In this document: positions 1 to 64,000 of the stretch, in pieces
Position numbering within the stretch: the stretch's first letter is position 1
Layout of the letters: each line of letters begins with the position of its first letter
Origin: Prochilodus magdalenae
Taxonomy: Eukaryota > Chordata > Actinopteri > Characiformes > Prochilodontidae
DNA length: 64,000 bases
Direction: 5' to 3'
Assembly (NCBI GenBank): GCA_024036415.1
Contig: JAMWET010001948.1
Location: 1 to 64,000 of the forward strand
Made by a program: the position numbers and the translations under genes
The notes under the pieces: generated by a model
What the model was told of the DNA's origin: nothing
The model's input: only the letters and a program-made list of their open reading frames with translations
Databases searched by the model: none

Positions 1-230
1 TGCATGTATTGTCAAAATACTGTCAAATATGAATAAATATGATACATTATTTAAAAAAAAAAGATATTATATTATATAATATATATATACATTTATTTGA
101 CATGTAAAAATGTATCCAAACCATGGATAATCAATCCTGTTTATTCTCAAGCACATTTTCACAGGTTGTGAAGTGAGTGAAAACTTAGGTGCATAGTCCC
201 TTACAGTACTAAATCAAAAATACACATAAG

Positions 231-385
231 ACCAAGGAGAGAGAGAGAGAGAGAAGGAGAGAGAGAAGACGAGAGAGAGAGACAAGAGAGAGTGAGGAGA
301 GAAAGAGAGAGAGTGAGAAGAGAAGGAAGAGACAGTGAGAGGAGAGAGGAGAGAGAGAGAGAGGAAAGGCTGAGAGAGAGAGAGA

Positions 386-416
<31 letters not shown>

Positions 417-717
417 GGATAGAGAGAGGGAGAGAGAGGGAGGGAGAGAGAGAGAGGAAGGATGATAGAGAGAGTGAGGGGAAGAGAGGAGAAGGGAGAG
501 AGAGAGAGAGAGAGATGAGAGATAGAGAAAAGGATGAGAGAGAAGAGGGAGAGAGAGAGAGAAAGGTGAGAGAGCGAGAGAGGAAAGAGATAAGAGAGGG
601 AGGTAGAGAGAGAGAGGGAGGAGAGAGATTGTGGGGAAGAGAATAGGGAGAGAGAGAGAGGGAAGAGAAAGATGAAACCAGGATGCTATAGAGGGGGATT
701 GGAGAGGAGAGAACGTG

Positions 718-801
<84 letters not shown>
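231..801. repeat. Imperfect (GA)n/(CT)n microsatellite, left arm
   Basis: Almost pure purine on the plus strand, GAGA runs broken by GG and AA. Open frames here read only Ser/Leu/Pro and are not genes. The tract is mirrored by 8450-8628. Confidence 0.95.
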
Positions 802-805
802 TTCA

Positions 806-1025
806 CTGTCTAAAAAATAATATGTATCTCCAAATTGGCAACTTACAGGAGAGAGCAAAAACCTCAATTAATTCTAATGTAAGTCAATGGAACCAGACGG
901 TTTACAAGCAGTGCTGGGCCTTTCATCGTGAATCATGTTTCACCCAGTGTAATCAGCAGCTGCTGTGTCCAAATGTTGCAGACAAACAAATGGAGATACA
1001 TTTATTCAGCCATTTTTCACTGGAC
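806..1025 (-). repeat. Interspersed ~220-bp repeat, copy 1 (left arm)
   Basis: Member of a family with seven recognisable copies in this window (also 1735-1900, 7500-7660, 8238-8445, 22935-23165, 29764-29990, 42455-42610). Shared landmarks are a block like CTCCAAAATGGCAACTT, a middle block around TCAATGGAACCAGAC, then CAGCAGCTGCTGT-type sequence, ending near a TTTTTCATTGGAC block. It has no coding capacity and looks like a MITE. Confidence 0.6.
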
Positions 1026-1056
1026 TGCGATGTTATATAAAAAAAGTATGTGTATA

Positions 1057-1079
1057 AGTGTGAGTGTGTGTGTATGTGT

Positions 1080-1115
<36 letters not shown>
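1057..1115. repeat. (TG)n microsatellite
   Basis: TG repeats with a few TA and GAG interruptions. Confidence 0.9.
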
Positions 1116-1117
<2 letters not shown>

Positions 1118-1734
1118 ATATGTATAATAAAAAGTACATGTATAAATATGTACTTTGTTTTCTTATGAAAGTGCAGCTTATATTACCTGCAAAATCATCT
1201 AATCCAAACCATGACGTCACCTACTTTACATTAAGAACCCTTCCTGATGTTTTTACCCGTACACCTCCAAATGATTAAAATCTTACACGTCTAATACACC
1301 AAAACTTTCTCAGCAAGTCATCCGTACCACCCCATCAAACAGTTTTCAAACTAATGAAAGAATAAAACTGCTTCCCTACAGCTTCCCTGTCCTATGGAGT
1401 TTATGTGTCCCATATTAAAAAGTGGAACAATCTAAAAGGCAGGGCACACATGACTTTACGTTTCAGCCGTGACATGCAGGATACATGGACGGGAAACTGG
1501 GACACAACGGTAAAGGCAATCAGGCAGGTGGGGTAAAACTATGAGAAGTGCCCCACAATTACTGTTCCGATAGTCACATGTAGAACTACACTACACAATG
1601 TCTAACACTGTTTTTCATGTCTGTTCGGCCCTGGTACTGGAAAAGCAACACCTGTAGGAAATTAAATTTGAGGCTGAGCTGAATTCGATTGCCCTTGGAA
1701 ATGTGTTGAGGACCGTCCAAAATGTAATATCTAA

Positions 1735-1900
1735 TTACCGTCCAAAGAAGAAACGCGTACCTCCAAAACTGGCAACTTCACAGGAGAGGTTCAGAAAACA
1801 CATGATTATTTGGAATGGAAGGTCAATAGAACCAGACCCTTTGGCCCATTTCTGTTTGGTCCCGCTACAACATGGAAACGGCCATAACGGTTTTGTTGTA
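1735..1900 (-). repeat. Interspersed ~220-bp repeat, partial copy 2 (left arm)
   Basis: Same family as 806-1025: it starts at the GTCCAAAGAAGAAACG block and runs to the TTTCTGTTTGGTCC block. It is mirrored in the right arm at 7500-7660. Confidence 0.5.
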
Positions 1901-2499
1901 AGCGTCAGGTAAAAGAGCGTTCTGTGAGAGAATCTGTTATGGTCAGAAGCAATGGATGCCTTCCTCAAACCTGAAGCCACCTGCCGTTTTGTAGATATCT
2001 GTTTTTCTTTGGATGCCAAGGGGATGTTATATTTTGGACGCTGGTACAGTGAATGAAGGACAATTGTGAGTGACCATCCGAACCAGCATAAAGGATCAGC
2101 CATAAGGAGCTATATTGTTTGCCTTTTAGCAGGATCTATAGTAAGCTTAGGCTAGATAAACAATAGCTCCCAGTTACCACTAACAACAAAACAGAAGAGC
2201 TGGAGCAAAAGGACTTTTCACACTGGAACCACACTCTGGAAATACTTTCAGAATTTTTTCCAAAACAGAGCATCTCTCTTTTACTCTTACCGATTCTCTT
2301 CTCCGAGTCCGGCTTGGTACTGAGAGCTTTCCTGCTGCCACTGCCTTTGACCGCTTCCCCACCTGCCAGCTAATATTTCCCCAAATGCTCCCTGCATCGG
2401 AACAATCTACTTCACAGATTACTTCTTCATAACCCCCTCATCGTCACACGACGACTAGTATCAGCCATCATTAGATTACAGACTGATTTACTTTGAGCA

Positions 2500-2760
2500 A
2501 ATTTCAAACTGTAGTTGGGGACAGAGGAGGGTGATAGCCCCACCTTGTGAGTCCCAAGGTTTCTTCCTCCAACTGAGGGGGAGTTTTTCCTTGTCCCAGA
2601 CCGTCAGCCTTGCTTCACCGGGGGGCTTCTTTGCTTTTCTCTCCTTAATAACATTATTATTTCTGAATTTCTGTAAAGCTGCTTTAAAACAACATCAGTT
2701 GTAAAAAAGCTCTATAGAAATTATAAATCTGAGTTGAATTGCAATAAACTGAATAAGGAT
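2500..2760 (+). repeat. L2-like LINE 3' end (left arm)
   Basis: It contains the typical teleost L2-type 3' landmarks: a CCAAGGTTTCTTCCTCC block, then GGGAGTTTTTCCTTG, then a GTAAAGCTGCTTTAAAACAA tail ending in GAGTTGAATTGCAATAA. No reverse transcriptase frame survives. It is mirrored at 6665-6935. Confidence 0.6.
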
Positions 2761-2829
2761 TACTAACAATAGGTTGATGTTCAACTGCTTGCTTTTAACC
2801 AAGGGCAGTGTCTGGGACATACTATTCTC

Positions 2830-3450
2830 ACAACAATATCTAATACTCTACTTACTGCCGAAAGCCATTCTGAGTCACTCCATGACAGTCTGGTACGGAC
2901 ACCACTGCAGTCCTTTGGTGACGGTGAACGTGGTGTTAAGGACAGTCCGGGTAACGGTCTGTGTGATGATGTAGTCCCATGCGGGTGCAGCCGTCTTAGC
3001 CAATGGTGCTGCACTAACAGGAGGAATCATGGAGGACACCACTGCCTGTTGAATGTTCATTCTTCTCTCGCTTTGGTTCGTGGTAGGCTCTCCAGATCCT
3101 CCATTGTTGTTGGTGAGTTGCCTTCTTCAATCCACTACTCTGCCAAAAAGCGGGCTATGATAGTATCGCTGCACGACCATTTACGGCATGTGATATGCTG
3201 ACTAAAACCCAAAAATGCAACCCCAGCTTGAATTGCATTTCGAAACTCTTCCCTTAAGAGGAGGTATACTTCATTGCAAACTGTGACTGTTGTCACAGCA
3301 GTCATAATGGAAACCTATAAGACCTGAGTGTGAAGCTTTGAATCATTAGCATGTCTCATGAATGTCAAACCTCACCCACCAAGTTGTCATTCCTGTTGTT
3401 TGATTCCTTTCTGGGTGTCTGCTAATTTTCCAATGAAGAGTTGTGTATAT
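2830..3450 (-). mobile_element. Tc1-like element B remnant (left arm)
   Basis: The reverse strand carries the same sequence as the near-complete copy at 45696-46525, including the block coding Leu-Ser-Trp-Ser-Asp-Ser-Glu-Trp of a Tc1-like transposase and the 5' block around GAAACTTGGTGGGT. The central and 3' transposase regions are missing, so it is inactive. It is mirrored at 6032-6605. Confidence 0.65.
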
Positions 3451-4727
3451 ACCACTATATTCCCAAAGGGTGTTCGCCCGTCTGCCGTCACCATGCATTT
3501 GAACTTGAGTGACATCCCATTCTAGAACCCATAGGGTTTAATACGATGGTCGGCCCACCCGTCACAGCTATAACAGCTTCTACTTTCTGGGACGTCTTTC
3601 CCAGAAGGATTAGGAATGTGTTAATGGGAAATTTCTGTACCATTACTCCAGAAGCACATTGGGAGGTCATAACGCTGATGTTGGAACGAGAAGGCCTGGC
3701 TCTCAGTGCCTCGCTCTATATCCATCCCAAAGGTGTTCTTATCAGGTTGGAGGCGGTCAGGACTTCTGGGAAGGCCAGTCCCAGGTTCCTCCACACCAGA
3801 CTCGCTCATTCCATGTCTTTAATGGAGCCTTTGCTCTGTGCACTGGTGTGCGGTCATGTTGGAACAGGAAGAGGCCGTCCCCAAACTGTCCCCACAAATT
3901 TGGGAGCATGAAATGGTCCAGAGTCTCTTGGTCTGCTGAAGCATTAGGAGTTCCTTTAACTCATTCCTGAATCCCCCCCCCACACCATAATCCCCCCTCC
4001 ACCAAACGTTACACTCGGCACCGTGCAGTCAGACGAGGTACCGCTTCCCTGGTACCGCCAAAACCCAGGACTGCCCAGACCTGCCCATCACACATCTCCA
4101 CTGCTCTAGAGTCTAGTGGTGGTGCTTTACACCACTGCCATCGCACGCTCTGTATTGCGTTTGGTGATGTTAGGCTTGGATGCAGCTGCTTCGCCATGGA
4201 AAACCATTCCATGAAGCTCTACACACGGTTCCTGAGCTGATCTGAAGGCCACATGAAGTTTGGAGGTCTGTAGGGATTGACTCTGCAGAAAGTTGGCGAC
4301 CTCTGTGCACTATCTACATCTACATCTACGGCATTTAGCTGACGCTCTTATCCAGAGCGACTTACAAGGTTAATCATATTATAGGAGAGCCAATGTGGTG
4401 TTAGGAGTCTTGCCCAAGGACTCTTATTGGTGTAGCACAGCACAGTCACCCAGACCGGGATTCGAACCCCAGTCTCCCACATGGGACGGTAGCTTCCTGG
4501 TGAGTAGTGGTGTTATCCGTGTTATCCGTTGTGCCACACCAACCACCATCCTTAACATCCACTGACCCCACTCTGTCATTATACGTGGTCTAACATGTCG
4601 TGGCTAAGTTCCTGATGTTCCCCATCACTCCCACTGTGTTCTAATCCAACAGTGGACTGTGTAATATTTAGTAGGGAGGAAATTTCACGACTGGAGTGGT
4701 TGCACAGGTGGTATCCTATAACAGTAC

Positions 4728-4730
<3 letters not shown>
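3450..4730 (-). mobile_element. Tc1-like element A, decayed (left arm)
   Basis: Reverse-strand copy of a Tc1/mariner element whose right-arm partner is 4777-6030. Reading inward from 4730, it has the 5' end beginning GTGGTACTGTTATAGGA, a SINE insertion, and transposase remnants with C-terminal similarity around 3546-3810. The frame is broken by several indels, so no functional transposase is made. Confidence 0.75.
4316..4556 (-). repeat. tRNA-derived SINE (left arm)
   Basis: Read on the minus strand, it shows a polymerase III B-box-like GGGGTTCGAATCCCGGTC and an A-box-like TGGCACAACGGAT, followed by the conserved fish tail GTCGCTCTGGATAAGAGCG. It sits inside Tc1-like element A. It is mirrored at 4945-5192 and absent from the third copy of the host element near 11.4 kb. 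Confidence 0.7.

Positions 4731-4776
<46 letters not shown>
4731..4776. repeat. (TA)n core of the palindrome
   Basis: About 23 TA units, flanked by perfectly inverted ACAGTACCAC and GTGGTACTGT. This is the symmetry centre of the 9.4-kb palindrome. Confidence 0.95.
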
Positions 4777-4779
<3 letters not shown>

Positions 4780-6030
4780 GTACTGTTATAGGATCCCACC
4801 TGTGCAACCACTCCAGTCGTGAAATTTCCTCCCTACTAAATATTCCACAGTCCACTGTCAGTCAGATTAGAACACAGTGGGAGTGATGGGGAACGACAGG
4901 AACTTGTTAGACCACATATAATGACAGAGTGGGGTCAGTGGATGTTAAGGATGGTGGTTGGTGTGGCACAACGGATAACACGGATAACACCACTAATCAA
5001 TCAGGAAAGCTTACCGCCCCATGTGGGAGACTGGGGTTCGAATCCCGGTCTGGGTGACTGTGCTGTGCTATACCAATAAGAGTCCTTGGGCAAGACTCCT
5101 AACACCACATTGGCCCACCTGTAATATGATTAACCTTGTAAGTCGTTCTGGATAAGAGCGTCAGCTAAATGCCGTAGATGTAGATGTAGATAGTGCACAG
5201 AGGTCGCCAATTTTCTGCAGAGTCAATCCCTACAGACCTCCAAACTTCATGTGGCCTTCAGATCAGCTCAGGAACCGTGTGTAGAGCTTCATGGAATGGG
5301 TTTCCATGGCGAGCAGCTGCATCCAAGCCTAACATCACCAAACGCAATACAGAGCGTGGAGTGCAGTGGTGTAAAGCACCACCACTAGACTCTAGAGCAG
5401 TGGAGACGTGTGATGGCAGGTCTGGGCAGTCTGGGTTTGGCGGTACCAGGAGAGCGGTACTAGTCTGACTGCACTGTGCCGAGTGTAAAGTTTGGTGGAG
5501 GGGGGATTATGGTGTGGGGGTGGGATTCAGGAATGAGTTAAAGGAACTCCTAATGCTTCAGCAGACCAAGAGACTCTGGACCATTTCATGCTCCCAACTT
5601 TGTGGGGACAGTTTGGGGACGGCCTCTTCCTGTTCCAACATGACCGCACACCAGTGCACAGAGCAAGCTCCATAAAGACATGGATGAGCGAGTCTGGTGT
5701 GGAGGAACTGGACTGGCCTGCACAGAGTCCTGACCTCCTCAACCTGATAGAACACCTTTGGGATGGATTAGAGCGGAGACTGAGAGCCAGGCCTTCTCGT
5801 CCAACATCAGTGTCTGACTTCACCAATGTGCTTCTGGAGGAATGGTCAGAAATTCCCATTAACACATTCCTAATCCTTCTAGAAAGACTTCCCAGAAGAG
5901 TAGAAGCTGTTATAGCTGTGAAGGGTGGGCCGACATCGTATTAAACCCTATGGGTTAAGAATGGGATGTCACTCAAGTTCAAATGCATGTGAAGGCAGAC
6001 GGGCGAACACCTTTGGGAATATAGTGTATA
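4777..6030 (+). mobile_element. Tc1-like transposon A, decayed (right arm)
   Basis: A 5' end with GTGGTACTGTTATAGGA is followed by a SINE insertion and then a broken DDE transposase. The best-preserved part is 5588-5944, a C-terminal frame with Asp-Trp-Pro-Ala-Gln-Ser-Pro-Asp, Asn-Leu-Ile-Glu-His-Leu-Trp-Asp (site of the third catalytic acid) and the ending Gly-Gly-Pro-Thr-Ser-Tyr. The upstream half, near 5300-5470, is in other frames and lacks an intact first catalytic Asp region. The element ends near GGGAATATAGTGTATA. It is a pseudogene. Confidence 0.8.
4945..5192 (+). repeat. tRNA-derived SINE (right arm)
   Basis: A-box-like TGGCACAACGGAT near 4965, B-box GGGGTTCGAATCCCGGTC near 5033-5050, and a tail with GTCGTTCTGGATAAGAGCGTC followed by TAGATG repeats. 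It is inserted in Tc1-like element A. It is not a functional tRNA because no cloverleaf is kept. Confidence 0.7.
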
Positions 6031-6031
6031 T

Positions 6032-6605
6032 ACACACTCGTCATTGAAAATTAGCTGCACCCAGAAGGAATCAAACAACAGGAATGAAACTTGGTGGGTA
6101 GGTTTGACATCATGAGACATGCTAATGATTCAAGCTTCACGCTCAGTTCTTATAGGTTTCCATTCTGACTGCTGTGACACAGTCACCTTTGCAGGTGAAG
6201 TATACCTCACTCTTTAAGGGAAGAGTTCGAAAGCAATTCAAGCTGGGGTTGCATTTTTGGGTTTTAGTCAGCATATCACATGCCATAATGGTCGTGCAGA
6301 TACTATCATAGCCCGCTTTTGGCAGTAGTGGATAGAAGAAGGCACGCACCAACAACATGGAGGATCTGGGAGACCTACACGAACCACAGCGAGAGAGAAT
6401 GAACATCCAGCGAGCAGTGGTGTCCTCCATGAGTCCTCCTGTTAGTGCAGCACCATTGGCAGACGGCTGCACCACGCAGGACTACATGCACACAGACCGT
6501 TACCACGACTGTCCTTAACACCACGTCACCGTCACCAAAGACTGCAGTGGTGTCGTACCAGACTGTCATGGAGTGACTCAGAATGGCTTTCGGCAGTAGT
6601 AGATA
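6032..6605 (+). mobile_element. Tc1-like element B remnant (right arm)
   Basis: It begins with an inverted-repeat-like CACTCGTCATTGAAAA and runs through the GAAACTTGGTGGGT block to GACTCAGAATGGC. It is the 5' half of the family best seen at 45696-46525, and it is mirrored at 2830-3450. Confidence 0.65.
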
Positions 6606-6664
6606 TTGTGTTGAGAATAGTATGTACCAGACACTGCCCTTGATAAAGCAAGCAGTTGAACATC

Positions 6665-6935
6665 AACTTATTTAGTATCCTTATTCAGTTTATTGCAATT
6701 CAAATCAGATTTATATTTCTATAGAGCTTTTTACAACTGATGTTGTTTTAAAGCAGCTTTACAAAAATTCAGTAATAATAATTTATTAAGGAGAGAAAGC
6801 AAAGAAGCCCCCGGTGAGCAAGGCTGACGGTGGAAAGGAAAACTCCCCCAAGTTGGAGGAAGAAACCTTGGGACTCACAAGGTGGGGCATCACCCTCCTC
6901 TGGTCCCAACTACAGTTTGAAATTGCTCAAAGTAA
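6665..6935 (-). repeat. L2-like LINE 3' end (right arm)
   Basis: Reverse-complement partner of 2500-2760, with the same GGTTTCTTCCTCC and TAAAGCTGCTTTAAAACAAC landmarks on the minus strand. Confidence 0.6.
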
Positions 6936-7499
6936 CATCAGCTGTATCTAATGATGCTGATCTAGTCGTCGTGGTGACGATGAAGTTAATGAAGAAGTAA
7001 TTGTGAAGTAATTGTCCGATGCAGGGAGCATTTGGGGAAATATTAGCTGGCAGGTGGGAAGCTGGTCAAAGGCAGGCAGCAGGAAAGCCTCAGTACCGAG
7101 CCGGACCGGAGAAGAGACTCGGTAAGAGTAAAGAGAGATGCTCTGTTTGGAAATAATTCTGAAAGTATTTCCAGAGTGTGGTTCCAGGTGAAAAGTCCTT
7201 TTAGCTCCAGCTCTTTGTTTGTTGTTACTGGTAACTGGGAGCTATTGTTTATGCTAGCTAAGCTTACTATAGATCCTGCTAAAAGGAAAACAATATAGCT
7301 CCTTTATGCTGATCCTTTATGCTGGCTCGGCTGGTCACCCACAATTGTCTTCATCACTGTACCAGCGTCCAAAATATAACATCCCATTGGCGTCCAAAGA
7401 AAAACAGATATCTACAAAACGGCAGGTGCTCAGGTTAGGAGCATCCATTGCTGCTGACCATCACAGATTCTCTCACAGAACGCTCTTAACCTGAGCACC

Positions 7500-7660
7500 A
7501 ACAAAACCAGTATGGCCGTTTCCATGGTGTACGGACCAACAGAAATGGCCCAAAAGTCTGGTTCTATTGACTTCCATTCAAATAATCAGGTTTCTGACCT
7601 CTCCTGTGAAGTTGCCATTTTGGAGGTACTCGTTCTTCTTTGGACGGTAATGAGATATTA
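7500..7660 (+). repeat. Interspersed ~220-bp repeat, partial (right arm)
   Basis: Mirror partner of 1735-1900. It carries the family landmarks AGAAATGGCCCAAA, TCTATTGACTTCCATTCAAA and CTCCTGTGAAGTTGCCATTT. Confidence 0.5.
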
Positions 7661-8237
7661 CATTTTGGACGTGTCCTTAACATCTTTCAAGGCAGATCGA
7701 ATTCAGCTCAGCCTCAAATTTAATTCCTCAGGTGTTGCTTTTCAGTACAGAGGCCGAACAGCATGAAAACAGTGTAGCCGAGGTTTCTACATGTGACTAT
7801 GGAACCGTAATGTTGGGGCACTTCTCATAGTTTACCACAGGCCTGATTGCTTTACCGTTTGTCCCAGTTTCCCGTCCATGTATCCTGCATGTCACGGCTG
7901 AAACGTAAAGTCATGTGTGCCCTGCCTTTTAGATTGTTCCACTTTTTAATATGGGACACATAAACTCCATAGGACAGGGAAGCTGTAGGGAAGCAGTGTT
8001 ATTCTTTCATTAGTTTGAAAACTGTTTGATGGGGTGGTACGGATGACTTGCTGAGAAAGTTTTGGTGTATTAGACGTGTATGATTTTAATCATTTGGAGG
8101 TGTACGGGTAAAAACATCAGGAAGGGTTCTTAATGACGTCATGGTTTGGATTAGAGGTTCAGAGGTTTTAATATGAGCTGCACGTTTATAAATATATTTA
8201 TATATGTACTTTTTATTATATACACACACACACACAT

Positions 8238-8445
8238 ATCGTTGCAGTCCAGTGAAAAACGGCCGAATAAATGTATCTCCATTTGTTTGTCTGCAACATT
8301 TGGACACAGCAGCTGCTGTTTACACTGGGTGAAACATGATTCATGATGAAAGGCCCAGCACTGCTTGTAAACCGTCTGGTTCCATTGACTTACATTAGAA
8401 TTAATTGAGGTTTTTGCAATTTGGAGATACATCTTTTCTTTTAGA
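8238..8445 (+). repeat. Interspersed ~220-bp repeat (right arm)
   Basis: Mirror partner of 806-1025, with the same CAGCAGCTGCTGTTTACACT and TTCCATTGACTTACATTAGA blocks. Confidence 0.6.
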
Positions 8446-8449
8446 CAAT

Positions 8450-8639
<190 letters not shown>

Positions 8640-9640
8640 TGTAAAATGTATATTTTTGTATTTAGTACTGTAAGGGACTATGCACCTAAGTTTTTTCTCT
8701 CAACCTTCACTCTTGTGAAAGCATTGCTGTGAGAATATATCATAGTGATTTCTCTATTTATATACATGGACTTGGCCCTATTTTTTCTCTGTTCAAATGA
8801 ATGTCTCTCTATCATGATTTACATCTACATGTATCTAATTTTTTTTCCTAAATAATGTATCTATTTAGGGTTCATATCCTATTTTCTATTTTGAAAAATA
8901 CTCTCATCTCATGTAAATCTCCTATGTCTCTAAAACAAAACCCTCCCTCTTTCTCTACTGATCCTGTTCCTCATTAATCTCAGAGTCTCTGCTCTCTTGT
9001 ATCTCATTGTTGTCTCCACATTGCATTATGAAAGTCTCTCTACTTCTCCATTTCTCTCTCTCTCTCTCTACTCGGTTTTAAATCTCTCTCTCTCATCCTT
9101 CTCAGTTTTATTCTGAAAGCTCTCTCTCTGACAATACTCTTCTATTGTATTATGTATATTTTTGTATTTAGTACTGTAAGGGACTATGCACCTAAGTTTT
9201 TCACTCACCTTCACACCTGTGAAAATGTGCTGTGAGAATAAAAAGTGATTTGATTATTTATATACATGGTTTGGATTACATTTTTTTGCATGTTCAAACA
9301 ATGTTTATATATATATTTATATATACATATATATTTTATTTTATATTTTTTTTTAAATAATGTATCTATTTATTTATTCATATTTTGACAGTATTTTGAC
9401 AATACTAATGCAGCCATGTAAAATAGTTAACCTATGTCATTAAAACAAACACAGACAGGCTTTTACTACTGATCCTGTTTTCATGAATTCAGTGCTGTGA
9501 ACTCTTTGAACAACATTGTTTTCACATCTGCAGGTAGAAAACCAGCGTATCTCCATAATCCCATTCATAACCCCGATTTAACCCGGTTTTAAAATCTAAT
9601 ATAAGATGCATTGTGAACATCCTTAGAGCAAGTTTATTCT
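8640..9640. other. AT-rich outer flank of the palindrome; no gene seen
   Basis: It contains two direct copies (about 8645-8770 and 9150-9290) of a block with TTTAGTACTGTAAGGGACTA and GCACCTAAGTTTTT. The same block is found inverted at 160-215. The rest is AT- and TCTC-rich with no coding frame. Confidence 0.6.
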
Positions 9641-9860
9641 GAAAGCTGCACATCATGGGCTCAAACATACAGTACTGTTTATTTTTTACAGTTTGTACAT
9701 CTGCCTATAAGAACACAAATACAGACAAACAGATCCTGCCTTTTCCTTCAGTCAGACACAAACGTGTACACCACTGCAACAGCCAACCAAAGGACACGCC
9801 AACCGGTCTAAGCCACAGTGTGTTCCTTGGCCACAGTGACCACTTAGACTGGCGGGTCGG

Positions 9861-10796
9861 TTAGGAGGGCTGTGTTTTCCTGTTACTCCTTTCTTTCTGC
9901 ACAACACACATCATTTGCTTCTTCAGATACTCACAGAACGTCTTATCCCTCAACCCGTACACGACAGGGCTCAGAATCCTGGGCAGAATCTGGATAAAGA
10001 TGTAAAACGTGAATCTAATGTCATTCAGAAGTGCGGGGAAGAGAGATATGAACACGCTCTCCACTAGCGGCCCGATGTACGTGGACATGCACAGCAGGAG
10101 CTGCAGGCCGTGCAGGAGGATGGTGTTACGGGCTTTACGGGCGTCTGATCCGGTGGACCTGGCGGCAAACATGACCCTGAAGTAGGTGTAGAACAAAGTG
10201 AGCCACACGAAGGACAGATAGACCAGGTGCGAGATGTTTTTCTTCTCCACCAGGTACGGATGGTGGAACACAAAGTCCCGGGCGCAGAAGATGCTCGAAT
10301 GGAAGAATGATAAAGGCTCGGTGGCTAGGACGACGAACAGGTCCGGTAGAACGGGAACTACACCAAGGGCCCAAATCAGGCCGATGAGGACGTATGTCCT
10401 GCGGACAGTACAAATCTGCATGTGGCGTAAGGGGTTACAGATGGCGACGTAGCGCTCCACCGCCATGCCGGCCAGGTTCAGTGGAGTGTTGAGGGTGGTG
10501 AACACCGCGATCATTACGATGAAGCAACAGAGGGAGACGTTGATGGTTAAATAGAAAGAAAAGAGGCTCAGCAGGACCGTAGTGGTCAGCTGGATCATGT
10601 CGTTCACCACCATATGGATGTAGAGGATGTAGCGAGGGTTCTCGGTGAAGACCTCATGCTTGAAGAAGGTGTGGACGAGGGTGCCGTTGATGTAGTTGAT
10701 GGAGATGTACAGAGCCACCACCACCACAGTCTTGGTCACCGTTGCAGTGCTTCGCCCTTTAGTCTGGGTGATGTTGCTGTACGTTGAGATGTCCAT
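9861..10796 (-). CDS. Odorant receptor, family 131-2-like (OR copy 1)
   Basis: A single-exon frame of 311 residues with the layout of a teleost class A olfactory GPCR, expected in the plasma membrane of olfactory neurons coupled to G proteins. Seven hydrophobic spans are visible at about 22-45, 56-80, 88-115, 134-158, 188-212, 224-252 and 258-282. Landmarks are N-terminal Asn-Ile-Thr (N8), Met-Ala-Val-Glu-Arg-Tyr at 111-116 continuing Ala-Ile-Cys-Asn-Pro-Leu-Arg-His (the DRY region), Cys90/91 with Cys171 for the extracellular disulfide, and Ser-Pro-Val-Val-Tyr at 276-280 in place of NPxxY. The block Ile-Asn-Gly-Thr-Leu-Val-His-Thr-Phe-Phe near 37-45 is what I recognise from fish 131-2-like receptors. 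No stop or frameshift is present. The ligand is unknown. About four in five residues match the neighbour at 12208-13125. Confidence 0.9.
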   Translation of the reverse strand: MDISTYSNITQTKGRSTATVTKTVVVVALYISINYINGTLVHTFFKHEVFTENPRYILYIHMVVNDMIQLTTTVLLSLFSFYLTINVSLCCFIVMIAVFTTLNTPLNLAGMAVERYVAICNPLRHMQICTVRRTYVLIGLIWALGVVPVLPDLFVVLATEPLSFFHSSIFCARDFVFHHPYLVEKKNISHLVYLSFVWLTLFYTYFRVMFAARSTGSDARKARNTILLHGLQLLLCMSTYIGPLVESVFISLFPALLNDIRFTFYIFIQILPRILSPVVYGLRDKTFCEYLKKQMMCVVQKERSNRKTQPS

Positions 10797-10849
10797 GACA
10801 ATGAACGAGTCATCTGAAATTTTGAAGCCTGGTTATTTTAAGTCTCCCA

Positions 10850-11045
10850 GCAAGTGCTTATATTGAAGATGAAGACCAGAGGGGCAAGTCCCCTCATGCA
10901 ATTCCAATGGAATAAACAAGTGGCACTGATTTCCCCTTTAGCCGTAGCCCATCCCCAATGAGCAGAAGTGTCTCAGTGAAAGGCTAATGAGGTGTTTTAT
11001 TTTTGGCCAGGCTGGGACCATCCACTATGCTGAAGGCCTTATTAT
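10850..11045 (-). promoter_or_regulatory. Upstream block shared by the two OR genes, copy 1
   Basis: It aligns by eye with 13405-13640: shared CTTATATT, CTGATTTCCCCTTTAGC, AATGAGGTG and TATGCTGAAGGCCTT segments in the same order. The tandem duplication therefore included proximal promoter sequence. Confidence 0.5.
10857..10864 (-). promoter_or_regulatory. Candidate TATA-like box of OR copy 1
   Basis: The minus strand reads AATATAAG, 61 bases upstream of the ATG. The same octamer lies upstream of OR copy 2 (13412-13419) within a shared upstream block. Promoter function is inferred. Confidence 0.35.
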
Positions 11046-11185
11046 TAATCATTATTATTATCATCATTATTAATAATCAAACGAAAATAAATAGGCTATA
11101 AGCAGTAAGGATGTGATTTTGAATAAGGCTGAATTGATGAAATTAAAAAGATAAAAAATTGATGCTCTGATCTTTGCCAAGTATA

Positions 11186-11192
11186 ATTTAAA

Positions 11193-11238
<46 letters not shown>

Positions 11239-11450
11239 GTACTGTTATAGGATACCACCTGTGCAACCACCCCAGTCGTGAAATTTCCTCCCTACTAAAT
11301 ATTCCACAGTCCACTGTCGGATTAGAACACAGTGGGAGTGATGGGGAACGACAGGAACTTAGCCACGACATGTTAGACCACGTAGTGGATGCTGAGGGTC
11401 ATAGTGCACAGACGTCGCCAACTTTCTGCAGAGTCAATCCCTACAGACCC
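11186..11450 (+). mobile_element. (TA)n plus 5' fragment of Tc1-like element A
   Basis: (TA)n (11196-11234) is followed by GTGGTACTGTTATAGGA and about 210 bases matching the right-arm element A. This copy lacks the SINE seen at 4945-5192, so it shows the empty site. It lies between the two odorant receptor genes. Confidence 0.75.
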
Positions 11451-11789
11451 CTCTACGTGGAAGTGGTGTGGCACTGTGTGAGAGGAGTCAGTATGCAGTA
11501 TGTTCCTTCACACAGGCAATGTTTCGCTATTGTTTCATTTGTTCTATCGCTCATTGTCATTAACAGTCCATGCCGCGGGAATGATATGCAAAAGAATGAG
11601 AAGATAGACTTTTATTTCATTTCATGCCATTGAAAATAACTGATCACCAACACAGAAGAGATGGGTTATTCGTTTATCGTTTGTTTCTTGTAATCTGCGC
11701 TGAGAATTCCATAAATTGGACAATCTTTTTCCCACATTGGTGACATATAATCCCAAATTAAGCCCTGTCTTTAAGTCTAACTGTATGCT

Positions 11790-11945
11790 GTAAGACAGCG
11801 TGTCAACCCTGGTCCTGGAGGCACCCACCCCTGGACGTTTTAGTGGGTTCCCTGCTTTAACAAGCTGCCTGCATCTCTGAAAGGGCTTGTTAATGAGCTG
11901 ATAAGCTGAATCAGGTGTGTTGGGAGCAGGGGAAGAGCCTGGAGG
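11790..11945. repeat. Common teleost short interspersed repeat
   Basis: It has CCCTGGTCCTGGAGGCACCC and the block TGATAAGCTGAATCAGGTGT followed by TTGGGAGCAGGG, which I recognise as a frequent fish non-autonomous DNA repeat. The family name is not certain. Confidence 0.45.
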
Positions 11946-12207
11946 CACGCTGCCTTGGTCGTGTTAACGCTTTCCCTGCTCCTGCATTTAAAACATCCTT
12001 GTTATACACATTTGCATTCGCCTATACAAAATCAATGTACAGATTCATTCGTTCAGCATTTTCCTGCATTCAGAAGCAAACGTGTTCAGCACGGCTGTTC
12101 TCTAACATGCGATACAAAGGGCATGCTAACATGATCTCATTACAAGGTGTTCCTTCTGGATGGCCACCCGACAACTAAGTGTGGCAGGGCAGTTCAGGAG
12201 GGGCAGT

Positions 12208-13125
12208 TCAGGAGGGCTGTGTTTTCCTATTGTTCCACAGCAGGTGCTTTTTCAGGTACGCACAGAACGTCTGATCCCTCAATCCGTACACAATGGGGCT
12301 TAGAATCCTGGGCAGAATCTGGACAAAGACGTAAATGGTGAATCGTATGTCATTTAACATCTTGGGAAAGAGAGAGATCAGCGTACTCTCCACCAGCGGA
12401 TCAATGTACATGAACATACACAGCAGCAGCTGCAGGCCGTGCAGGAGGATGGTGTTGCGGGCCTTCCGGGCGTCTGCACCGGTGGCCTTGGCGGCAAACA
12501 TGATCCTGAAGTAGGTGAAGCCCAATGTGAACCATACCATGGCCAAATAGACCAGGTGCGAGATGTTTTTCTTCTCCACCAGGTACGGATGGCGGAACAG
12601 AGTGTCCCGGTGACAGAAGATGTTCGAATGGAAGAATGATAAAGGCTCGGTGGCTAGGAGGAAGAACAGGTCCGGTAGAATGGGGATGGCACCAAAGATC
12701 CAAATCAGGCCGATGAGGACGTATGTCCTGCGGACAGTACAAATCTGCGTGTGGCGTAAGGGGTTACAGATGGCGATGTAGCGCTCCACCGCCATGCTGG
12801 CCAGATTCAGTGGAGTGTTGTGGGTGGCAAACACCGCAATCATTACGATGGAGCAACAGAGGGAGACGTTGATGGTTAAATAGAAAGAAAAGAGGCTCAG
12901 CAGGACCGCAGTGGTCAGCTGGATCATGTCGTTCACCACCATATGAATGAAGAGGATGTACCGAGGGTTCTCGGTAAAGACCTCATGCTTGAAGAAGGTG
13001 TGGACGAGGGTGCCGTTGATGTAGTTGATGGAGATGTACAAAGCCACAACCATCACGGCCTTAGCCAGAGTTCCACTGTCCCTCACTTTAGTCTGGGTGA
13101 CGTTGCTGTATGTTGAGAAGTTCAT
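12208..13125 (-). CDS. Odorant receptor, family 131-2-like (OR copy 2)
   Basis: A single-exon frame of 305 residues from the ATG at 13125. The frame stays open to a GTG at 13146, but the ATG aligns exactly with the start of the downstream copy (Met-Asn-Phe-Ser-Thr-Tyr-Ser-Asn against Met-Asp-Ile-Ser-Thr-Tyr-Ser-Asn), so I prefer it. It has the same seven-span architecture, Met-Ala-Val-Glu-Arg-Tyr at 111-116 and Ser-Pro-Ile-Val-Tyr at 276-280. The C terminus is six residues shorter than copy 1, and both end in Asn-Arg-Lys-Thr-Gln-Pro-Ser. Differences cluster in the N terminus, the fourth and fifth spans and the second extracellular loop, as expected for ligand-facing divergence after duplication. 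Intact; ligand unknown. Confidence 0.9.
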   Translation of the reverse strand: MNFSTYSNVTQTKVRDSGTLAKAVMVVALYISINYINGTLVHTFFKHEVFTENPRYILFIHMVVNDMIQLTTAVLLSLFSFYLTINVSLCCSIVMIAVFATHNTPLNLASMAVERYIAICNPLRHTQICTVRRTYVLIGLIWIFGAIPILPDLFFLLATEPLSFFHSNIFCHRDTLFRHPYLVEKKNISHLVYLAMVWFTLGFTYFRIMFAAKATGADARKARNTILLHGLQLLLCMFMYIDPLVESTLISLFPKMLNDIRFTIYVFVQILPRILSPIVYGLRDQTFCAYLKKHLLWNNRKTQPS

Positions 13126-13404
13126 CACTTTGGCTTCTTCTAGCACCGCAGGGTGCCTTCCTCGGTCCGGCTGATGGAAAGGATAATATTTAACAGTCCT
13201 CCTGTGGTACAGCGTGGTCTATCACAGTAAGCGCATGCCGGCTTTGGAACAGAAACATGGAACCTGTAGACCGACAGCTTTTGATGGCATACGTATCTTC
13301 AGGAAACTCTCAAACACTACAGAGTACAACTAACAAATCATCAGACAAGATGCAGCATGGTAGTCCTGGCCTCATTAGTCTCCTTTGAAAGGAAACACTC
13401 CTTT

Positions 13405-13640
13405 GCCAGCACTTATATTAAAGCTGAGGCCAAGCGGGTCAGCCCCCACCCCAAACAAACCCCAAACTGATTCCCCTTTTAGCTATAGCCAATTCCCAGT
13501 CAGCAATGCTAAGAGTTAATGTTAATGAGGTGCAGTAACGCTGGCCAAACAGAAGGGGGCACGGAGTCCGTAGAAGGGTGGTTGGGCACCATATGCTATG
13601 CTGGAGGCCTTGCTGGTGCAGCGTTTATGTTTACTCAGCT
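13405..13640 (-). promoter_or_regulatory. Upstream block shared by the two OR genes, copy 2
   Basis: Counterpart of 10850-11045, including a TATA-like AATATAAG on the minus strand at 13412-13419. Here it lies about 290 bases from the ATG instead of 61, so about 230 bases (13150-13400) are extra, either inserted here or lost from copy 1. Confidence 0.45.
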
Positions 13641-13859
13641 ATGAATTATAAGGCTGTGATTTTGAATAAGGGTGGGTTTATGATTTTGGAAGCCAATAAA
13701 TTCAGATAAGGGCAGCATGGAGTTGGCCAGGCCATTTAGGATGACCTAAGTAATTATTTATTTCCTTACTGGGTCTCCATTAATATGCCTGGCAAATGGA
13801 AATGGCCATTTGAATGTGTCAAGAAATGACAAACAGCTTTAGTAACTGAACAGGTAATA

Positions 13860-15215
13860 CTTCTATGGAGCACATTGAGTATCATCCACAGTGTTGGCTA
13901 GAATGAGCTAGTGAACAATTGAAACTTGAAATGCTGATGAGGAATTTTGGACCATTCCACTTGCAAAAGTGTCCAAGTCCATCAGGATCACTGTGGGATG
14001 TCTTGCTTCATACCACAGTCTCATCTCCATAGGGTGAAAGTCAGGACTTGGCCCAACTACTGCCCTTACATCCTTCTATGAGATATTTTGATACACAATT
14101 GAATTCATTGTTCCCTCAGTGATTCCAAGGTCTCCAAACTCTGAGGCAACAAAGCAACCAAGACCATGATACTCCCACCGCCATGCTTCACAGCTGGGGT
14201 GAGGTTTCGGTGTTGGTGTCCAGTGTCCTTTCTCCTTTATACATAACATTGTGCATTTCTGTGCTACCAAGTTTCCCTTTGTCCCATCTGTCCATAGAAC
14301 ATCTTCCCAGAAGCATTGTGCAACATCCAGGTGGTCTTGGGAAACTTGAAGTGGGCCAGTTAACACACAAACAGTTGTACCTTTCATGTCTTGTATGGAG
14401 CACATTGAGTATCATCCACAGTGTTGGCTAGAATGAGCTAGTGAACAATTGAAACTTGAAATGCTGAGAAGGAATTTTGGACCATTCCACTTGGAAAAGT
14501 GTTCAAGTCCATCAGGATCTCTGTGGGATGTCTTGCTTGCACAGCCCCTTCAGGTCATACCACCTATCTCCATAGGGCGAAGGTCAAGACTTGGCCCGAC
14601 TACGGCCCTTACATCCTCCTATGAGATATTTTGATACACCATTGAATTCATTGTTCCCTCAGTGATTCCAAGGTCTCCAGGCCCTGAGGCAGCAAAGCAG
14701 CCCTGACCATGATACTACCACCGCCATGCTTCACAGCTGAGATGAGGTTTTAGTGTTGGTGTCCAGTGTCCTTTCTCCTTTATACATAACATTGTTCCCC
14801 TGTCGTCTCATCTGTCACAACTTCCCAGAAGCATTGTGCAACATCCAGGCGGTCTTGGGGAAATTTGAAATGGGCTGTCATGTGTGTTTGGACAGCAACA
14901 GCTTCCTTTGTGGTGTCTATCTACGAACACAGTTCTTGTTGACTGTGTTAAATAGTTTTTGCAGTTTGTAGAGTCCATGTAGGTGTTCACTGGTGATTCA
15001 CCTTCTTACCTTTTTCAGAATTACCCACTGTGCTGCTGGAGTGATTCTAACAGGATGTCTACTTTAAGGAAGAGCAGCAACAGTCCTGAGTTTTCTCCAT
15101 TTGTAGGCAGGTTTTCTAAGCATGGATTGTTGTACATGCTGGTCCTCTGCAGTGCTTCGCTTTAAAATTTTTTCCAGCTTCATGTGTCTGTGTAACCCAT
15201 CTTCTGAGGTCTTCT
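13860..15215 (-). pseudogene. Tandemly duplicated Tc1/mariner transposase remnant (family C)
   Basis: The minus strand encodes a broken transposase: Asp-Val-Leu-Trp-Thr-Asp-Gly-Thr-Lys near the first catalytic Asp, a Cys-Glu-Ala-Trp-Arg-Trp-Glu-Tyr block degenerate from the usual KHGGGSIM motif, and Leu-Gly-Cys-Phe-Val-Ala-Ser. About 530 bases are present twice in direct order: the block TTGAGTATCATCCACAGTGT occurs near 13877 and again near 14407. Frames are interrupted and no terminal repeats were identified. Confidence 0.7.
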
Positions 15216-15339
15216 GAAGGCCGTTTATATTGATGCAAGGTTCACACTAACCTGAGTTCAAGGGACTTTAATCTCAGCTGTGCATGCGACGTAAGCATGG
15301 ATGGGCCTTATTCCTGTACCTGACTGACACAACAGCCAC

Positions 15340-15885
15340 GATTACAGACATTCAGTGAGCAGTGACGGCTGCACCACGCAGGACTACATGCACGCAGACC
15401 GTTACCATGACTGTCCTTAACACCACGTCACCGTCACCAAAGACTGGAATGGTGTCGTACCAGACTGTCATGGAGCAATTGGCAGCGGGTCATCTTCAGT
15501 GACGAGTCCCGCTTTAGTCTTGGTGGAGACGACCAACGAACCCGTGTGGGGAGGCACTGTGGTCAGCACCAAGATGAACGGTTTGTCGTCACACGTCCAG
15601 AAGGCCTGGTGTCCCTCCACCTCCACCCCTACCGCACCATCTGCAGGAACTGTGTGAGGATGTTCAAGCTGTATGGGATGGATTATCACAGGACACCATT
15701 AGGAACCTCTACAGCTCCATACCGAGACGTCTGGCGTGTTGGGTTAGCAAACACGGCGGCCCGACGCCATACTGAGAGACAGACTTCTGTATGTGTAGCT
15801 CAATAAATATTGATCATATCAGTCTAAATTTATCATCAGTTATTGATCCTGGTCACCTTTATCTTCCTTCCCAACAGCACTGTCC
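15340..15885 (+). mobile_element. Tc1-like element B, 5'-truncated copy
   Basis: It carries the family B transposase blocks (first catalytic region Ser-Asp-Glu-Ser-Arg-Phe, then Gly-Gly-Asp-Asp-Gln-Arg-Thr) and the C-terminal [10 protein letters not shown] segment in another frame. It continues through CTCAATAAATATTGATCATA to near CCTTCCCAACAGCAC. The middle of the DDE domain is deleted, so the copy is non-autonomous. Confidence 0.7.
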
Positions 15886-16079
15886 ACATTCAGATGGACA
15901 CAAGACAGATGCAAACCTTGTCAATCAGTTCATCCATCAAGACAGGAAGCTGAATCTGATAACGGCTTAAGCTTCATTTCTTTCAATCAAGCTGTTTATG
16001 TTCTGCATCACGATAATTAAAAACCCTCCTTGTTGTAACGTGTTTTTCCACATCTGAGAACAAGACCCTGAACAAGAGT

Positions 16080-16460
16080 ACAGCACCTCAGCAGGGTAAT
16101 TAACGAAGGCTAGAGGGACCCTCTGACATTTCAGTCTCCCCTGGGTCCTGACTAAAAGAGCCAGGCCTGGGAGTCCGGGCTGAGCTTAGAGCCCCTGAGC
16201 TCTCATTAGGATCCTCAGGCAAAAGGTCAGCCCAGCCAGGGATGGTTGTTGTTGAGAAACAATGCACGGTGCATCCCAGGGACTAATTAGGACGTCAGTG
16301 GAGATAGCCGCTAAAGTTCAGGGCGGGATGACGAGCTCCTAAAAACGCATTTAGGGGCAATTAGGATCTGATAAGCTTTTGTTATGGCTTATTTGGAAAT
16401 AGTCTCTTTGGAAATGACCTTTCGATTGCATGAGGAACCTGACATGCCTCTGAGACTGAG
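16080..16460. other. Non-repetitive candidate conserved non-coding element
   Basis: This stretch matches no repeat seen elsewhere in the window, has no long frame, and holds repeated homeodomain-core motifs (GGTAATTAACG, TCATTAGGATCC, GACTAATTAGGACG, GGCAATTAGGATC) and a GATAAG. Enhancer function is an inference from motif density only. Confidence 0.25.
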
Positions 16461-16799
16461 CCACTGATGTTGATCACAAGGTGGCCAGTATATGTTTACA
16501 ACAACACATCATTACGGCGTTTACCTTATGGAGAAAAATAAGTTTGGCGACTCACTAAAAGTTCACTACATGGGGGACGAACACACAGTAGGCCCGGCTC
16601 AGTGTAAACAAGCATGTTTTGTTGTTATTCATATGAACATACTGTTACGGCCTGGTCTGGGGTCATAACAGAGAACGTGAGTGGGTTTCCTCATTAGACC
16701 CCTGCCAGGCCACACACCGGACACCACTGAAAACCAGAACACTGTAGGCTTATTTTCATCTAAATGTTCAATGGTAGGTTGAGACATTACCACACACTG

Positions 16800-17685
16800 A
16801 CTCGTTGGTCGTCTCCACAATAGACAAGAGCGGGACTCGTCACTGAAGATGACCCGCTGCCATTCTGAGTCACTCCATGACAGTCTGGTACGACACCACT
16901 GCAGTCTTTGGTGACGGTGACGTGGTGTTAAGGGCGGTCCTTCGTGCATAGGGTTGCCACCCGTCCCGTAAAATATGGAATCATCCTTTATTTGGTGATT
17001 AAATGTTGCGTCCCGTATAAAACCAATACGGGATGGGTTTCGTTCCGTATTTCCGAAAATGTCTGTAAATTTGTTCCGTATTTCCGTAAATGTCCGTAAA
17101 TTTGTTCCGTTTTTTCGCAAATGTCTGTAAATTTGTTCCGTATTTCCGTAAATGTCTGTAAATTTGTTCCGTTTTTTCGCAAATGTCTGTAAATTTGTTC
17201 CGTATTTCCGTAAATGTCCGTAAATTTGTTCCGTATTTCCGTGAATGTCCAATATACATGTCTGTCACACACACGAATGACACCCTGCCCCCCCAAAATC
17301 TGATCAAATGCGATTTCGAACACATGTCACTTACACATGACCATGCCACCACCACCCTCCCCGCCTGCCCCCGGCCTTTATTTTCATTTCTGAAAGGTGG
17401 CAACCCCATGCATGCATGTAGTCCTGCATGGTGCAGCCGTCTGCCAATGGTGCTGCACTAACAGGATGACTCATGGAGGGCACCACTGCTCGCTGGATGT
17501 CTGTAATGGTGGCTGTTGGGTCAGTCAGGTACAGAGATGAGACTTGTCCTTGCTTACGTCACATGCGTGAAACTTGAAACATTGGCACGTCTCACCATGT
17601 CAAACCCACCCACCAAGTTTCATTCCTGTCTGTTGATTCCTTCAGGTTGCATCTATTTGTGTAACTGTTTTTGAGTGTATATGGT
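16800..17685 (-). mobile_element. Tc1-like element B interrupted by a nested insertion
   Basis: Minus-strand family B sequence occupies 16800-16955 and resumes at 17407, ending near the GAAACTTGGTGGGT block and a GAGTGTATA end. The gap is filled by the element at 16957-17406. In the uninterrupted copy at 20393 the two flanks are contiguous. Confidence 0.7.
16957..17406 (-). mobile_element. Non-autonomous DNA element with GGGTTGCCACC ends
   Basis: It begins GGGTTGCCACCCGTCCCGTA and ends GAAAGGTGGCAACCCC, giving short inverted ends. A related copy lies at 31425-31735 in the same orientation as read from the other end. The centre (17040-17250) is a tandem array of about six 31-bp units of the form TTGTTCCGTATTTCCGTAAA. 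The repeated frames through this array are not genes. I do not recognise the superfamily. Confidence 0.6.
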
Positions 17686-17914
17686 GAAATGAAAAATTGA
17701 AAACTAGTTTGTCTGGTTCAACTTATAACGAAAGCTCTCAGAGTTCATGTTTTACCTTCATATGGTGAATAGCAAACCTAATAGTAGAGTTTCGGTAAAT
17801 TCCTTTTCACTTGATCCCTGCAACGCTCGTGTTTCTCATTGACTTCCATTCACACGGTATTAACAATATTGGTCTAATCTATCGGTTTATGTTCATCAGA
17901 ATTGTCAATGGTAT

Positions 17915-18187
17915 TGTAACGGTTCATTACCTGCTCTTGACTATTGTGCATGCGCGCTGAGCTGTAGCGCTCTGCGCGGGACGAAGGAGCTAGTTGTAGC
18001 CTAGCCTCCCGTCTGACGCAGCTGCTACAAGTTACTCCGGACAGTAACGGTGAGATGTGTGGTTACTTGGGCCAATAAACACCACTTCTATGCATGCAGT
18101 GTGTCCTGGGCGTGTATCTTCAGAGAGTCCCGGGACCAGTGCCTTTTTCCGTGTCTGGCTCCGGCACCGCACCTTCTCACCCTTACA
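17915..18187 (+). mobile_element. Possible solo LTR
   Basis: It starts TGTAACGGTTCATT and ends CACCCTTACA (TG...CA), contains CCAATAAACACC as a polyadenylation signal, and is flanked by GTAT and GTAC as imperfect short duplications. The upstream part is GC-rich, like an LTR promoter. No retroviral frame adjoins it. It could instead be a fragment of another repeat. Confidence 0.4.
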
Positions 18188-18404
18188 GTACGTTGGGACA
18201 TTGGCTTCAGGGACAGGTAAACGGCAAAATAACAAACAAGGCTAAAGGACACGAATCAAAATCTAGGGTTAGGGTTAAACCTGAAAAGCAGTAGCCCTAA
18301 CTCCCTATTTTAGAAACAGAGGGTTTAACAAAACCAAAATGTCACCCGTCCCACAGAGCTGTACTAATAAAGCTTTTCCAGAAGTTTTACAAATAAACTG
18401 GTGA

Positions 18405-18485
18405 AGCTTGGTGGTGGGCTGGACTGGGCTGGGATGGGCTGGGATGGGATGGGATGGGATGGCCTGGGCTGGGCTGGGCTGGGGT
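18405..18485. repeat. Short (GGGCT/GGGAT)n tract
   Basis: Five-base units TGGGA and TGGGC repeated about 14 times. Confidence 0.85.
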
Positions 18486-19229
18486 GGCGTTTGACTGGAA
18501 GATATCTGAAGGGCAGAGAACCCTGAACGTTTCCCCAAGACGGCCTCTTGATGACCCTTTATACACTTGGGCGCCCCCAAGTGTTTTATCATAGACCTGC
18601 ACCCAGTTACAAGAAAGGAGAGACACACAACATGGCCAGACACTGACTGAAAAGACTACTATGACCAAAGGTCGTAACAATATGACGTTTTGTATTCACA
18701 TGAGTGAATGATTTTATTCATATGGCTGTTACACGTTTTAATGATCTAAAAAGCAAATTTGGATTAGTTCATAAATAGCTAAATAAATATCTGAACAGTC
18801 CGTAATGTTTTGTATAGCCCGAGAACGACTAATAACAAACGTTAACGTTTCATCTGTTCATCTGTTTTTGCATTCAAGCCAGGACTGCATCCACAAATAG
18901 AGACTAATTCCAGCGGTCCATCACACTAATCACATTATTTATGTATTCACATATTTCATTCTTGTATTTTTGTATAAAGGCAACCCAAGAAAATGGTCAA
19001 GGAGACTTTATTGTCATTTGCATCACATGTGGTACATGGGATGGAACGAAATTGTAGGGATTTATCAAATATGATAAAGTCTGAAGCTTAAATATTGAAA
19101 GTGTGAGGCCGTAGTGTGCTGCATTGTTACCAGACATGCTTAGACAGTGGAAACTGTACACAACATGATCTCATCAAACATGGATGAGCTTCTAGTTTCA
19201 GTTTTTGTACGCTAGTGCTTCATTAGCAT

Positions 19230-20650
19230 CAGCGGAGCAGCTGCACCCAGAAGGAGGTGTGGGAGTGCGGTGCTGTTGGGGAAGGAAGATAAAGGTGACC
19301 AGGATCAATAACTGATGATAAATTTAGACTGATATGATCAATATTTATTGAGCTACACATACAGAAGTCTGTCTCTCAGTATGGCGGAGTCGGGCCGCCG
19401 TGTTTGCTAACCCAACATGCCAGACGTCTCGGTATGGAGCTGTAGAGGTTCCTGATGGTGTCCTGTGGTAATCCATCCCATGCAGCTTGAATATCTAAAA
19501 GGACTGGTGCGGGTGCCAGCCTTACCCCGGCCACTAGGGGACAGCGGCAAACCAGCAATCAACCCCAACACCCTGCACCTGGTGAATGGGTTATATATCC
19601 GCTCAGGAAGCAGGCTGCGATGCTGGTTCTTTGCTACGCCAAGTGTGTGTAAGGACCTGGCCGGTAACGGTAGAGGGTTAAGAGTTTTGAGTGCACCCTC
19701 TCCCTTATTCTTCTCTTTGGATGGCTGAGAGTGGTGGTGCCCCCCCCTTTCATAAAACAAAACTTTCTTCTCCTTTCTGCTGAGGGCTACAAAGTCTCAT
19801 CCTCATCCCTGTGTACACCTCTCAGAGGGCTAAGGGTTTTCCTGACCGTCTCTCTGGCTGGTAGTCTCCTCCTTTGTCTCGTTTATTGACTTGGGGTTGT
19901 CTTTTGTTGGGAGTTTACTAGAGTAAACTCCTAACCACACTGGCTAGGGAGGTAGCCAGTGTGGTGTCTGGTGTGGGTTTATTTTTTATTTTTTTAAATT
20001 GACCCTATATTTCATCCACTTCCTTTTCCCACGTTTTGACTTCTTTGCATTTGGGTCCTCCCCAATTTCCCACCGGTAGCTTGCCCGGCAGAGCCCCTGA
20101 GTGGTGTTCATGAGTCCTGACCCATATCCCACCAGCAGCTATCGTTACAATAACCTCACAGTTCCTGCAGATGGTGCGGTAGGGGTGGAGGTGGAGGGAC
20201 ACCAGGCCTTCTGGATGTGTGACAACAAACCGTTCATCTTGGTGCTGACCACAGTGCCTCCACACACGGATTCGTTGGGCGTCTCCACCAAGACTAAAGC
20301 GGGACTCGTCACTGAAGATGACCCGCTGCCATTCTGAGTCACTCCGTGACAGTCTGGTACGACACCACTGCAGTCTTTGGTGACGGTGACGTGGTGTTAA
20401 GGACAGTCGTGGTAACGGTCTGTGTGCATGTAGTCCTGTGTGGTGCAGCCGTCTGCTAATGGGGCTGCACTAACAGGATGACCCATGGAGGCATCACTGC
20501 TCACTGCAATCGTGTTCAGTCAGGTGCAGCAATAAGACTGGACCTTGCTTGCGTCACATCCATGGCTGATCACGAAACCCAAGTTCATTTCCTGTCGGTT
20601 GATTCCTTCTGGGAGCAACTGTTCCTTTCATGATGAGTGTATATGGTGAA
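19230..20650 (-). mobile_element. Tc1-like element B interrupted by a ~640-bp insertion
   Basis: Minus-strand family B copy from GCAGCTGCACCCAGAAGGAG (near 19238) to TCATGATGAGTGTATA (near 20643). It is split at about 19493/20144, where other copies are continuous. The transposase frames are truncated, as in the other copies. Confidence 0.75.
19494..20143. mobile_element. Unclassified insertion inside Tc1-like element B
   Basis: The host sequence GCTTGAATATC is interrupted here and resumes as AATAACCTCACAG, suggesting a ~5-bp AATA(T/A) duplication. The insert has CT-rich blocks, a GTTTACTAGAGTAAAC palindrome and no coding frame. It is LTR-like in length, but no clear TG/CA ends are seen. Confidence 0.5.
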
Positions 20651-21520
20651 AAGGGAGACTGAACTAGTTTAACAGTCCAGCTCGACTAATAATTCCATAT
20701 TGCGTTTGTTTCTTATTGGCATAAGACTTCCATTCACACTGCTAGCAATCCTCACAGAAGCAGGTACTGTGTCCCTGTGCCTTCATTAGGCATAATTTGA
20801 CCTGCAGTGTCAACTGGGGATCTGATCATACGTAACTGATGCGAGAAATGAAGCGGTATAATCTATTGTGCTGTATATGAAATGATATGAATATTCATTG
20901 GGATTTCCAATATTTAGCCTGAAATAGAATCGTCCTGTTTAGCCATCTCTTAACACACATTGTGGCTCACCTCAATATTAAATGCACTGTGATTAGTTTC
21001 TGGGTGACTCTATATTAGCCCAGACTAAGGTTTGGCCATCTGCAAGAGCGACTGCATCCACCAGAGGGAGGCAGAGAGCTCTCCCTTAGCAATCAGGGCA
21101 ACCAGCATCACCTGTGACCTGCTGGGGTTATTATGCCGTGTGCATGTGTTGACTGACTAAGCTGGTGGTTTGGGCATCTCTTCTTCTGGGCTACACTCAT
21201 TGTGGAAGTCTAAGTATTTCAACTTTAACGAACAAATAATTCCGGGCCTGTTGTTGACGGCTCCTTCGTTCCTTTGAGAGTGAACGATAGCATGATGGAG
21301 TCTCCTAGGTCTGTTTCTCTAGCTGCTGCAGTGGGGCAGCTCTAAGGTCTTGTCCTGATGCTCTCAAGAGCAACCAAACCAGCAGACCACCATACAACCC
21401 TGAAACCAAAGTCATGCTGGCCAGTCTGAAGCTTGGCTGTGTCTTAAACCACCCATTTAGTTTGCTACCCTAATGGGTGCATCATTTTTAAGGGTGCTGC
21501 ACTTCCGTATACACTATACA

Positions 21521-21569
<49 letters not shown>

Positions 21570-22920
21570 GGGGGTGGGGTTTGGGATGGAGCTGGTTATA
21601 GCAGTGACCTCTGTAGCACGTTCTGACCCCTATGTTCTTCAGTGCAGTGTAAGAGTGTCTGTCTTTGTGTGACCGTGTTAATGATGTTAGCGTTTTAGCG
21701 ATGCTAAAGCTAGCACTGTTTGGGTTATGACCACCACTGCCCTAAACCTCCTCATGCACAATCCAAAAACTCAGTTTTCCCTGTCTACACCAGAACACTG
21801 TTTCAGCCTTTCCTCACTCTGGAAGGAGCTTTTCAAAAGCTCTGTTATCAGTGACCTAAAGCTCCCTCTGTGTGTAGACCAATGGCCAAAACCTTTAGGT
21901 AAAGTTATGCTGTGTAGAGTGTATATGTGGAGTCTGTGTTTATATGGTGGACTGTCAGTCAGTTATGTGTATATTGGTTCTAGAGAGACACGAACGGCCC
22001 AAACCCAATACTGCATGTGGGTCAACATACTTGACCAATAAACCTGGTTCTGATAAAGTCCATATCCAAACCTACAGCAGTACAGTCCTCTTGGTAATTG
22101 ACTCGTGATTCTCTATATTATAAACCGGTTTCATGTTGATGTTTCCTTTTAGGACCACCTTACAAAGCCGTGTCTTCTAGTACGGCATTTGTTCACAACA
22201 TCTGCTGCACACTTACAAAAAGATCCCAAAGTGAAAGAACTATACTGGGACCAAGCATGCAGTCTGAGTAATGCCTTCTGATACACCTGCAGGTGTGACG
22301 CCCACAAAAGTGTGGCCACATTTATATGGAGGAAAATGGTCTATTTACTTTTATTTGTAAATATTTGTTTTCTTTACTTGTAAAAAAATAGAAGTGGTTA
22401 ATGTTGAATTTTATTTGGGGAGCAAATGACCTTGCTTTCATGATTTACATGTTCCTGTCTGACCAGCAAAACGCTGTAGAGCATTTTTAGTTTGAAGAAT
22501 TTGCTTGCTATACCCATGGGGTAACAGCAGGGGGCAGTGTGAGCTGGAAAGTGATGGCTTGCATGCATATTTGCTGGACTTTTCTCATAGCTGCAGAAAA
22601 CTCAGTAACATTCAACCGTGTTGCTGTTTTTATCATTCCTCTCCTGTTGTCTAGGAGCGTAACTGTTATGTTGGTACCGATGCGTGTGTGTGTGTATATA
22701 TAGGTAGTGCTGTGGGGGTCTGTAGACCTGTTGAGCAGCTATGTGTCGAGTATTGAAAGATCCAAAACCTCGTGTGTTTAAGAGTATAGATGAATTACCA
22801 TATTTTCTCCATTAGGTGGCACTGTCGGACAAGATGATGATGATGATGATGATGATCCAGAGTCACTTGGCATGAACCCACTTTACATTAACCAGCCTTC
22901 TCCTGTAAAGCTCCCATTGT
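20650..22920. other. Intergenic sequence; no gene seen
   Basis: A (GT)n run lies at 21522-21567 followed by a G-run, and a GATGAT run at 22834-22857. The other sequence shows no splice-bounded coding frame or repeat I can name. Confidence 0.5.
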
Positions 22921-22934
22921 GTATATCGTCATTG

Positions 22935-23165
22935 TCCAAAAAAAAAAAAACTTCTCCATTTTTACTTTCATGCCTCATTTAAACACAGCAGCTGCTGTTT
23001 ACACTGTGTGAACGTTTCATGAAGAAATGGACCAACAGAAATGGGCCAAAACGTCTTGGAAAGACGCCTGGTTCCATTGACTTCCATTCAAATTAAATTT
23101 GGTTTTTGCCCTCTCCTGTGAAGTTGGCATTTTGGAGATACCTGTTTTTCTTCGGACAGTGATGA
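22935..23165 (+). repeat. Interspersed ~220-bp repeat, complete copy
   Basis: The clearest full copy of the family at 806-1025, from CTTCTCCATTTTTACTTTCA to GGAGATACCTGTTTTTCTTC. Confidence 0.65.
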
Positions 23166-23945
23166 TCCCAGTTCAGGGCCAGACTGAGGAACAGGTTCTT
23201 CCCAAGAGCTGTGGCCTCCACAACACCCGAGTGACTGACTGATTACAACCTCTGGACTGCATCTTGCTCACTCTACACAATATAGACATTTATGTACAGT
23301 CACATTTATGCTGTATATTATTATCCATAGTTCTACCTCCATATACTGCCAGCTGTGCATTCAGCAGATCCATGCACAGTGACTTTACACATTCATATTT
23401 ATTAACTAATTAATTTATATGCATTAAGTAGCTGTTACGGTAATCTATTCCCATTCTCACATTGCATGCCCTTCCATATGGAAATATCTGAACTATCTAT
23501 ATTCTATATTACTGCTCATTTATTGGTTCCTCTTGGAGAGTGTTGTATGCAAGTACAATGAAAATCAAAGGTTTCTATTCTATTCTGTCCCATCAAGGTC
23601 CAGTAACCACAACAGCCTGATTGATTAGTAGATAAAGAGGTTTGGAAATGGTCATGCAAAAATGAATTATGAATGGCTGTGTTCGGCCTCATAAACAAAC
23701 ATACAAAAGTCATAATGCTAGAGAAATATATAGAATCTGGTTCGTCCGTTCGTTCATTCATTCCTCATTCTTATACTTTTATTTATATTTTATTTAATGA
23801 TTAGTGATATTAATGAGATTTTAATGATTTTTAAATTATTTATTTTGCTTTTATTGTATTTATTTCTTTCTATTTTCTTTTTTTGCTTTTATGTAAAGCG
23901 CTTTGAATTGCCCTTGTGTATGAAAGGTGCTGTACAAATAGCCTA
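23166..23945 (+). repeat. LINE fragment and L2-like tail
   Basis: 23175-23260 has AGACTGAGGAACAGGTTCTT and CCCAAGAGCTGTGGCC, typical of a fish LINE 3' coding end. 23880-23940 has the GTAAAGCGCTTTGAATTGCC tail common to L2-like elements. The part between is AT-rich and unclassified. Confidence 0.4.
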
Positions 23946-24044
23946 GCCTAGCCTAGCCTTGCCTTGCCTTTTAAGGCTAAATAATGAAATGAAGCAGAAC
24001 AATAATTCTCTTATCATATCAGAGAGGACATCCACCAACAACAG

Positions 24045-24952
24045 GGCTCTGAAAAGTTAAGTCTTTATTTCATCTGGTGAAAGAATATAAAGAATCCTCA
24101 TACATTACAAAAAATGATTATTAGAAAACATAGAAAAGCACAAAATACAGAGGGTATTAAAAAAAACATGGCATTTTCGCTCAACAATATGTCATGTCAA
24201 AGGCTACTTTAGGTAGATATTCTCAACTGAGAAACGTTTCATAGAGACTTCTTCCCTGGAAGTCCCTCTTAGCCTAGAGCTAACCTGTTAAACTAGCACA
24301 GTTGGTTTGGATGGGTTTGCCTCGTCTCCCGTAATTCAATCACCAATATATATATATGCAGTCCACTAAGCTATGAGGGCACTCAAGCGATGGTGACAAC
24401 TGCGGTGGCCTCATGGTATCGTACTGTAGAGGATGGAGTGAGCCTGGTTTTGCTAACTGTGGGTTCTGGAGGTATTTCATTCATGCAGCGTGTACAGGTG
24501 ACTACAGCTCTAACGTGACTCTAGCGTGATCTTCGGTCCAAACACTTTGTACATGTTCGGTAGAACTGAGAAGCCAAAATAGCGCCTTGGGAAAGCTGAA
24601 TGGGCATACAGTACACCAAGGAGAGGTAATAATAAATCTAACTTCACTACCAAATACTGATACAAGCTATTCTCTCAGTCTTTTAAAGCAGATCAAGTAT
24701 AAATAGGGTACCATGACAACTGTATCCGGCGTGGGAGTTCACCCCAGCACACATATGGTCATGCACAGTGATTCCGAACTCAGCTATGATGCTCGGTACC
24801 CGCAGAACGTCGGTTTTGGTAGAACTTGTTTTTTGGGGCCGGTCTAGGCCATCACTTGAGTGCCCCCCAGAAGGAAGCTCAGCACCTAAAGCCCACAGGC
24901 TTGCTCCTGATGACGATGATATGATGATGATGACGATGATGATGTTATGGTC
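24045..24952 (-). other. matn4: matn4 3' untranslated region with AATAAA signal
   Basis: It follows the matn4 stop codon (24953-24955) on the minus strand. AATAAA lies at 24064-24069, so cleavage is expected near 24045. A GAT-rich run (about 24912-24945) starts a few bases after the stop. The end is inferred from the signal only; the first downstream signal with sensible spacing was chosen. Confidence 0.5.
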
Positions 24953-25011
24953 TCATTTCCTTGTGAGCAGTTGGTTCTCCAGCTTCTCCAACCGCAGAGT
25001 CATTGCTGACA
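24953..25011 (-). CDS. matn4: matn4 last coding exon (coiled-coil C terminus)
   Basis: 59 nt. With the C carried over from the previous exon it reads [19 protein letters not shown]-stop, the amphipathic heptads that close matrilin-4. It is preceded by a U12 acceptor (CTGCTAC before 25011) and branch sequence TCCCTTAAC at 25030-25022. Too short for frame-based gene finding. Confidence 0.9.
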
Positions 25012-25527
25012 GTAGCAGAGGGTTAAGGGACACAGCAGCGTAGCTTGTGAAGAGGTTTCTAATATATGTGACTTGACCAGCCAGTAAACCGGTCCAAACC
25101 GGCTCTCGTTCACTGAAACAGGGATCTGAGAAACCATTTATCCTCCTCAGAGTGGTCCGGGTGGTCTTACTCTAAATATGATAACCATTTGTGCCTCTTA
25201 CTGCAGCCTGCAGCGGTTCATGCTTGGCCTTCCTCTCTTTGGCTGCTCCTACACTCCTCAACACTCCTAGCTCTGCTCCGCCCCCTACAGAATTAAATCA
25301 TTGTCCAGCTTTGGTGATGCCAAATGGGCCAAAACAAAAGTCATGGTTGCACAAATGTATGAATGGCTGGATGGATGGACAGATGAAGCAATAAGCAAAG
25401 AAACAGTTAAGCTAGATATGAAGAGGGTTGGACGAAGCAATGAGTAAATGAAAGGATGGATGAAGGCTAAAGGTTGGCATTACCCCACACCCCAAACACA
25501 AGTTTGTCTGACTGACTTTTACCTCTC

Positions 25528-25571
<44 letters not shown>

Positions 25572-26503
25572 AGTTAGAAGAAGGTCTAAGAGACGCTGAT
25601 CAGAGCTCCACATTATGCTCATGTACTGAGATTAGCGTTTCTTCACTCTAGGTATGAACGCTGACTTGGGAGTGCTATTCCACTTCTGCGGTATTTAACT
25701 CTGTGTTCTCTGTGTTCTGGACTCTAGCCTTCCTGTAGTAGCTAGGAAACATTCTCTGATGGAGCGCTAAGCATGGTAGTAAGTCGCTCTGGATAAAGAC
25801 CGTCTGCTACATGCCTTAAATGTAGGCTGAAAATGTTCCTGGCTCTGGACACTGAGCTCTACAACCACTTCTTCTACCCTCTAACAGCACTTTTAAAACC
25901 ATAACTAATCTAATTTCTAATCTGAATGATCTATCTACAGGGGTTGGACAATGAAACTGAAACACCTGTCATTTTAGTGTGGGAGGTCTCATGGCTAAAT
26001 TGGACCAGCCTGGTGGCCAATCTTCATTAATTGCACATTGCACCAGTAAGAGCAGAGTGTGAAGGTTCAGTTAGCAGGTAAGAGCACAGTTCTGCTCAAA
26101 ATACTGCAATGCACACAGCATTATGGGACATACCAGAGTTCAAAAGAGGACAGACTGTTGGTGCACGTCTTGCTGGCGCATCTGTGACCAAGACAGCAAG
26201 TCTTTGTGATGTATCAAGAGCCACGGTATCCAGGGTAATGTCAGCATACCACCAAGAAGGACGAACCTCCACCAGCATCACGTAGTGACCTGGCCACTAT
26301 CCTGCAAGAAGAATGGCTTAAACTCCCTCTGACCACTGTGCAGGACGCAGTATATGTCATTCCCAAGACCAACTGACGCTGTATTGGCCGCAAAAGGAGG
26401 CCCTACACCATACTAATAAATGATTGTGGTCTAAAACCAGGTGTTTCAGTTTCATTGTCCAACCCCTGTATATGTGTGTGTGTGTGTGTATGTGTGTATA
26501 TGT

Positions 26504-26555
<52 letters not shown>

Positions 26556-26586
26556 GTATATATATGTATATGTGTATGTATATGTA

Positions 26587-26633
<47 letters not shown>

Positions 26634-28380
26634 ATGTATTTTTGTTGTATTCATAGTTTAACTGGTGTTTTTATTTTAATTTTCTTACATGTCTTATCTT
26701 TTATATTAGCTCAGTTGCAAAGCACTCTGAATGGCCACAGTGTAGGCAATGTAGCTACACACACAAACTAGCCTTGCTGAATCTCACTGAAGAGCGGTTC
26801 TGTCCTTAGAACCTGCAGATCGGACTCTTTAACGGCTTCCTTTTACATCGCAAGGTCAATTTGGCACCCAAACAGGCTGTGAGTGCTGGTCATTGGTATT
26901 CATTAGCTCATTAACATCTCTAGCTAGAACCCGTGGAGACCAGTGCACTGTTCACAGCACAGTGACCTTAGGCATGGACTTGATTACAGTGCTGCACAGT
27001 TCTATTTACCAGCGCCCGCTGCGTTTGGTCCTAATGTGAACGCTGCAGCACTGTGTTCTTGTAGGATCGAGGTTTAGGATGACCTTTCAGAAAAAATGAA
27101 GACGAATAATAATCAATAAACCCTGAAACGGTCCATAAACACATCTCCTGTCATTGGGAGACATCTGTTTCTCGACTCCAGCGCTGGACAAAGTGCTCTT
27201 TTGAGGCCAGATGAATGTCAGAATGAGAGATTGGGTAACAAAGAGCCATTTATGGGGTGGTCTGCTTGGTCTGGACGGTTCCTGCGAGGAACCAGACCAG
27301 AGAGGCCAGCCTGTTAGAGATTGGACACAGACATACTATGCTCTGCTTCTTTACAGAACCGCTTCTGTGTAGAGTCCTCAGGCTTGCATTAATGATCTGA
27401 AAGGCTACACAAACAGCTGGAGGGACTGTTTAGTGGGCTATGGTCAGCCCTCCTTACACAATGGGGTCCGGAAGCCTGGGAGCATGAGTTTTGCTTCTTG
27501 ACATAAAGGTTTGGATTACCAATGATATCAGCATTACAGCTGCTGCTCTCATAGCAGCGTGAACTGCATGGGCACCACATCCTCCTGAGGGTCATCTGAA
27601 CATGACCTGCACTTTAGGGGCCCTCTGTTAATCCTGGCTGGCTGCCCATCAATACACTAAAATGCATATCCGCACACAGTTTGACTACAACACTATCTAA
27701 TCTAGTCCTGATCTCCCTGGCCCACACCCATGGGGCTATATGCGCTTGCACTGTGACGATGAGCTGTGTATATACTATATATCTATATACTGTACATCTA
27801 GACTGTAAGCTGTTTAGCTGTTCACCTAAACACTGAGCTGCTATTCTCACTACCTGCACTGAACACTATGGCCACATACCTACTGCACACCTGGTCAACA
27901 TACTGTACTTCCTACATGTACACTTACACTAAGCTGTATTTCGTTCTAGTGCATCTGCTAACTGCTACTTGCACCTCAGTCCTAGTACTGGAACATGCTG
28001 ACATACAGATACTGCTCCTGCACATTCTGCATGTGCCTACTGTCTATGCTCATATTACCAAAATCAGCATTCTATCACCTCAATCTAAACATGATTCAGG
28101 ATCTTCTGACTAAACCAGGCTTAGAGAGACTCATCCACACCTTTATATCTAGCCGGATCGATCACTGTAATGGTATCCTAACCAGACTCCCGAAAAGGCA
28201 ATCAAACAGCCTCAGGCGATTCAAAATACAGCTGCCAGAGCCAGTAGGAACGAAAGCTGGGAACACATCACCCTCATTCCTAACTCCATACACCGGTATG
28301 TATACAGAATAGGCTTTAGGGTACTGTTACTGGTCTATAAATGTCTTAATGGAACCAGCTTTCTTTCAAATGCCAGCTTC

Positions 28381-28412
<32 letters not shown>

Positions 28413-28559
28413 ATAATTTATGGGGTATGTTTCATTAAGTTAACTAATTTTAATATTAATAATAAATAATTAATATTAAATAAATAAACATTACAAACGT
28501 GCGCATGCACTCGAGCCCACACACACTATTTTATATATGTGTATGTATGTATGTTTGTG

Positions 28560-28590
<31 letters not shown>

Positions 28591-28706
28591 GTGTGTATAT
28601 ATATGTATGTATGTATGTATGTGTATATATATATATATATATTAATAGATATACTTTAATAGCTATGCCGATGACACATGCGTACGTGTGTGTGTGTGTG
28701 TGTGTG

Positions 28707-28789
<83 letters not shown>

Positions 28790-28796
28790 GTGTGTG

Positions 28797-28828
<32 letters not shown>

Positions 28829-28964
28829 TGTATGTATGTATGTGTGTGTGTGTCATCGGCATAGCTATTAAAGTTAACCTCATGTATCCTAATGACATCA
28901 CCCAGAGATAACATGTACAAAGCAGAGGCCCCAAAACTGACCCCTGTGGTACTCTAATATAATT

Positions 28965-28995
<31 letters not shown>

Positions 28996-31900
28996 TCCAG
29001 TGAAACCAGGAACAGTCTCTTTGTTAAATATGAAGTCTAAACCTGTTCCTGAGAGGCTGGTTCCTGCGTTCATGATGGTGGATGGTGGACTACTGACCTA
29101 CACTTCCTGGTCTACTGTCTATGCACATACTGTGTATTTGTCTATGCACAGTACGGACTATTTACCTATTCTCCAATCACTGCCCTGGAGAAGGAGCCCT
29201 GTATTGGTATAATGACCATAGAGTTGAACTGAATTTGAAATGATGGTCACGTGCTCTGCTGGGACAGAGAGTATTGTGGTTGGTAAGATGCAGACTTGTA
29301 AAGGATATGTTTCTGGTTGAGCTGGTTAAGAGTGGTCATGGTAGCCTGCTGGAACTCCACAAGACTCTCACAGGCACAGGGGTCCTTTACCTCGATTTCG
29401 CCCTGACTTTCCTCTGAAAGCATATTAAAATAAGGGCAGCAGTCAGAGTTCATATTGGGAGGAGGGTTTACATGCAGTAGACAAATACCCTGAAGGCTGT
29501 GTGTCAGCTCCAGCTTAGACACTTCTGAGTGTCCTCTAGATGGGGCTAAAACACAGTTTATCTGATGTGACTGCATCTGCATGCTTAAACCTGCCCCACT
29601 GGATTCTTACACCAGACAATAAACCTAACGACATGACAACCATCAATAACCGCTACTGCAAAGCTTTTTAGAAGATTAATACTGTTGTATATTGTGTTTA
29701 TTGGTGTAATATGGCTTCTGGAACTCTTCACTCCTGGTTGTTGTAGGCTATCAATGTCTTAGCTGTCCAAAGAAAAACCAAGTACCTCCAAAATGGCAAC
29801 TTTACAGGAGAAGCCAAAAACCTCATTTAACTTTAATGGAAGTCAATGGAACCAGACTCTTTCCCCAGCAGTTTTGGGCCATTTCTGTTGGTCCATTCAT
29901 CATGAAATTCCCAGACTGTGTAAACGGCAGCTGCTGTGATCAAATGATGCATAAAAGTAAAAATGGAGAGACATGTTTTTCATTGGACAGCCAGGATGTA
30001 TCTCAGTAGGGTCTAGTGGGCTGCACGGTGTTTAGTGTTGAGTTCTGAAGCACATACCTGCACAGACATTGAGTTTGAGGTTCTCGGCGATCTGGCTGAT
30101 GGCAGTGAAGTCGGCAGTGTAGAAGAAGTGCTTCTCCAGAGGTTCTGAGGCGATCAGTCTCAGCTCATCCTCCACAGCTTTGCCCACACCAACAGCGTAC
30201 ATGGTGATGCCTGTAAAACAGGGCGCGAGTCATTTGTGTGCCAAGGATGACATGTTGATGCTTCAGTCGGTTACTTTGGTTCTTAGCTGATGGTCATAAT
30301 AATGTGACTCTACTATGCATGTGCCTCGTCTTACTTTGTTGTTGGTTTGTTCGGTGTCATTGCTCACCTGCATCCTTGGCTTTCTTGGCCCACTCTGTAA
30401 TGTCATCTTGAGAACGGCCATCGGTAAACACCAGCCCGATCCGGGGAATGTTCCTCGAGGCAGCGCGAGCACCTTCGGCCTCAGAGAAACTGTTCTCCAC
30501 CATGTGTTTTAGCGCCAGCCCAGTCATGGTTCCTTTCTCCATGTATTCCACCTTCATCACGGCGGCCTTGATGTCCTCCTTGCTTTTGTACATCCCGAGA
30601 GGGAACTCTGTTCTCACTCGGCTAGAGTACTGAACGAGACCCACTCGTGTTCCGTGACCAGAGACATCGAGCTGGTCCACGACCTGGTTGACGAATTGCT
30701 TAACGAGCTCGAAATTCTGCGGCCGGACGCTCTTGGAGCCATCGATAAGGAGGACCAGGTCGATGTTGGAGGATCTGCAACCTGTGGGTGACAAAGTACG
30801 TGTGCAATGAGACTCATGACCCAGAAGTGTCAGGCTCTTGGCAGAACGACTGAGTTCTGAACTCAGGAAAGTCTAGCTGTTGAGTTGAATCAAGACCGTA
30901 AAGTACTTTAGCCCACTATGACCTAACCGGTAAGCTGTGCTAGCTTGTTTCTCCAGGATGTCCTAAAAATACAAACAGCTTTGAAGACAGATGTCTTCCT
31001 CCTTCTATGTAATCTAAACAAGCTCAGGCTTGATCATGGAAACTCAGGGAAGATTATAAACGGAATGAAGAGATTTGGTGTGCATACTTCCACAGCTCTT
31101 TCCATCCTCCTGTAGAATATGGCCTTCAGGGCAGATGCAGTAGTATGACCCTGGAGTACTCACACACTGGTGCTCACATCCATGCTCCACTACGTTGCAC
31201 AGGTTGTCCGCTACACAAGACACAAACAGACGGAAAATGACTGAAAAGCAGTTTACAACGATTAAACAATAGAAATGTGATTAGAAATGTGATGCATTGA
31301 GAGAGATAATGTGAAGCTCAGTTGAAGCAACGACTTGGTAGATTCCCGTGCAATGCTCATAATGTCAAGTCAAGTAGTTTTATTGTCAGTACTTCAACAT
31401 GTTAACAAGACATACAGAGGGCTGGAATAGCTAGGGTTGGCACCTTTCAGAAACGAAAATAAAGGAGGGGTGTGGTCATGTGTGAGTGACGTTCGAAATT
31501 GCGTCCCGTATTTGATCTGATTCCGGAAGGGGTGGCATGTGTTTCTCTGACATTTAAGAAGTGAGTTTGGGGTGGGGGTTTGAGAGAGATTGTGATCATT
31601 CATGTGTGTGACCGACATGTATATCGGACATATACGGAACAAAACGCATCTCGTATTGGGTTTTTACAGGACGCAACATTTAATTGCCAAATAAAGGACC
31701 ATTCCGTATTTTATGGGACGGGTGGCAACCCTTTGAATAGCGCTACTCCCCGTCCCAAGGTGCAGCAAATACACATTTAATGATAAATATTTACAACTGG
31801 AATAAGAGTATGATGAACGTAATAAACACAAAACAGACATAAACATAAAACTTACAAAACCACTGCAACTCACAGGACTCACAGTGTGCACGCGTCGCCA

Positions 31901-34900
31901 TCTTGGATCTAATTTATCCCCTCAGTTTTTCTAAATGATTTACCGGTCAAAAGTAGACACACCCACCTAAACGGATGTAGTCGGTGATCTTAAAGACTCT
32001 CACACTGAACAGCTCCACCTGATGAGAGTCTGAACCAGTCCATATCCTGATACACCACATCTACTCCTGATGTACACAGTATGGTACTCCTCCATATCTC
32101 CACCTCTAATATATATTTAGTGGTGTAAAAACTTTGATCTCTTTTTCTGCACATTGTAAAAGCTGTAGTTCTCCTTTCAGGTTAGTGAATATTCATGATG
32201 GACCGACCAATAGAATCGCTCCAAACCTGCTTAGTAATAAACCTTGTTCTATCAGCTCCACTGCAGGGTAAGAAAGCTGGTTCCTCCTCCTGTAAAGGTC
32301 CACTCTGGAGGGTTTTAAGGTGGACTGTATAATTCCATGAGGGCTAATTTATAGTTCGGTGCCTTCACTTTTAGTCTAATGTAAAGTTTATTAAAATAAA
32401 CATAAGGAGAACCTGCTATGAGGAGCCGTCTCTAAAGTCTTTGACTTGTAGTGTATGGCCATGAGGTTTATTGCAGGTGTATAGAGTTTACTGCAGTGGT
32501 CGGAGTCACACAACACTGAAAATGGAATGCAGTTCTGTGATAACAAGATGTAAGAACAGTCTGTCGGTGTGCATATACTGTGTGTATATACCCCTATCTT
32601 TTTTGTCCATGTTGGTAAACAGTAAACAATCTGCTTATCCGAAAAACTGAAAGCCCATGGATCTGTTATCTGCATGTGTGGGAACTTGGGTCATATGATA
32701 TGGATGTCAGAATAGCTGACTGAGCCTCTGTGGTGTAACTGGACACCAACAATGTAAATCTGAGCTACCGTTTCACACGGGTTAGCTTAAGTTCTCTCTT
32801 AAGATTAAGCTGACCTTTATCCCACTTTTATCTGCATTGAACCTATGATGGTTAATACGGCAGTCTTGGTTTAAAAGGTCACTGAAGTAGCTCTTTTACG
32901 CAGCCAAGGATCAGCCTTCTTGCCCTGGGGTGGGCATATGAGAAGATGATGATGATGATGATGATGATGATATGAAGTAAGATTGGTTGGTTATTTAGGA
33001 ATTCTACGGATTCATTTTAGCCTTTAGAAAGTAAAGCAGATGTACAGTAAAGGGAATGGTGTGATTGCTTTTTCCATTGAGCCATCCCATATAGTAATCC
33101 CATTATGGTTGGAGCGATGTAGTCATTTGTTATGGAATATGTTTTCCAGAGTATCTACCTCGCCACTGGTCAGTGATGGGTCAGCTTTGCATTTAGGAAC
33201 CTCACCTTCACCATCACCCTGTTTTGTGTTCATGGATCAGATCATATTTCTAGCTAGAAACTTGGAATAAGTCATTTTGGACCATATTCTTGTGAGTGGT
33301 TGACTTTGCTGCCCATAGCATTCAAACTAGCTCGCTTGTACAATACAGACCACATGCAGCCTGGTGGTCCGGGTAAACCTGGCTTGCCTAGTCTTAATAA
33401 GCAACTGCAGTGCTCACCAACTGAAAGACCAATGGCCTGCAGCTAATGATGACTTTACTGATACCATAGTTCTAGTTAAAAAAAAAAATCTCCCGGCAGC
33501 CAAAGCAAACTGATTGGTTCCAATAAACAAAAAGAATAACAAATCAAAGACAGACTGAGAGGACAAGCCTTTCAGTTCTGTGGGAAATCTAGAGCAACAT
33601 GAAATACTATGTTAGTGTTATATAGTATTTGACGGAATTCAAAAAACATTCTTTGAAAATATGGTTTGTATAAAATATCACCCTTGGTAAAGCAACAGGA
33701 TCTCTCACTTCTGCCATCTAAAAAGACCAGTGCTTCATGATTCCCTACACTTTCATATCTGGCTACTAGCAGTTAAGACAGACTTTGTTTTGGATACGTG
33801 TGGATACAGAGAGGAGCCAGAGGCAAAAAGAAACTACCACAGCAAAACGAAGATTATGGTTGATGTTTCTGTAGACGGGTCTGAGAACGGGAGAGACCTG
33901 TGGTATTAAATATGCCATTCAAGCTTTGTGATGAATGGTGGTTGGCGGAATGATTCATGAGAAACCCGAAGGAGAGCTATGTTTGCTGATTTGAAGGATT
34001 CCATGGAAAACTAGGCGCTGTTTGAATTGGAACCTGCATTTGGTAACATCCAAGATAAGCCGGCAAAGGAAGTTTCAGGAGTACAAATCCAGTTATGTAA
34101 AGATTACAGATAAGGTCTCGAAGTGCAAGAAGCATGAAGGACCCGTTTCCCAGAGTTGACGTGTCAGAGGTGATTTACTACTGGAATTTTCTTTTCTCGA
34201 TGCATTAATAACATGTTTACTTTAAATAAAGGCAACACTGGGCACTTGAGTGGTGTTGGTGCAAAGCTGATTAAATGGTTGAGTCATTGGCTGGATGACA
34301 AACAGTCCATACAGCGATGTTGCCAGTAAGGTTTATGAGGTATCTGCTTATGAATACCAACGGGACGTCTAGGGCTACATGGTATAACATGACTGTATTG
34401 ATAATGGTGGCTGGTATCCGAATACAACTCCTTTTTTTTTTTTTTGTTTTTTTAATCCATTGGACACAAAAGGCCCAGTTGTTAGCCTGCGTCTCACAAT
34501 GACAGCCTATCCTTTGGGTACAAAACCTTCTAGCTTTGCCAACGTCTATCTAAAGTGCACAGCTAATGACCAAGTTATATAGCACTGTTATGTAAGCTTG
34601 AAAGCCATTTGCAGCATTTATATTTTAGTCAAATAAATCAGAAGGTAACTTTTCTTGCAGGCCAGATCAGAAAAAAAAAACCTTAACCCATAAAAGCCCA
34701 CATCCATGTCCAGCTTTATCCATCACGTCAACTCATAGAGTCCCTAAGTGGTCTATACAGAACATCCTGGCCGCAGTCACATGACAGGGTCTGAATATAT
34801 CAACATGTGACCTCATTTACAGAACAGGCAGTGCGCTTGGTCTGTGCCCGAGACCAAACCAGCTCATTTTTAAAGCTTGTGTTTTGTATCTATAAAGTCT

Positions 34901-37900
34901 GTTCTAAACATAATTAATGGTTCTAAAGCTTTGATAACGTGTTCTATATCACATAGAACCCATTCTGAGCCCATATCTAGAACAAAGTGATAAAATACAA
35001 AGTTATAAAATGGTTAAGATATATGTTATGGTATGTATATTAGCCTCCCAATGTTCCTGTAGGCAGAGAAGCATCTAGGCTCTTATTGGTTAAAATAGAA
35101 AGACTGCTAGATTTGGATGAAGACCACCTGACTGCTATAAGACATGTGGTGTACACTGGAATGCGAAAGCTTATACATTCCTCTTTGGCTTGGTCTTGTA
35201 GACCCAGACTACAATAGCTGACTCTGTGTTTGACCCTAGTGGTTTTGTCCCTACAGCTAACAAATCAGAAACAGAACCAAAATCCAGAAGCTTATGCTAC
35301 GCTACAGTATAGGGGTTTCTCGTCTTCCCAGTGGTCAGCCCATTTAACTGGAAGCTGCAGATGTTAGTGGTTCAGTAGTGAAGAATAATTTCACTTGGGC
35401 ACACTGGTAATCCTACATTTAATCATGGACACTGTGTTATAAACTTGAAAGCAAGTACGGAAGAAATTGACAGAGGAGTAACCAGAGATGCACATAACGG
35501 ACCAATCTTGGTACCCTTGACTTGCACTCTGGCTAACTGCCTGTAGAAGAAGTAATTTTATGCCGTATTATTTTTTACTCAGAATCAAAATTTCAGTTTT
35601 GTGTGTCTAGCTTAAAGGCTCACCTCGAAGGACCCATTGTAGAGCATGTTCTGGTGAGGGGTTGACTTCCCTATGGATGATGTATACTGCTTCACGAAGC
35701 ACTCAAACTGGGTTGCTCGTCTTTTCTTCTCTTTTTTAACCTATATATTTTACAGTCACATGACCAGTTACCTCAGAGCTGTTATTACTGTATCCAACAT
35801 TTAGAGCTAGCTGCTGCTAACGCTGCTCAGTTCACCTGAAATACAGTTAGCCTAGCTGTTAGCTCCCCTCGGCTACTTCACTCTAAAATCGATCCTCTAA
35901 AGCGAGTTCATCTTTTATTAATCTTCAGACCTGTATATTTAACTTTCTGAGGCTCATTCTGATGAACACACACCCCACTACACTGATATTTACCTCAGAG
36001 CTGTTATTACTGTATCCACTGTTGAGAGCTAGCTGCTGCTAACGCTGCTCAGTTCACCTGAACTACGGTTAGCCTAGCGGTTAGCTGCCCTCGGCTATTT
36101 CACTCTAAAATCGATCCTCTAAAGCGAGTTCATCTTTTATTAATCTTCAGACCTGTATATTTAACTTTCTGAGGCTCATTCTGATGAACACACGCCCCAC
36201 TACACTGATATTTACCTCAGAGCTGTTATTACTGTATCCACTGTTGAGAGCTAGCTGCTGCTAACGCTGCTCAGTTCACCTGAACTACGGTTAGCTCCCC
36301 TCGGCTATTTCACTCTAAAACTGACCCTCTAAAGCGAGTTTATCTTTTATTAATCTTCAGACCTGTATATTTAACTTTCTGAGGCTCATTCTGATGAACA
36401 AACACCCCACTACAATCACTACACCCACATTTACCTCAGAGCTGTTATTACTGTATCCACTGTTTAGAGCTAGCTGCTGCTAACGCTGCTCAGTTCACCT
36501 GAGATACGGTTAGCCTAGCGGTTAGCTCCCCTCAGCTATTTCACTCTAAAACTGATCCTCTAAAGCGAGTTCATCTTTATTAATCTTCAGACCTGTATAT
36601 TTAACTTTCTGAGGCTCATTCTGATGAACACACACCCCACTACAATCACTACACCCACATTTACCTCAGAGATGTTATCACTGTATCCACTGTTTAGAGC
36701 TAGCTGCTGCTAACACTGGTCAGTTCACCTGAAATACGGTTAGCCTAGCTGTTAGCTCCCCTCGGCTATTTCACTCTAAAACTGACCCTCTAAAGCGAGT
36801 TCATCTTTTATTAATCTTCAGACCTGTATATTTAACTTTCTGAGGCTCATTCTGATGAACACACAGACCACCACAATCAATACACCCACATTTACCTCAG
36901 AGCTGTTATTACTGTATCCACTGTTTAGAGCTAGCTGCTGCTAACACTGGTCAGTTCACCTGAAATACGGTTAGCCTAGCTGTTAGCTCCCCTCGGCTAT
37001 TTCACTCTAAAACTGACCCTATGAAGCGAGTTCATCTTTTATTAATCTTCAGACCTGTATATTTAACTTTCTGAGACTTATTCTAAAGAAACAAACACCC
37101 CACTACAATGATATTTACCTCAGAGCTGTTATTACTGTATCCACTGTTTAGAGCTAGCTGCTGCTAACGCTGCTCAGTTCACCTGAACTACGGTTAGCCT
37201 AGCGGTTAGCTTCCCTCGGCTATTTCACTCTAAAACTGACCCTCTAAAGCGAGTTCATTTTTTATTAATCTTCAGACCTGTATATTTAACTTTCTGAGGC
37301 TTATTCTGATGAACACACACCCCACTACACTGATATTTACCTCAGAGCTGTTATTACTGTATCCACTGTAGCTGCTGCTAACGCTGCTCAGCCCACCTGT
37401 ATACTAGAAACTCTGACTGGAGTAGAACACCATCCGGGGATCTCCAGTGACCTACAGATTTACAGTTTAGTCACATAATACATACTACTTTCAGGCTGAT
37501 GCAGTATGTTAGTAGTATGTAGTGAGTGGTTGACTTTTCCCTATGGATGATGTGTACTGCTGCCCCAGCACTCAGACTGGCTTGCTTGTAAAATGCACAT
37601 AGTATTGTACAGCTCTGAGGAGAGGAGAATGCACGGCTTAGTGGTCCAGAAGAACTAGACCTCCATGTCTCCATTTTTTTCTCATTTGTTAACTATAATG
37701 CTCATTTAATTCAGACCAGTGTTTGCTAACTAACTAACCAGTTTAAAAAATCTACTTTGTTTTGTTTTATCTTGGCATAGTTTCTGTTTGGCTTCCTTTC
37801 ATGAAACTGATAAGTCATGTCTTTGATCATAAGGCCCTTTGATATTCTTGTACAAAGTTGAAATATCAAAGTCACGGGCCTACGTAAACACATGATATCT

Positions 37901-40900
37901 CTGAAATATGTGGGAAAGAAACTTTCATATTATTCCTCGGATGTGAAAATGGCACTGAATCACTGCAGCGGATCTCTGAAGCCGACAAGGGTCCAAGTTT
38001 CCTGTTTTGATAATCCTGAAACACTAAATCAAAGTATTAAATTCAGTCGCTGGTCACCGTTTTCGCTCTTATTGCTCAGTAGCTGTGCATAACTGACCGA
38101 ATTCAGCGCCACATTTATTTATCATCTGCAAGCAGCAGAATCCCTGGAAAACCCATCACTGTCCGAGAGAGGTTGGTGAATCAATAAACGCTAAACAACA
38201 TTTGTTTTGGAGCTGCTCCACCATCCGGGAATCAGGACTGGGAAGATCGTTACGCTTACAGGCGTTCCCTCTTTTATTTGCATGTTGATCCGAAATATTA
38301 TTAAGCATCCTGGAAAAATGCGGTGACTTGCTGAGATGTGAATAAAGCCTAAGATTTTAGTCTTGACAAATTTGGTTAGATAATGCCAGTGGTGTTCAGT
38401 AAGTGTAATGTGTTAGTGTGCGCTAAGCAGTGTGTTGGTGTACGGTAACTCAGTAAGTGTAATGTGTTAGTGTGCTGTAAGTAGTGTGTTGGTGTACAGT
38501 AACTCAGTAAGTGTAATGTGTTAGTGTGCTGCAAGTAGCGTGTCGGTGTACAGTAACTCGGTAAGTGTAATGCGTTAGTGTACTGTAAGTAGCGTGTCGG
38601 TGTACAGTAACTCGGTAAGTGTAATGCGTTAGTGTACTGTCAGTAGCGTGTCGGTGTACAGTAACTCAGTAAGTGTAATGCGTTAGTGTACTGTAAGTAG
38701 TGTGTCGGTGTACAGTAACTCAGTAAGTGTAATGTGTTAGTGTGCTGTAAGTAGCGTGTTGATGTACAGTAACTCAGTAAGTGTACTGCGTTAGTGTGCT
38801 GTAAGTAGCGTGTTGGTGTACAGTAACTCAGTAAGTGTAATGTGTTAGTGTGCTGGAAGTAGAGTGTCGGTGTACAGTAACTCAGTAAGTGTAATGCGTT
38901 AGTGTACTGTAAGTAGTGTGTCGGTGTACGGTAACTCAGTCAGTGTAATGTGTTAGTGTGCTGTAAGTAGCGTGTTGGTGTACAGTAACTCAGTAAGTGT
39001 AATGTGTTAGTGTGCTGGAAGTAGAGTGTCGGTGTACAGTAACTCAGTAAGTGTAATGCGTTAGTGTACTGTAAGTAGTGTGTCGGTGTACAGTAACTCA
39101 GTAAGTGTAATGTGTTAGTGTACTGTAAGTAGCGTGTTGGTGTACAGTAACTCAGTAAGTGTAATGTGTTAGTGTGCTGTAAGTAGCGTGTTGGTGTACA
39201 GTAACTCAGTAAGTGTAATGTGTTAGTGTGCTGTAAGTAGTGTGTTGGTGTACAGTAACTCAGTAAGTGTAATGTGTTAGTGTGCTGTAAGTAGCGTGTT
39301 GGTGTACGGTAACTCAGTAAGTGTAATGTGTTAGTGTACTGTAAGTAGCGTGTCGGTGTACGGTAACTCAGTAAGTGTAATGTGTTAGTGTGCTGTAAGT
39401 AGTGTGTTGGTGTACGGTAACTCAGTAAGTGTAATGTGTTAGTGTACTGTAATTAGCGTGTTGGTGTACGGTAACTCAGTAAGTGTAATGTGTTAGTGTG
39501 CTGTAAGTAGTGTGTTGGTGTACAGTAACTCAGTAAGTGTAATGTGTTAGTGTGCTGTAAGTAGTGTGTTGGTGTACAGTAACTCAGTAAGTGTAATGTG
39601 TTAGTGTGCTGTAAGTAGCGTGTTGGTGTACGGTAACTCAGTAAGTGTAATGTGTTAGTGTACTGTAAGTAGCGTGTCGGTGTACGGTAACTCAGTAAGT
39701 GTAATGTGTTAGTGTGCTGTAAGTAGTGTGTTGGTGTACGGTAACTCAGTAAGTGTAATGTGTTAGTGTACTGTAATTAGCGTGTTGGTGTACAGTAACT
39801 TTAACAAATTGTAGGTTGCACTGTGTAAGAGCATCTGCCAAATATCAGAAATGTAAACTGAATTGTCCATACTCGTCAGAATCCACATCTATATTTAAAA
39901 TAAGCTGAAATTTGCTAAATAATTCCTCATCCCGAATGACACTTACAATACCCAGCATTAAATGGTCATGAAACCTCATTCTTGGGTTCTACACATACCC
40001 TGGCAGGTCTTCCCATCCTCCTGGAGAGTGTAGTCCTTATTGCAGCGGCAGAAGAATCCATTAAGCACGCTGACACATTCATGATCACAGCTGTGATTCC
40101 CAAACGAGCAATAGTCAATCACTGCAATCACAAAGAAGAGCAGGTTGTGCACAGTGGAATAAACCGAGTTCAGAGCTGGTGAATAAATTATTAGGCCTTT
40201 TTCAATAACACTGTAATATTTCATACACACAGAGACAACGCCTTGCTTACAGGACAGTGACTGGTAGACAGTTAAAGGGGCACTCCAGTCTAGAACACCA
40301 CTGCTAAGATGATGCATCTTGAAGGTATGAAGGAAACGCTAAGTGCTCTGGGGAGGATACCAGGGAGGGAAGGCTGTATTCGTTTCTCATGCCGGAGAAA
40401 GACAGTCACTGTTGTATATACTGTGTGGGTGAACCATGGAGACCTGTCTGGGGGAGATGGGTGGATTGTAGGAGATGTATATGACAGACATAGGGGATAT
40501 CTATCTAGCATACGAGCGAAAAAGCCTGAAGCATGCTGAAACAGCAGCCCAGGCAGAACAACGTAACAGGCATACCAAGGTTTTCTCAGTAGAAGTTGGG
40601 TGTAGAGGGTTTATGGCCATGACTACAACTAGACTCATGAACAGAATGGGAGTGAAAGGACAGGCCTTCCAACAAGCAGTGAAATTCACTCTCTGTGGAT
40701 AAGGAGGGACTCCAACTGGGCTGTGAGATGATCATCTAGGGGGTGATGAATATGGAGGGACAAAAACAGAGGGATGCCTGGTGTTGCCGTTGAGCCCTCT
40801 GAAGGTGTTGTGGGCCTAAATCAACGAAACATCAAGGAAGGAGGGTGCCCAGGCAAGAAGCAGTGCAGACTATTGAGGGGATCAAGTCCTATAAGCTTTA

Positions 40901-42371
40901 CTAATGGGGATGTAGTTGGGTAATATATGAGTGATCTATGGGGGTCTGCTGTATTCAGGTCTCCTGCACCTCTCAGAAAGAACTCTATTAGCAGAAGTTT
41001 GGCGACTTTATGAGCAGTGACGTTTATTGTCAGAACAAATAAAGAGGTCATAAACGGTCTATATACCTTCATACATAAAGTAAATACAGCTCTGGAAAAA
41101 CTTATAGAGCCCACCTGTAACTGATAAGCGTCTCTAGGTGTACAGGTTCTGGGTTTGTGTTGAACCAGAATCCCTCAGTTCTGTTTGATTCTCTGCACTA
41201 CTGGAACCATGTCTCCCAAACTCCAGATCAGATATTGTATTGGATCTGTTTATTTAGAAAATCACTAATGACCTCCAGAAGCCTGTTTTTAGAACCATGC
41301 TCGCTGTGCGTTTCACCCCAGCCACCGCTCGCCAGTCTCTCTGTAGGTCACTCGAGGTCATCTTACAGTAGTTGAGCGCCACCTCATTCCACTGTCCCTT
41401 ATCACGGTCAGTGGAGAGGGGGTTTGGCCCTCTGCCAGTCTGTAGCTGTGTTGTCCTGTGTGTTTGCTGCTGGACCTTGTTCTTATGAACCAGACGCTCA
41501 CTGTATCTGCCAGTAAAGCTAGAACCCAACCTTCGGTTCCTCACTGAGAACCTGCTGTACATGTGGAGATGCTGATTTAGGAAGGAACTGGAGTGCTCTC
41601 TTTATTTCCAGAGCTGTATGTGTAAGTACGTTAGTCTTCGATGGTTTTGCAGTGAACCAGAGTGCTACAGAATGTTACCCAACAGAACAATGTTGAATGC
41701 TAGTCCTAGACCAGAATGCCCCTTTAACGCGTAACTCATTAGTCAGCTCCTGAGTAACCAAACAGGATGTTCTGTCCTGCATAAAGTATTTCCAGAATTC
41801 TACATATAGCATCTTCCCTAAAGCAATAAGTGGTAAGGGTTTGTCTTAATGGCTTACGGTGTGCTAACAAAATCACCACTTTGATGGTCTGTGGTACAAC
41901 TGTACCTTTGGATAGCCCACTGTAGGTCCACCTCCTTGTATACCATTGTACAACACTGTATCAGCTCCACTAACCATATAGGCAGAGCACCATAGTCCAT
42001 CTGTTTCTCTGTATACTGTATTACCCTGTTTTTCAATGGTCAGGACCCCCACAGGACCACCACAGAGCAGGTATTATGTGGGTGGTGTATCATTCTCAGC
42101 ACTGCAGTGACACTGACAGGGTGGTGGTTCTGTGTAGATACAAGAAGGTGTACCTAATGAAGTGGCTACTGGGTTTGTGTCTTGCATTTAGATTACATCC
42201 AATTAGAAGTCAATTTAGGTATATATCTAATGGTATATAGATGTAATAGATAATCTGTTTATACATAATTGAACAAAAAAAAAAGAAAAATTATATATAT
42301 ATAAATAATCGAACAAATTATATATATATATATATATAAAGATTATTTATAAATACATTTAAAAAATAATA

Positions 42372-42403
<32 letters not shown>

Positions 42404-45400
42404 TATTTTTTATATTTTTTTTATTATATCATCGCTCTCAATTTTTGTTTACTTTAGCACAGTGTGGAAATTGGAGAATGGACCAACAGAAATGGCCCAA
42501 AACTGCTTAAGACGTCTGGTTCCATTGACATCTATTCAAATTAAATGAGGGTTGTGGCCCATCCTGTAAAGTTACCATTTTGGAGATACCTGTTTTTCTT
42601 TGGACAGTGACGATATATATATTTTGCTGCTAAGACTTTCTATGTATAATGCCCACTATTCTAAATTGTGAATCTGTTGAACAGACCTATAGGAAACCAG
42701 TAAGCATGCCAGCTAAGGAACTTTTGAAAACCTAATTCCCATAGAACTTCCATAGCCAATAAGAAGCCCTCTGTAAACGACATTACGTTTAGATAAAGTA
42801 GCATCACATGAAACACACTCGTCGCATGTGATGGCAGGGATGTTCACGGTGAACTTTGCATGCGGAGTATGTGTCCCAGTGGAACAGTGCAAGCGTGCAG
42901 TGTAAAACCAGCATGCGGAACTACGGGACGGTGTGTTTGGCTCGGTCCGAGGCCCTCACTAACTTGTGCAGGTCTTCTTGTCGTCGTTGAGCGTATATCC
43001 ACCATTACAGCGACAGTAAAAGCCATTGAGGACGCTCACACACTTGTGCTCACAGCTATCATTTCCAAATGAGCAGTAGTCGATCACTGCAACAGGTTGA
43101 CAACAGTAGTAAGCAGTGGAAGCGATACAGATCATTAATAGGTGTATAGTATTAAGCAGGTATTACTGAACGCTGAAAGCAAACTCAGGTGAACACTGTG
43201 GGCAGATACTTGTGGTTATATGCTAGGCAAGGGAAGCTGAAAGATGGAAACTTTGCACATACAGGGTGAGTCAGAAGTGTCAGGACACCCTTTTATTTCA
43301 GAAATAATTTAATTTAATTTTCAGCAAATAATGGGTAAGGAGGCCTATCTTTCAATCTTTGTCTTCAGCGCTGTGTTTAGCACCAGGGACAACACTGAAC
43401 ACATCAGATAGCTGTGAATCACAGGAACTTTCCTGGTTGCTGTTGCAGCTTTCTGTGTTAATAACTTTTGAACCACAAAAGATATTACAAATTTGATTGT
43501 GGCAATTCATTTCTGAGAACATTCTGGTCTTCTTTGATATGCTACATCACCTTCCCATTGGAAAAGTTTTTTCAAGATGGCTGCCATGTTCTGGGCGTAG
43601 CCTTAAAGACGAGCCCCCTCAGTCTTTACCTGCTGAGCTATTCAAATATGTCATTTTCCCTTTTGTTTCTGAAATAAAAGGGTGTCCTGAGACTTTTGAC
43701 TCACTCAGTATATATATATTTAAGTGCAGATTGCAAATCGTTGCTCACGAAACTGGGCCCGAGTTTGATTCCCAGGCAGGACGCCCAGGGTTTCTTTCTG
43801 TGTGGAGTTAGCATGCTCCCCGGGTGTCTGTGTAGGTTTCCTCAGGGTGCTCTGGTTTTCTTCCCACAGTGCAGAGACATGTGGTCAGGTGAACTGGAGA
43901 TGCTATGTAGTTTGTGTGAGTGTATGTCTGTAAATAAGCCCTGTAGTGGCCTGTCCAGCGGGTTCCCTGCCTTCTGCCCTTTGAGAACTGGGATAGGCTC
44001 CAGCACCCTGCAGGACCCAGTTGGGTTATGAGTGTTAGAAGATGAGTGAGTTTGTTTGGGTCCTGTTCCCACATACTAGTTGGATCTTTAAGCCTTTGTT
44101 AGCAGTCTTCCTACTCTTGTTTTAGGAATCTTCTTCCACTCTTCCCTGCAGAACGTTTTTAGGTTCTGTGATATTCTCGGTCCGTCCTGCATGCACTGCA
44201 AGTTTATGCCAGTCTCTTTTCTCAGCTTCAGTTTCTTGACTGGCCATCTCACGTTTTCCTTGGAGAACTTGCTGATATGTAGTGGAATTCAGTCTTTCAT
44301 CTGCCTATACAGTGTCCTGTGACAGTGGCTGCCACACAACCCCAAAGCATAACAGATCCGTCACAGTTAAGAGTTGGGAAGTTGGCAACTTGTTATTTTC
44401 ATCAAGTGCTGTTTTCTCAAGGCAGGTTTCCAAATGCATCTAGAAGTTGTTTGGCCTTAGATGCACAGATGTTAAATTAGGTTTTGAGGTTTCGTTCAGA
44501 TGACTCTTCCATGGAGATCACTGTTGCACAGTGCACCACCACTCCTGTGTCAGCTAAGGGCCTTTGCTGCCATATGGGGGTTTTGCTTTGCATTTCTTCC
44601 AGGCCTTCCAGATCTCGCCTTGACTTCCACAGTTCCTCCGTATCTGCCATTTCTTAACAGTCGCGATCTGGATATCCTTCCGCAGTCTCCTCCTGCCTTA
44701 CCAGCATCAGTTATCTCAATTTTCATATCCTCAGGCAGCTCTTTAAAGGAGCCCATGGTTGTTAAGTCCTACCACATGCTAAACAGGCTAATAAAGTTCT
44801 GGTTGGTAAGGTGTTTTTTTTTTTTTTTAATTGAATCGTGTACAAAGTTAACACTTTCAGTTTGGCGTGTGCGTATGTATGTATGTATGTATGTATGTAT
44901 GTATGGGCTGATATTTGGCCCTCACTAACTTGTGCAGGTCTTCTTGTCTTCATTAAGAGTGTAGCCCTCATTACAGCGGCAGTTAAAACCTTTAAGGATG
45001 CTCACACACTCGTGCTCACAGCTATGGTTTCCAAATGAGCAGTAGTCGATCACTGGAATGGGCAGAGAACAAAAAGATGGAGCAAGAGAAGAACGAGAGA
45101 AGGAGAAGAAGCAAAGCAGTTAATGAGCTGCAAGCATGGAACATTATTTGTTCAGGGCAATGAGATGACACGCTAAAGGAGCTAAAGTAAAAGGACATGT
45201 TATATTGTTAGGGTGGCTTTATATGGTGAAACTTTGAGGCAGTGTCATTGGCTTAAAATTTCACAAACCAAATTTGAACTTGTGGTGCATCATCTACCGC
45301 CACCTGAATTGAAGCTTGTTGAAAAGACAGAATGCTGGTTTTTGTGTCATGGATGATTTCAAACTACAATCTTCCCTTGATACAATGTCTTGGCCGGAAT

Positions 45401-48400
45401 GTCTTGATGGAGAATGTCCTCAGTTTTTCATTTTATCACTCACGTGAGCCATGAGTACTTGGCAATAATCAGCTTCATGAATCTATATTGATTTATGCTG
45501 CCCATTTGTTGGAAACATGTTTGCTAAAATTGCTAGCAAGCCAGCCAATGTGAACAGGACAGCTGTTTGTACTGTAGATAAATTTAGGAGCCAATTTAAG
45601 CAAGATTACTATGCACGGCCACGAGGGACCATTAGTCCACAAATTCCTCGTCTCCTAGTAAATCAATTTTTATCTATTTTTAATAAGGAATGAAGTACAC
45701 TCCTCATCAAAAGAACAGTTGGACAAATCCCAGAAGGAGTCAGGAATGAACAGACAGGCATGAAACTTGGTGGGTGGGTTTCACATTATGAGACATGTGA
45801 ATGATTTATGCTTCACGCTCAACTGCACAGCTGATGTTAGCTAGGACGGGCCTTATCTCTGTACCTGACTGACCCAACAGCCACAATTACGGACATCCAG
45901 TGAGCAGTGGTGTCCTCCATGAGTCATCCTGTTAGTGCAGCACCATTGGCAGACGGCTGCACCACACAGGACTACATGCACACAGACCTTTACACCGACT
46001 GTCCTTAACACCACGTCACCGTCACCAAAGACTGCAGTGGTGTCGTACCAGACTGTCATGGAGTGACTCAGAATGGCAGCGGGTCATCTTCAGTGACGAG
46101 TCCCGCTTTTGTCTTGGTGGAGACACCCAGCGAATCCGTGTGTGGAGGCACCATAGTGAGCACCAAGATGAACGGTTTGTTATCACACGTCCAGACGGCC
46201 TGGTGTCACTCCACCTCCACCCCTACCGCACCATCTGCAGGAACTGTGTGTGGATGTTCAAGCTGCATGGGATGGATTATCACAGGACTCCATTAGGAAC
46301 CTCCACAGCTCCATACCGAGACGTCTGGCGTGTTGAATTAGCAAACACGGCGGCCCAGCACCATACTGAGAGACAGACTTCTGTATGTGTAGCTCAATAA
46401 ATATTGATCATATCAGTCTAAATGTATCATCAGTTATTGATCCTGGTCACCTTTATCTTCCTTCCCAACAGCACCGCACTCCCACACCTCCTTCTGGGTG
46501 CAGCTGTTCTTTTGATGAGGAGTTATTGGTTTGGTTTATACAACACGTCTGAATGGTACTAGACATGTACACCATATTGGGGCCTGTATGTCTAAACAGA
46601 CAGGGTTCTGTTTAAACCAGGTGTCACCAGTCTTATCCATTGAGGGTCAGTGTGGCAGTATGTTTTGACTCAGTTGGTCTCACTCTTGAGATAGCCGATT
46701 GCTTGTATGGGGTGTTACTCTGCTTGGTTAGAACATAAGCCGGTAGCCACATCTGCACACAACCTCTGACCTCTTTGTGGATAAGACTGGTGCATTAATA
46801 ACTGCATGAATTTGAATGTCTCCAGGTATGTATGTGTGGTGTGATCTAAGGATTGTACTAACTTGTGCAGGTCCTCTTATCGTCGTTGAGTGTGTATCCT
46901 TCATTACAGCGGCAGTTAAAGCCTTTGAGGATGCTCACACATTCGTGCTCACAGCTATCATTTCCGAACGAACAGTAGTCGATCACTGGAGATGGATTAC
47001 ATGAGTTAGGATGGATTCAAGGACGGCTTCATTGATGTTGCATAAAAACAATGATTTGTACAGATATCACCATACGTTTGGCTGTTTTCAGACCAAGTTT
47101 CCTTTCATAGTCTACTGGACGTCGGGTCAAGTCAGGAGGCTTTTATTGCCATTCCCTTCATGTATAAGTACACAGTGGAGTGCACTGTAGAGTCAATTTG
47201 GATCATTGCTTTTATGGACCACAGGTAAATGATGTAATGTGCAGGTGTGACAAACTAAAAGAAGAACCAGAATAAATAAATGTAGTAACAAGTGCAGATG
47301 CTACCAAACTAGTGTACAGCATGGAATGATACGAGCTCACCAGGCAAAAAAAAATGTAAGTTTAAGGTGGTAGTAACTTCAGCCTCCAGCAGATGGGGCT
47401 TTAAATCCCTGTGGGGTGTGAGGGATGGGATCCATAGATTGGGAAGAGGTGCTACAGTGCAGGGAATGTCTCGTTCCATGTGTGGAAAACACTCCAGAGC
47501 ATATGTTAATGATTGGCTAAAAGGAGGGACTGCATGTGGGCGTGGCCAAAGACCATAGTGTGAAGGAAGTAGCTGAATCTGCAGGCGTATGGAAGGGTAC
47601 GGTCATATGGGTCTACCAGCAGTGACTAAATTCCCAGTCTACAGGGAATTTTCCTCGGAATTGTGCCAGGGAGGGCATCCACCAAATCTGGACCAACTGC
47701 TCAATTCTTTGATGTAGGAGTGCCTGAACATTGTCCAGTACATGCCCAATCCAGTTCCAGCTGTTACTGGTGCTTGTGGAGGTGTTACACGCTATGAGGT
47801 ACGTTTCAGTCACTCAGGACTTGTTTTTTGTCCGGTGAGCTCATAGAAGGACGCTAAACAGGCTCAACTGATTTCATTTTCAGATTAAGATGGCAAGATG
47901 GGAGAAATTCTAAGTGACTTTGGAAAAGGATTCATAGTTAGAGCATGGGTGGCAGGAGCTTCAGTCGATAGCAACAGTGACTAAAGAGATCTAAAAGGAA
48001 GACAGAGTTGAAAATTGCTGTGGAAAGTGCACATTTGGTGAGCGTGTTGCTTGTGCATTAGTGCGTTAAGAGCATCTGTTCCTGTGGTGATCATTCTACA
48101 TCCGGACAAACAGAACATCCAGGACTATAATGCTGAGGAATGCAGTGCGTAAGCTCGTCATTACAAAGATAAATGAACATCTGCACCAGCAAGATGTTCA
48201 CACCAATGTGGGAAAAGTGATCTGGATAGATGAGTCATCCAATGTATGTGGGCAAGAGGCACATCCGGCGAACACCAAGAGTGGTACAAGAGTAGTACAG
48301 ACCGGAATGCTTGACCCCAACAGGGGTTAGGGTATGGGGGCTTGGGGCAGTGGCTTTCCAGATGACCTTTTTTATTTTTCATACTAAGATGAAATCCCGA

Positions 48401-51400
48401 GCTTTCCCTTATTCCCTGCTTTCCTCGTGTGGGTGTCAATAGCATATGGAGGTTATTGATGTTTCTTCCGCCAACTCATCTTAAATCCTTGATCTTCTTT
48501 CTCCAGTCTGGTTACTACTGCACATCTTCAGCATATAGAGCAAACAAGTGTGGTGAGAGTGGGCAGCCTTGTCGAACACCTCGCCAATGTGGAACCAGCC
48601 TGTCTGTCATTTTCTGTCATGACTGTGGCTTGTTGATCAGTATACAGGTTCCTTATTAGAACAATGCAATGTTCTGGTATTCCATTTTCCTGAAGACCTT
48701 AATTGCACATGGTTGACCCATTCAAAGTCTTTACTGTTTATGAATTGTGTGTTGATGTCCGTCTTGAATTCCTTTGCTTTCTTCGTTTCACAGTGCACAT
48801 CAGTGAACGCTCAAATCTCTCCGTCATGCTTGGATGTTCTTCAACACAAGGCAACATACAGAATGTGAATTGGGTATCTTCTTGTCCACAGTGGCAAATG
48901 TACACAACTAATAAAGAGTAGTCATTACATTTACTAGGAAACATGACAGATTTTCCAGAACAACCTTTAGCTTCAGGTTCAAGAGAGCTAACCAGACATT
49001 TTGGCCACTTTCCTTGGGCTTAAAACGAGAATTCAGAGTGTAACTTATCATCAGCTACACGTTCTTGAAAATGAGAGGCCTGCATTGAAGCTCTTCTGGT
49101 GACTTTTGGCAGCCCAGCACTTTCCTAAGACTTTCTACGTTGGCTTTTCTTTTAATTTGTCACCTGTCTGTATAAACACTCATCGACAAAATACAGTTGC
49201 ACTCAGAAAGAATCAACTGACAGGAACGTCTTCAGTGTGAGTCATCTTCAGTGATGAGTCCTGCTTTTGTCTTGGTGGACATGACCAACGAATCTGTGTG
49301 TGAAGGCACCATGGACAGCACCAAGATGAGCGGTCCAGAAGGCCTGGTGTCACTCTACCTCCACCCCTACCACACAATCTGCAGGAACTGTGTGAGGATA
49401 CTGAAGCTGCATGGGATGGATTATCACAGGACACCATTAGGAACCTCTACAACTCCATGCCGAGACATCTGGCATGTTGGGTTAGCAAACATGGTGGCCC
49501 GATGGCATACACAACCCCACACCTCCTTCTGGATGCAGCTGTTCTTTTGACGATGAGTGTACTAGCATTGTGTTGCATGTGGTATTCCAGAATAGATCCT
49601 CTGAGGTACACGACAAGAAGACGATGCACATTTCGGAGGCTATTCCTTCAGGTTTGATGGTGTGTTGCATGAGGTTTGGCTCCCACTGACTTGTGCAGGT
49701 CTTCTTGTCTTCATTGAGGGTGTATCCCTCATTGCAGCGACAGTAAAAGCCTTTGAGGACGCTCAAGCACTCGTGTTCGCAGCTATCATTGCCGAATGAG
49801 CAGTAGTCGATCACTGGAACAGGTAGAGGACAATAAGGGACTCTATGCATTAGCACGATATAGAAGAGCATGCAAAGACAAATGTGCAGTAAGAGAAGAA
49901 GCGCTGATGGCCTGATAAGCCCCCACTAACTTGTGCAGGTCTTCTTGTCTTCGTTGAGGGTATATCCTTCATTGCATTGACAGTAAAAGCCTTTGAGGAT
50001 GCTCACGCACTCGTGTTCGCAACTATCATTGCCGAATGAGCAGTAGTCAATCACTGGAACAGGTAGAGGACAATAAGGGATGCTATGCATTAGCAAAATC
50101 AGGAAGAGCATGCAAAGACAAATGTGCAGTAAGAAGCCCTGGTGGCCTGATAAGCCCCCACTAACTTGTGCAGGTCTTCTTGTCTTCGTTGAGGGTGTAT
50201 CCCTCATTGCATTGACAGTGAAAGCCTTTGAGGACGCTCACGCACTCGTGTTCGCAGCTATCGTTGCCGAATGAGCAGTAGTCGATCACTGGAACAGGTA
50301 GAGGACAATAAGGGACTCTATGCATTAGCACGATAAGGAAGAGCATGCAAAAGACAAACGTGCAGTAAGAGAAGAAGCCCTGGTGGCCTGATAAGCCCCC
50401 ACTAACTTGTGCAGGTCTTCTTGTCTTCGTTGAGGGTGTATCCCTCATTGCATTGACAGTGAAAGCCTTTGAGGACGCTCACACACTCGTGTTCGCAGCT
50501 ATCGTTGCCGAATGAGCAGTAGTCGATCACTGGAACAAGTAGAGGACAATAAGGGACTCTATGCATTAGCACGATAAGCAAGAGCATGCAAAGGCAAATG
50601 TGCAGTAAGAGAAGAAGCATTGGTGGCTTCATTGCCCCCCAGCCACTAACTTGTGCAGGTCCTTTCATCTTCATTAAGAGTGTATCCCTCATTGCAGCGA
50701 CAGTAAAAGCCATTGAGCACGCTCACGCACTCATGCTCGCAGCTATCATTTCCAAACGAGCAGTAGTCGATCACTGGAACGCGTAAAGATCAGTGAACAG
50801 TGAGCGGTCCTGCTTGTGAACTTTTGGAAGAGTAAGATTAGCAAGCAAAAGGAGGAAAGATATTGATAACCAGGCTTTCCACTTACTTGTGCAGGTCTTC
50901 TGGTCCTCGTTGAGCTTGTATCCGTCCTTACAGCGACAGTTAAAGCCATTCAGGATGCTCACACACTCGTGCTCACAGCTGTCGTTTTTAAACGAGCAGT
51001 AGTCGATCACTGGAGCAGGAAGAGAACACAGACACGTTAGAAAGCTCAGGAGTAGCAACTCGGACTTACCCTACCTCAGAATGAACGATGGATAGATTTG
51101 GTAAAGAAAAACCTTCGTTATTTACAGCGGTTAATGGTGACCAAATGCAAAGCAGATGGTTTAGTTTTGCGAGTAGTGAAAACTCCAAAAACATTCAGCA
51201 GTGAAAATTAATAATGTGATCGAGTCTGTGAAAAGACCTTTGGTAACACTTTACATTGTTACAAGTGTTGACTAACTAACATGAAGTAATGCATCAGTTA
51301 GCATTAAGTAATGAATTGGTTAGCATGAAGTAATGCATCATGAAGTAATGCATCAGTTAGCATTAAGTAATGAATTGGTTAGCATGAAGTAATGCATCAG

Positions 51401-54400
51401 TTAGAATGACGTAATGCATCATGAGGTAATGAACCAGTCAGCATGAAGTAATGCATCATGAGGTAATGAATCAGTTAGCATGAACTAATGCATCAGTACG
51501 CATGAAGTAATGCATCATGAAGTAATGCATCAGTAAGCATGAAGTAATGCATCAGTTAGCATGAAGTAATGCATCATGAAGTAATGCATCACTTAGCATG
51601 AAGTAATGCATCATGCGGTAATGAATCAGTTAGCATGAAGTAATGCATCAGTTAGCATGAAGTAATGCATCATGAAGTAATGCATCAGTTATCATGATGT
51701 AATGCATCAGTTAGCATGACGTAATGCATCAGTTAGCATGACGTAATGCATCAGTTAGCATGACGTAATGCATCATGAAGTGATGCATCAGTTAGCATTA
51801 AGTAATGCAGGATGAACTAATGCATCAATTTCTATGAAGTAATGCACCAGTTAGCATGAAGTAATGAATCATGAAGTAATGCATCATGAGGTAATGCATC
51901 AGTTAGCATGACGTAATGCATCAGTTAGCATGAAGTAATGCATCATGAGGTAATGCATCAGTTAGCATGAAGTAATGCATCAATTAGCATTAAGTAAGGC
52001 ATCAGTTAACAGGAAGTAATGCATCATGAGGTAATGCATCAGTTAGCATGAAGTAATGAATCGGTTAGCGTGAAGTAATGCATCATGAAGTAATGCAACA
52101 GTTAACATGTAATAATGCATAAGTTAACAGGAAGTAATGCATTAACAATGATTAATCAAAGATAACTAATCATGTAACAGCTACATGCATACATGTTATG
52201 TGCAAATCTAAGAGCTGTTACTTCCTGTTAACTAATGCATCACTTCCTGTTAGTTAGTCACACCTAATGTAAAGTCTTATCGGACTTTTTAAGAGGGACA
52301 AATGCAAAGCAAAACAGCATGCAAAAACTAAACGAGTCTAAAAGCATAATATAACGCAGGATCCTCAGGAAGCTTCTAGAGCCCGACCGATATGGCTTCC
52401 CCATATAATATCTAATACTAACCACCCACCCAGTGTCACAGCTGGTAGATGGTCTTGGGTGGGTTTAGGTATATAATTAGAGTCTAATTTTCATGGACCA
52501 AAGTAACGGATGTCAGGAAAGAACACATACGGTTTATCAATACAACCCTTCACACCCCTCACACTTGCAGCTAAACAGCTTTCAAATACGCTTAGCTATG
52601 CGTTTTTGTTTTTTTTTATTATGTTTTGTCTGAAAAAATAGAACTCTATGTGAACAGGCCTTAAACAAGTGAATTTAAGCAAAATAAACTATCATGTGTG
52701 GAACTTTTGCGCAGTGCCCCCTAGTGGCTGTTTCTAAGGGGGAATGGAAGTTTTCTCATATTGTCTCAATGCTCATGTCCTGTTATGACCCATGTCTCAT
52801 ATTTCTGATTAAAACCATTATGTACGTTAACTTTTCCCTTGAACTGTAAACAGATGCAATAGCACCCTATCCCTGCTTCTCTGTCCGTGAAATGATGTCT
52901 CTGTGTTGAGCTGCTAGCAAGCAATGAAGGGTGAAAGGGGAGGAGTAAGAAAATTCTTGTTGACTATCCCTGTTGCCTGTTATGCACATTTCCTATTATG
53001 CATACAATGCATATGGCCTACGGCTATTTCCGGTTTTGCCTATAACCTGTGTCTCTCATTAAATGAATTTTAAAAGTATGTTGTCTTTTCCCCTGAACTG
53101 TTAACAGATGCACCAGGACAACATACATGGGTTACTGTGCCTCTGTGTTGAGCTGCTAGTGAGCAATGAAGGGCAAAAGGGGAGGAGCTTGAAATGAGTC
53201 ACACTGCCCCACAAAGCCGAACAAATCAAGAGAGTGCGCTGATAAACATGGGTGTGTTAGGATTGATAACTGCCATGAATTCTCATATCGGTCGGGCTCT
53301 AGAACCTACAGCCATCTACATTTCCTATTACTGAAATGAGAATCATCGGTTGTGGACGGTGTGTGTGTGTGTGTGTGTGTGTGTGTCACCCTCACTAACT
53401 TGTACAAGTGGTCTCATCCTCATTGAGGTTGTATCCTTCATTGCAGAGGCAATAAAAGCTTTGGAGCACGCTCACACACTGGTGTTCACAGCTATCGTTC
53501 CCAAATGAACAGTAGTCGATCACTGGAACAGGTAAACAGCGTGAGGACGGGGTTCAGTAGCAGCTCCGTATGCTGTGCATGCACACACTGAGCTGCCATT
53601 CCAACTCTGTAGTTATGGCTATAGTACACCATTCAAGCGTTCCTGTAACTCTTCTTTACTTTGCTTCATAACTGAATCCTGATTGGTTAACGTTAATGAA
53701 GTATTTATAAAACAACGATTATAAAAGCATCATAATGATATTTCTTAAAGGAAGTATTTGTTATTTTATGGAAGTACATACATGGAGGAAGCCGAATGAA
53801 CAGAAACACCATTGGGCATAGACCTGTGCACTTAATAGAGGAAGAGACGGGCCATGAGGGTAGGAAGAAACATGGCCGAAAGGTCCAAACACCAAAAACA
53901 CTACAGGAATATTTGTATAATTAAAGCTGATATTAAAGAATGGATTTCCTTTTAGTTTCCTATTACTATGGTATGCGCAATGCCTGTGCCCATTGCCTGT
54001 TATGCATATTGCCTATGCCCATTTCCTGTTTTGCATATTGCCTATGCCCATGTCCTGTTATGCCTATTGCCTATTTTGCATATTGCCTATGCCCATTTCC
54101 TGTTATACATATAACCTATGCCCATTTCCTGTTTTGCATATTGCCTATGCCCATTTCCTGTTATGCATATAGCCTATGCCCATTTCCTGTTATGCATATT
54201 GCCTATGCCCATTTCCTGTTATGCATAATGCCTATGCCCATTTCCTGTTATGCATATTGCCTATGCCCATTTCCTGTTATGCCTATTGCCTATGCCCATT
54301 TCTTGTTATGCCTATTGCCTAGTATGCATATTACCTATGCCCATTTCCTGTTTTGCATATTGCCTATGCCCATTTCTTGTTTTGCATATTGCCTATGCCC

Positions 54401-55980
54401 ATTTCCTGTTTTGCATATTGCTTATGCCCATTTCCTGTTATGCATATTGCCTATGCCCATTTCCTGTTATGCCCATTGCCTATTTTGCATACTGCCTTTG
54501 CCTATTTCCTGTTATGCACACAGCCAATGCCTATTACTTATGCCACAAATGCCCAAATGCCCTAGCGCCCCACTACTGACTCCCGTGCACATTCATTTTA
54601 CGTAAGGCTTAGCATGCACGCTAGTAGTGCTGTGACCATATTGGGAGAGACTTTCCTGTGTGCATAGCTGTGGCTGACGTTACTTTAACATGAACATGGT
54701 AAACTCAAGCCCATCTGCTAAACCTGACTAGCCATGTTCACCTGTCATCCTATAAGATGTATTCTTGTTCTGAGAACCAAACCCCCCACCCCAGTGCTGA
54801 GTGGTCCACTGCAGGTTTTTGGTGGTTTGAAGTGTAGTGCTGGTTACTGAGTAGCTCATTCTGAGATACCATATAGACTGACATTGAGAAACCAGAGCAG
54901 CATGACCTGTAGGTGTTTCTGTCATTCGCCACGCCCCCTGTACATCATAGCAGGTTTAGACAACCTACTGTCTCTGTGCTGTAAAGGTTAATAGGAGAAA
55001 AGGCTTGACTGGCTTAGTCGCCTCCACTAACTTGTGCAGGTCCGTTCGTCGTCATTGAGAGTGTATCCCTCCTTACAGCGACAGTTAAAGCCGTTAAGGA
55101 CGCTGACGCACTCGTGCTCACAGCTATCGTTTCCAAACGAGCAGTAGTCGATCACTGAAACAGGTAGACAGGGGTTAAAGAGTAGGGACCTACGGAAGGG
55201 CGGAGGGTCATTAGAAGTGATCTGATATACCACGCTAGAGGCAAGGGTGACCCATGGCATCTCTCTGTGAACAGAAGCTGAAGTTCCATCTTTACAAATA
55301 TCTATAAATAAACTTTCAGCATATCATTTATGTTGGGAGAAACAAGAAAGGCTGAAGCTAACATCTAGGACCAGCTACGATGCCCTGCCTCTTCACCTGG
55401 AAGCATCCTAATGGCCAAATTACTGGAAACGAGCTTTTCACGTTAACCTCACCAGGTCCTTCACAAGCTCAGGGGACAACAAGTGAGTCACCGGTAACTG
55501 AAACATACCCAATAGCATGCGTTTGGAATTGACATGGACTGGACAGGTTTCAACATCAGTGTTCAGACACAGTAGACTGACTTACAGATGTAAAAAAAAA
55601 AAAAAAATCTCCAAAATAAGTTTAATAATCTCATATTATTATTTCAACAGTTTCAAAAATGAGCATTATCAGATATAGATAATATTATTACGGTGCCCAG
55701 GATTTATTTAGTTGGGTATGGACCCTTTTCATACCAACAGCATTGGAACAATAACAGCCCAGACCAGTCGTATCTGCTGGAACGTATTTGCTGGGCTCTT
55801 GTATTTACTACACACAGTCATGTTCACTAGACTAAGCAGTTCAGCTCAGAGCGAGACCTAACCAAAGGATCTGCTCAGCTAAAGCCGGCCCATTTCTCTT
55901 ACCTACAATATATTTACCTAAACAGGATGTTCCATAGACGCTCCTGTCCACTCTCACAGCCCGGGGGGCATTTCAGCAAT

Positions 55981-56051
<71 letters not shown>

Positions 56052-59000
56052 TCATAACTGCCAAGTGATCAGCCTGATCGGATAAGCTTTCTGCTCTGAA
56101 CGTTAAGGTGGGATGGCAGAGTCACTGGGGGCATGTCTTACGAAGCACTTTGGGATGGGGTGAGTTCAGGACGAGGGGTAATGCAGGTTTACCACAGGGC
56201 ACCAGTAGTGTTTATGACTGGATATGAAATCTCAGCAGATGACAGGGATGCATTGTGTTATCGGGACTGGCATCAGCATCAGCATTGTCTAGGAGATTGA
56301 GTTAGTCAGTATTACTGAATACGGGCTGTAATTTCTGTAATTTTACAGATTGTACTGTTCGAGGGGCTCACTTAGGAGAACAATACACGACAGCTTGGTA
56401 TGAACTACAGGAGTTTCACAATAAACGCTTCCTCTATTTAAGAAACACATGAACTTTTCCACAGAATAAGACGGAATATTTACAGACCGGGCGGTTTGTA
56501 CAGGATTAATATCAACTGAGGTCATTTCTGGTATGGGATTGATATAAACTGGGATTATTAGTGGGGGCTAATGTAACCTCGGGTTGGGTCAATGGGTTTT
56601 CACAGTATTAACAGAACCTGTGACTGTTTCTACTTTTATGGCATGGGATTAAAATAATGTGGGATTATTAGCATGGATTAATGTAACATGGAATTGTTTC
56701 TATTGTGTTACATGCCACAGGATTAATATAACCTGGGTTTTTTAGTCTGGATTAATATAACCTGGGATTGTTTCCGCCTTGTTGTTAATAGTACGAATTA
56801 ATATAACCTGGGATTGTTTCTACTATTTTTTTTATGGCATGGGATTAAAATAACCTGGGATTATTAGCGTGGATTAATATAACCTGGGATTATTAGTGTG
56901 GATTAATATCACCTGGGATTATTAGCGTGGATTAATATCACCTGGGATTGTTTCTACTGTTTTTTATGGCATGGGATTAATATAACCTGGATTTACTAGT
57001 GTGGATTAATATAGCCTGGGATTATTAGAGTGGATTAATATCACCTGGGATTGTTTCTACTGTTTTTTTATGGCATGGGATTAAAATAACCTGGGATTGT
57101 TAGTGTGGATTAATATCACCTGGGATTATTAGTGTGGATTAATATCACCTGGGATTATTAGCGTGGATTAATATCACCTGGGATTGTTTCTACTGTTTTT
57201 TATGGCATGGTATTAAAATAGCCTGGGATTATTAGTGTGGATTAATATAACCTGGGATTATTAGTGTGGATTAATATCACCTGGGATTGTTTCTACTGTT
57301 TTTTATGGCATGGGATTAATATAACCTGGATTTACTAGTGTGGATTAATATAACCTGGGATTATTAGTGTGGATTAATATCACCTGGGATTGTTTCTACT
57401 GTTTTTTATGGCATGGGATTAATATAACCTGGATGTATTAGTGTGGATTAATATAACCTGGGATTATTAGCGTGGATTAATATAACCTTTGATTGTTTTT
57501 ACAGTTTTTTGCATGGAATAAAGGTAAACTGGGATTGTTATTGTTCTTATAGCATGTGGTTAATACAGTATAACCTGCAGTTATTTTTATTATTTTAGTT
57601 TCCATGTGATTACTACTCGTTTACATAGGTGATCCACCTCCATCCTGTGACCGTCTCAAGACTATTGTGCCCAGAGGCCTCGCAAATCCGGACCTGGGTG
57701 AAAAATAAAAACTGTCCCAGACGTGCTCGACATAAACACCCAGTCAGTTCAACAATCAACATTTTTTCTTTTTCACGTGATCGTCTGTTCGAGGCAAACC
57801 CTTTTGAAAGGCTGTGCTAGCTGTTGCCATGCTGTTCTTCGTCTAATGTCTTGATTTGAGGTGCACTATAAAAGCAAACCATTAGCTGATGACTGTAGCC
57901 GTTTTAGCCAGAGTGGGTCTACCTCCACCAGACGGCTGGCCCTGATGGATCTGAGAGCCGTTTTACGATCTCTAATCCCGGACTGAACTCCCCAGAGCAT
58001 TAGATAAGTCACGGAGCATAACCTGGGAAAAATGGATTCACTGTAGGGAGACAGGAAATCCGGGCTTGGGCCAAACTAAGTTTCGGGAAACTCTGCCTCG
58101 TAAGACACGCTGCTACTGGACTCAGTGGCGGGATGGCTCCGGTGGGCCGTATTCTTTTCACAGTCCATGAAATGGGATAAAATTTATAGGGTCTCGAAGA
58201 CGTTAGCGCCCACGCGTATCCAGTGGGTTGCCAAGCTAACTGCTTTGGAGCAAAACAAGAACAGCAGTGATGATCCAGGCCGAGCATGGCTAACAACGGC
58301 CGCTGTTTGGCATGACAAGAGCCCAGGGCATGAATATATTAACTCGTATTAGTCCTGGAATCAGCAGTTCCTCAGGGTTATGATGACGTGTCTTGTGCTA
58401 ACAGTCATGTCAAAGATATTGAGTCTGAACGTGGACCTGTTTATCTGTAGTGCTAGATGGTCTTCAAAGACGAAATACATCAACATAATGATCTATAGAC
58501 ATGCTTGCATGCAGTAGAAACCAGTTTTTTGCCAACGTTTAGAGCCCAGCTAATATAAACAGGTCAATTATTTTACAATTTGGGAATTAATTGGCGTGGC
58601 TGCGTGTTCTTCTGCGTGCACAGGTGCATTAATGTTGATGTTGATATTCCAAAGCATGCTAATAAGCTAATAGGACCATCCCTCATTCATTTGATTTCCA
58701 GTCAGAACAGCCATTAATGGCAACTCACGGAGACGTCTGTGAGGACAATGTATGCCAGGAGGTTCCAAAAAGTGAAAACGGGCCTCCTAACAACCACCTG
58801 GAAGACCCGCCAACAAAACGGATCCCCCCATCAGATAAGCAGCACTTGAAGCTTCCATCTCTGAGAGAGAGAGGAGAACCTCAAGCTCCACTCTTTAGCT
58901 TCAGATCTGAGAACATCCACGGGTGTTTCTGTCCATCCTTCTTCCGCTGTGAGAAGACACCTCAACGCTATGGAGGTCTGAAAGGAGGTGTAGCTTTTCA

Positions 59001-62000
59001 AGAAGCTCCTCACTGAGAAAAGGGGACAGAAGACACATCCAACAGAGAATCTGCTGGTGTTCTCAGGACAATGGACTGACCACCCCAGAGTCCAGAACCT
59101 CAACACCACCGAATGTGTTTAGGGTTACATAGATGGTGAGATGAAGCAAGCTTTGGGGGCGTGTCTCTCTGAAACTGAGTCCCCTGGAAAGAATGGAAGC
59201 TTTAATGAAGGTAAAGAGTGGACACACTTAACGCTCTGACCCTCTGTCAGAGCCTATGTTAAGTATGTCTCCTGCTTTTGGCCGTTTTGACTGGAAATTT
59301 AAAAACATGAATGGCGGTCTCTGACTTTTGCACAGTACAGTGTGGTCTGAGAAACTGAAACAGTGAGGATATGTGTAGTGGCGGTCCGACACCCTGACCC
59401 AGCCTCTGTATCGGTGAGGCACTAACTTGTACAGGTCTTCTTGTCTTCGTTGAGTGTGTAGCCAGTGTTGCAGTCGCAGGTGAAAGAGCCAGGAGAGCTG
59501 ATACAGATCTGCTCGCAGTCATGCTTCCCATCCGCACACAGATCAATGGCTGCAAGACATACAGAGCCACGCTGGGTTACATCGGGTTAAACTTTAAACA
59601 GGGAAACTTCAGAGTCATTCAGAGTGGTCTGAGGCGACATGCCCTGTGCTAGAGAAGCTGTCAACCAGAAGGAATCAACCAACAGGAATGAAACTTGGTT
59701 GGCACGTTTGATGTCCCGCTTTAGTCTTGGTGGAGACGCCCAACGAATCCGTGTGTGGAGGCACCGTGGTCAGCACCAAGATGAGCGGTTTGTAGTCACA
59801 CGTCCAGAAGGTCTGGGGTCACTCTACCACCACCTCTACCGCACCATCTGCAGGAACTGTGTGAGGATATTCAAGCTGCATGGGATGGATTATCACAGGA
59901 CTCCATTAGGAACCTCTACAGCTCCATACCGAGACGTCTGGCGTGTTGGGTTAGCCAACACGCCAGCCAGACGCCATACTGAGAGACAGACTTCAGTTAC
60001 TGTATTAATATTATAATTATCATGGAGAGAACACGAGGGCCCCACGGATGCCCTAGCTAGCAATCAAACCTGGACCTTTCTTGCTGTGAAGCAACAACCC
60101 CACCTTAAGCCCCACCGTGCCAACCAGGCAGAATACTATCTAAGGAGGCCTTATTGTTTCAGACCTGATGCTGTTATGCCAACATTAACATTCCACACAT
60201 AAGCCCAGAAGGCACTGGCAGGTTCACTGGTGGTGCAGGACAGTAGATAAAATTATATGTGTGGTAAACATCTGGTTCCTATCACTACTGGTGACCCAGT
60301 GCACTGCACAGTATGACCTAGTCAGCAGAGGAGCTGAAACGGATGTGTGGAATCAGAAAACTGTGCGGCACTCCGGGTCGCCAGTCACTAAACTTCTCCA
60401 CGATCCATTTCACATCGAACCACTCTGAATGACTGTTCACATCTTAACACAGAACGTTTAAAGGTCAGTGGAGTTCCATGTTTACATAACCAAAACAGGA
60501 TCAGAGAAGTCGCCCACCTGTGCAGGTCTTGCCGTCCTCATTGAGGGTGTACCCCGGCAGGCAGAGGCACTGGTAGGAGCCGGGAGAGCTCTCGCAGATG
60601 TGGTCGCAGCCGTGATCAGACTCAATGCAGAGGTCGATTTCTGTAAAACCAAGCCACATGAGTCTTTCCTGTGCAGTCAAATCAGGGGCAACACTGAATT
60701 ACCTCTGGAGGATTAACTGGGAATTCCAAGCACAAACGACGGCAGATTCAGGTGTCAAGCCATAGCTTCATTTCAGGGCTCTGTTTGTAGATGCTTGGGG
60801 TTTAATCAGATGATTTTGTGTAGTTCATTGTGATTAATTCTCAAATTTGATCCTACAGGAAGATTGTTCCCAATAAAAAACAACTAAATAGATTTATTTA
60901 TGAATTAAGTGGTTCATTTTATTAATTATATAACATTATTTTCATTTCTTGGATCCAGAACCTGAACATGAAAAAGATTTAACTGAATTACATCCTCTTA
61001 AATCAGCATCTCCACATGTACAGCAGGTTCTTAGTGAGGAACCGAAGGTTGGGTTCTAGCTTTACTGGCAGATACAGTGAGCGTCTGGTTCATAAGAACA
61101 AGATCCAGCAGCAAACACACAGGACAACACAGCTACAGACTGGCAGAGGGCCAAACCCCCTCTCTACTGACCGTGATGAGCGCCACCTCATTCCAATATC
61201 CCTTACCCACCGTAAGATGATCTCAGGTGACCTACAGAGAGACTGGCGAGCGGTGGCTGGGGTGAAACGCACAGCGAGCATGGTTCTAAAAACAGGCTTT
61301 TGGAGGTCATTAGTGATTTTCTAAATAAACAGATCTAATACAATATCTGATCTGGAGTTTGGGAGACATGGTTCCAGTAGTGTAGAGAATCAAACAGTAC
61401 CAACACAAACCCAGAACCTGTACACCTAGAGACACTGATCAGTTTTAGATGGGCTCCTAAATTTTTCCAGAGCTGTAGGCCATATGTAAAGTCAGTGGTT
61501 CACTTGCTCTATGATTGTAGCCTCTTGCACTCATACAGCTGGTGGGTTCTTGTGAACTGGAAGGGAATGGGAACTGGAGGTCCAGGAAGCTGCTGCTGCT
61601 TATGGTAGCTTCTATAGTTCCCCTGCTCTAAGAGCTGTATTTAAACGAGAGAGCTACAACCACAGAGTCCATCAGAGCAGTATACTGGCGCTGCAGCTGG
61701 GCAATCAAGGACTCAAGTTGACTTACTGCAAAGCTTGTCCTGGAACTGAAGGCCGAACTGGTGAATGAGATCGAAGCTCTCCACTAAGAACACGTGGTCT
61801 TCAAAGGGCGGGGACGCCATGGCTCTCAGGGAGGTCATGTCGGCTCTGGCCACACCCACAGCGTAGATCTCAATGCCGGACTCTCTGGCGGCGGCTGCCA
61901 CCTCAGCAACACGATCCTGTGGCCGTCCGTCGGTCACGATGACCGCTACGTGGGGGACGTTGGTCCGGGCTCCCTCGGCAGCGGAGAAGGCCACGTTCAT

Positions 62001-63722
62001 GGCGTAGCGGATAGCAAGACCGGTCATTGTGCCCTGTGCCAGCGGAATGATCTCGTTGATGGCCTTGACCATCTGCTGGTGTGTGCTGAAGTCTTTGAGA
62101 GAGAAGACGTTCTGGACTTGGCTGGAATATTGAACAACACCGACTCGGGTGGAGTCCCGGCCAACGTCCAGCTCATGGATGATGTCGATCATGAACTTGC
62201 GCATCGTCTCGAACTCATGCGGACGAACGCTGCGGGAGCCGTCGATGATGAAGACGAGGTCCACGGGGCCAGATTTGCACTTCGGGTCCCCAGCTGGACA
62301 GGAGGGTGAAAAGTAAGAAAGGTGGATGATGGGAAATTGTGACTGGCAGACAAAAATTAATTGGCATCAGACTAATGTTCCAATAACCATATGTATATAC
62401 TGAAGACCAGATAAGCCGGATGTTTAGGTGATACTGGGTCACTGATTCATGCTCTCGTAGCTCAATCTATATTTTTCCCTTCTATACTATCAGTCAAATG
62501 GTTTGGCCACACCCACCTAAACAGATGTAGTTGGTGATCTTAAAGACTCTACAGTCTCACACTGAACAGCTCCACCTGATGAGAGTCTGAACCAGCTTCC
62601 TTACCCTGCAGTGGAGCTGATACAGCAAGGTTTATTACTAAGCAGGTTTGGAGCGATTCTATTGGTCGGTCCATCATGAATATTCACTAACCTGAAAGGA
62701 GAACTAGAGCTTTTACACTGTGCAGAAAAAGAGATCAAAGTTTTTACACCACTAAATATATATTAGAGGTGGAGATATGGAGGAGTACCATACTGTGCTA
62801 TATTAAGGCCCAATCCCAGTTCACCCCCAACACTTAGCCCTACCCCTCTATTTTGCGTGTTCATGTCTAGGGGTAGGCTCGTCCAGTTGTTGCTGTTGAG
62901 TTGAAGGAGTAGGAGGAAATGCCCCTTCAGGGTGGAGGCACACTCCAGTGGAGTGTTATGAGAAAATTCCCAGAATGCTGTGTCAATCATATGCAAGATG
63001 GCTGCACAAGCAACCAAATAGATCATGTCTCTGTTAATAAGCCACTGTGCTGTAAGATCACCATGGTAACAGCGTAAAATCACTAGTACTACACTGATTT
63101 CTCGGTGCCACCTAGCAGAATTTCATGTTCTACCTAAAATTTAAGGTGGAATGGAGAAATTCGATCCTGAAGCTGGTGATTAAAATGCTAAGTTCAGCTT
63201 CATATCACTGAAGAATTCTGGGTGATGATAATAAATAATTGCCCCCCCCCCCGACTCTTTGAAGTCATATGATGCCCTAAATGTGTTTAAGCAGTGAGGA
63301 GCTGAATTTCCACGTTTTATTTTATTTATTTATTTATTTTTGGTTCCAGTTTTCAGCCTACTGTGTCTGGAATTTGGGTTTCGGCCAAGAAATTTCATTT
63401 GGGTGCATCGCTAACAACAACAATCGAGACAATCGGTTATAATAACCCATATAATAATAATCAGTGAAGTGAAAAGTCATATTTATGTTTATACTATGAT
63501 TTCCATATGTTATATATGTTATATATATATACTGTTCTTCATAAGTAGATTTCACTGCACCATGTGGAACAGACACGACAACACATTTCTCATACCCATG
63601 TCCATCAAGCTCCAACAGTGCTAGCTTTGCAGTTCCGAATTAGACTGACCTGCTTTGGGCCTAGCCTCCATGATGGCCACCAAAGCCAGCAGCACCCCGG
63701 CACACACAAAGTAGTGTCTCAT
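24953..63722 (-). CDS. matn4: Matrilin-4 with twelve copies of the third EGF module
   Basis: Secreted extracellular-matrix adaptor that oligomerises by a C-terminal coiled coil and links collagen and proteoglycan networks. Coding exons in order (high to low): 63722-63650, 62293-61727, 60640-60518, 59549-59427, 55154-55032, 53522-53400, 51009-50887, 50773-50651, 50529-50407, 50288-50166, 50053-49931, 49813-49691, 46985-46863, 45052-44930, 43086-42964, 40121-39999, 31210-31088, 30781-30368, 30210-30058, 29413-29309, 25011-24953. They sum to 3216 nt in one frame, 1071 residues. Layout: signal peptide 1-24, vWA1 about 25-213, fifteen EGFs 214-828 (41 residues each), vWA2 829-1017, coiled coil 1018-1071. 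Both vWA domains keep Asp-Gly-Ser-x-Ser, Gly-Thr-Met-Thr-Gly and Thr-Asp-Gly-Arg MIDAS residues. Matrilin-4 rather than -2 is supported by [11 protein letters not shown] in vWA2, Ala-Met-Asn-Val-Ala-Phe-Ser in vWA1 and the Tyr-Cys-Ser-Phe-Gly-Asn third EGF. All introns are GT-AG except the last, which is AT-AC. Confidence 0.92.
25528..25568. repeat. (ATT)n microsatellite
   Basis: AAT units turn into ATT units at about 25540, making a small self-complementary tract. Confidence 0.85.
25784..25830 (-). repeat. Fish SINE-tail fragment
   Basis: It has GTCGCTCTGGATAAAGACCG and TCTGCTACATGCC, the same tail as the SINEs at 4316-4556 and 4945-5192. A weaker match lies at 39812-39860. Confidence 0.5.
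25938..26468. mobile_element. Non-autonomous Tc1/mariner element with 31-bp inverted ends
   Basis: The ends are CAGGGGTTGGACAATGAAAC and its inverse GTTTCATTGTCCAACCCCTG, continuing with ACACCTG on both sides, flanked by TA on each side (25936-25937 and 26469-26470). The interior keeps shredded transposase N-terminal sequence. It is too short and frame-broken to be autonomous. Confidence 0.85.
26469..26640. repeat. (TG)n/(TA)n compound microsatellite
   Basis: TG, TATG and TA runs grow directly out of the TA target site of the neighbouring Tc1-like element. Tyr/Ile/Val/Cys frames here are artefacts. Confidence 0.9.
27188..27203. promoter_or_regulatory. Candidate paired SOX-type site
   Basis: ACAAAG, four bases, then CTTTTG: two opposed SOX-like half sites, as in SOX9 dimer elements of cartilage genes. 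It lies inside the matn4 AT-AC intron in a stretch free of recognised repeats, with another AACAAAG at about 27238. Regulatory role inferred. Confidence 0.25.
28085..28375 (+). pseudogene. L2/Rex-like LINE reverse transcriptase C-terminal fragment
   Basis: The translation contains [14 protein letters not shown], then Leu-Thr-Arg-Leu-Pro, matching the end of LINE reverse transcriptases. Downstream GTTACTGGTCTATAAATGTC matches the following conserved segment in another frame. Decayed. Confidence 0.7.
28530..28860. repeat. Large (TATG)n/(TA)n/(TG)n compound microsatellite
   Basis: A TATG array, a TA array of about 40 units, then TATG again. The central array is bracketed by inverted copies of TTAATAGCTATGCCGATGAC (28653-28676 and 28854-28877). 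Confidence 0.9.
28853..28945 (-). pseudogene. LINE reverse transcriptase catalytic-motif fragment
   Basis: The minus strand reads [11 protein letters not shown], the YADD catalytic motif of L2/Rex-type LINEs. Upstream it carries Leu-Gly-Asp-Val-Ile-Arg, which normally precedes it. The frame runs into the microsatellite immediately after the motif. Confidence 0.7.
29309..29413 (-). CDS. matn4: matn4 exon 20 (coiled-coil start)
   Basis: 105 nt, phase 1 to 1. It encodes Glu-Ser-Gln-Gly-Glu-Ile-Glu, then [12 protein letters not shown]. The two cysteines form the interchain disulfides next to the coiled coil in matrilins. It ends Asn-Gln-Lys plus one base at the AT-AC donor. Confidence 0.93.
29764..29990 (-). 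repeat. Interspersed ~220-bp repeat, complete copy in matn4 intron
   Basis: Reverse-oriented member of the family at 22935-23165, from GTCCAAAGAAAAACCAAGTA to GTTTTTCATTGGACAG. Confidence 0.65.
30058..30210 (-). CDS. matn4: matn4 exon 19 (vWA2, second part)
   Basis: 153 nt, residues 967-1017. It starts [11 protein letters not shown], continues Ile-Ala-Ser-Glu-Pro, and ends Asn-Val-Cys-Ala before a GTATGT donor. It closes the second von Willebrand A fold. Confidence 0.95.
30368..30781 (-). CDS. matn4: matn4 exon 18 (vWA2, first part)
   Basis: 414 nt, residues 829-966. MIDAS motif Leu-Ile-Asp-Gly-Ser-Lys-Ser, the Gly-Thr-Met-Thr-Gly loop and Phe-Thr-Asp-Gly-Arg are all present. [11 protein letters not shown] identifies the matrilin-4 type. 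Acceptor CACCCACAG, donor GTGAGC. Confidence 0.95.
31088..31210 (-). CDS. matn4: matn4 exon 17, EGF 15 (last EGF)
   Basis: 123 nt, phase 1-1, six cysteines. It starts [11 protein letters not shown] and corresponds to the fourth EGF of mammalian MATN4, not to the expanded type. Confidence 0.93.
31425..31735. mobile_element. Second copy of the GGGTTGCCACC-ended element
   Basis: It has the same terminal blocks as 16957-17406 (CACCTTTCAGAAACGAAAAT at one end, GGGACGGGTGGCAACCC at the other) in reverse orientation. The CGTATT-type centre is present only about once here, so the 31-bp array in the other copy is a secondary expansion. Confidence 0.6.
31955..32330. mobile_element. MITE-like repeat (pair with 62505-62800)
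   Basis: It begins CACACCCACCTAAACGGATG and shares CACACTGAACAGCTCCACCT with the other copy. The following ~230 bases are present in the opposite orientation relative to this end. No coding capacity. Confidence 0.55.
32330..35760. other. Intronic matn4 sequence; no exon seen
   Basis: Part of the 8.8-kb intron between EGF 14 and EGF 15. It holds a GATGAT run (32946-32971), short A and T runs, and otherwise unclassified sequence. I looked for further 123-nt EGF exons (CysSerPhe start, TTAGT donor) and found none. Confidence 0.5.
35765..37395. repeat. Tandem array of a 220-231 bp unit (about 7.4 copies)
   Basis: The block CCTCAGAGCTGTTATTACTG recurs at about 35771, 35993, 36215, 36434, 36664, 36895, 37119 and 37340. 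Units also share GAGCTAGCTGCTGCTAACGC and TTTAACTTTCTGAGGC. Units are over 90 percent alike by eye. The array lies in the matn4 intron between EGF 14 and EGF 15. Confidence 0.95.
37400..38390. other. Intronic sequence between two tandem arrays; no exon seen
   Basis: Unique-looking matn4 intron sequence with no repeat or coding frame that I can support. Confidence 0.5.
38395..39805. repeat. 54-bp minisatellite (about 26 copies)
   Basis: The unit contains CAGTAAGTGTAATGTGTTAG and GTGTTGGTGTACAGTAACT. Copies differ by a few recurrent substitutions (TGTGCTG/TGTACTG, AGTAGTG/AGTAGCG) arranged in mixed order, indicating unequal exchange. It lies in the matn4 intron just before EGF 14. Confidence 0.95.
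39999..40121 (-). CDS. matn4: matn4 exon 16, EGF 14 (EGF3 type)
   Basis: 123 nt, phase 1-1. [11 protein letters not shown] start, with an Asn-x-Ser sequon. It is the most diverged of the expanded group and ends Thr-Cys-Gln before GTATGT. Confidence 0.94.
41087..41616 (-). mobile_element. Non-autonomous Tc1-like element D, full-length copy
   Basis: Inverted ends CAGCTCTGGAAA with flanking TA on both sides (41085-41086 and 41617-41618). The minus strand (41254-41562) keeps a 102-residue frame with [19 protein letters not shown]-type sequence, the second helix-turn-helix of Tc1 transposases. The DDE domain is absent. Confidence 0.8.
42040..42175. repeat. Common fish interspersed repeat fragment
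   Basis: It contains CACAGAGCAGGTATTATGTG and CATTCTCAGCACTGCAGTGA, which I recognise as a frequent otophysan repeat. Family not named. Confidence 0.4.
42245..42440. repeat. AT-rich tract with (TA)n runs
   Basis: Two TA runs and A/T homopolymers in the matn4 intron. Confidence 0.8.
42455..42610 (+). repeat. Interspersed ~220-bp repeat, partial copy
   Basis: It carries GGACCAACAGAAATGGCCCA and CATTTTGGAGATACCTGTTT, as in the copy at 22935-23165. Confidence 0.6.
42964..43086 (-). CDS. matn4: matn4 exon 15, EGF 13 (EGF3 type)
   Basis: 123 nt, phase 1-1. [15 protein letters not shown] start, Asn-Gly-Phe-Tyr-Cys-Arg-Cys middle. Six cysteines; donor GTTAGT. Confidence 0.95.
43262..43708. mobile_element. 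Mariner-type MITE with ~43-bp inverted ends
   Basis: The left end CAGGGTGAGTCAGAAGTGTC and the inverse of the right end (CTGAGTGAGTCAAAAGTCTC) both continue into AGGACACCCTTTTATTTCAG. TA lies on both sides (43260-43261 and 43709-43710). No transposase. Confidence 0.85.
43725..44035 (+). repeat. tRNA-related SINE or LINE-tail repeat
   Basis: It contains GAGTTTGATTCCCAGGCAGG, a GTGTGGAGTTAGCATGCTCC block, CCTCAGGGTGCTCTGGTTTT and GGGATAGGCTCCAGCACCC, the recognisable order of a widespread vertebrate and fish SINE with a LINE-derived tail. Confidence 0.6.
44085..44770 (-). pseudogene. Tc1-like transposase remnant
   Basis: The minus-strand frame at 44550-44756 starts Met-Gly-Ser-Phe-Lys-Glu-Leu and ends with Arg-Ser-Gly-Arg-Pro-Gly, matching the DNA-binding N terminus of Tc1 transposases. 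The lower-coordinate part is frame-shifted. No inverted ends identified. Confidence 0.5.
44874..44905. repeat. (TATG)n microsatellite
   Basis: About eight TATG units, 25 bases outside the EGF 12 splice donor. Confidence 0.9.
44930..45052 (-). CDS. matn4: matn4 exon 14, EGF 12 (EGF3 type)
   Basis: 123 nt, phase 1-1. Tyr-Cys-Ser-Phe-Gly-Asn-His-Ser-Cys start, Leu-Lys-Gly-Phe-Asn-Cys-Arg-Cys middle, Glu-Asp-Lys-Lys-Thr-Cys end. Donor GTTAGT. Confidence 0.95.
45696..46525 (+). mobile_element. Tc1-like element B, best-preserved non-autonomous copy
   Basis: Inverted ends ACTCCTCATCAAAAGAACAG and its inverse at 46504-46523, flanked by TA. The interior codes [12 protein letters not shown] (first catalytic Asp), then jumps near 46215 to the C-terminal segment. 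The second Asp and third Glu region is deleted, so it needs a transposase in trans. It is the reference for the copies at 2830, 6032, 15340, 16800, 19230, 49177 and 59640. Confidence 0.85.
46530..46860. other. Intronic sequence; nothing recognised
   Basis: A short stretch of matn4 intron between Tc1-like element B and EGF 11, with no repeat or frame that I can support. Confidence 0.5.
46863..46985 (-). CDS. matn4: matn4 exon 13, EGF 11 (EGF3 type)
   Basis: 123 nt, phase 1-1, six cysteines, Asn-Asp-Ser sequon, Leu-Lys-Gly-Phe-Asn-Cys-Arg-Cys middle. Acceptor ATCTCCAG. Confidence 0.95.
47125..47880. other. Intronic sequence with a short fish repeat; no exon seen
   Basis: 47125-47250 has GGAGGCTTTTATTGCCATTC and GTACACAGTGGAGTGCA, a short fish repeat also glimpsed near 18995 and 31365. 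The rest is unclassified. Confidence 0.4.
47885..48360 (+). pseudogene. Decayed Tc1-like transposase
   Basis: The plus strand reads Val-Ile-Trp-Ile-Asp-Glu-Ser-Ser, the first catalytic Asp region, followed by Gly-Gln-Glu-Ala. An upstream Lys-Arg-type DNA-binding domain is scattered over several frames. No intact frame. Confidence 0.5.
48470..48800 (-). pseudogene. LINE reverse transcriptase remnant
   Basis: The minus strand encodes Val-Arg-Gln-Gly-Cys-Pro-Leu-Ser-Pro then Leu-Phe-Ala-Leu-Tyr-Ala-Glu near 48535-48580, a conserved reverse transcriptase block of LINEs. Frames are broken on both sides. Confidence 0.6.
49177..49560 (+). mobile_element. Tc1-like element B, short copy
   Basis: The ends CACTCATCGACAAAA and TTTTGACGATGAGTG are inverted. 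The interior jumps from the 5' block directly to Ser-Asp-Glu-Ser. A deletion derivative. Confidence 0.75.
49691..49813 (-). CDS. matn4: matn4 exon 12, EGF 10 (EGF3 type)
   Basis: 123 nt, phase 1-1. [11 protein letters not shown] is unique here where the others have Val. Donor GTCAGT. Fourth member of the recently amplified block. Confidence 0.95.
49931..50053 (-). CDS. matn4: matn4 exon 11, EGF 9 (EGF3 type)
   Basis: 123 nt, phase 1-1. [10 protein letters not shown] middle. It shares near-identical flanking intron with EGF 7, 8 and 10. Confidence 0.95.
50166..50288 (-). CDS. matn4: matn4 exon 10, EGF 8 (EGF3 type)
   Basis: 123 nt, phase 1-1. The predicted peptide is identical to EGF 7, with Leu-Lys-Gly-Phe-His-Cys-Gln-Cys middle. 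Confidence 0.95.
50407..50529 (-). CDS. matn4: matn4 exon 9, EGF 7 (EGF3 type)
   Basis: 123 nt, phase 1-1. Same peptide as EGF 8. Exon spacing from EGF 8 is 241 bp. Confidence 0.95.
50651..50773 (-). CDS. matn4: matn4 exon 8, EGF 6 (EGF3 type)
   Basis: 123 nt, phase 1-1. Leu-Asn-Gly-Phe-Tyr-Cys-Arg-Cys middle, Glu-Asp-Glu-Arg-Thr-Cys end. Its upstream intron differs from those of EGF 7-10. Confidence 0.95.
50887..51009 (-). CDS. matn4: matn4 exon 7, EGF 5 (EGF3 type)
   Basis: 123 nt, phase 1-1. Ser-Phe-Lys-Asn-Asp-Ser-Cys start, with Lys where the others have Gly. Tyr-Lys-Leu-Asn-Glu-Asp-Gln end. Donor GTAAGT. Confidence 0.95.
51255..52160. repeat. Minisatellite with mixed 15- and 22-bp units
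   Basis: Units TGAAGTAATGCATCA (15 bp) and GTTAGCATGAAGTAATGCAT plus CA (22 bp) alternate irregularly, more than 45 in total. ATGCAT octamer-like cores recur throughout. matn4 intron between EGF 4 and EGF 5. Confidence 0.95.
52374..53304. mobile_element. Non-autonomous DNA element with CTAGAGCCCGACCGATATG ends
   Basis: The left end (52377-52396) and its exact inverse (53284-53303) bound a ~930-bp element. Internally two related ~260-bp halves share GTGTTGAGCTGCTAG, GAGCAATGAAGG-type sequence and CTGAACTGTTAACAGATGCA. No transposase. The superfamily was not assigned because the target duplication is unclear. Confidence 0.75.
53400..53522 (-). CDS. matn4: matn4 exon 6, EGF 4 (EGF3 type)
   Basis: 123 nt, phase 1-1. 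[16 protein letters not shown] middle is unusual for the group. A (GT)n tract (53360-53387) lies 13 bases beyond the donor. Confidence 0.94.
53950..54540. repeat. 29-bp minisatellite (about 19 copies)
   Basis: Unit CCTATGCCCATTTCCTGTTA followed by TGCATATTG. Because 29 is not a multiple of three, the 221-residue plus-strand frame across it cycles through all frames and is an artefact. matn4 intron between EGF 3 and EGF 4. Confidence 0.95.
55032..55154 (-). CDS. matn4: matn4 exon 5, EGF 3 (first of the expanded type)
   Basis: 123 nt, phase 1-1. Tyr-Cys-Ser-Phe-Gly-Asn-Asp-Ser-Cys start, Leu-Asn-Gly-Phe-Asn-Cys-Arg-Cys middle, Asn-Asp-Asp-Glu-Arg-Thr-Cys end. Donor GTTAGT. Confidence 0.95.
55979..56050. 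repeat. (GATA)n microsatellite
   Basis: About 18 perfect GATA units in the matn4 intron. Confidence 0.95.
56540..57560. repeat. Second 29-bp minisatellite with higher-order structure
   Basis: Unit GTGGATTAATATCACCTGGG followed by ATTATTAGT, interspersed at intervals with TTTCTACTGTTTTTTATGGC. About 30 units. matn4 intron between EGF 2 and EGF 3; unrelated in sequence to the 29-bp array at 53950-54540. Confidence 0.93.
57560..58690. other. Unique-looking intronic sequence; no exon seen
   Basis: No recognised repeat. Moderately GC-rich at 57900-58350. A candidate region for an intronic regulatory element, but no specific motif supports that. Confidence 0.35.
58690..59345. mobile_element. Probable DNA-transposon-derived repeat
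   Basis: It ends with CTGACTTTTGCACAGTACAG, which resembles the end of a fish Tc1-like family. The 99-residue plus-strand frame at 58717-59016 has no recognised domain. The other end was not located. Confidence 0.35.
59427..59549 (-). CDS. matn4: matn4 exon 4, EGF 2
   Basis: 123 nt, phase 1-1. [16 protein letters not shown]; matches the second EGF of MATN4. No Asn-x-Ser sequon. Confidence 0.94.
59640..60005 (+). mobile_element. Tc1-like element B fragment
   Basis: Blocks GGTGGAGACGCCCAACGAAT and CCATACCGAGACGTCTGGCG are as in 45696-46525; internally deleted near 59715. The 3' inverted end is missing. Confidence 0.65.
60518..60640 (-). CDS. matn4: matn4 exon 3, EGF 1
   Basis: 123 nt, phase 1-1. 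[20 protein letters not shown] middle. Acceptor TTTTACAG, donor GTGGGC. Confidence 0.94.
60998..61475 (+). mobile_element. Non-autonomous Tc1-like element D, truncated copy
   Basis: Opposite orientation to 41087-41616. It keeps one end (TTTTTCCAGAGCTG then TA) but has lost about 45 bases of the other. The 102-residue frame at 61016-61324 includes Arg-Asp-Glu-Arg-His-Leu and Asp-Leu-Gln-Arg-Asp-Trp-Arg-Ala-Val, a Tc1 DNA-binding domain remnant. Confidence 0.75.
61727..62293 (-). CDS. matn4: matn4 exon 2 (vWA1)
   Basis: 567 nt, whole first von Willebrand A domain in one exon, residues 25-213. MIDAS residues Ile-Ile-Asp-Gly-Ser-Arg-Ser, Gly-Thr-Met-Thr-Gly and Val-Thr-Asp-Gly-Arg-Pro-Gln-Asp are present. 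It ends Phe-Gln-Asp-Lys-Leu-Cys before GTAAGT. Acceptor CTGTCCAG. Confidence 0.96.
62505..62800. mobile_element. MITE-like repeat (pair with 31955-32330)
   Basis: It shares CACACCCACCTAAACAGATG and CACACTGAACAGCTCCACCT in the same orientation as the other copy. The remaining interior (for example CAAAGTTTTTACACCACTAA) is in reverse orientation relative to that copy. Confidence 0.55.
62800..63640. other. First matn4 intron; no gene seen
   Basis: A C-run (63242-63251), a TTTA run (63318-63341) and unclassified sequence. Confidence 0.5.
63650..63722 (-). CDS. matn4: matn4 exon 1 (signal peptide)
   Basis: 73 nt from the ATG at 63722 to donor G|GTCAGT. It encodes [16 protein letters not shown], a typical secretion signal, then Glu-Ala-Arg-Pro-Lys-Ala. 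The phase-1 end joins the vWA1 exon exactly. Confidence 0.9.
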
Positions 63723-63832
63723 TCTGGACGCTGGGTTCTGGCCTCAGGCTTGCTCTGTGTAGTCAGTCTGGTCTTGTGCCTGGGAGAGGGGACGAGAGAG
63801 AGAAAGGGAGAATTCTAGGTCAGGGCACAGAG

Positions 63833-63842
63833 CATATATTTT
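63833..63842 (-). promoter_or_regulatory. matn4: Candidate TATA-like box of matn4
   Basis: The minus strand reads AAATATATGC about 110 bases upstream of the ATG, so transcription could start near 63805. No experimental support; an upstream non-coding exon cannot be excluded. Confidence 0.3.
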
Positions 63843-64000
63843 AGCGACAGCCGCTCATTCCAACCCGGTCTTGCCGTAAAATGACAACGGCAAAACAGAT
63901 GGCCAGAGCAGCCACAGCGGTCGTTCCAAGCAGATGCTGTTAGCGGAGAGGAATTATTCAACTCCTGAATTGCTTACATGACAGCAGAGTGCTAGTTCAA

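What the first reader, a model, noticed from the sequence alone, without database searches (positions are those of the whole stretch)
39999..55154. Third EGF module of matrilin-4 expanded to twelve copies
EGF 3 to EGF 14 are twelve exons of one type (Ile-Asp-Tyr-Cys-Ser-Phe), while EGF 1, 2 and 15 each match one of the other three mammalian MATN4 modules. The predicted protein has 1071 residues and 15 EGFs, against about 620 residues and four EGFs for human MATN4 as I recall it. Every exon is exactly 123 nt and phase 1-1, all cysteines are kept and all splice sites look good. So the expansion appears functional: a much longer, perhaps variable-length arm between the two vWA domains. I know of no described matrilin with this architecture.
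Basis: partly seen in the sequence, partly recalled or inferred. Interest (0 to 1): 0.85.

Follow-up and report, generated by a model that had tools for sequence, protein, structure and literature searches.

The report
Matrilin-4 arm with fifteen EGF modules
A fish related to piranhas and tetras carries a matrilin-4 gene whose third EGF module has multiplied to twelve copies; the related fishes examined do the same to a lesser degree, while examined fishes of another great branch lengthened the same protein with a different module.

Summary
On the minus strand, 39999-55154 carries twelve 123-nt, phase-1 EGF exons of one type inside a complete 21-exon matrilin-4 coding sequence (1071 residues, two VWA, 15 EGF, coiled coil). 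A module tree puts all twelve with mammalian EGF3 (98/94). They evolve under constraint: pooled pN/pS 0.16.

Corrections: (1) the architecture is not unique; listed ostariophysan matrilin-4 models have up to 12 EGFs in one isoform. (2) EGF14 is the orthologue of ancestral EGF3; the others were added upstream. (3) Only EGF7-10 are recent, within a 240-bp exon-plus-intron tandem.

New here: among the proteins listed, 117 of 117 from the ostariophysan list multiplied EGF3-type modules and 111 of 111 from the euteleost list EGF2-type modules (the lists favour long proteins). The EGF3 type carries an N-glycosylation sequon, the EGF2 type seldom does, so the choice of module changes predicted glycan load: 12 sequons here, all in EGF3-14. 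Annotated isoforms of relatives lack varying type-3 modules, so arm length is probably variable. No transcript of the source fish was seen.

The parts
63650..63722 (-). exon 1 (coding part): signal peptide
   Evidence: ATG, hydrophobic leader, GT donor in phase 1; inferred from sequence, 5' UTR exon not sought
61727..62293 (-). VWA1 exon, 567 nt
   Evidence: PF00092
60518..60640 (-). EGF1
59427..59549 (-). EGF2
55032..55154 (-). EGF3 (derived type-3 copy; unique reciprocal best match in Pygocentrus)
53400..53522 (-). EGF4 (derived type-3 copy; groups with one Danio, one Pygocentrus and two Chanos modules, 99/93)
50887..51009 (-). EGF5 (derived type-3 copy)
50651..50773 (-). EGF6 (derived type-3 copy; protein identical in Pygocentrus)
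50407..50529 (-). EGF7 (recent copy)
50166..50288 (-). EGF8 (recent copy; same protein as EGF7)
49931..50053 (-). EGF9 (recent copy)
49691..49813 (-). EGF10 (recent copy)
49682..50780 (-). 240-bp tandem of exon plus 112-121-bp intron (EGF10 to EGF6)
   Evidence: TRF, 4.6 copies; introns EGF6>7, 7>8, 8>9, 9>10 are 80-95% identical pairwise
46863..46985 (-). EGF11 (derived type-3 copy)
44930..45052 (-). EGF12 (derived type-3 copy)
42964..43086 (-). EGF13 (derived type-3 copy; its match occurs in two Pygocentrus isoforms)
39999..40121 (-). EGF14, orthologue of the ancestral EGF3
   Evidence: outside the 30-copy derived clade, 100/99; C-terminal signature
31088..31210 (-). EGF15, orthologue of mammalian EGF4
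   Evidence: 98/92
30368..30781 (-). VWA2, first exon
30058..30210 (-). VWA2, second exon
29309..29413 (-). coiled-coil exon 1
   Evidence: PF10393
25012..29308 (-). U12-type AT-AC intron (ATATCCTTT donor, TCCCTTAAC branch-like stretch, AC end); class assigned by eye from recalled consensus
   Evidence: minor introns in all four matrilin genes: PMC6865273 (passages)
24953..25011 (-). coiled-coil exon 2 with stop codon

Best explanation
A functional matrilin-4 gene of a characiform-like fish in which the EGF3 exon multiplied. Shown here: an intact gene model, one module type for all twelve copies, constraint on the copies, EGF14 as the old EGF3, EGF7-10 as recent copies in an exon-plus-intron tandem. 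Most likely mechanism (inferred): an early duplication of the symmetrical phase-1 EGF3 exon gave a copy upstream, before Gonorynchiformes and Otophysi parted; further duplications followed, and in the central block unequal crossing-over between 240-bp repeats can still change copy number. Any whole-exon gain, loss or skip keeps the frame, so genome and splicing can both set arm length. The product is inferred to be a coiled-coil trimer whose VWA1 domains sit on long arms; each type-3 module carries one N-glycosylation sequon, so the long arm should also be densely glycosylated (inferred), while the VWA domains stay conserved as binding ends.
For: Gene model without a stop or broken splice site; Pfam domains; best hit named matrilin-4 of Pygocentrus, the other listed hits being named matrilin-4, VWFA domain-containing, hypothetical or unnamed proteins; type-3 clade 98/94 with mammalian EGF3, derived copies 100/99; pooled pN/pS 0.164; exons of EGF7-10 92-99% identical and the introns 80-95%; EGF1, 2, 14, 15 are unique reciprocal best matches in 10 of 10 ostariophysan species compared; VWA1 and VWA2 parts 94-96% identical to four other characiforms (grouping partly recalled) although arm length differs; sequon in 12 of 12 window copies and 181 of 186 distinct list-A type-3 modules, N in 179 of 180 and S in 176 of 180 against D in 143 of 180 between them; Pygocentrus isoforms keep modules 1-5 and the last two in 7 of 7; four coiled-coil matches over the cut-off in the own genome, one of them this gene.
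Against: No transcript of the source species was seen. Isoforms of relatives are database gene models, and most listed ones are shorter than the longest. EGF7 and EGF8 give the same protein and EGF7-10 are too alike for a strong test of constraint on each. The structure model of the Pygocentrus protein is too weak (mean pLDDT 63.2, pTM 0.32) to show the shape of the arm. Occupancy of the sequons is not shown. PMC2427018 (passages) states that EGF number does not affect matrilin assembly. The module tree rests on 40 columns: 17 of 73 inner branches are starred and 29 drawn open.
Confidence: 0.8

Rival explanations
1. The arm is lengthened by drift: symmetrical exons duplicate easily, extra EGFs do no harm, and selection only keeps each module folded because a misfolded one would ruin the protein.
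For: All EGF exons are phase 1-1, so gain is frame-neutral; EGF number varies among related fishes, 7 in the listed Salminus protein to 12 in Pygocentrus; EGF number is said not to affect matrilin assembly (PMC2427018, passages).
Against: Listed fishes of both cohorts of Clupeocephala have long arms, from different modules, while the 114 proteins new in the third search, 108 named as mammals and 6 unnamed, have 3 or 4 EGFs. Neither fact excludes drift, and the fish lists favour long forms.
Confidence: 0.4
2. Most extra exons are usually skipped and the main product has about 7-10 EGFs.
For: Listed isoforms of Pygocentrus, Astyanax, Electrophorus and Triplophysa are mostly shorter than the longest and lack varying type-3 modules.
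Against: Pairwise dN/dS is at most 0.37 in every defined pair of the twelve copies, so they are translated often enough to be constrained, with a weak test for EGF7-10; long isoforms are annotated in relatives.
Confidence: 0.35
3. Assembly artefact or dead exons.
For: The locus is full of tandem repeats and the assembly has 7790 contigs.
Against: Copies differ in exon and intron (introns of 113, 121, 118, 112 and 117 bp); relatives have the same kind of array; no broken copy.
Confidence: 0.03
4. The gene is a matrilin-2 orthologue, the matrilin known for many EGFs in mammals (ten, as I recall).
For: Many EGFs between two VWA domains.
Against: Best hit is named matrilin-4; type-3 and type-4 modules group with mammalian matrilin-4 EGF3 and EGF4. 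No matrilin-2 sequence was compared. The table in PMC1464127 has a dash for D. rerio matrilin-2 (passage).
Confidence: 0.02

Closest known systems
Matrilin-4 of Pygocentrus nattereri (P0001) and the corresponding Serrasalmus rhombeus protein (P0003); database models
   Same: Same order 1-2-3^n-4, VWA parts 94-96% identical, unique reciprocal best matches for EGF1-4, 6, 11, 13-15 in both
   Different: 12 EGFs in the longest listed protein (at least 13 exons in Pygocentrus by union of isoforms) against 15 here; central copies multiplied separately or homogenised
Matrilin-4 of Danio rerio (P0033)
   Same: Same multiplication of EGF3-type modules; shares the EGF4-type copy
   Different: 8 EGFs in the isoform examined
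Matrilin-4 of listed Euteleosteomorpha (Scomber P0114, Dissostichus P0120, Esox P0129, Gadus P0198)
   Same: Same gene, same arm between the two VWA domains lengthened
   Different: EGF2-type modules are multiplied (up to 9 in one protein) and the extra ones lie after EGF3, whereas here the extra ones lie between EGF2 and the old EGF3; type 3 is single or absent; few sequons
Mammalian matrilin-4 (e.g. P0229, Pongo, 622 aa)
   Same: Domain order and homology of EGF3 and EGF4
   Different: 3 or 4 EGFs in the 114 proteins new in that search (108 named as mammals, 6 unnamed)
Matrilin-2 of mammals (recalled, not compared)
   Same: Long EGF arm between two VWA domains
   Different: Another paralogue; origin of its EGF copies not examined

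Membership tests
Matrilins | VWA domains flanking EGF modules | tested here: met
   two VWA, 15 EGF between
Matrilins | C-terminal coiled coil (PF10393) | tested here: met
   2.3e-14, over the cut-off
Matrilins | U12-type AT-AC intron splitting the coiled-coil exons | tested here: met
   15 for the intron, classed by eye; PMC6865273 passages for minor introns in all four matrilin genes; its exact place in other matrilins is recalled
Matrilin-4 (MATN4 orthologue) | Nearest named relatives are matrilin-4 and module order is as in MATN4 | tested here: met
   type 3 and type 4 modules group with mammalian EGF3 and EGF4; EGF1/2 unresolved; no matrilin-2 in the comparison
Matrilin-4 (MATN4 orthologue) | Four EGF modules as in mammals (not a defining trait in the fishes examined) | tested here: not met
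   15 here; 228 of 228 fish-list proteins have more than one type-3 or type-2 module
Matrilin-4 (MATN4 orthologue) | Forms a trimer, binds matrix partners | not testable with these tools
   trimer of the matrilin-4 coiled-coil peptide stated in PMC2427018 (passage); not shown for this protein
Matrilin-4 (MATN4 orthologue) | Transcribed with all EGF exons | not tested
   no RNA of the source species held

The most novel reading that the evidence does not exclude
The two cohorts of clupeocephalan fishes, Otomorpha and Euteleosteomorpha, independently lengthened the matrilin-4 arm from different modules, one glycosylated and one hardly so, under selection for longer reach in the matrix; and in this characiform-like fish the 240-bp coding exon-plus-intron tandem makes arm length polymorphic between individuals.
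Probability: 0.3. Interest if true: 0.68.

Novelty: new variant of a known kind. Interest (0 to 1): 0.5.

Why it matters
It gives a natural series, from 4 to 15 EGFs, in which the VWA ends of a matrix adaptor stay conserved while the spacer changes. That makes it possible to ask what spacer length and glycan load do in cartilage, in laboratory fish with either kind of arm (Danio rerio; medaka, if it follows its clade). It also shows that counting EGFs is not enough: two groups that look alike by length differ in which module was used.

Tried and rejected
Considered and rejected: assembly artefact, dead exons, matrilin-2 orthology (see rivals). The structure prediction of the 12-EGF Pygocentrus protein (collected) gave EGF-like strands in 12 of 12 modules but too little confidence for the shape of the arm; no fold search was made on it. 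A PDB sequence search showed the 60 best of 177 matches, among them collagen VI, integrins, thrombomodulin and NELL2, none named matrilin. The outgroups are mammals only; I saw no shark, gar, amphibian, bird, Clupeiformes, Osteoglossomorpha or Elopomorpha name among the 120 rows listed per search.

Papers: ten searches. None of the titles and abstract starts listed concerned matrilin-4 EGF expansion in fishes; the lists (20 of 50; 12 of 27) were cut. Ko et al. 2005 on zebrafish matrilins, seen only as a reference in PMC1464127, is not held, so a description there cannot be excluded.
Full report
The gene. Read on the minus strand, the window holds a coding sequence of 21 exons from 63722 down to 24953: signal peptide, VWA1, fifteen EGF exons, VWA2 in two exons and the coiled coil in two exons, 1071 residues. 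All 20 junctions are in phase 1. Nineteen introns have GT and AG ends; the last starts ATATCCTTT, has TCCCTTAAC near its end and finishes with AC, which I class as U12-type from the recalled consensus; [quoted passage not shown] Pfam reports two VWA, fifteen EGF-like stretches and the matrilin coiled coil. The own genome (1.18 Gb, 7790 contigs; the window lies in a contig of 74,845 bases) has four coiled-coil matches, counts there being lower bounds; one is this gene. Of the other three loci, L001 encodes a VWA domain 52% identical to VWA2 here, L002 matches the coiled coil at 44%, and L003 gave no match at E 0.01; that they are matrilin-1, -3a and -3b is my inference.

The twelve modules. EGF3 to EGF14 occupy exactly the coordinates given. 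A tree of 86 modules from ten species, chosen by me from the proteins held, has only 40 columns, and 29 of 73 inner branches are drawn open; the types nevertheless separate. Forty modules, including mammalian EGF3 of three species and all twelve window copies, form one side of a branch with support 98/94, and EGF15 groups with mammalian EGF4 at 98/92. Inside the type-3 clade, 30 ostariophysan copies, among them window EGF3-13, form a clade at 100/99 that excludes window EGF14 and its counterparts in Pygocentrus, Danio and Chanos, and the single EGF3 of Scomber, Gadus and Esox. So EGF14 is the old module and the others were added upstream of it. A second sign agrees: the last type-3 module ends in L-[QL]-x-[DN]-G-x-x-C in 111 of 116 list-A proteins whose arm ends in types 3-4, while 1 of 486 other type-3 modules does (isoforms of one species are counted apart). 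Window EGF4 groups with one Danio, one Pygocentrus and two Chanos modules (99/93), so it should predate the split of Gonorynchiformes from Otophysi. The set EGF3-13 of the window is not a clade of its own, so the expansion is not peculiar to this species.

Age and selection. Over 66 pairs (not independent) pooled pN/pS is 0.164. dS is 1 or more or beyond estimation in 30 of 66 pairs and 0.5 or more or beyond estimation in 56 of 66; among EGF7-10 it is 0.04-0.31. One other pair, EGF5 and EGF13, is also low at 0.30, for which I have no explanation. The introns EGF6>7 to EGF9>10 are 112-121 bp and 80-95% identical pairwise, while the EGF5>6 intron is 55-59% identical to them. TRF reports 49682-50780 as a 240-bp tandem of 4.6 copies. 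In ten ostariophysan species (19 proteins) a unique reciprocal best match exists for EGF1, 2, 14 and 15 in 10 of 10, EGF3 in 6, EGF4, 11 and 13 in 5, EGF6 in 4, EGF9 and 10 in 1, EGF5 and 12 in 0, and EGF7 and 8 in 0, which cannot score because their proteins are identical. I read this as an old frame with a middle that turns over.

Relatives. Three protein searches each listed the best 120 of 1349, 1806 and 2711 matches. Ranking by a long query favours proteins rich in the query's own modules, so short fish forms would not show; this is no survey of all fishes. I split the 228 proteins of the first two searches by the species names listed: list A (117; P0001-P0119 without P0036 and P0114) and list B (111; P0036, P0114, P0120-P0228; P0137 has no name). 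The taxonomy of four species was looked up (Chanos and Pygocentrus in Ostariophysi, Otomorpha; Esox and Scomber in Euteleosteomorpha); the rest is recalled. With references picked from the same proteins, 117 of 117 in list A have more than one type-3 module and at most one type-2, 111 of 111 in list B have more than one type-2 module and at most one type-3, and none has both multiplied. Many rows are isoforms of one species. In list B 28 of 111 read 1-2-3-2-2-4, and 63 of 111 have no type-3 module, some of them because the isoform lacks it. In list A the extra copies lie between EGF2 and the old EGF3; in list B they lie after EGF3. Of the 114 proteins new in the third search (108 named as mammals, 6 unnamed), 15 have four EGFs and 99 three. 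The simplest reading is an ancestor with 1-2-3-4 and two separate expansions, but the only outgroup seen is mammals.

Isoforms. Listed Pygocentrus proteins have 948, 911, 907, 825, 784 and 743 residues, mostly steps of 41 or its multiples; 7 of 7 keep modules 1-5 and the last two of the longest one and lack parts of the middle. In Astyanax 11 of 11 keep modules 1-2 and the last two, but some lack modules from the third on; in Electrophorus 4 of 4 keep 1-4 and the last three (matching by identical sequence, ambiguous where copies are identical). Two Pygocentrus isoforms hold a module absent from the longest, the match of window EGF13, so the gene has at least 13 EGF exons. Seven Electrophorus proteins together show 15 distinct module sequences, two of which look like versions of one. 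Fifteen EGF exons are therefore not far from what relatives have. These are database models, not measured transcripts.

Glycosylation. The window protein has twelve N-x-S/T sequons, one in each of EGF3-14 and none elsewhere. Among distinct modules, the sequon before the second cysteine occurs in 181 of 186 type-3 modules of list A and 31 of 31 of list B; types 1, 2 and 4 of list A have no sequon (0 of 23, 0 of 30, 0 of 22), and in list B type 1 has 0 of 42, type 2 has 15 of 204 with one elsewhere in the module, and type 4 has 0 of 38. In the third-search proteins it occurs in 40 of 42 modules picked as type 3 by a string that favours them; of 143 other modules there, 37 have some sequon. In 180 list-A type-3 modules chosen by their first residues the N is kept in 179 and the S in 176, the residue between in 143. 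Multiplying EGF3 thus multiplies predicted glycan sites; multiplying EGF2 adds few. Whether the sites are used is unknown.

Function. Zebrafish matn4 is named among Sox9 targets and cartilage genes in PMC7891931 (passages) and marks otic-capsule structural cells in PMC9851615 (passages). PMC2427018 states that EGF number does not affect matrilin assembly (passages). I therefore expect the extra modules to act on reach and surface of the arms and not on oligomer formation; this is inference. The structure prediction of the Pygocentrus protein (mean pLDDT 63.2, pTM 0.32) does not test it.

Verdict. The more interesting fact is that one matrix protein was lengthened with two different modules in the listed fishes of two large cohorts. 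I found no description of it in the listings of the ten paper searches made, in a library that lacks most subscription journals.

Noticed in passing
window 9861-10832 and 12208-13218, minus strand: Two open olfactory-receptor-type 7TM genes close together (PF00001 and PF13853 matches).
   Followed up: partly
window 35768-37369, 38396-39800, 51280-52142, 53911-54625, 56797-57510: Large minisatellites in the matrilin-4 introns (units of about 222-231, 54, 22/37/59, 29 and 29/103/236 bp).
   Followed up: no
window 46083-46523, 49241-49558, 59633-60016, 15411-15806, 20005-20469: Fragments that look to me like broken Tc1-type transposases, three of them inside matrilin-4 introns; the family name is recalled, not searched.
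   Followed up: no
proteins P0125, P0140-P0153 and others: In 63 of 111 list-B matrilin-4 proteins, many from Cyprinodontiformes (recalled grouping), no type-3 EGF was recognised; whether the exon is lost or only skipped was not tested.
   Followed up: partly
window EGF5 (50887-51009) and EGF13 (42964-43086): These two non-adjacent copies have a lower dS (0.30) than the other older pairs, perhaps chance or gene conversion.
   Followed up: no
window 25012-29308: U12-type AT-AC intron 4.3 kb long between the coiled-coil exons.
   Followed up: yes
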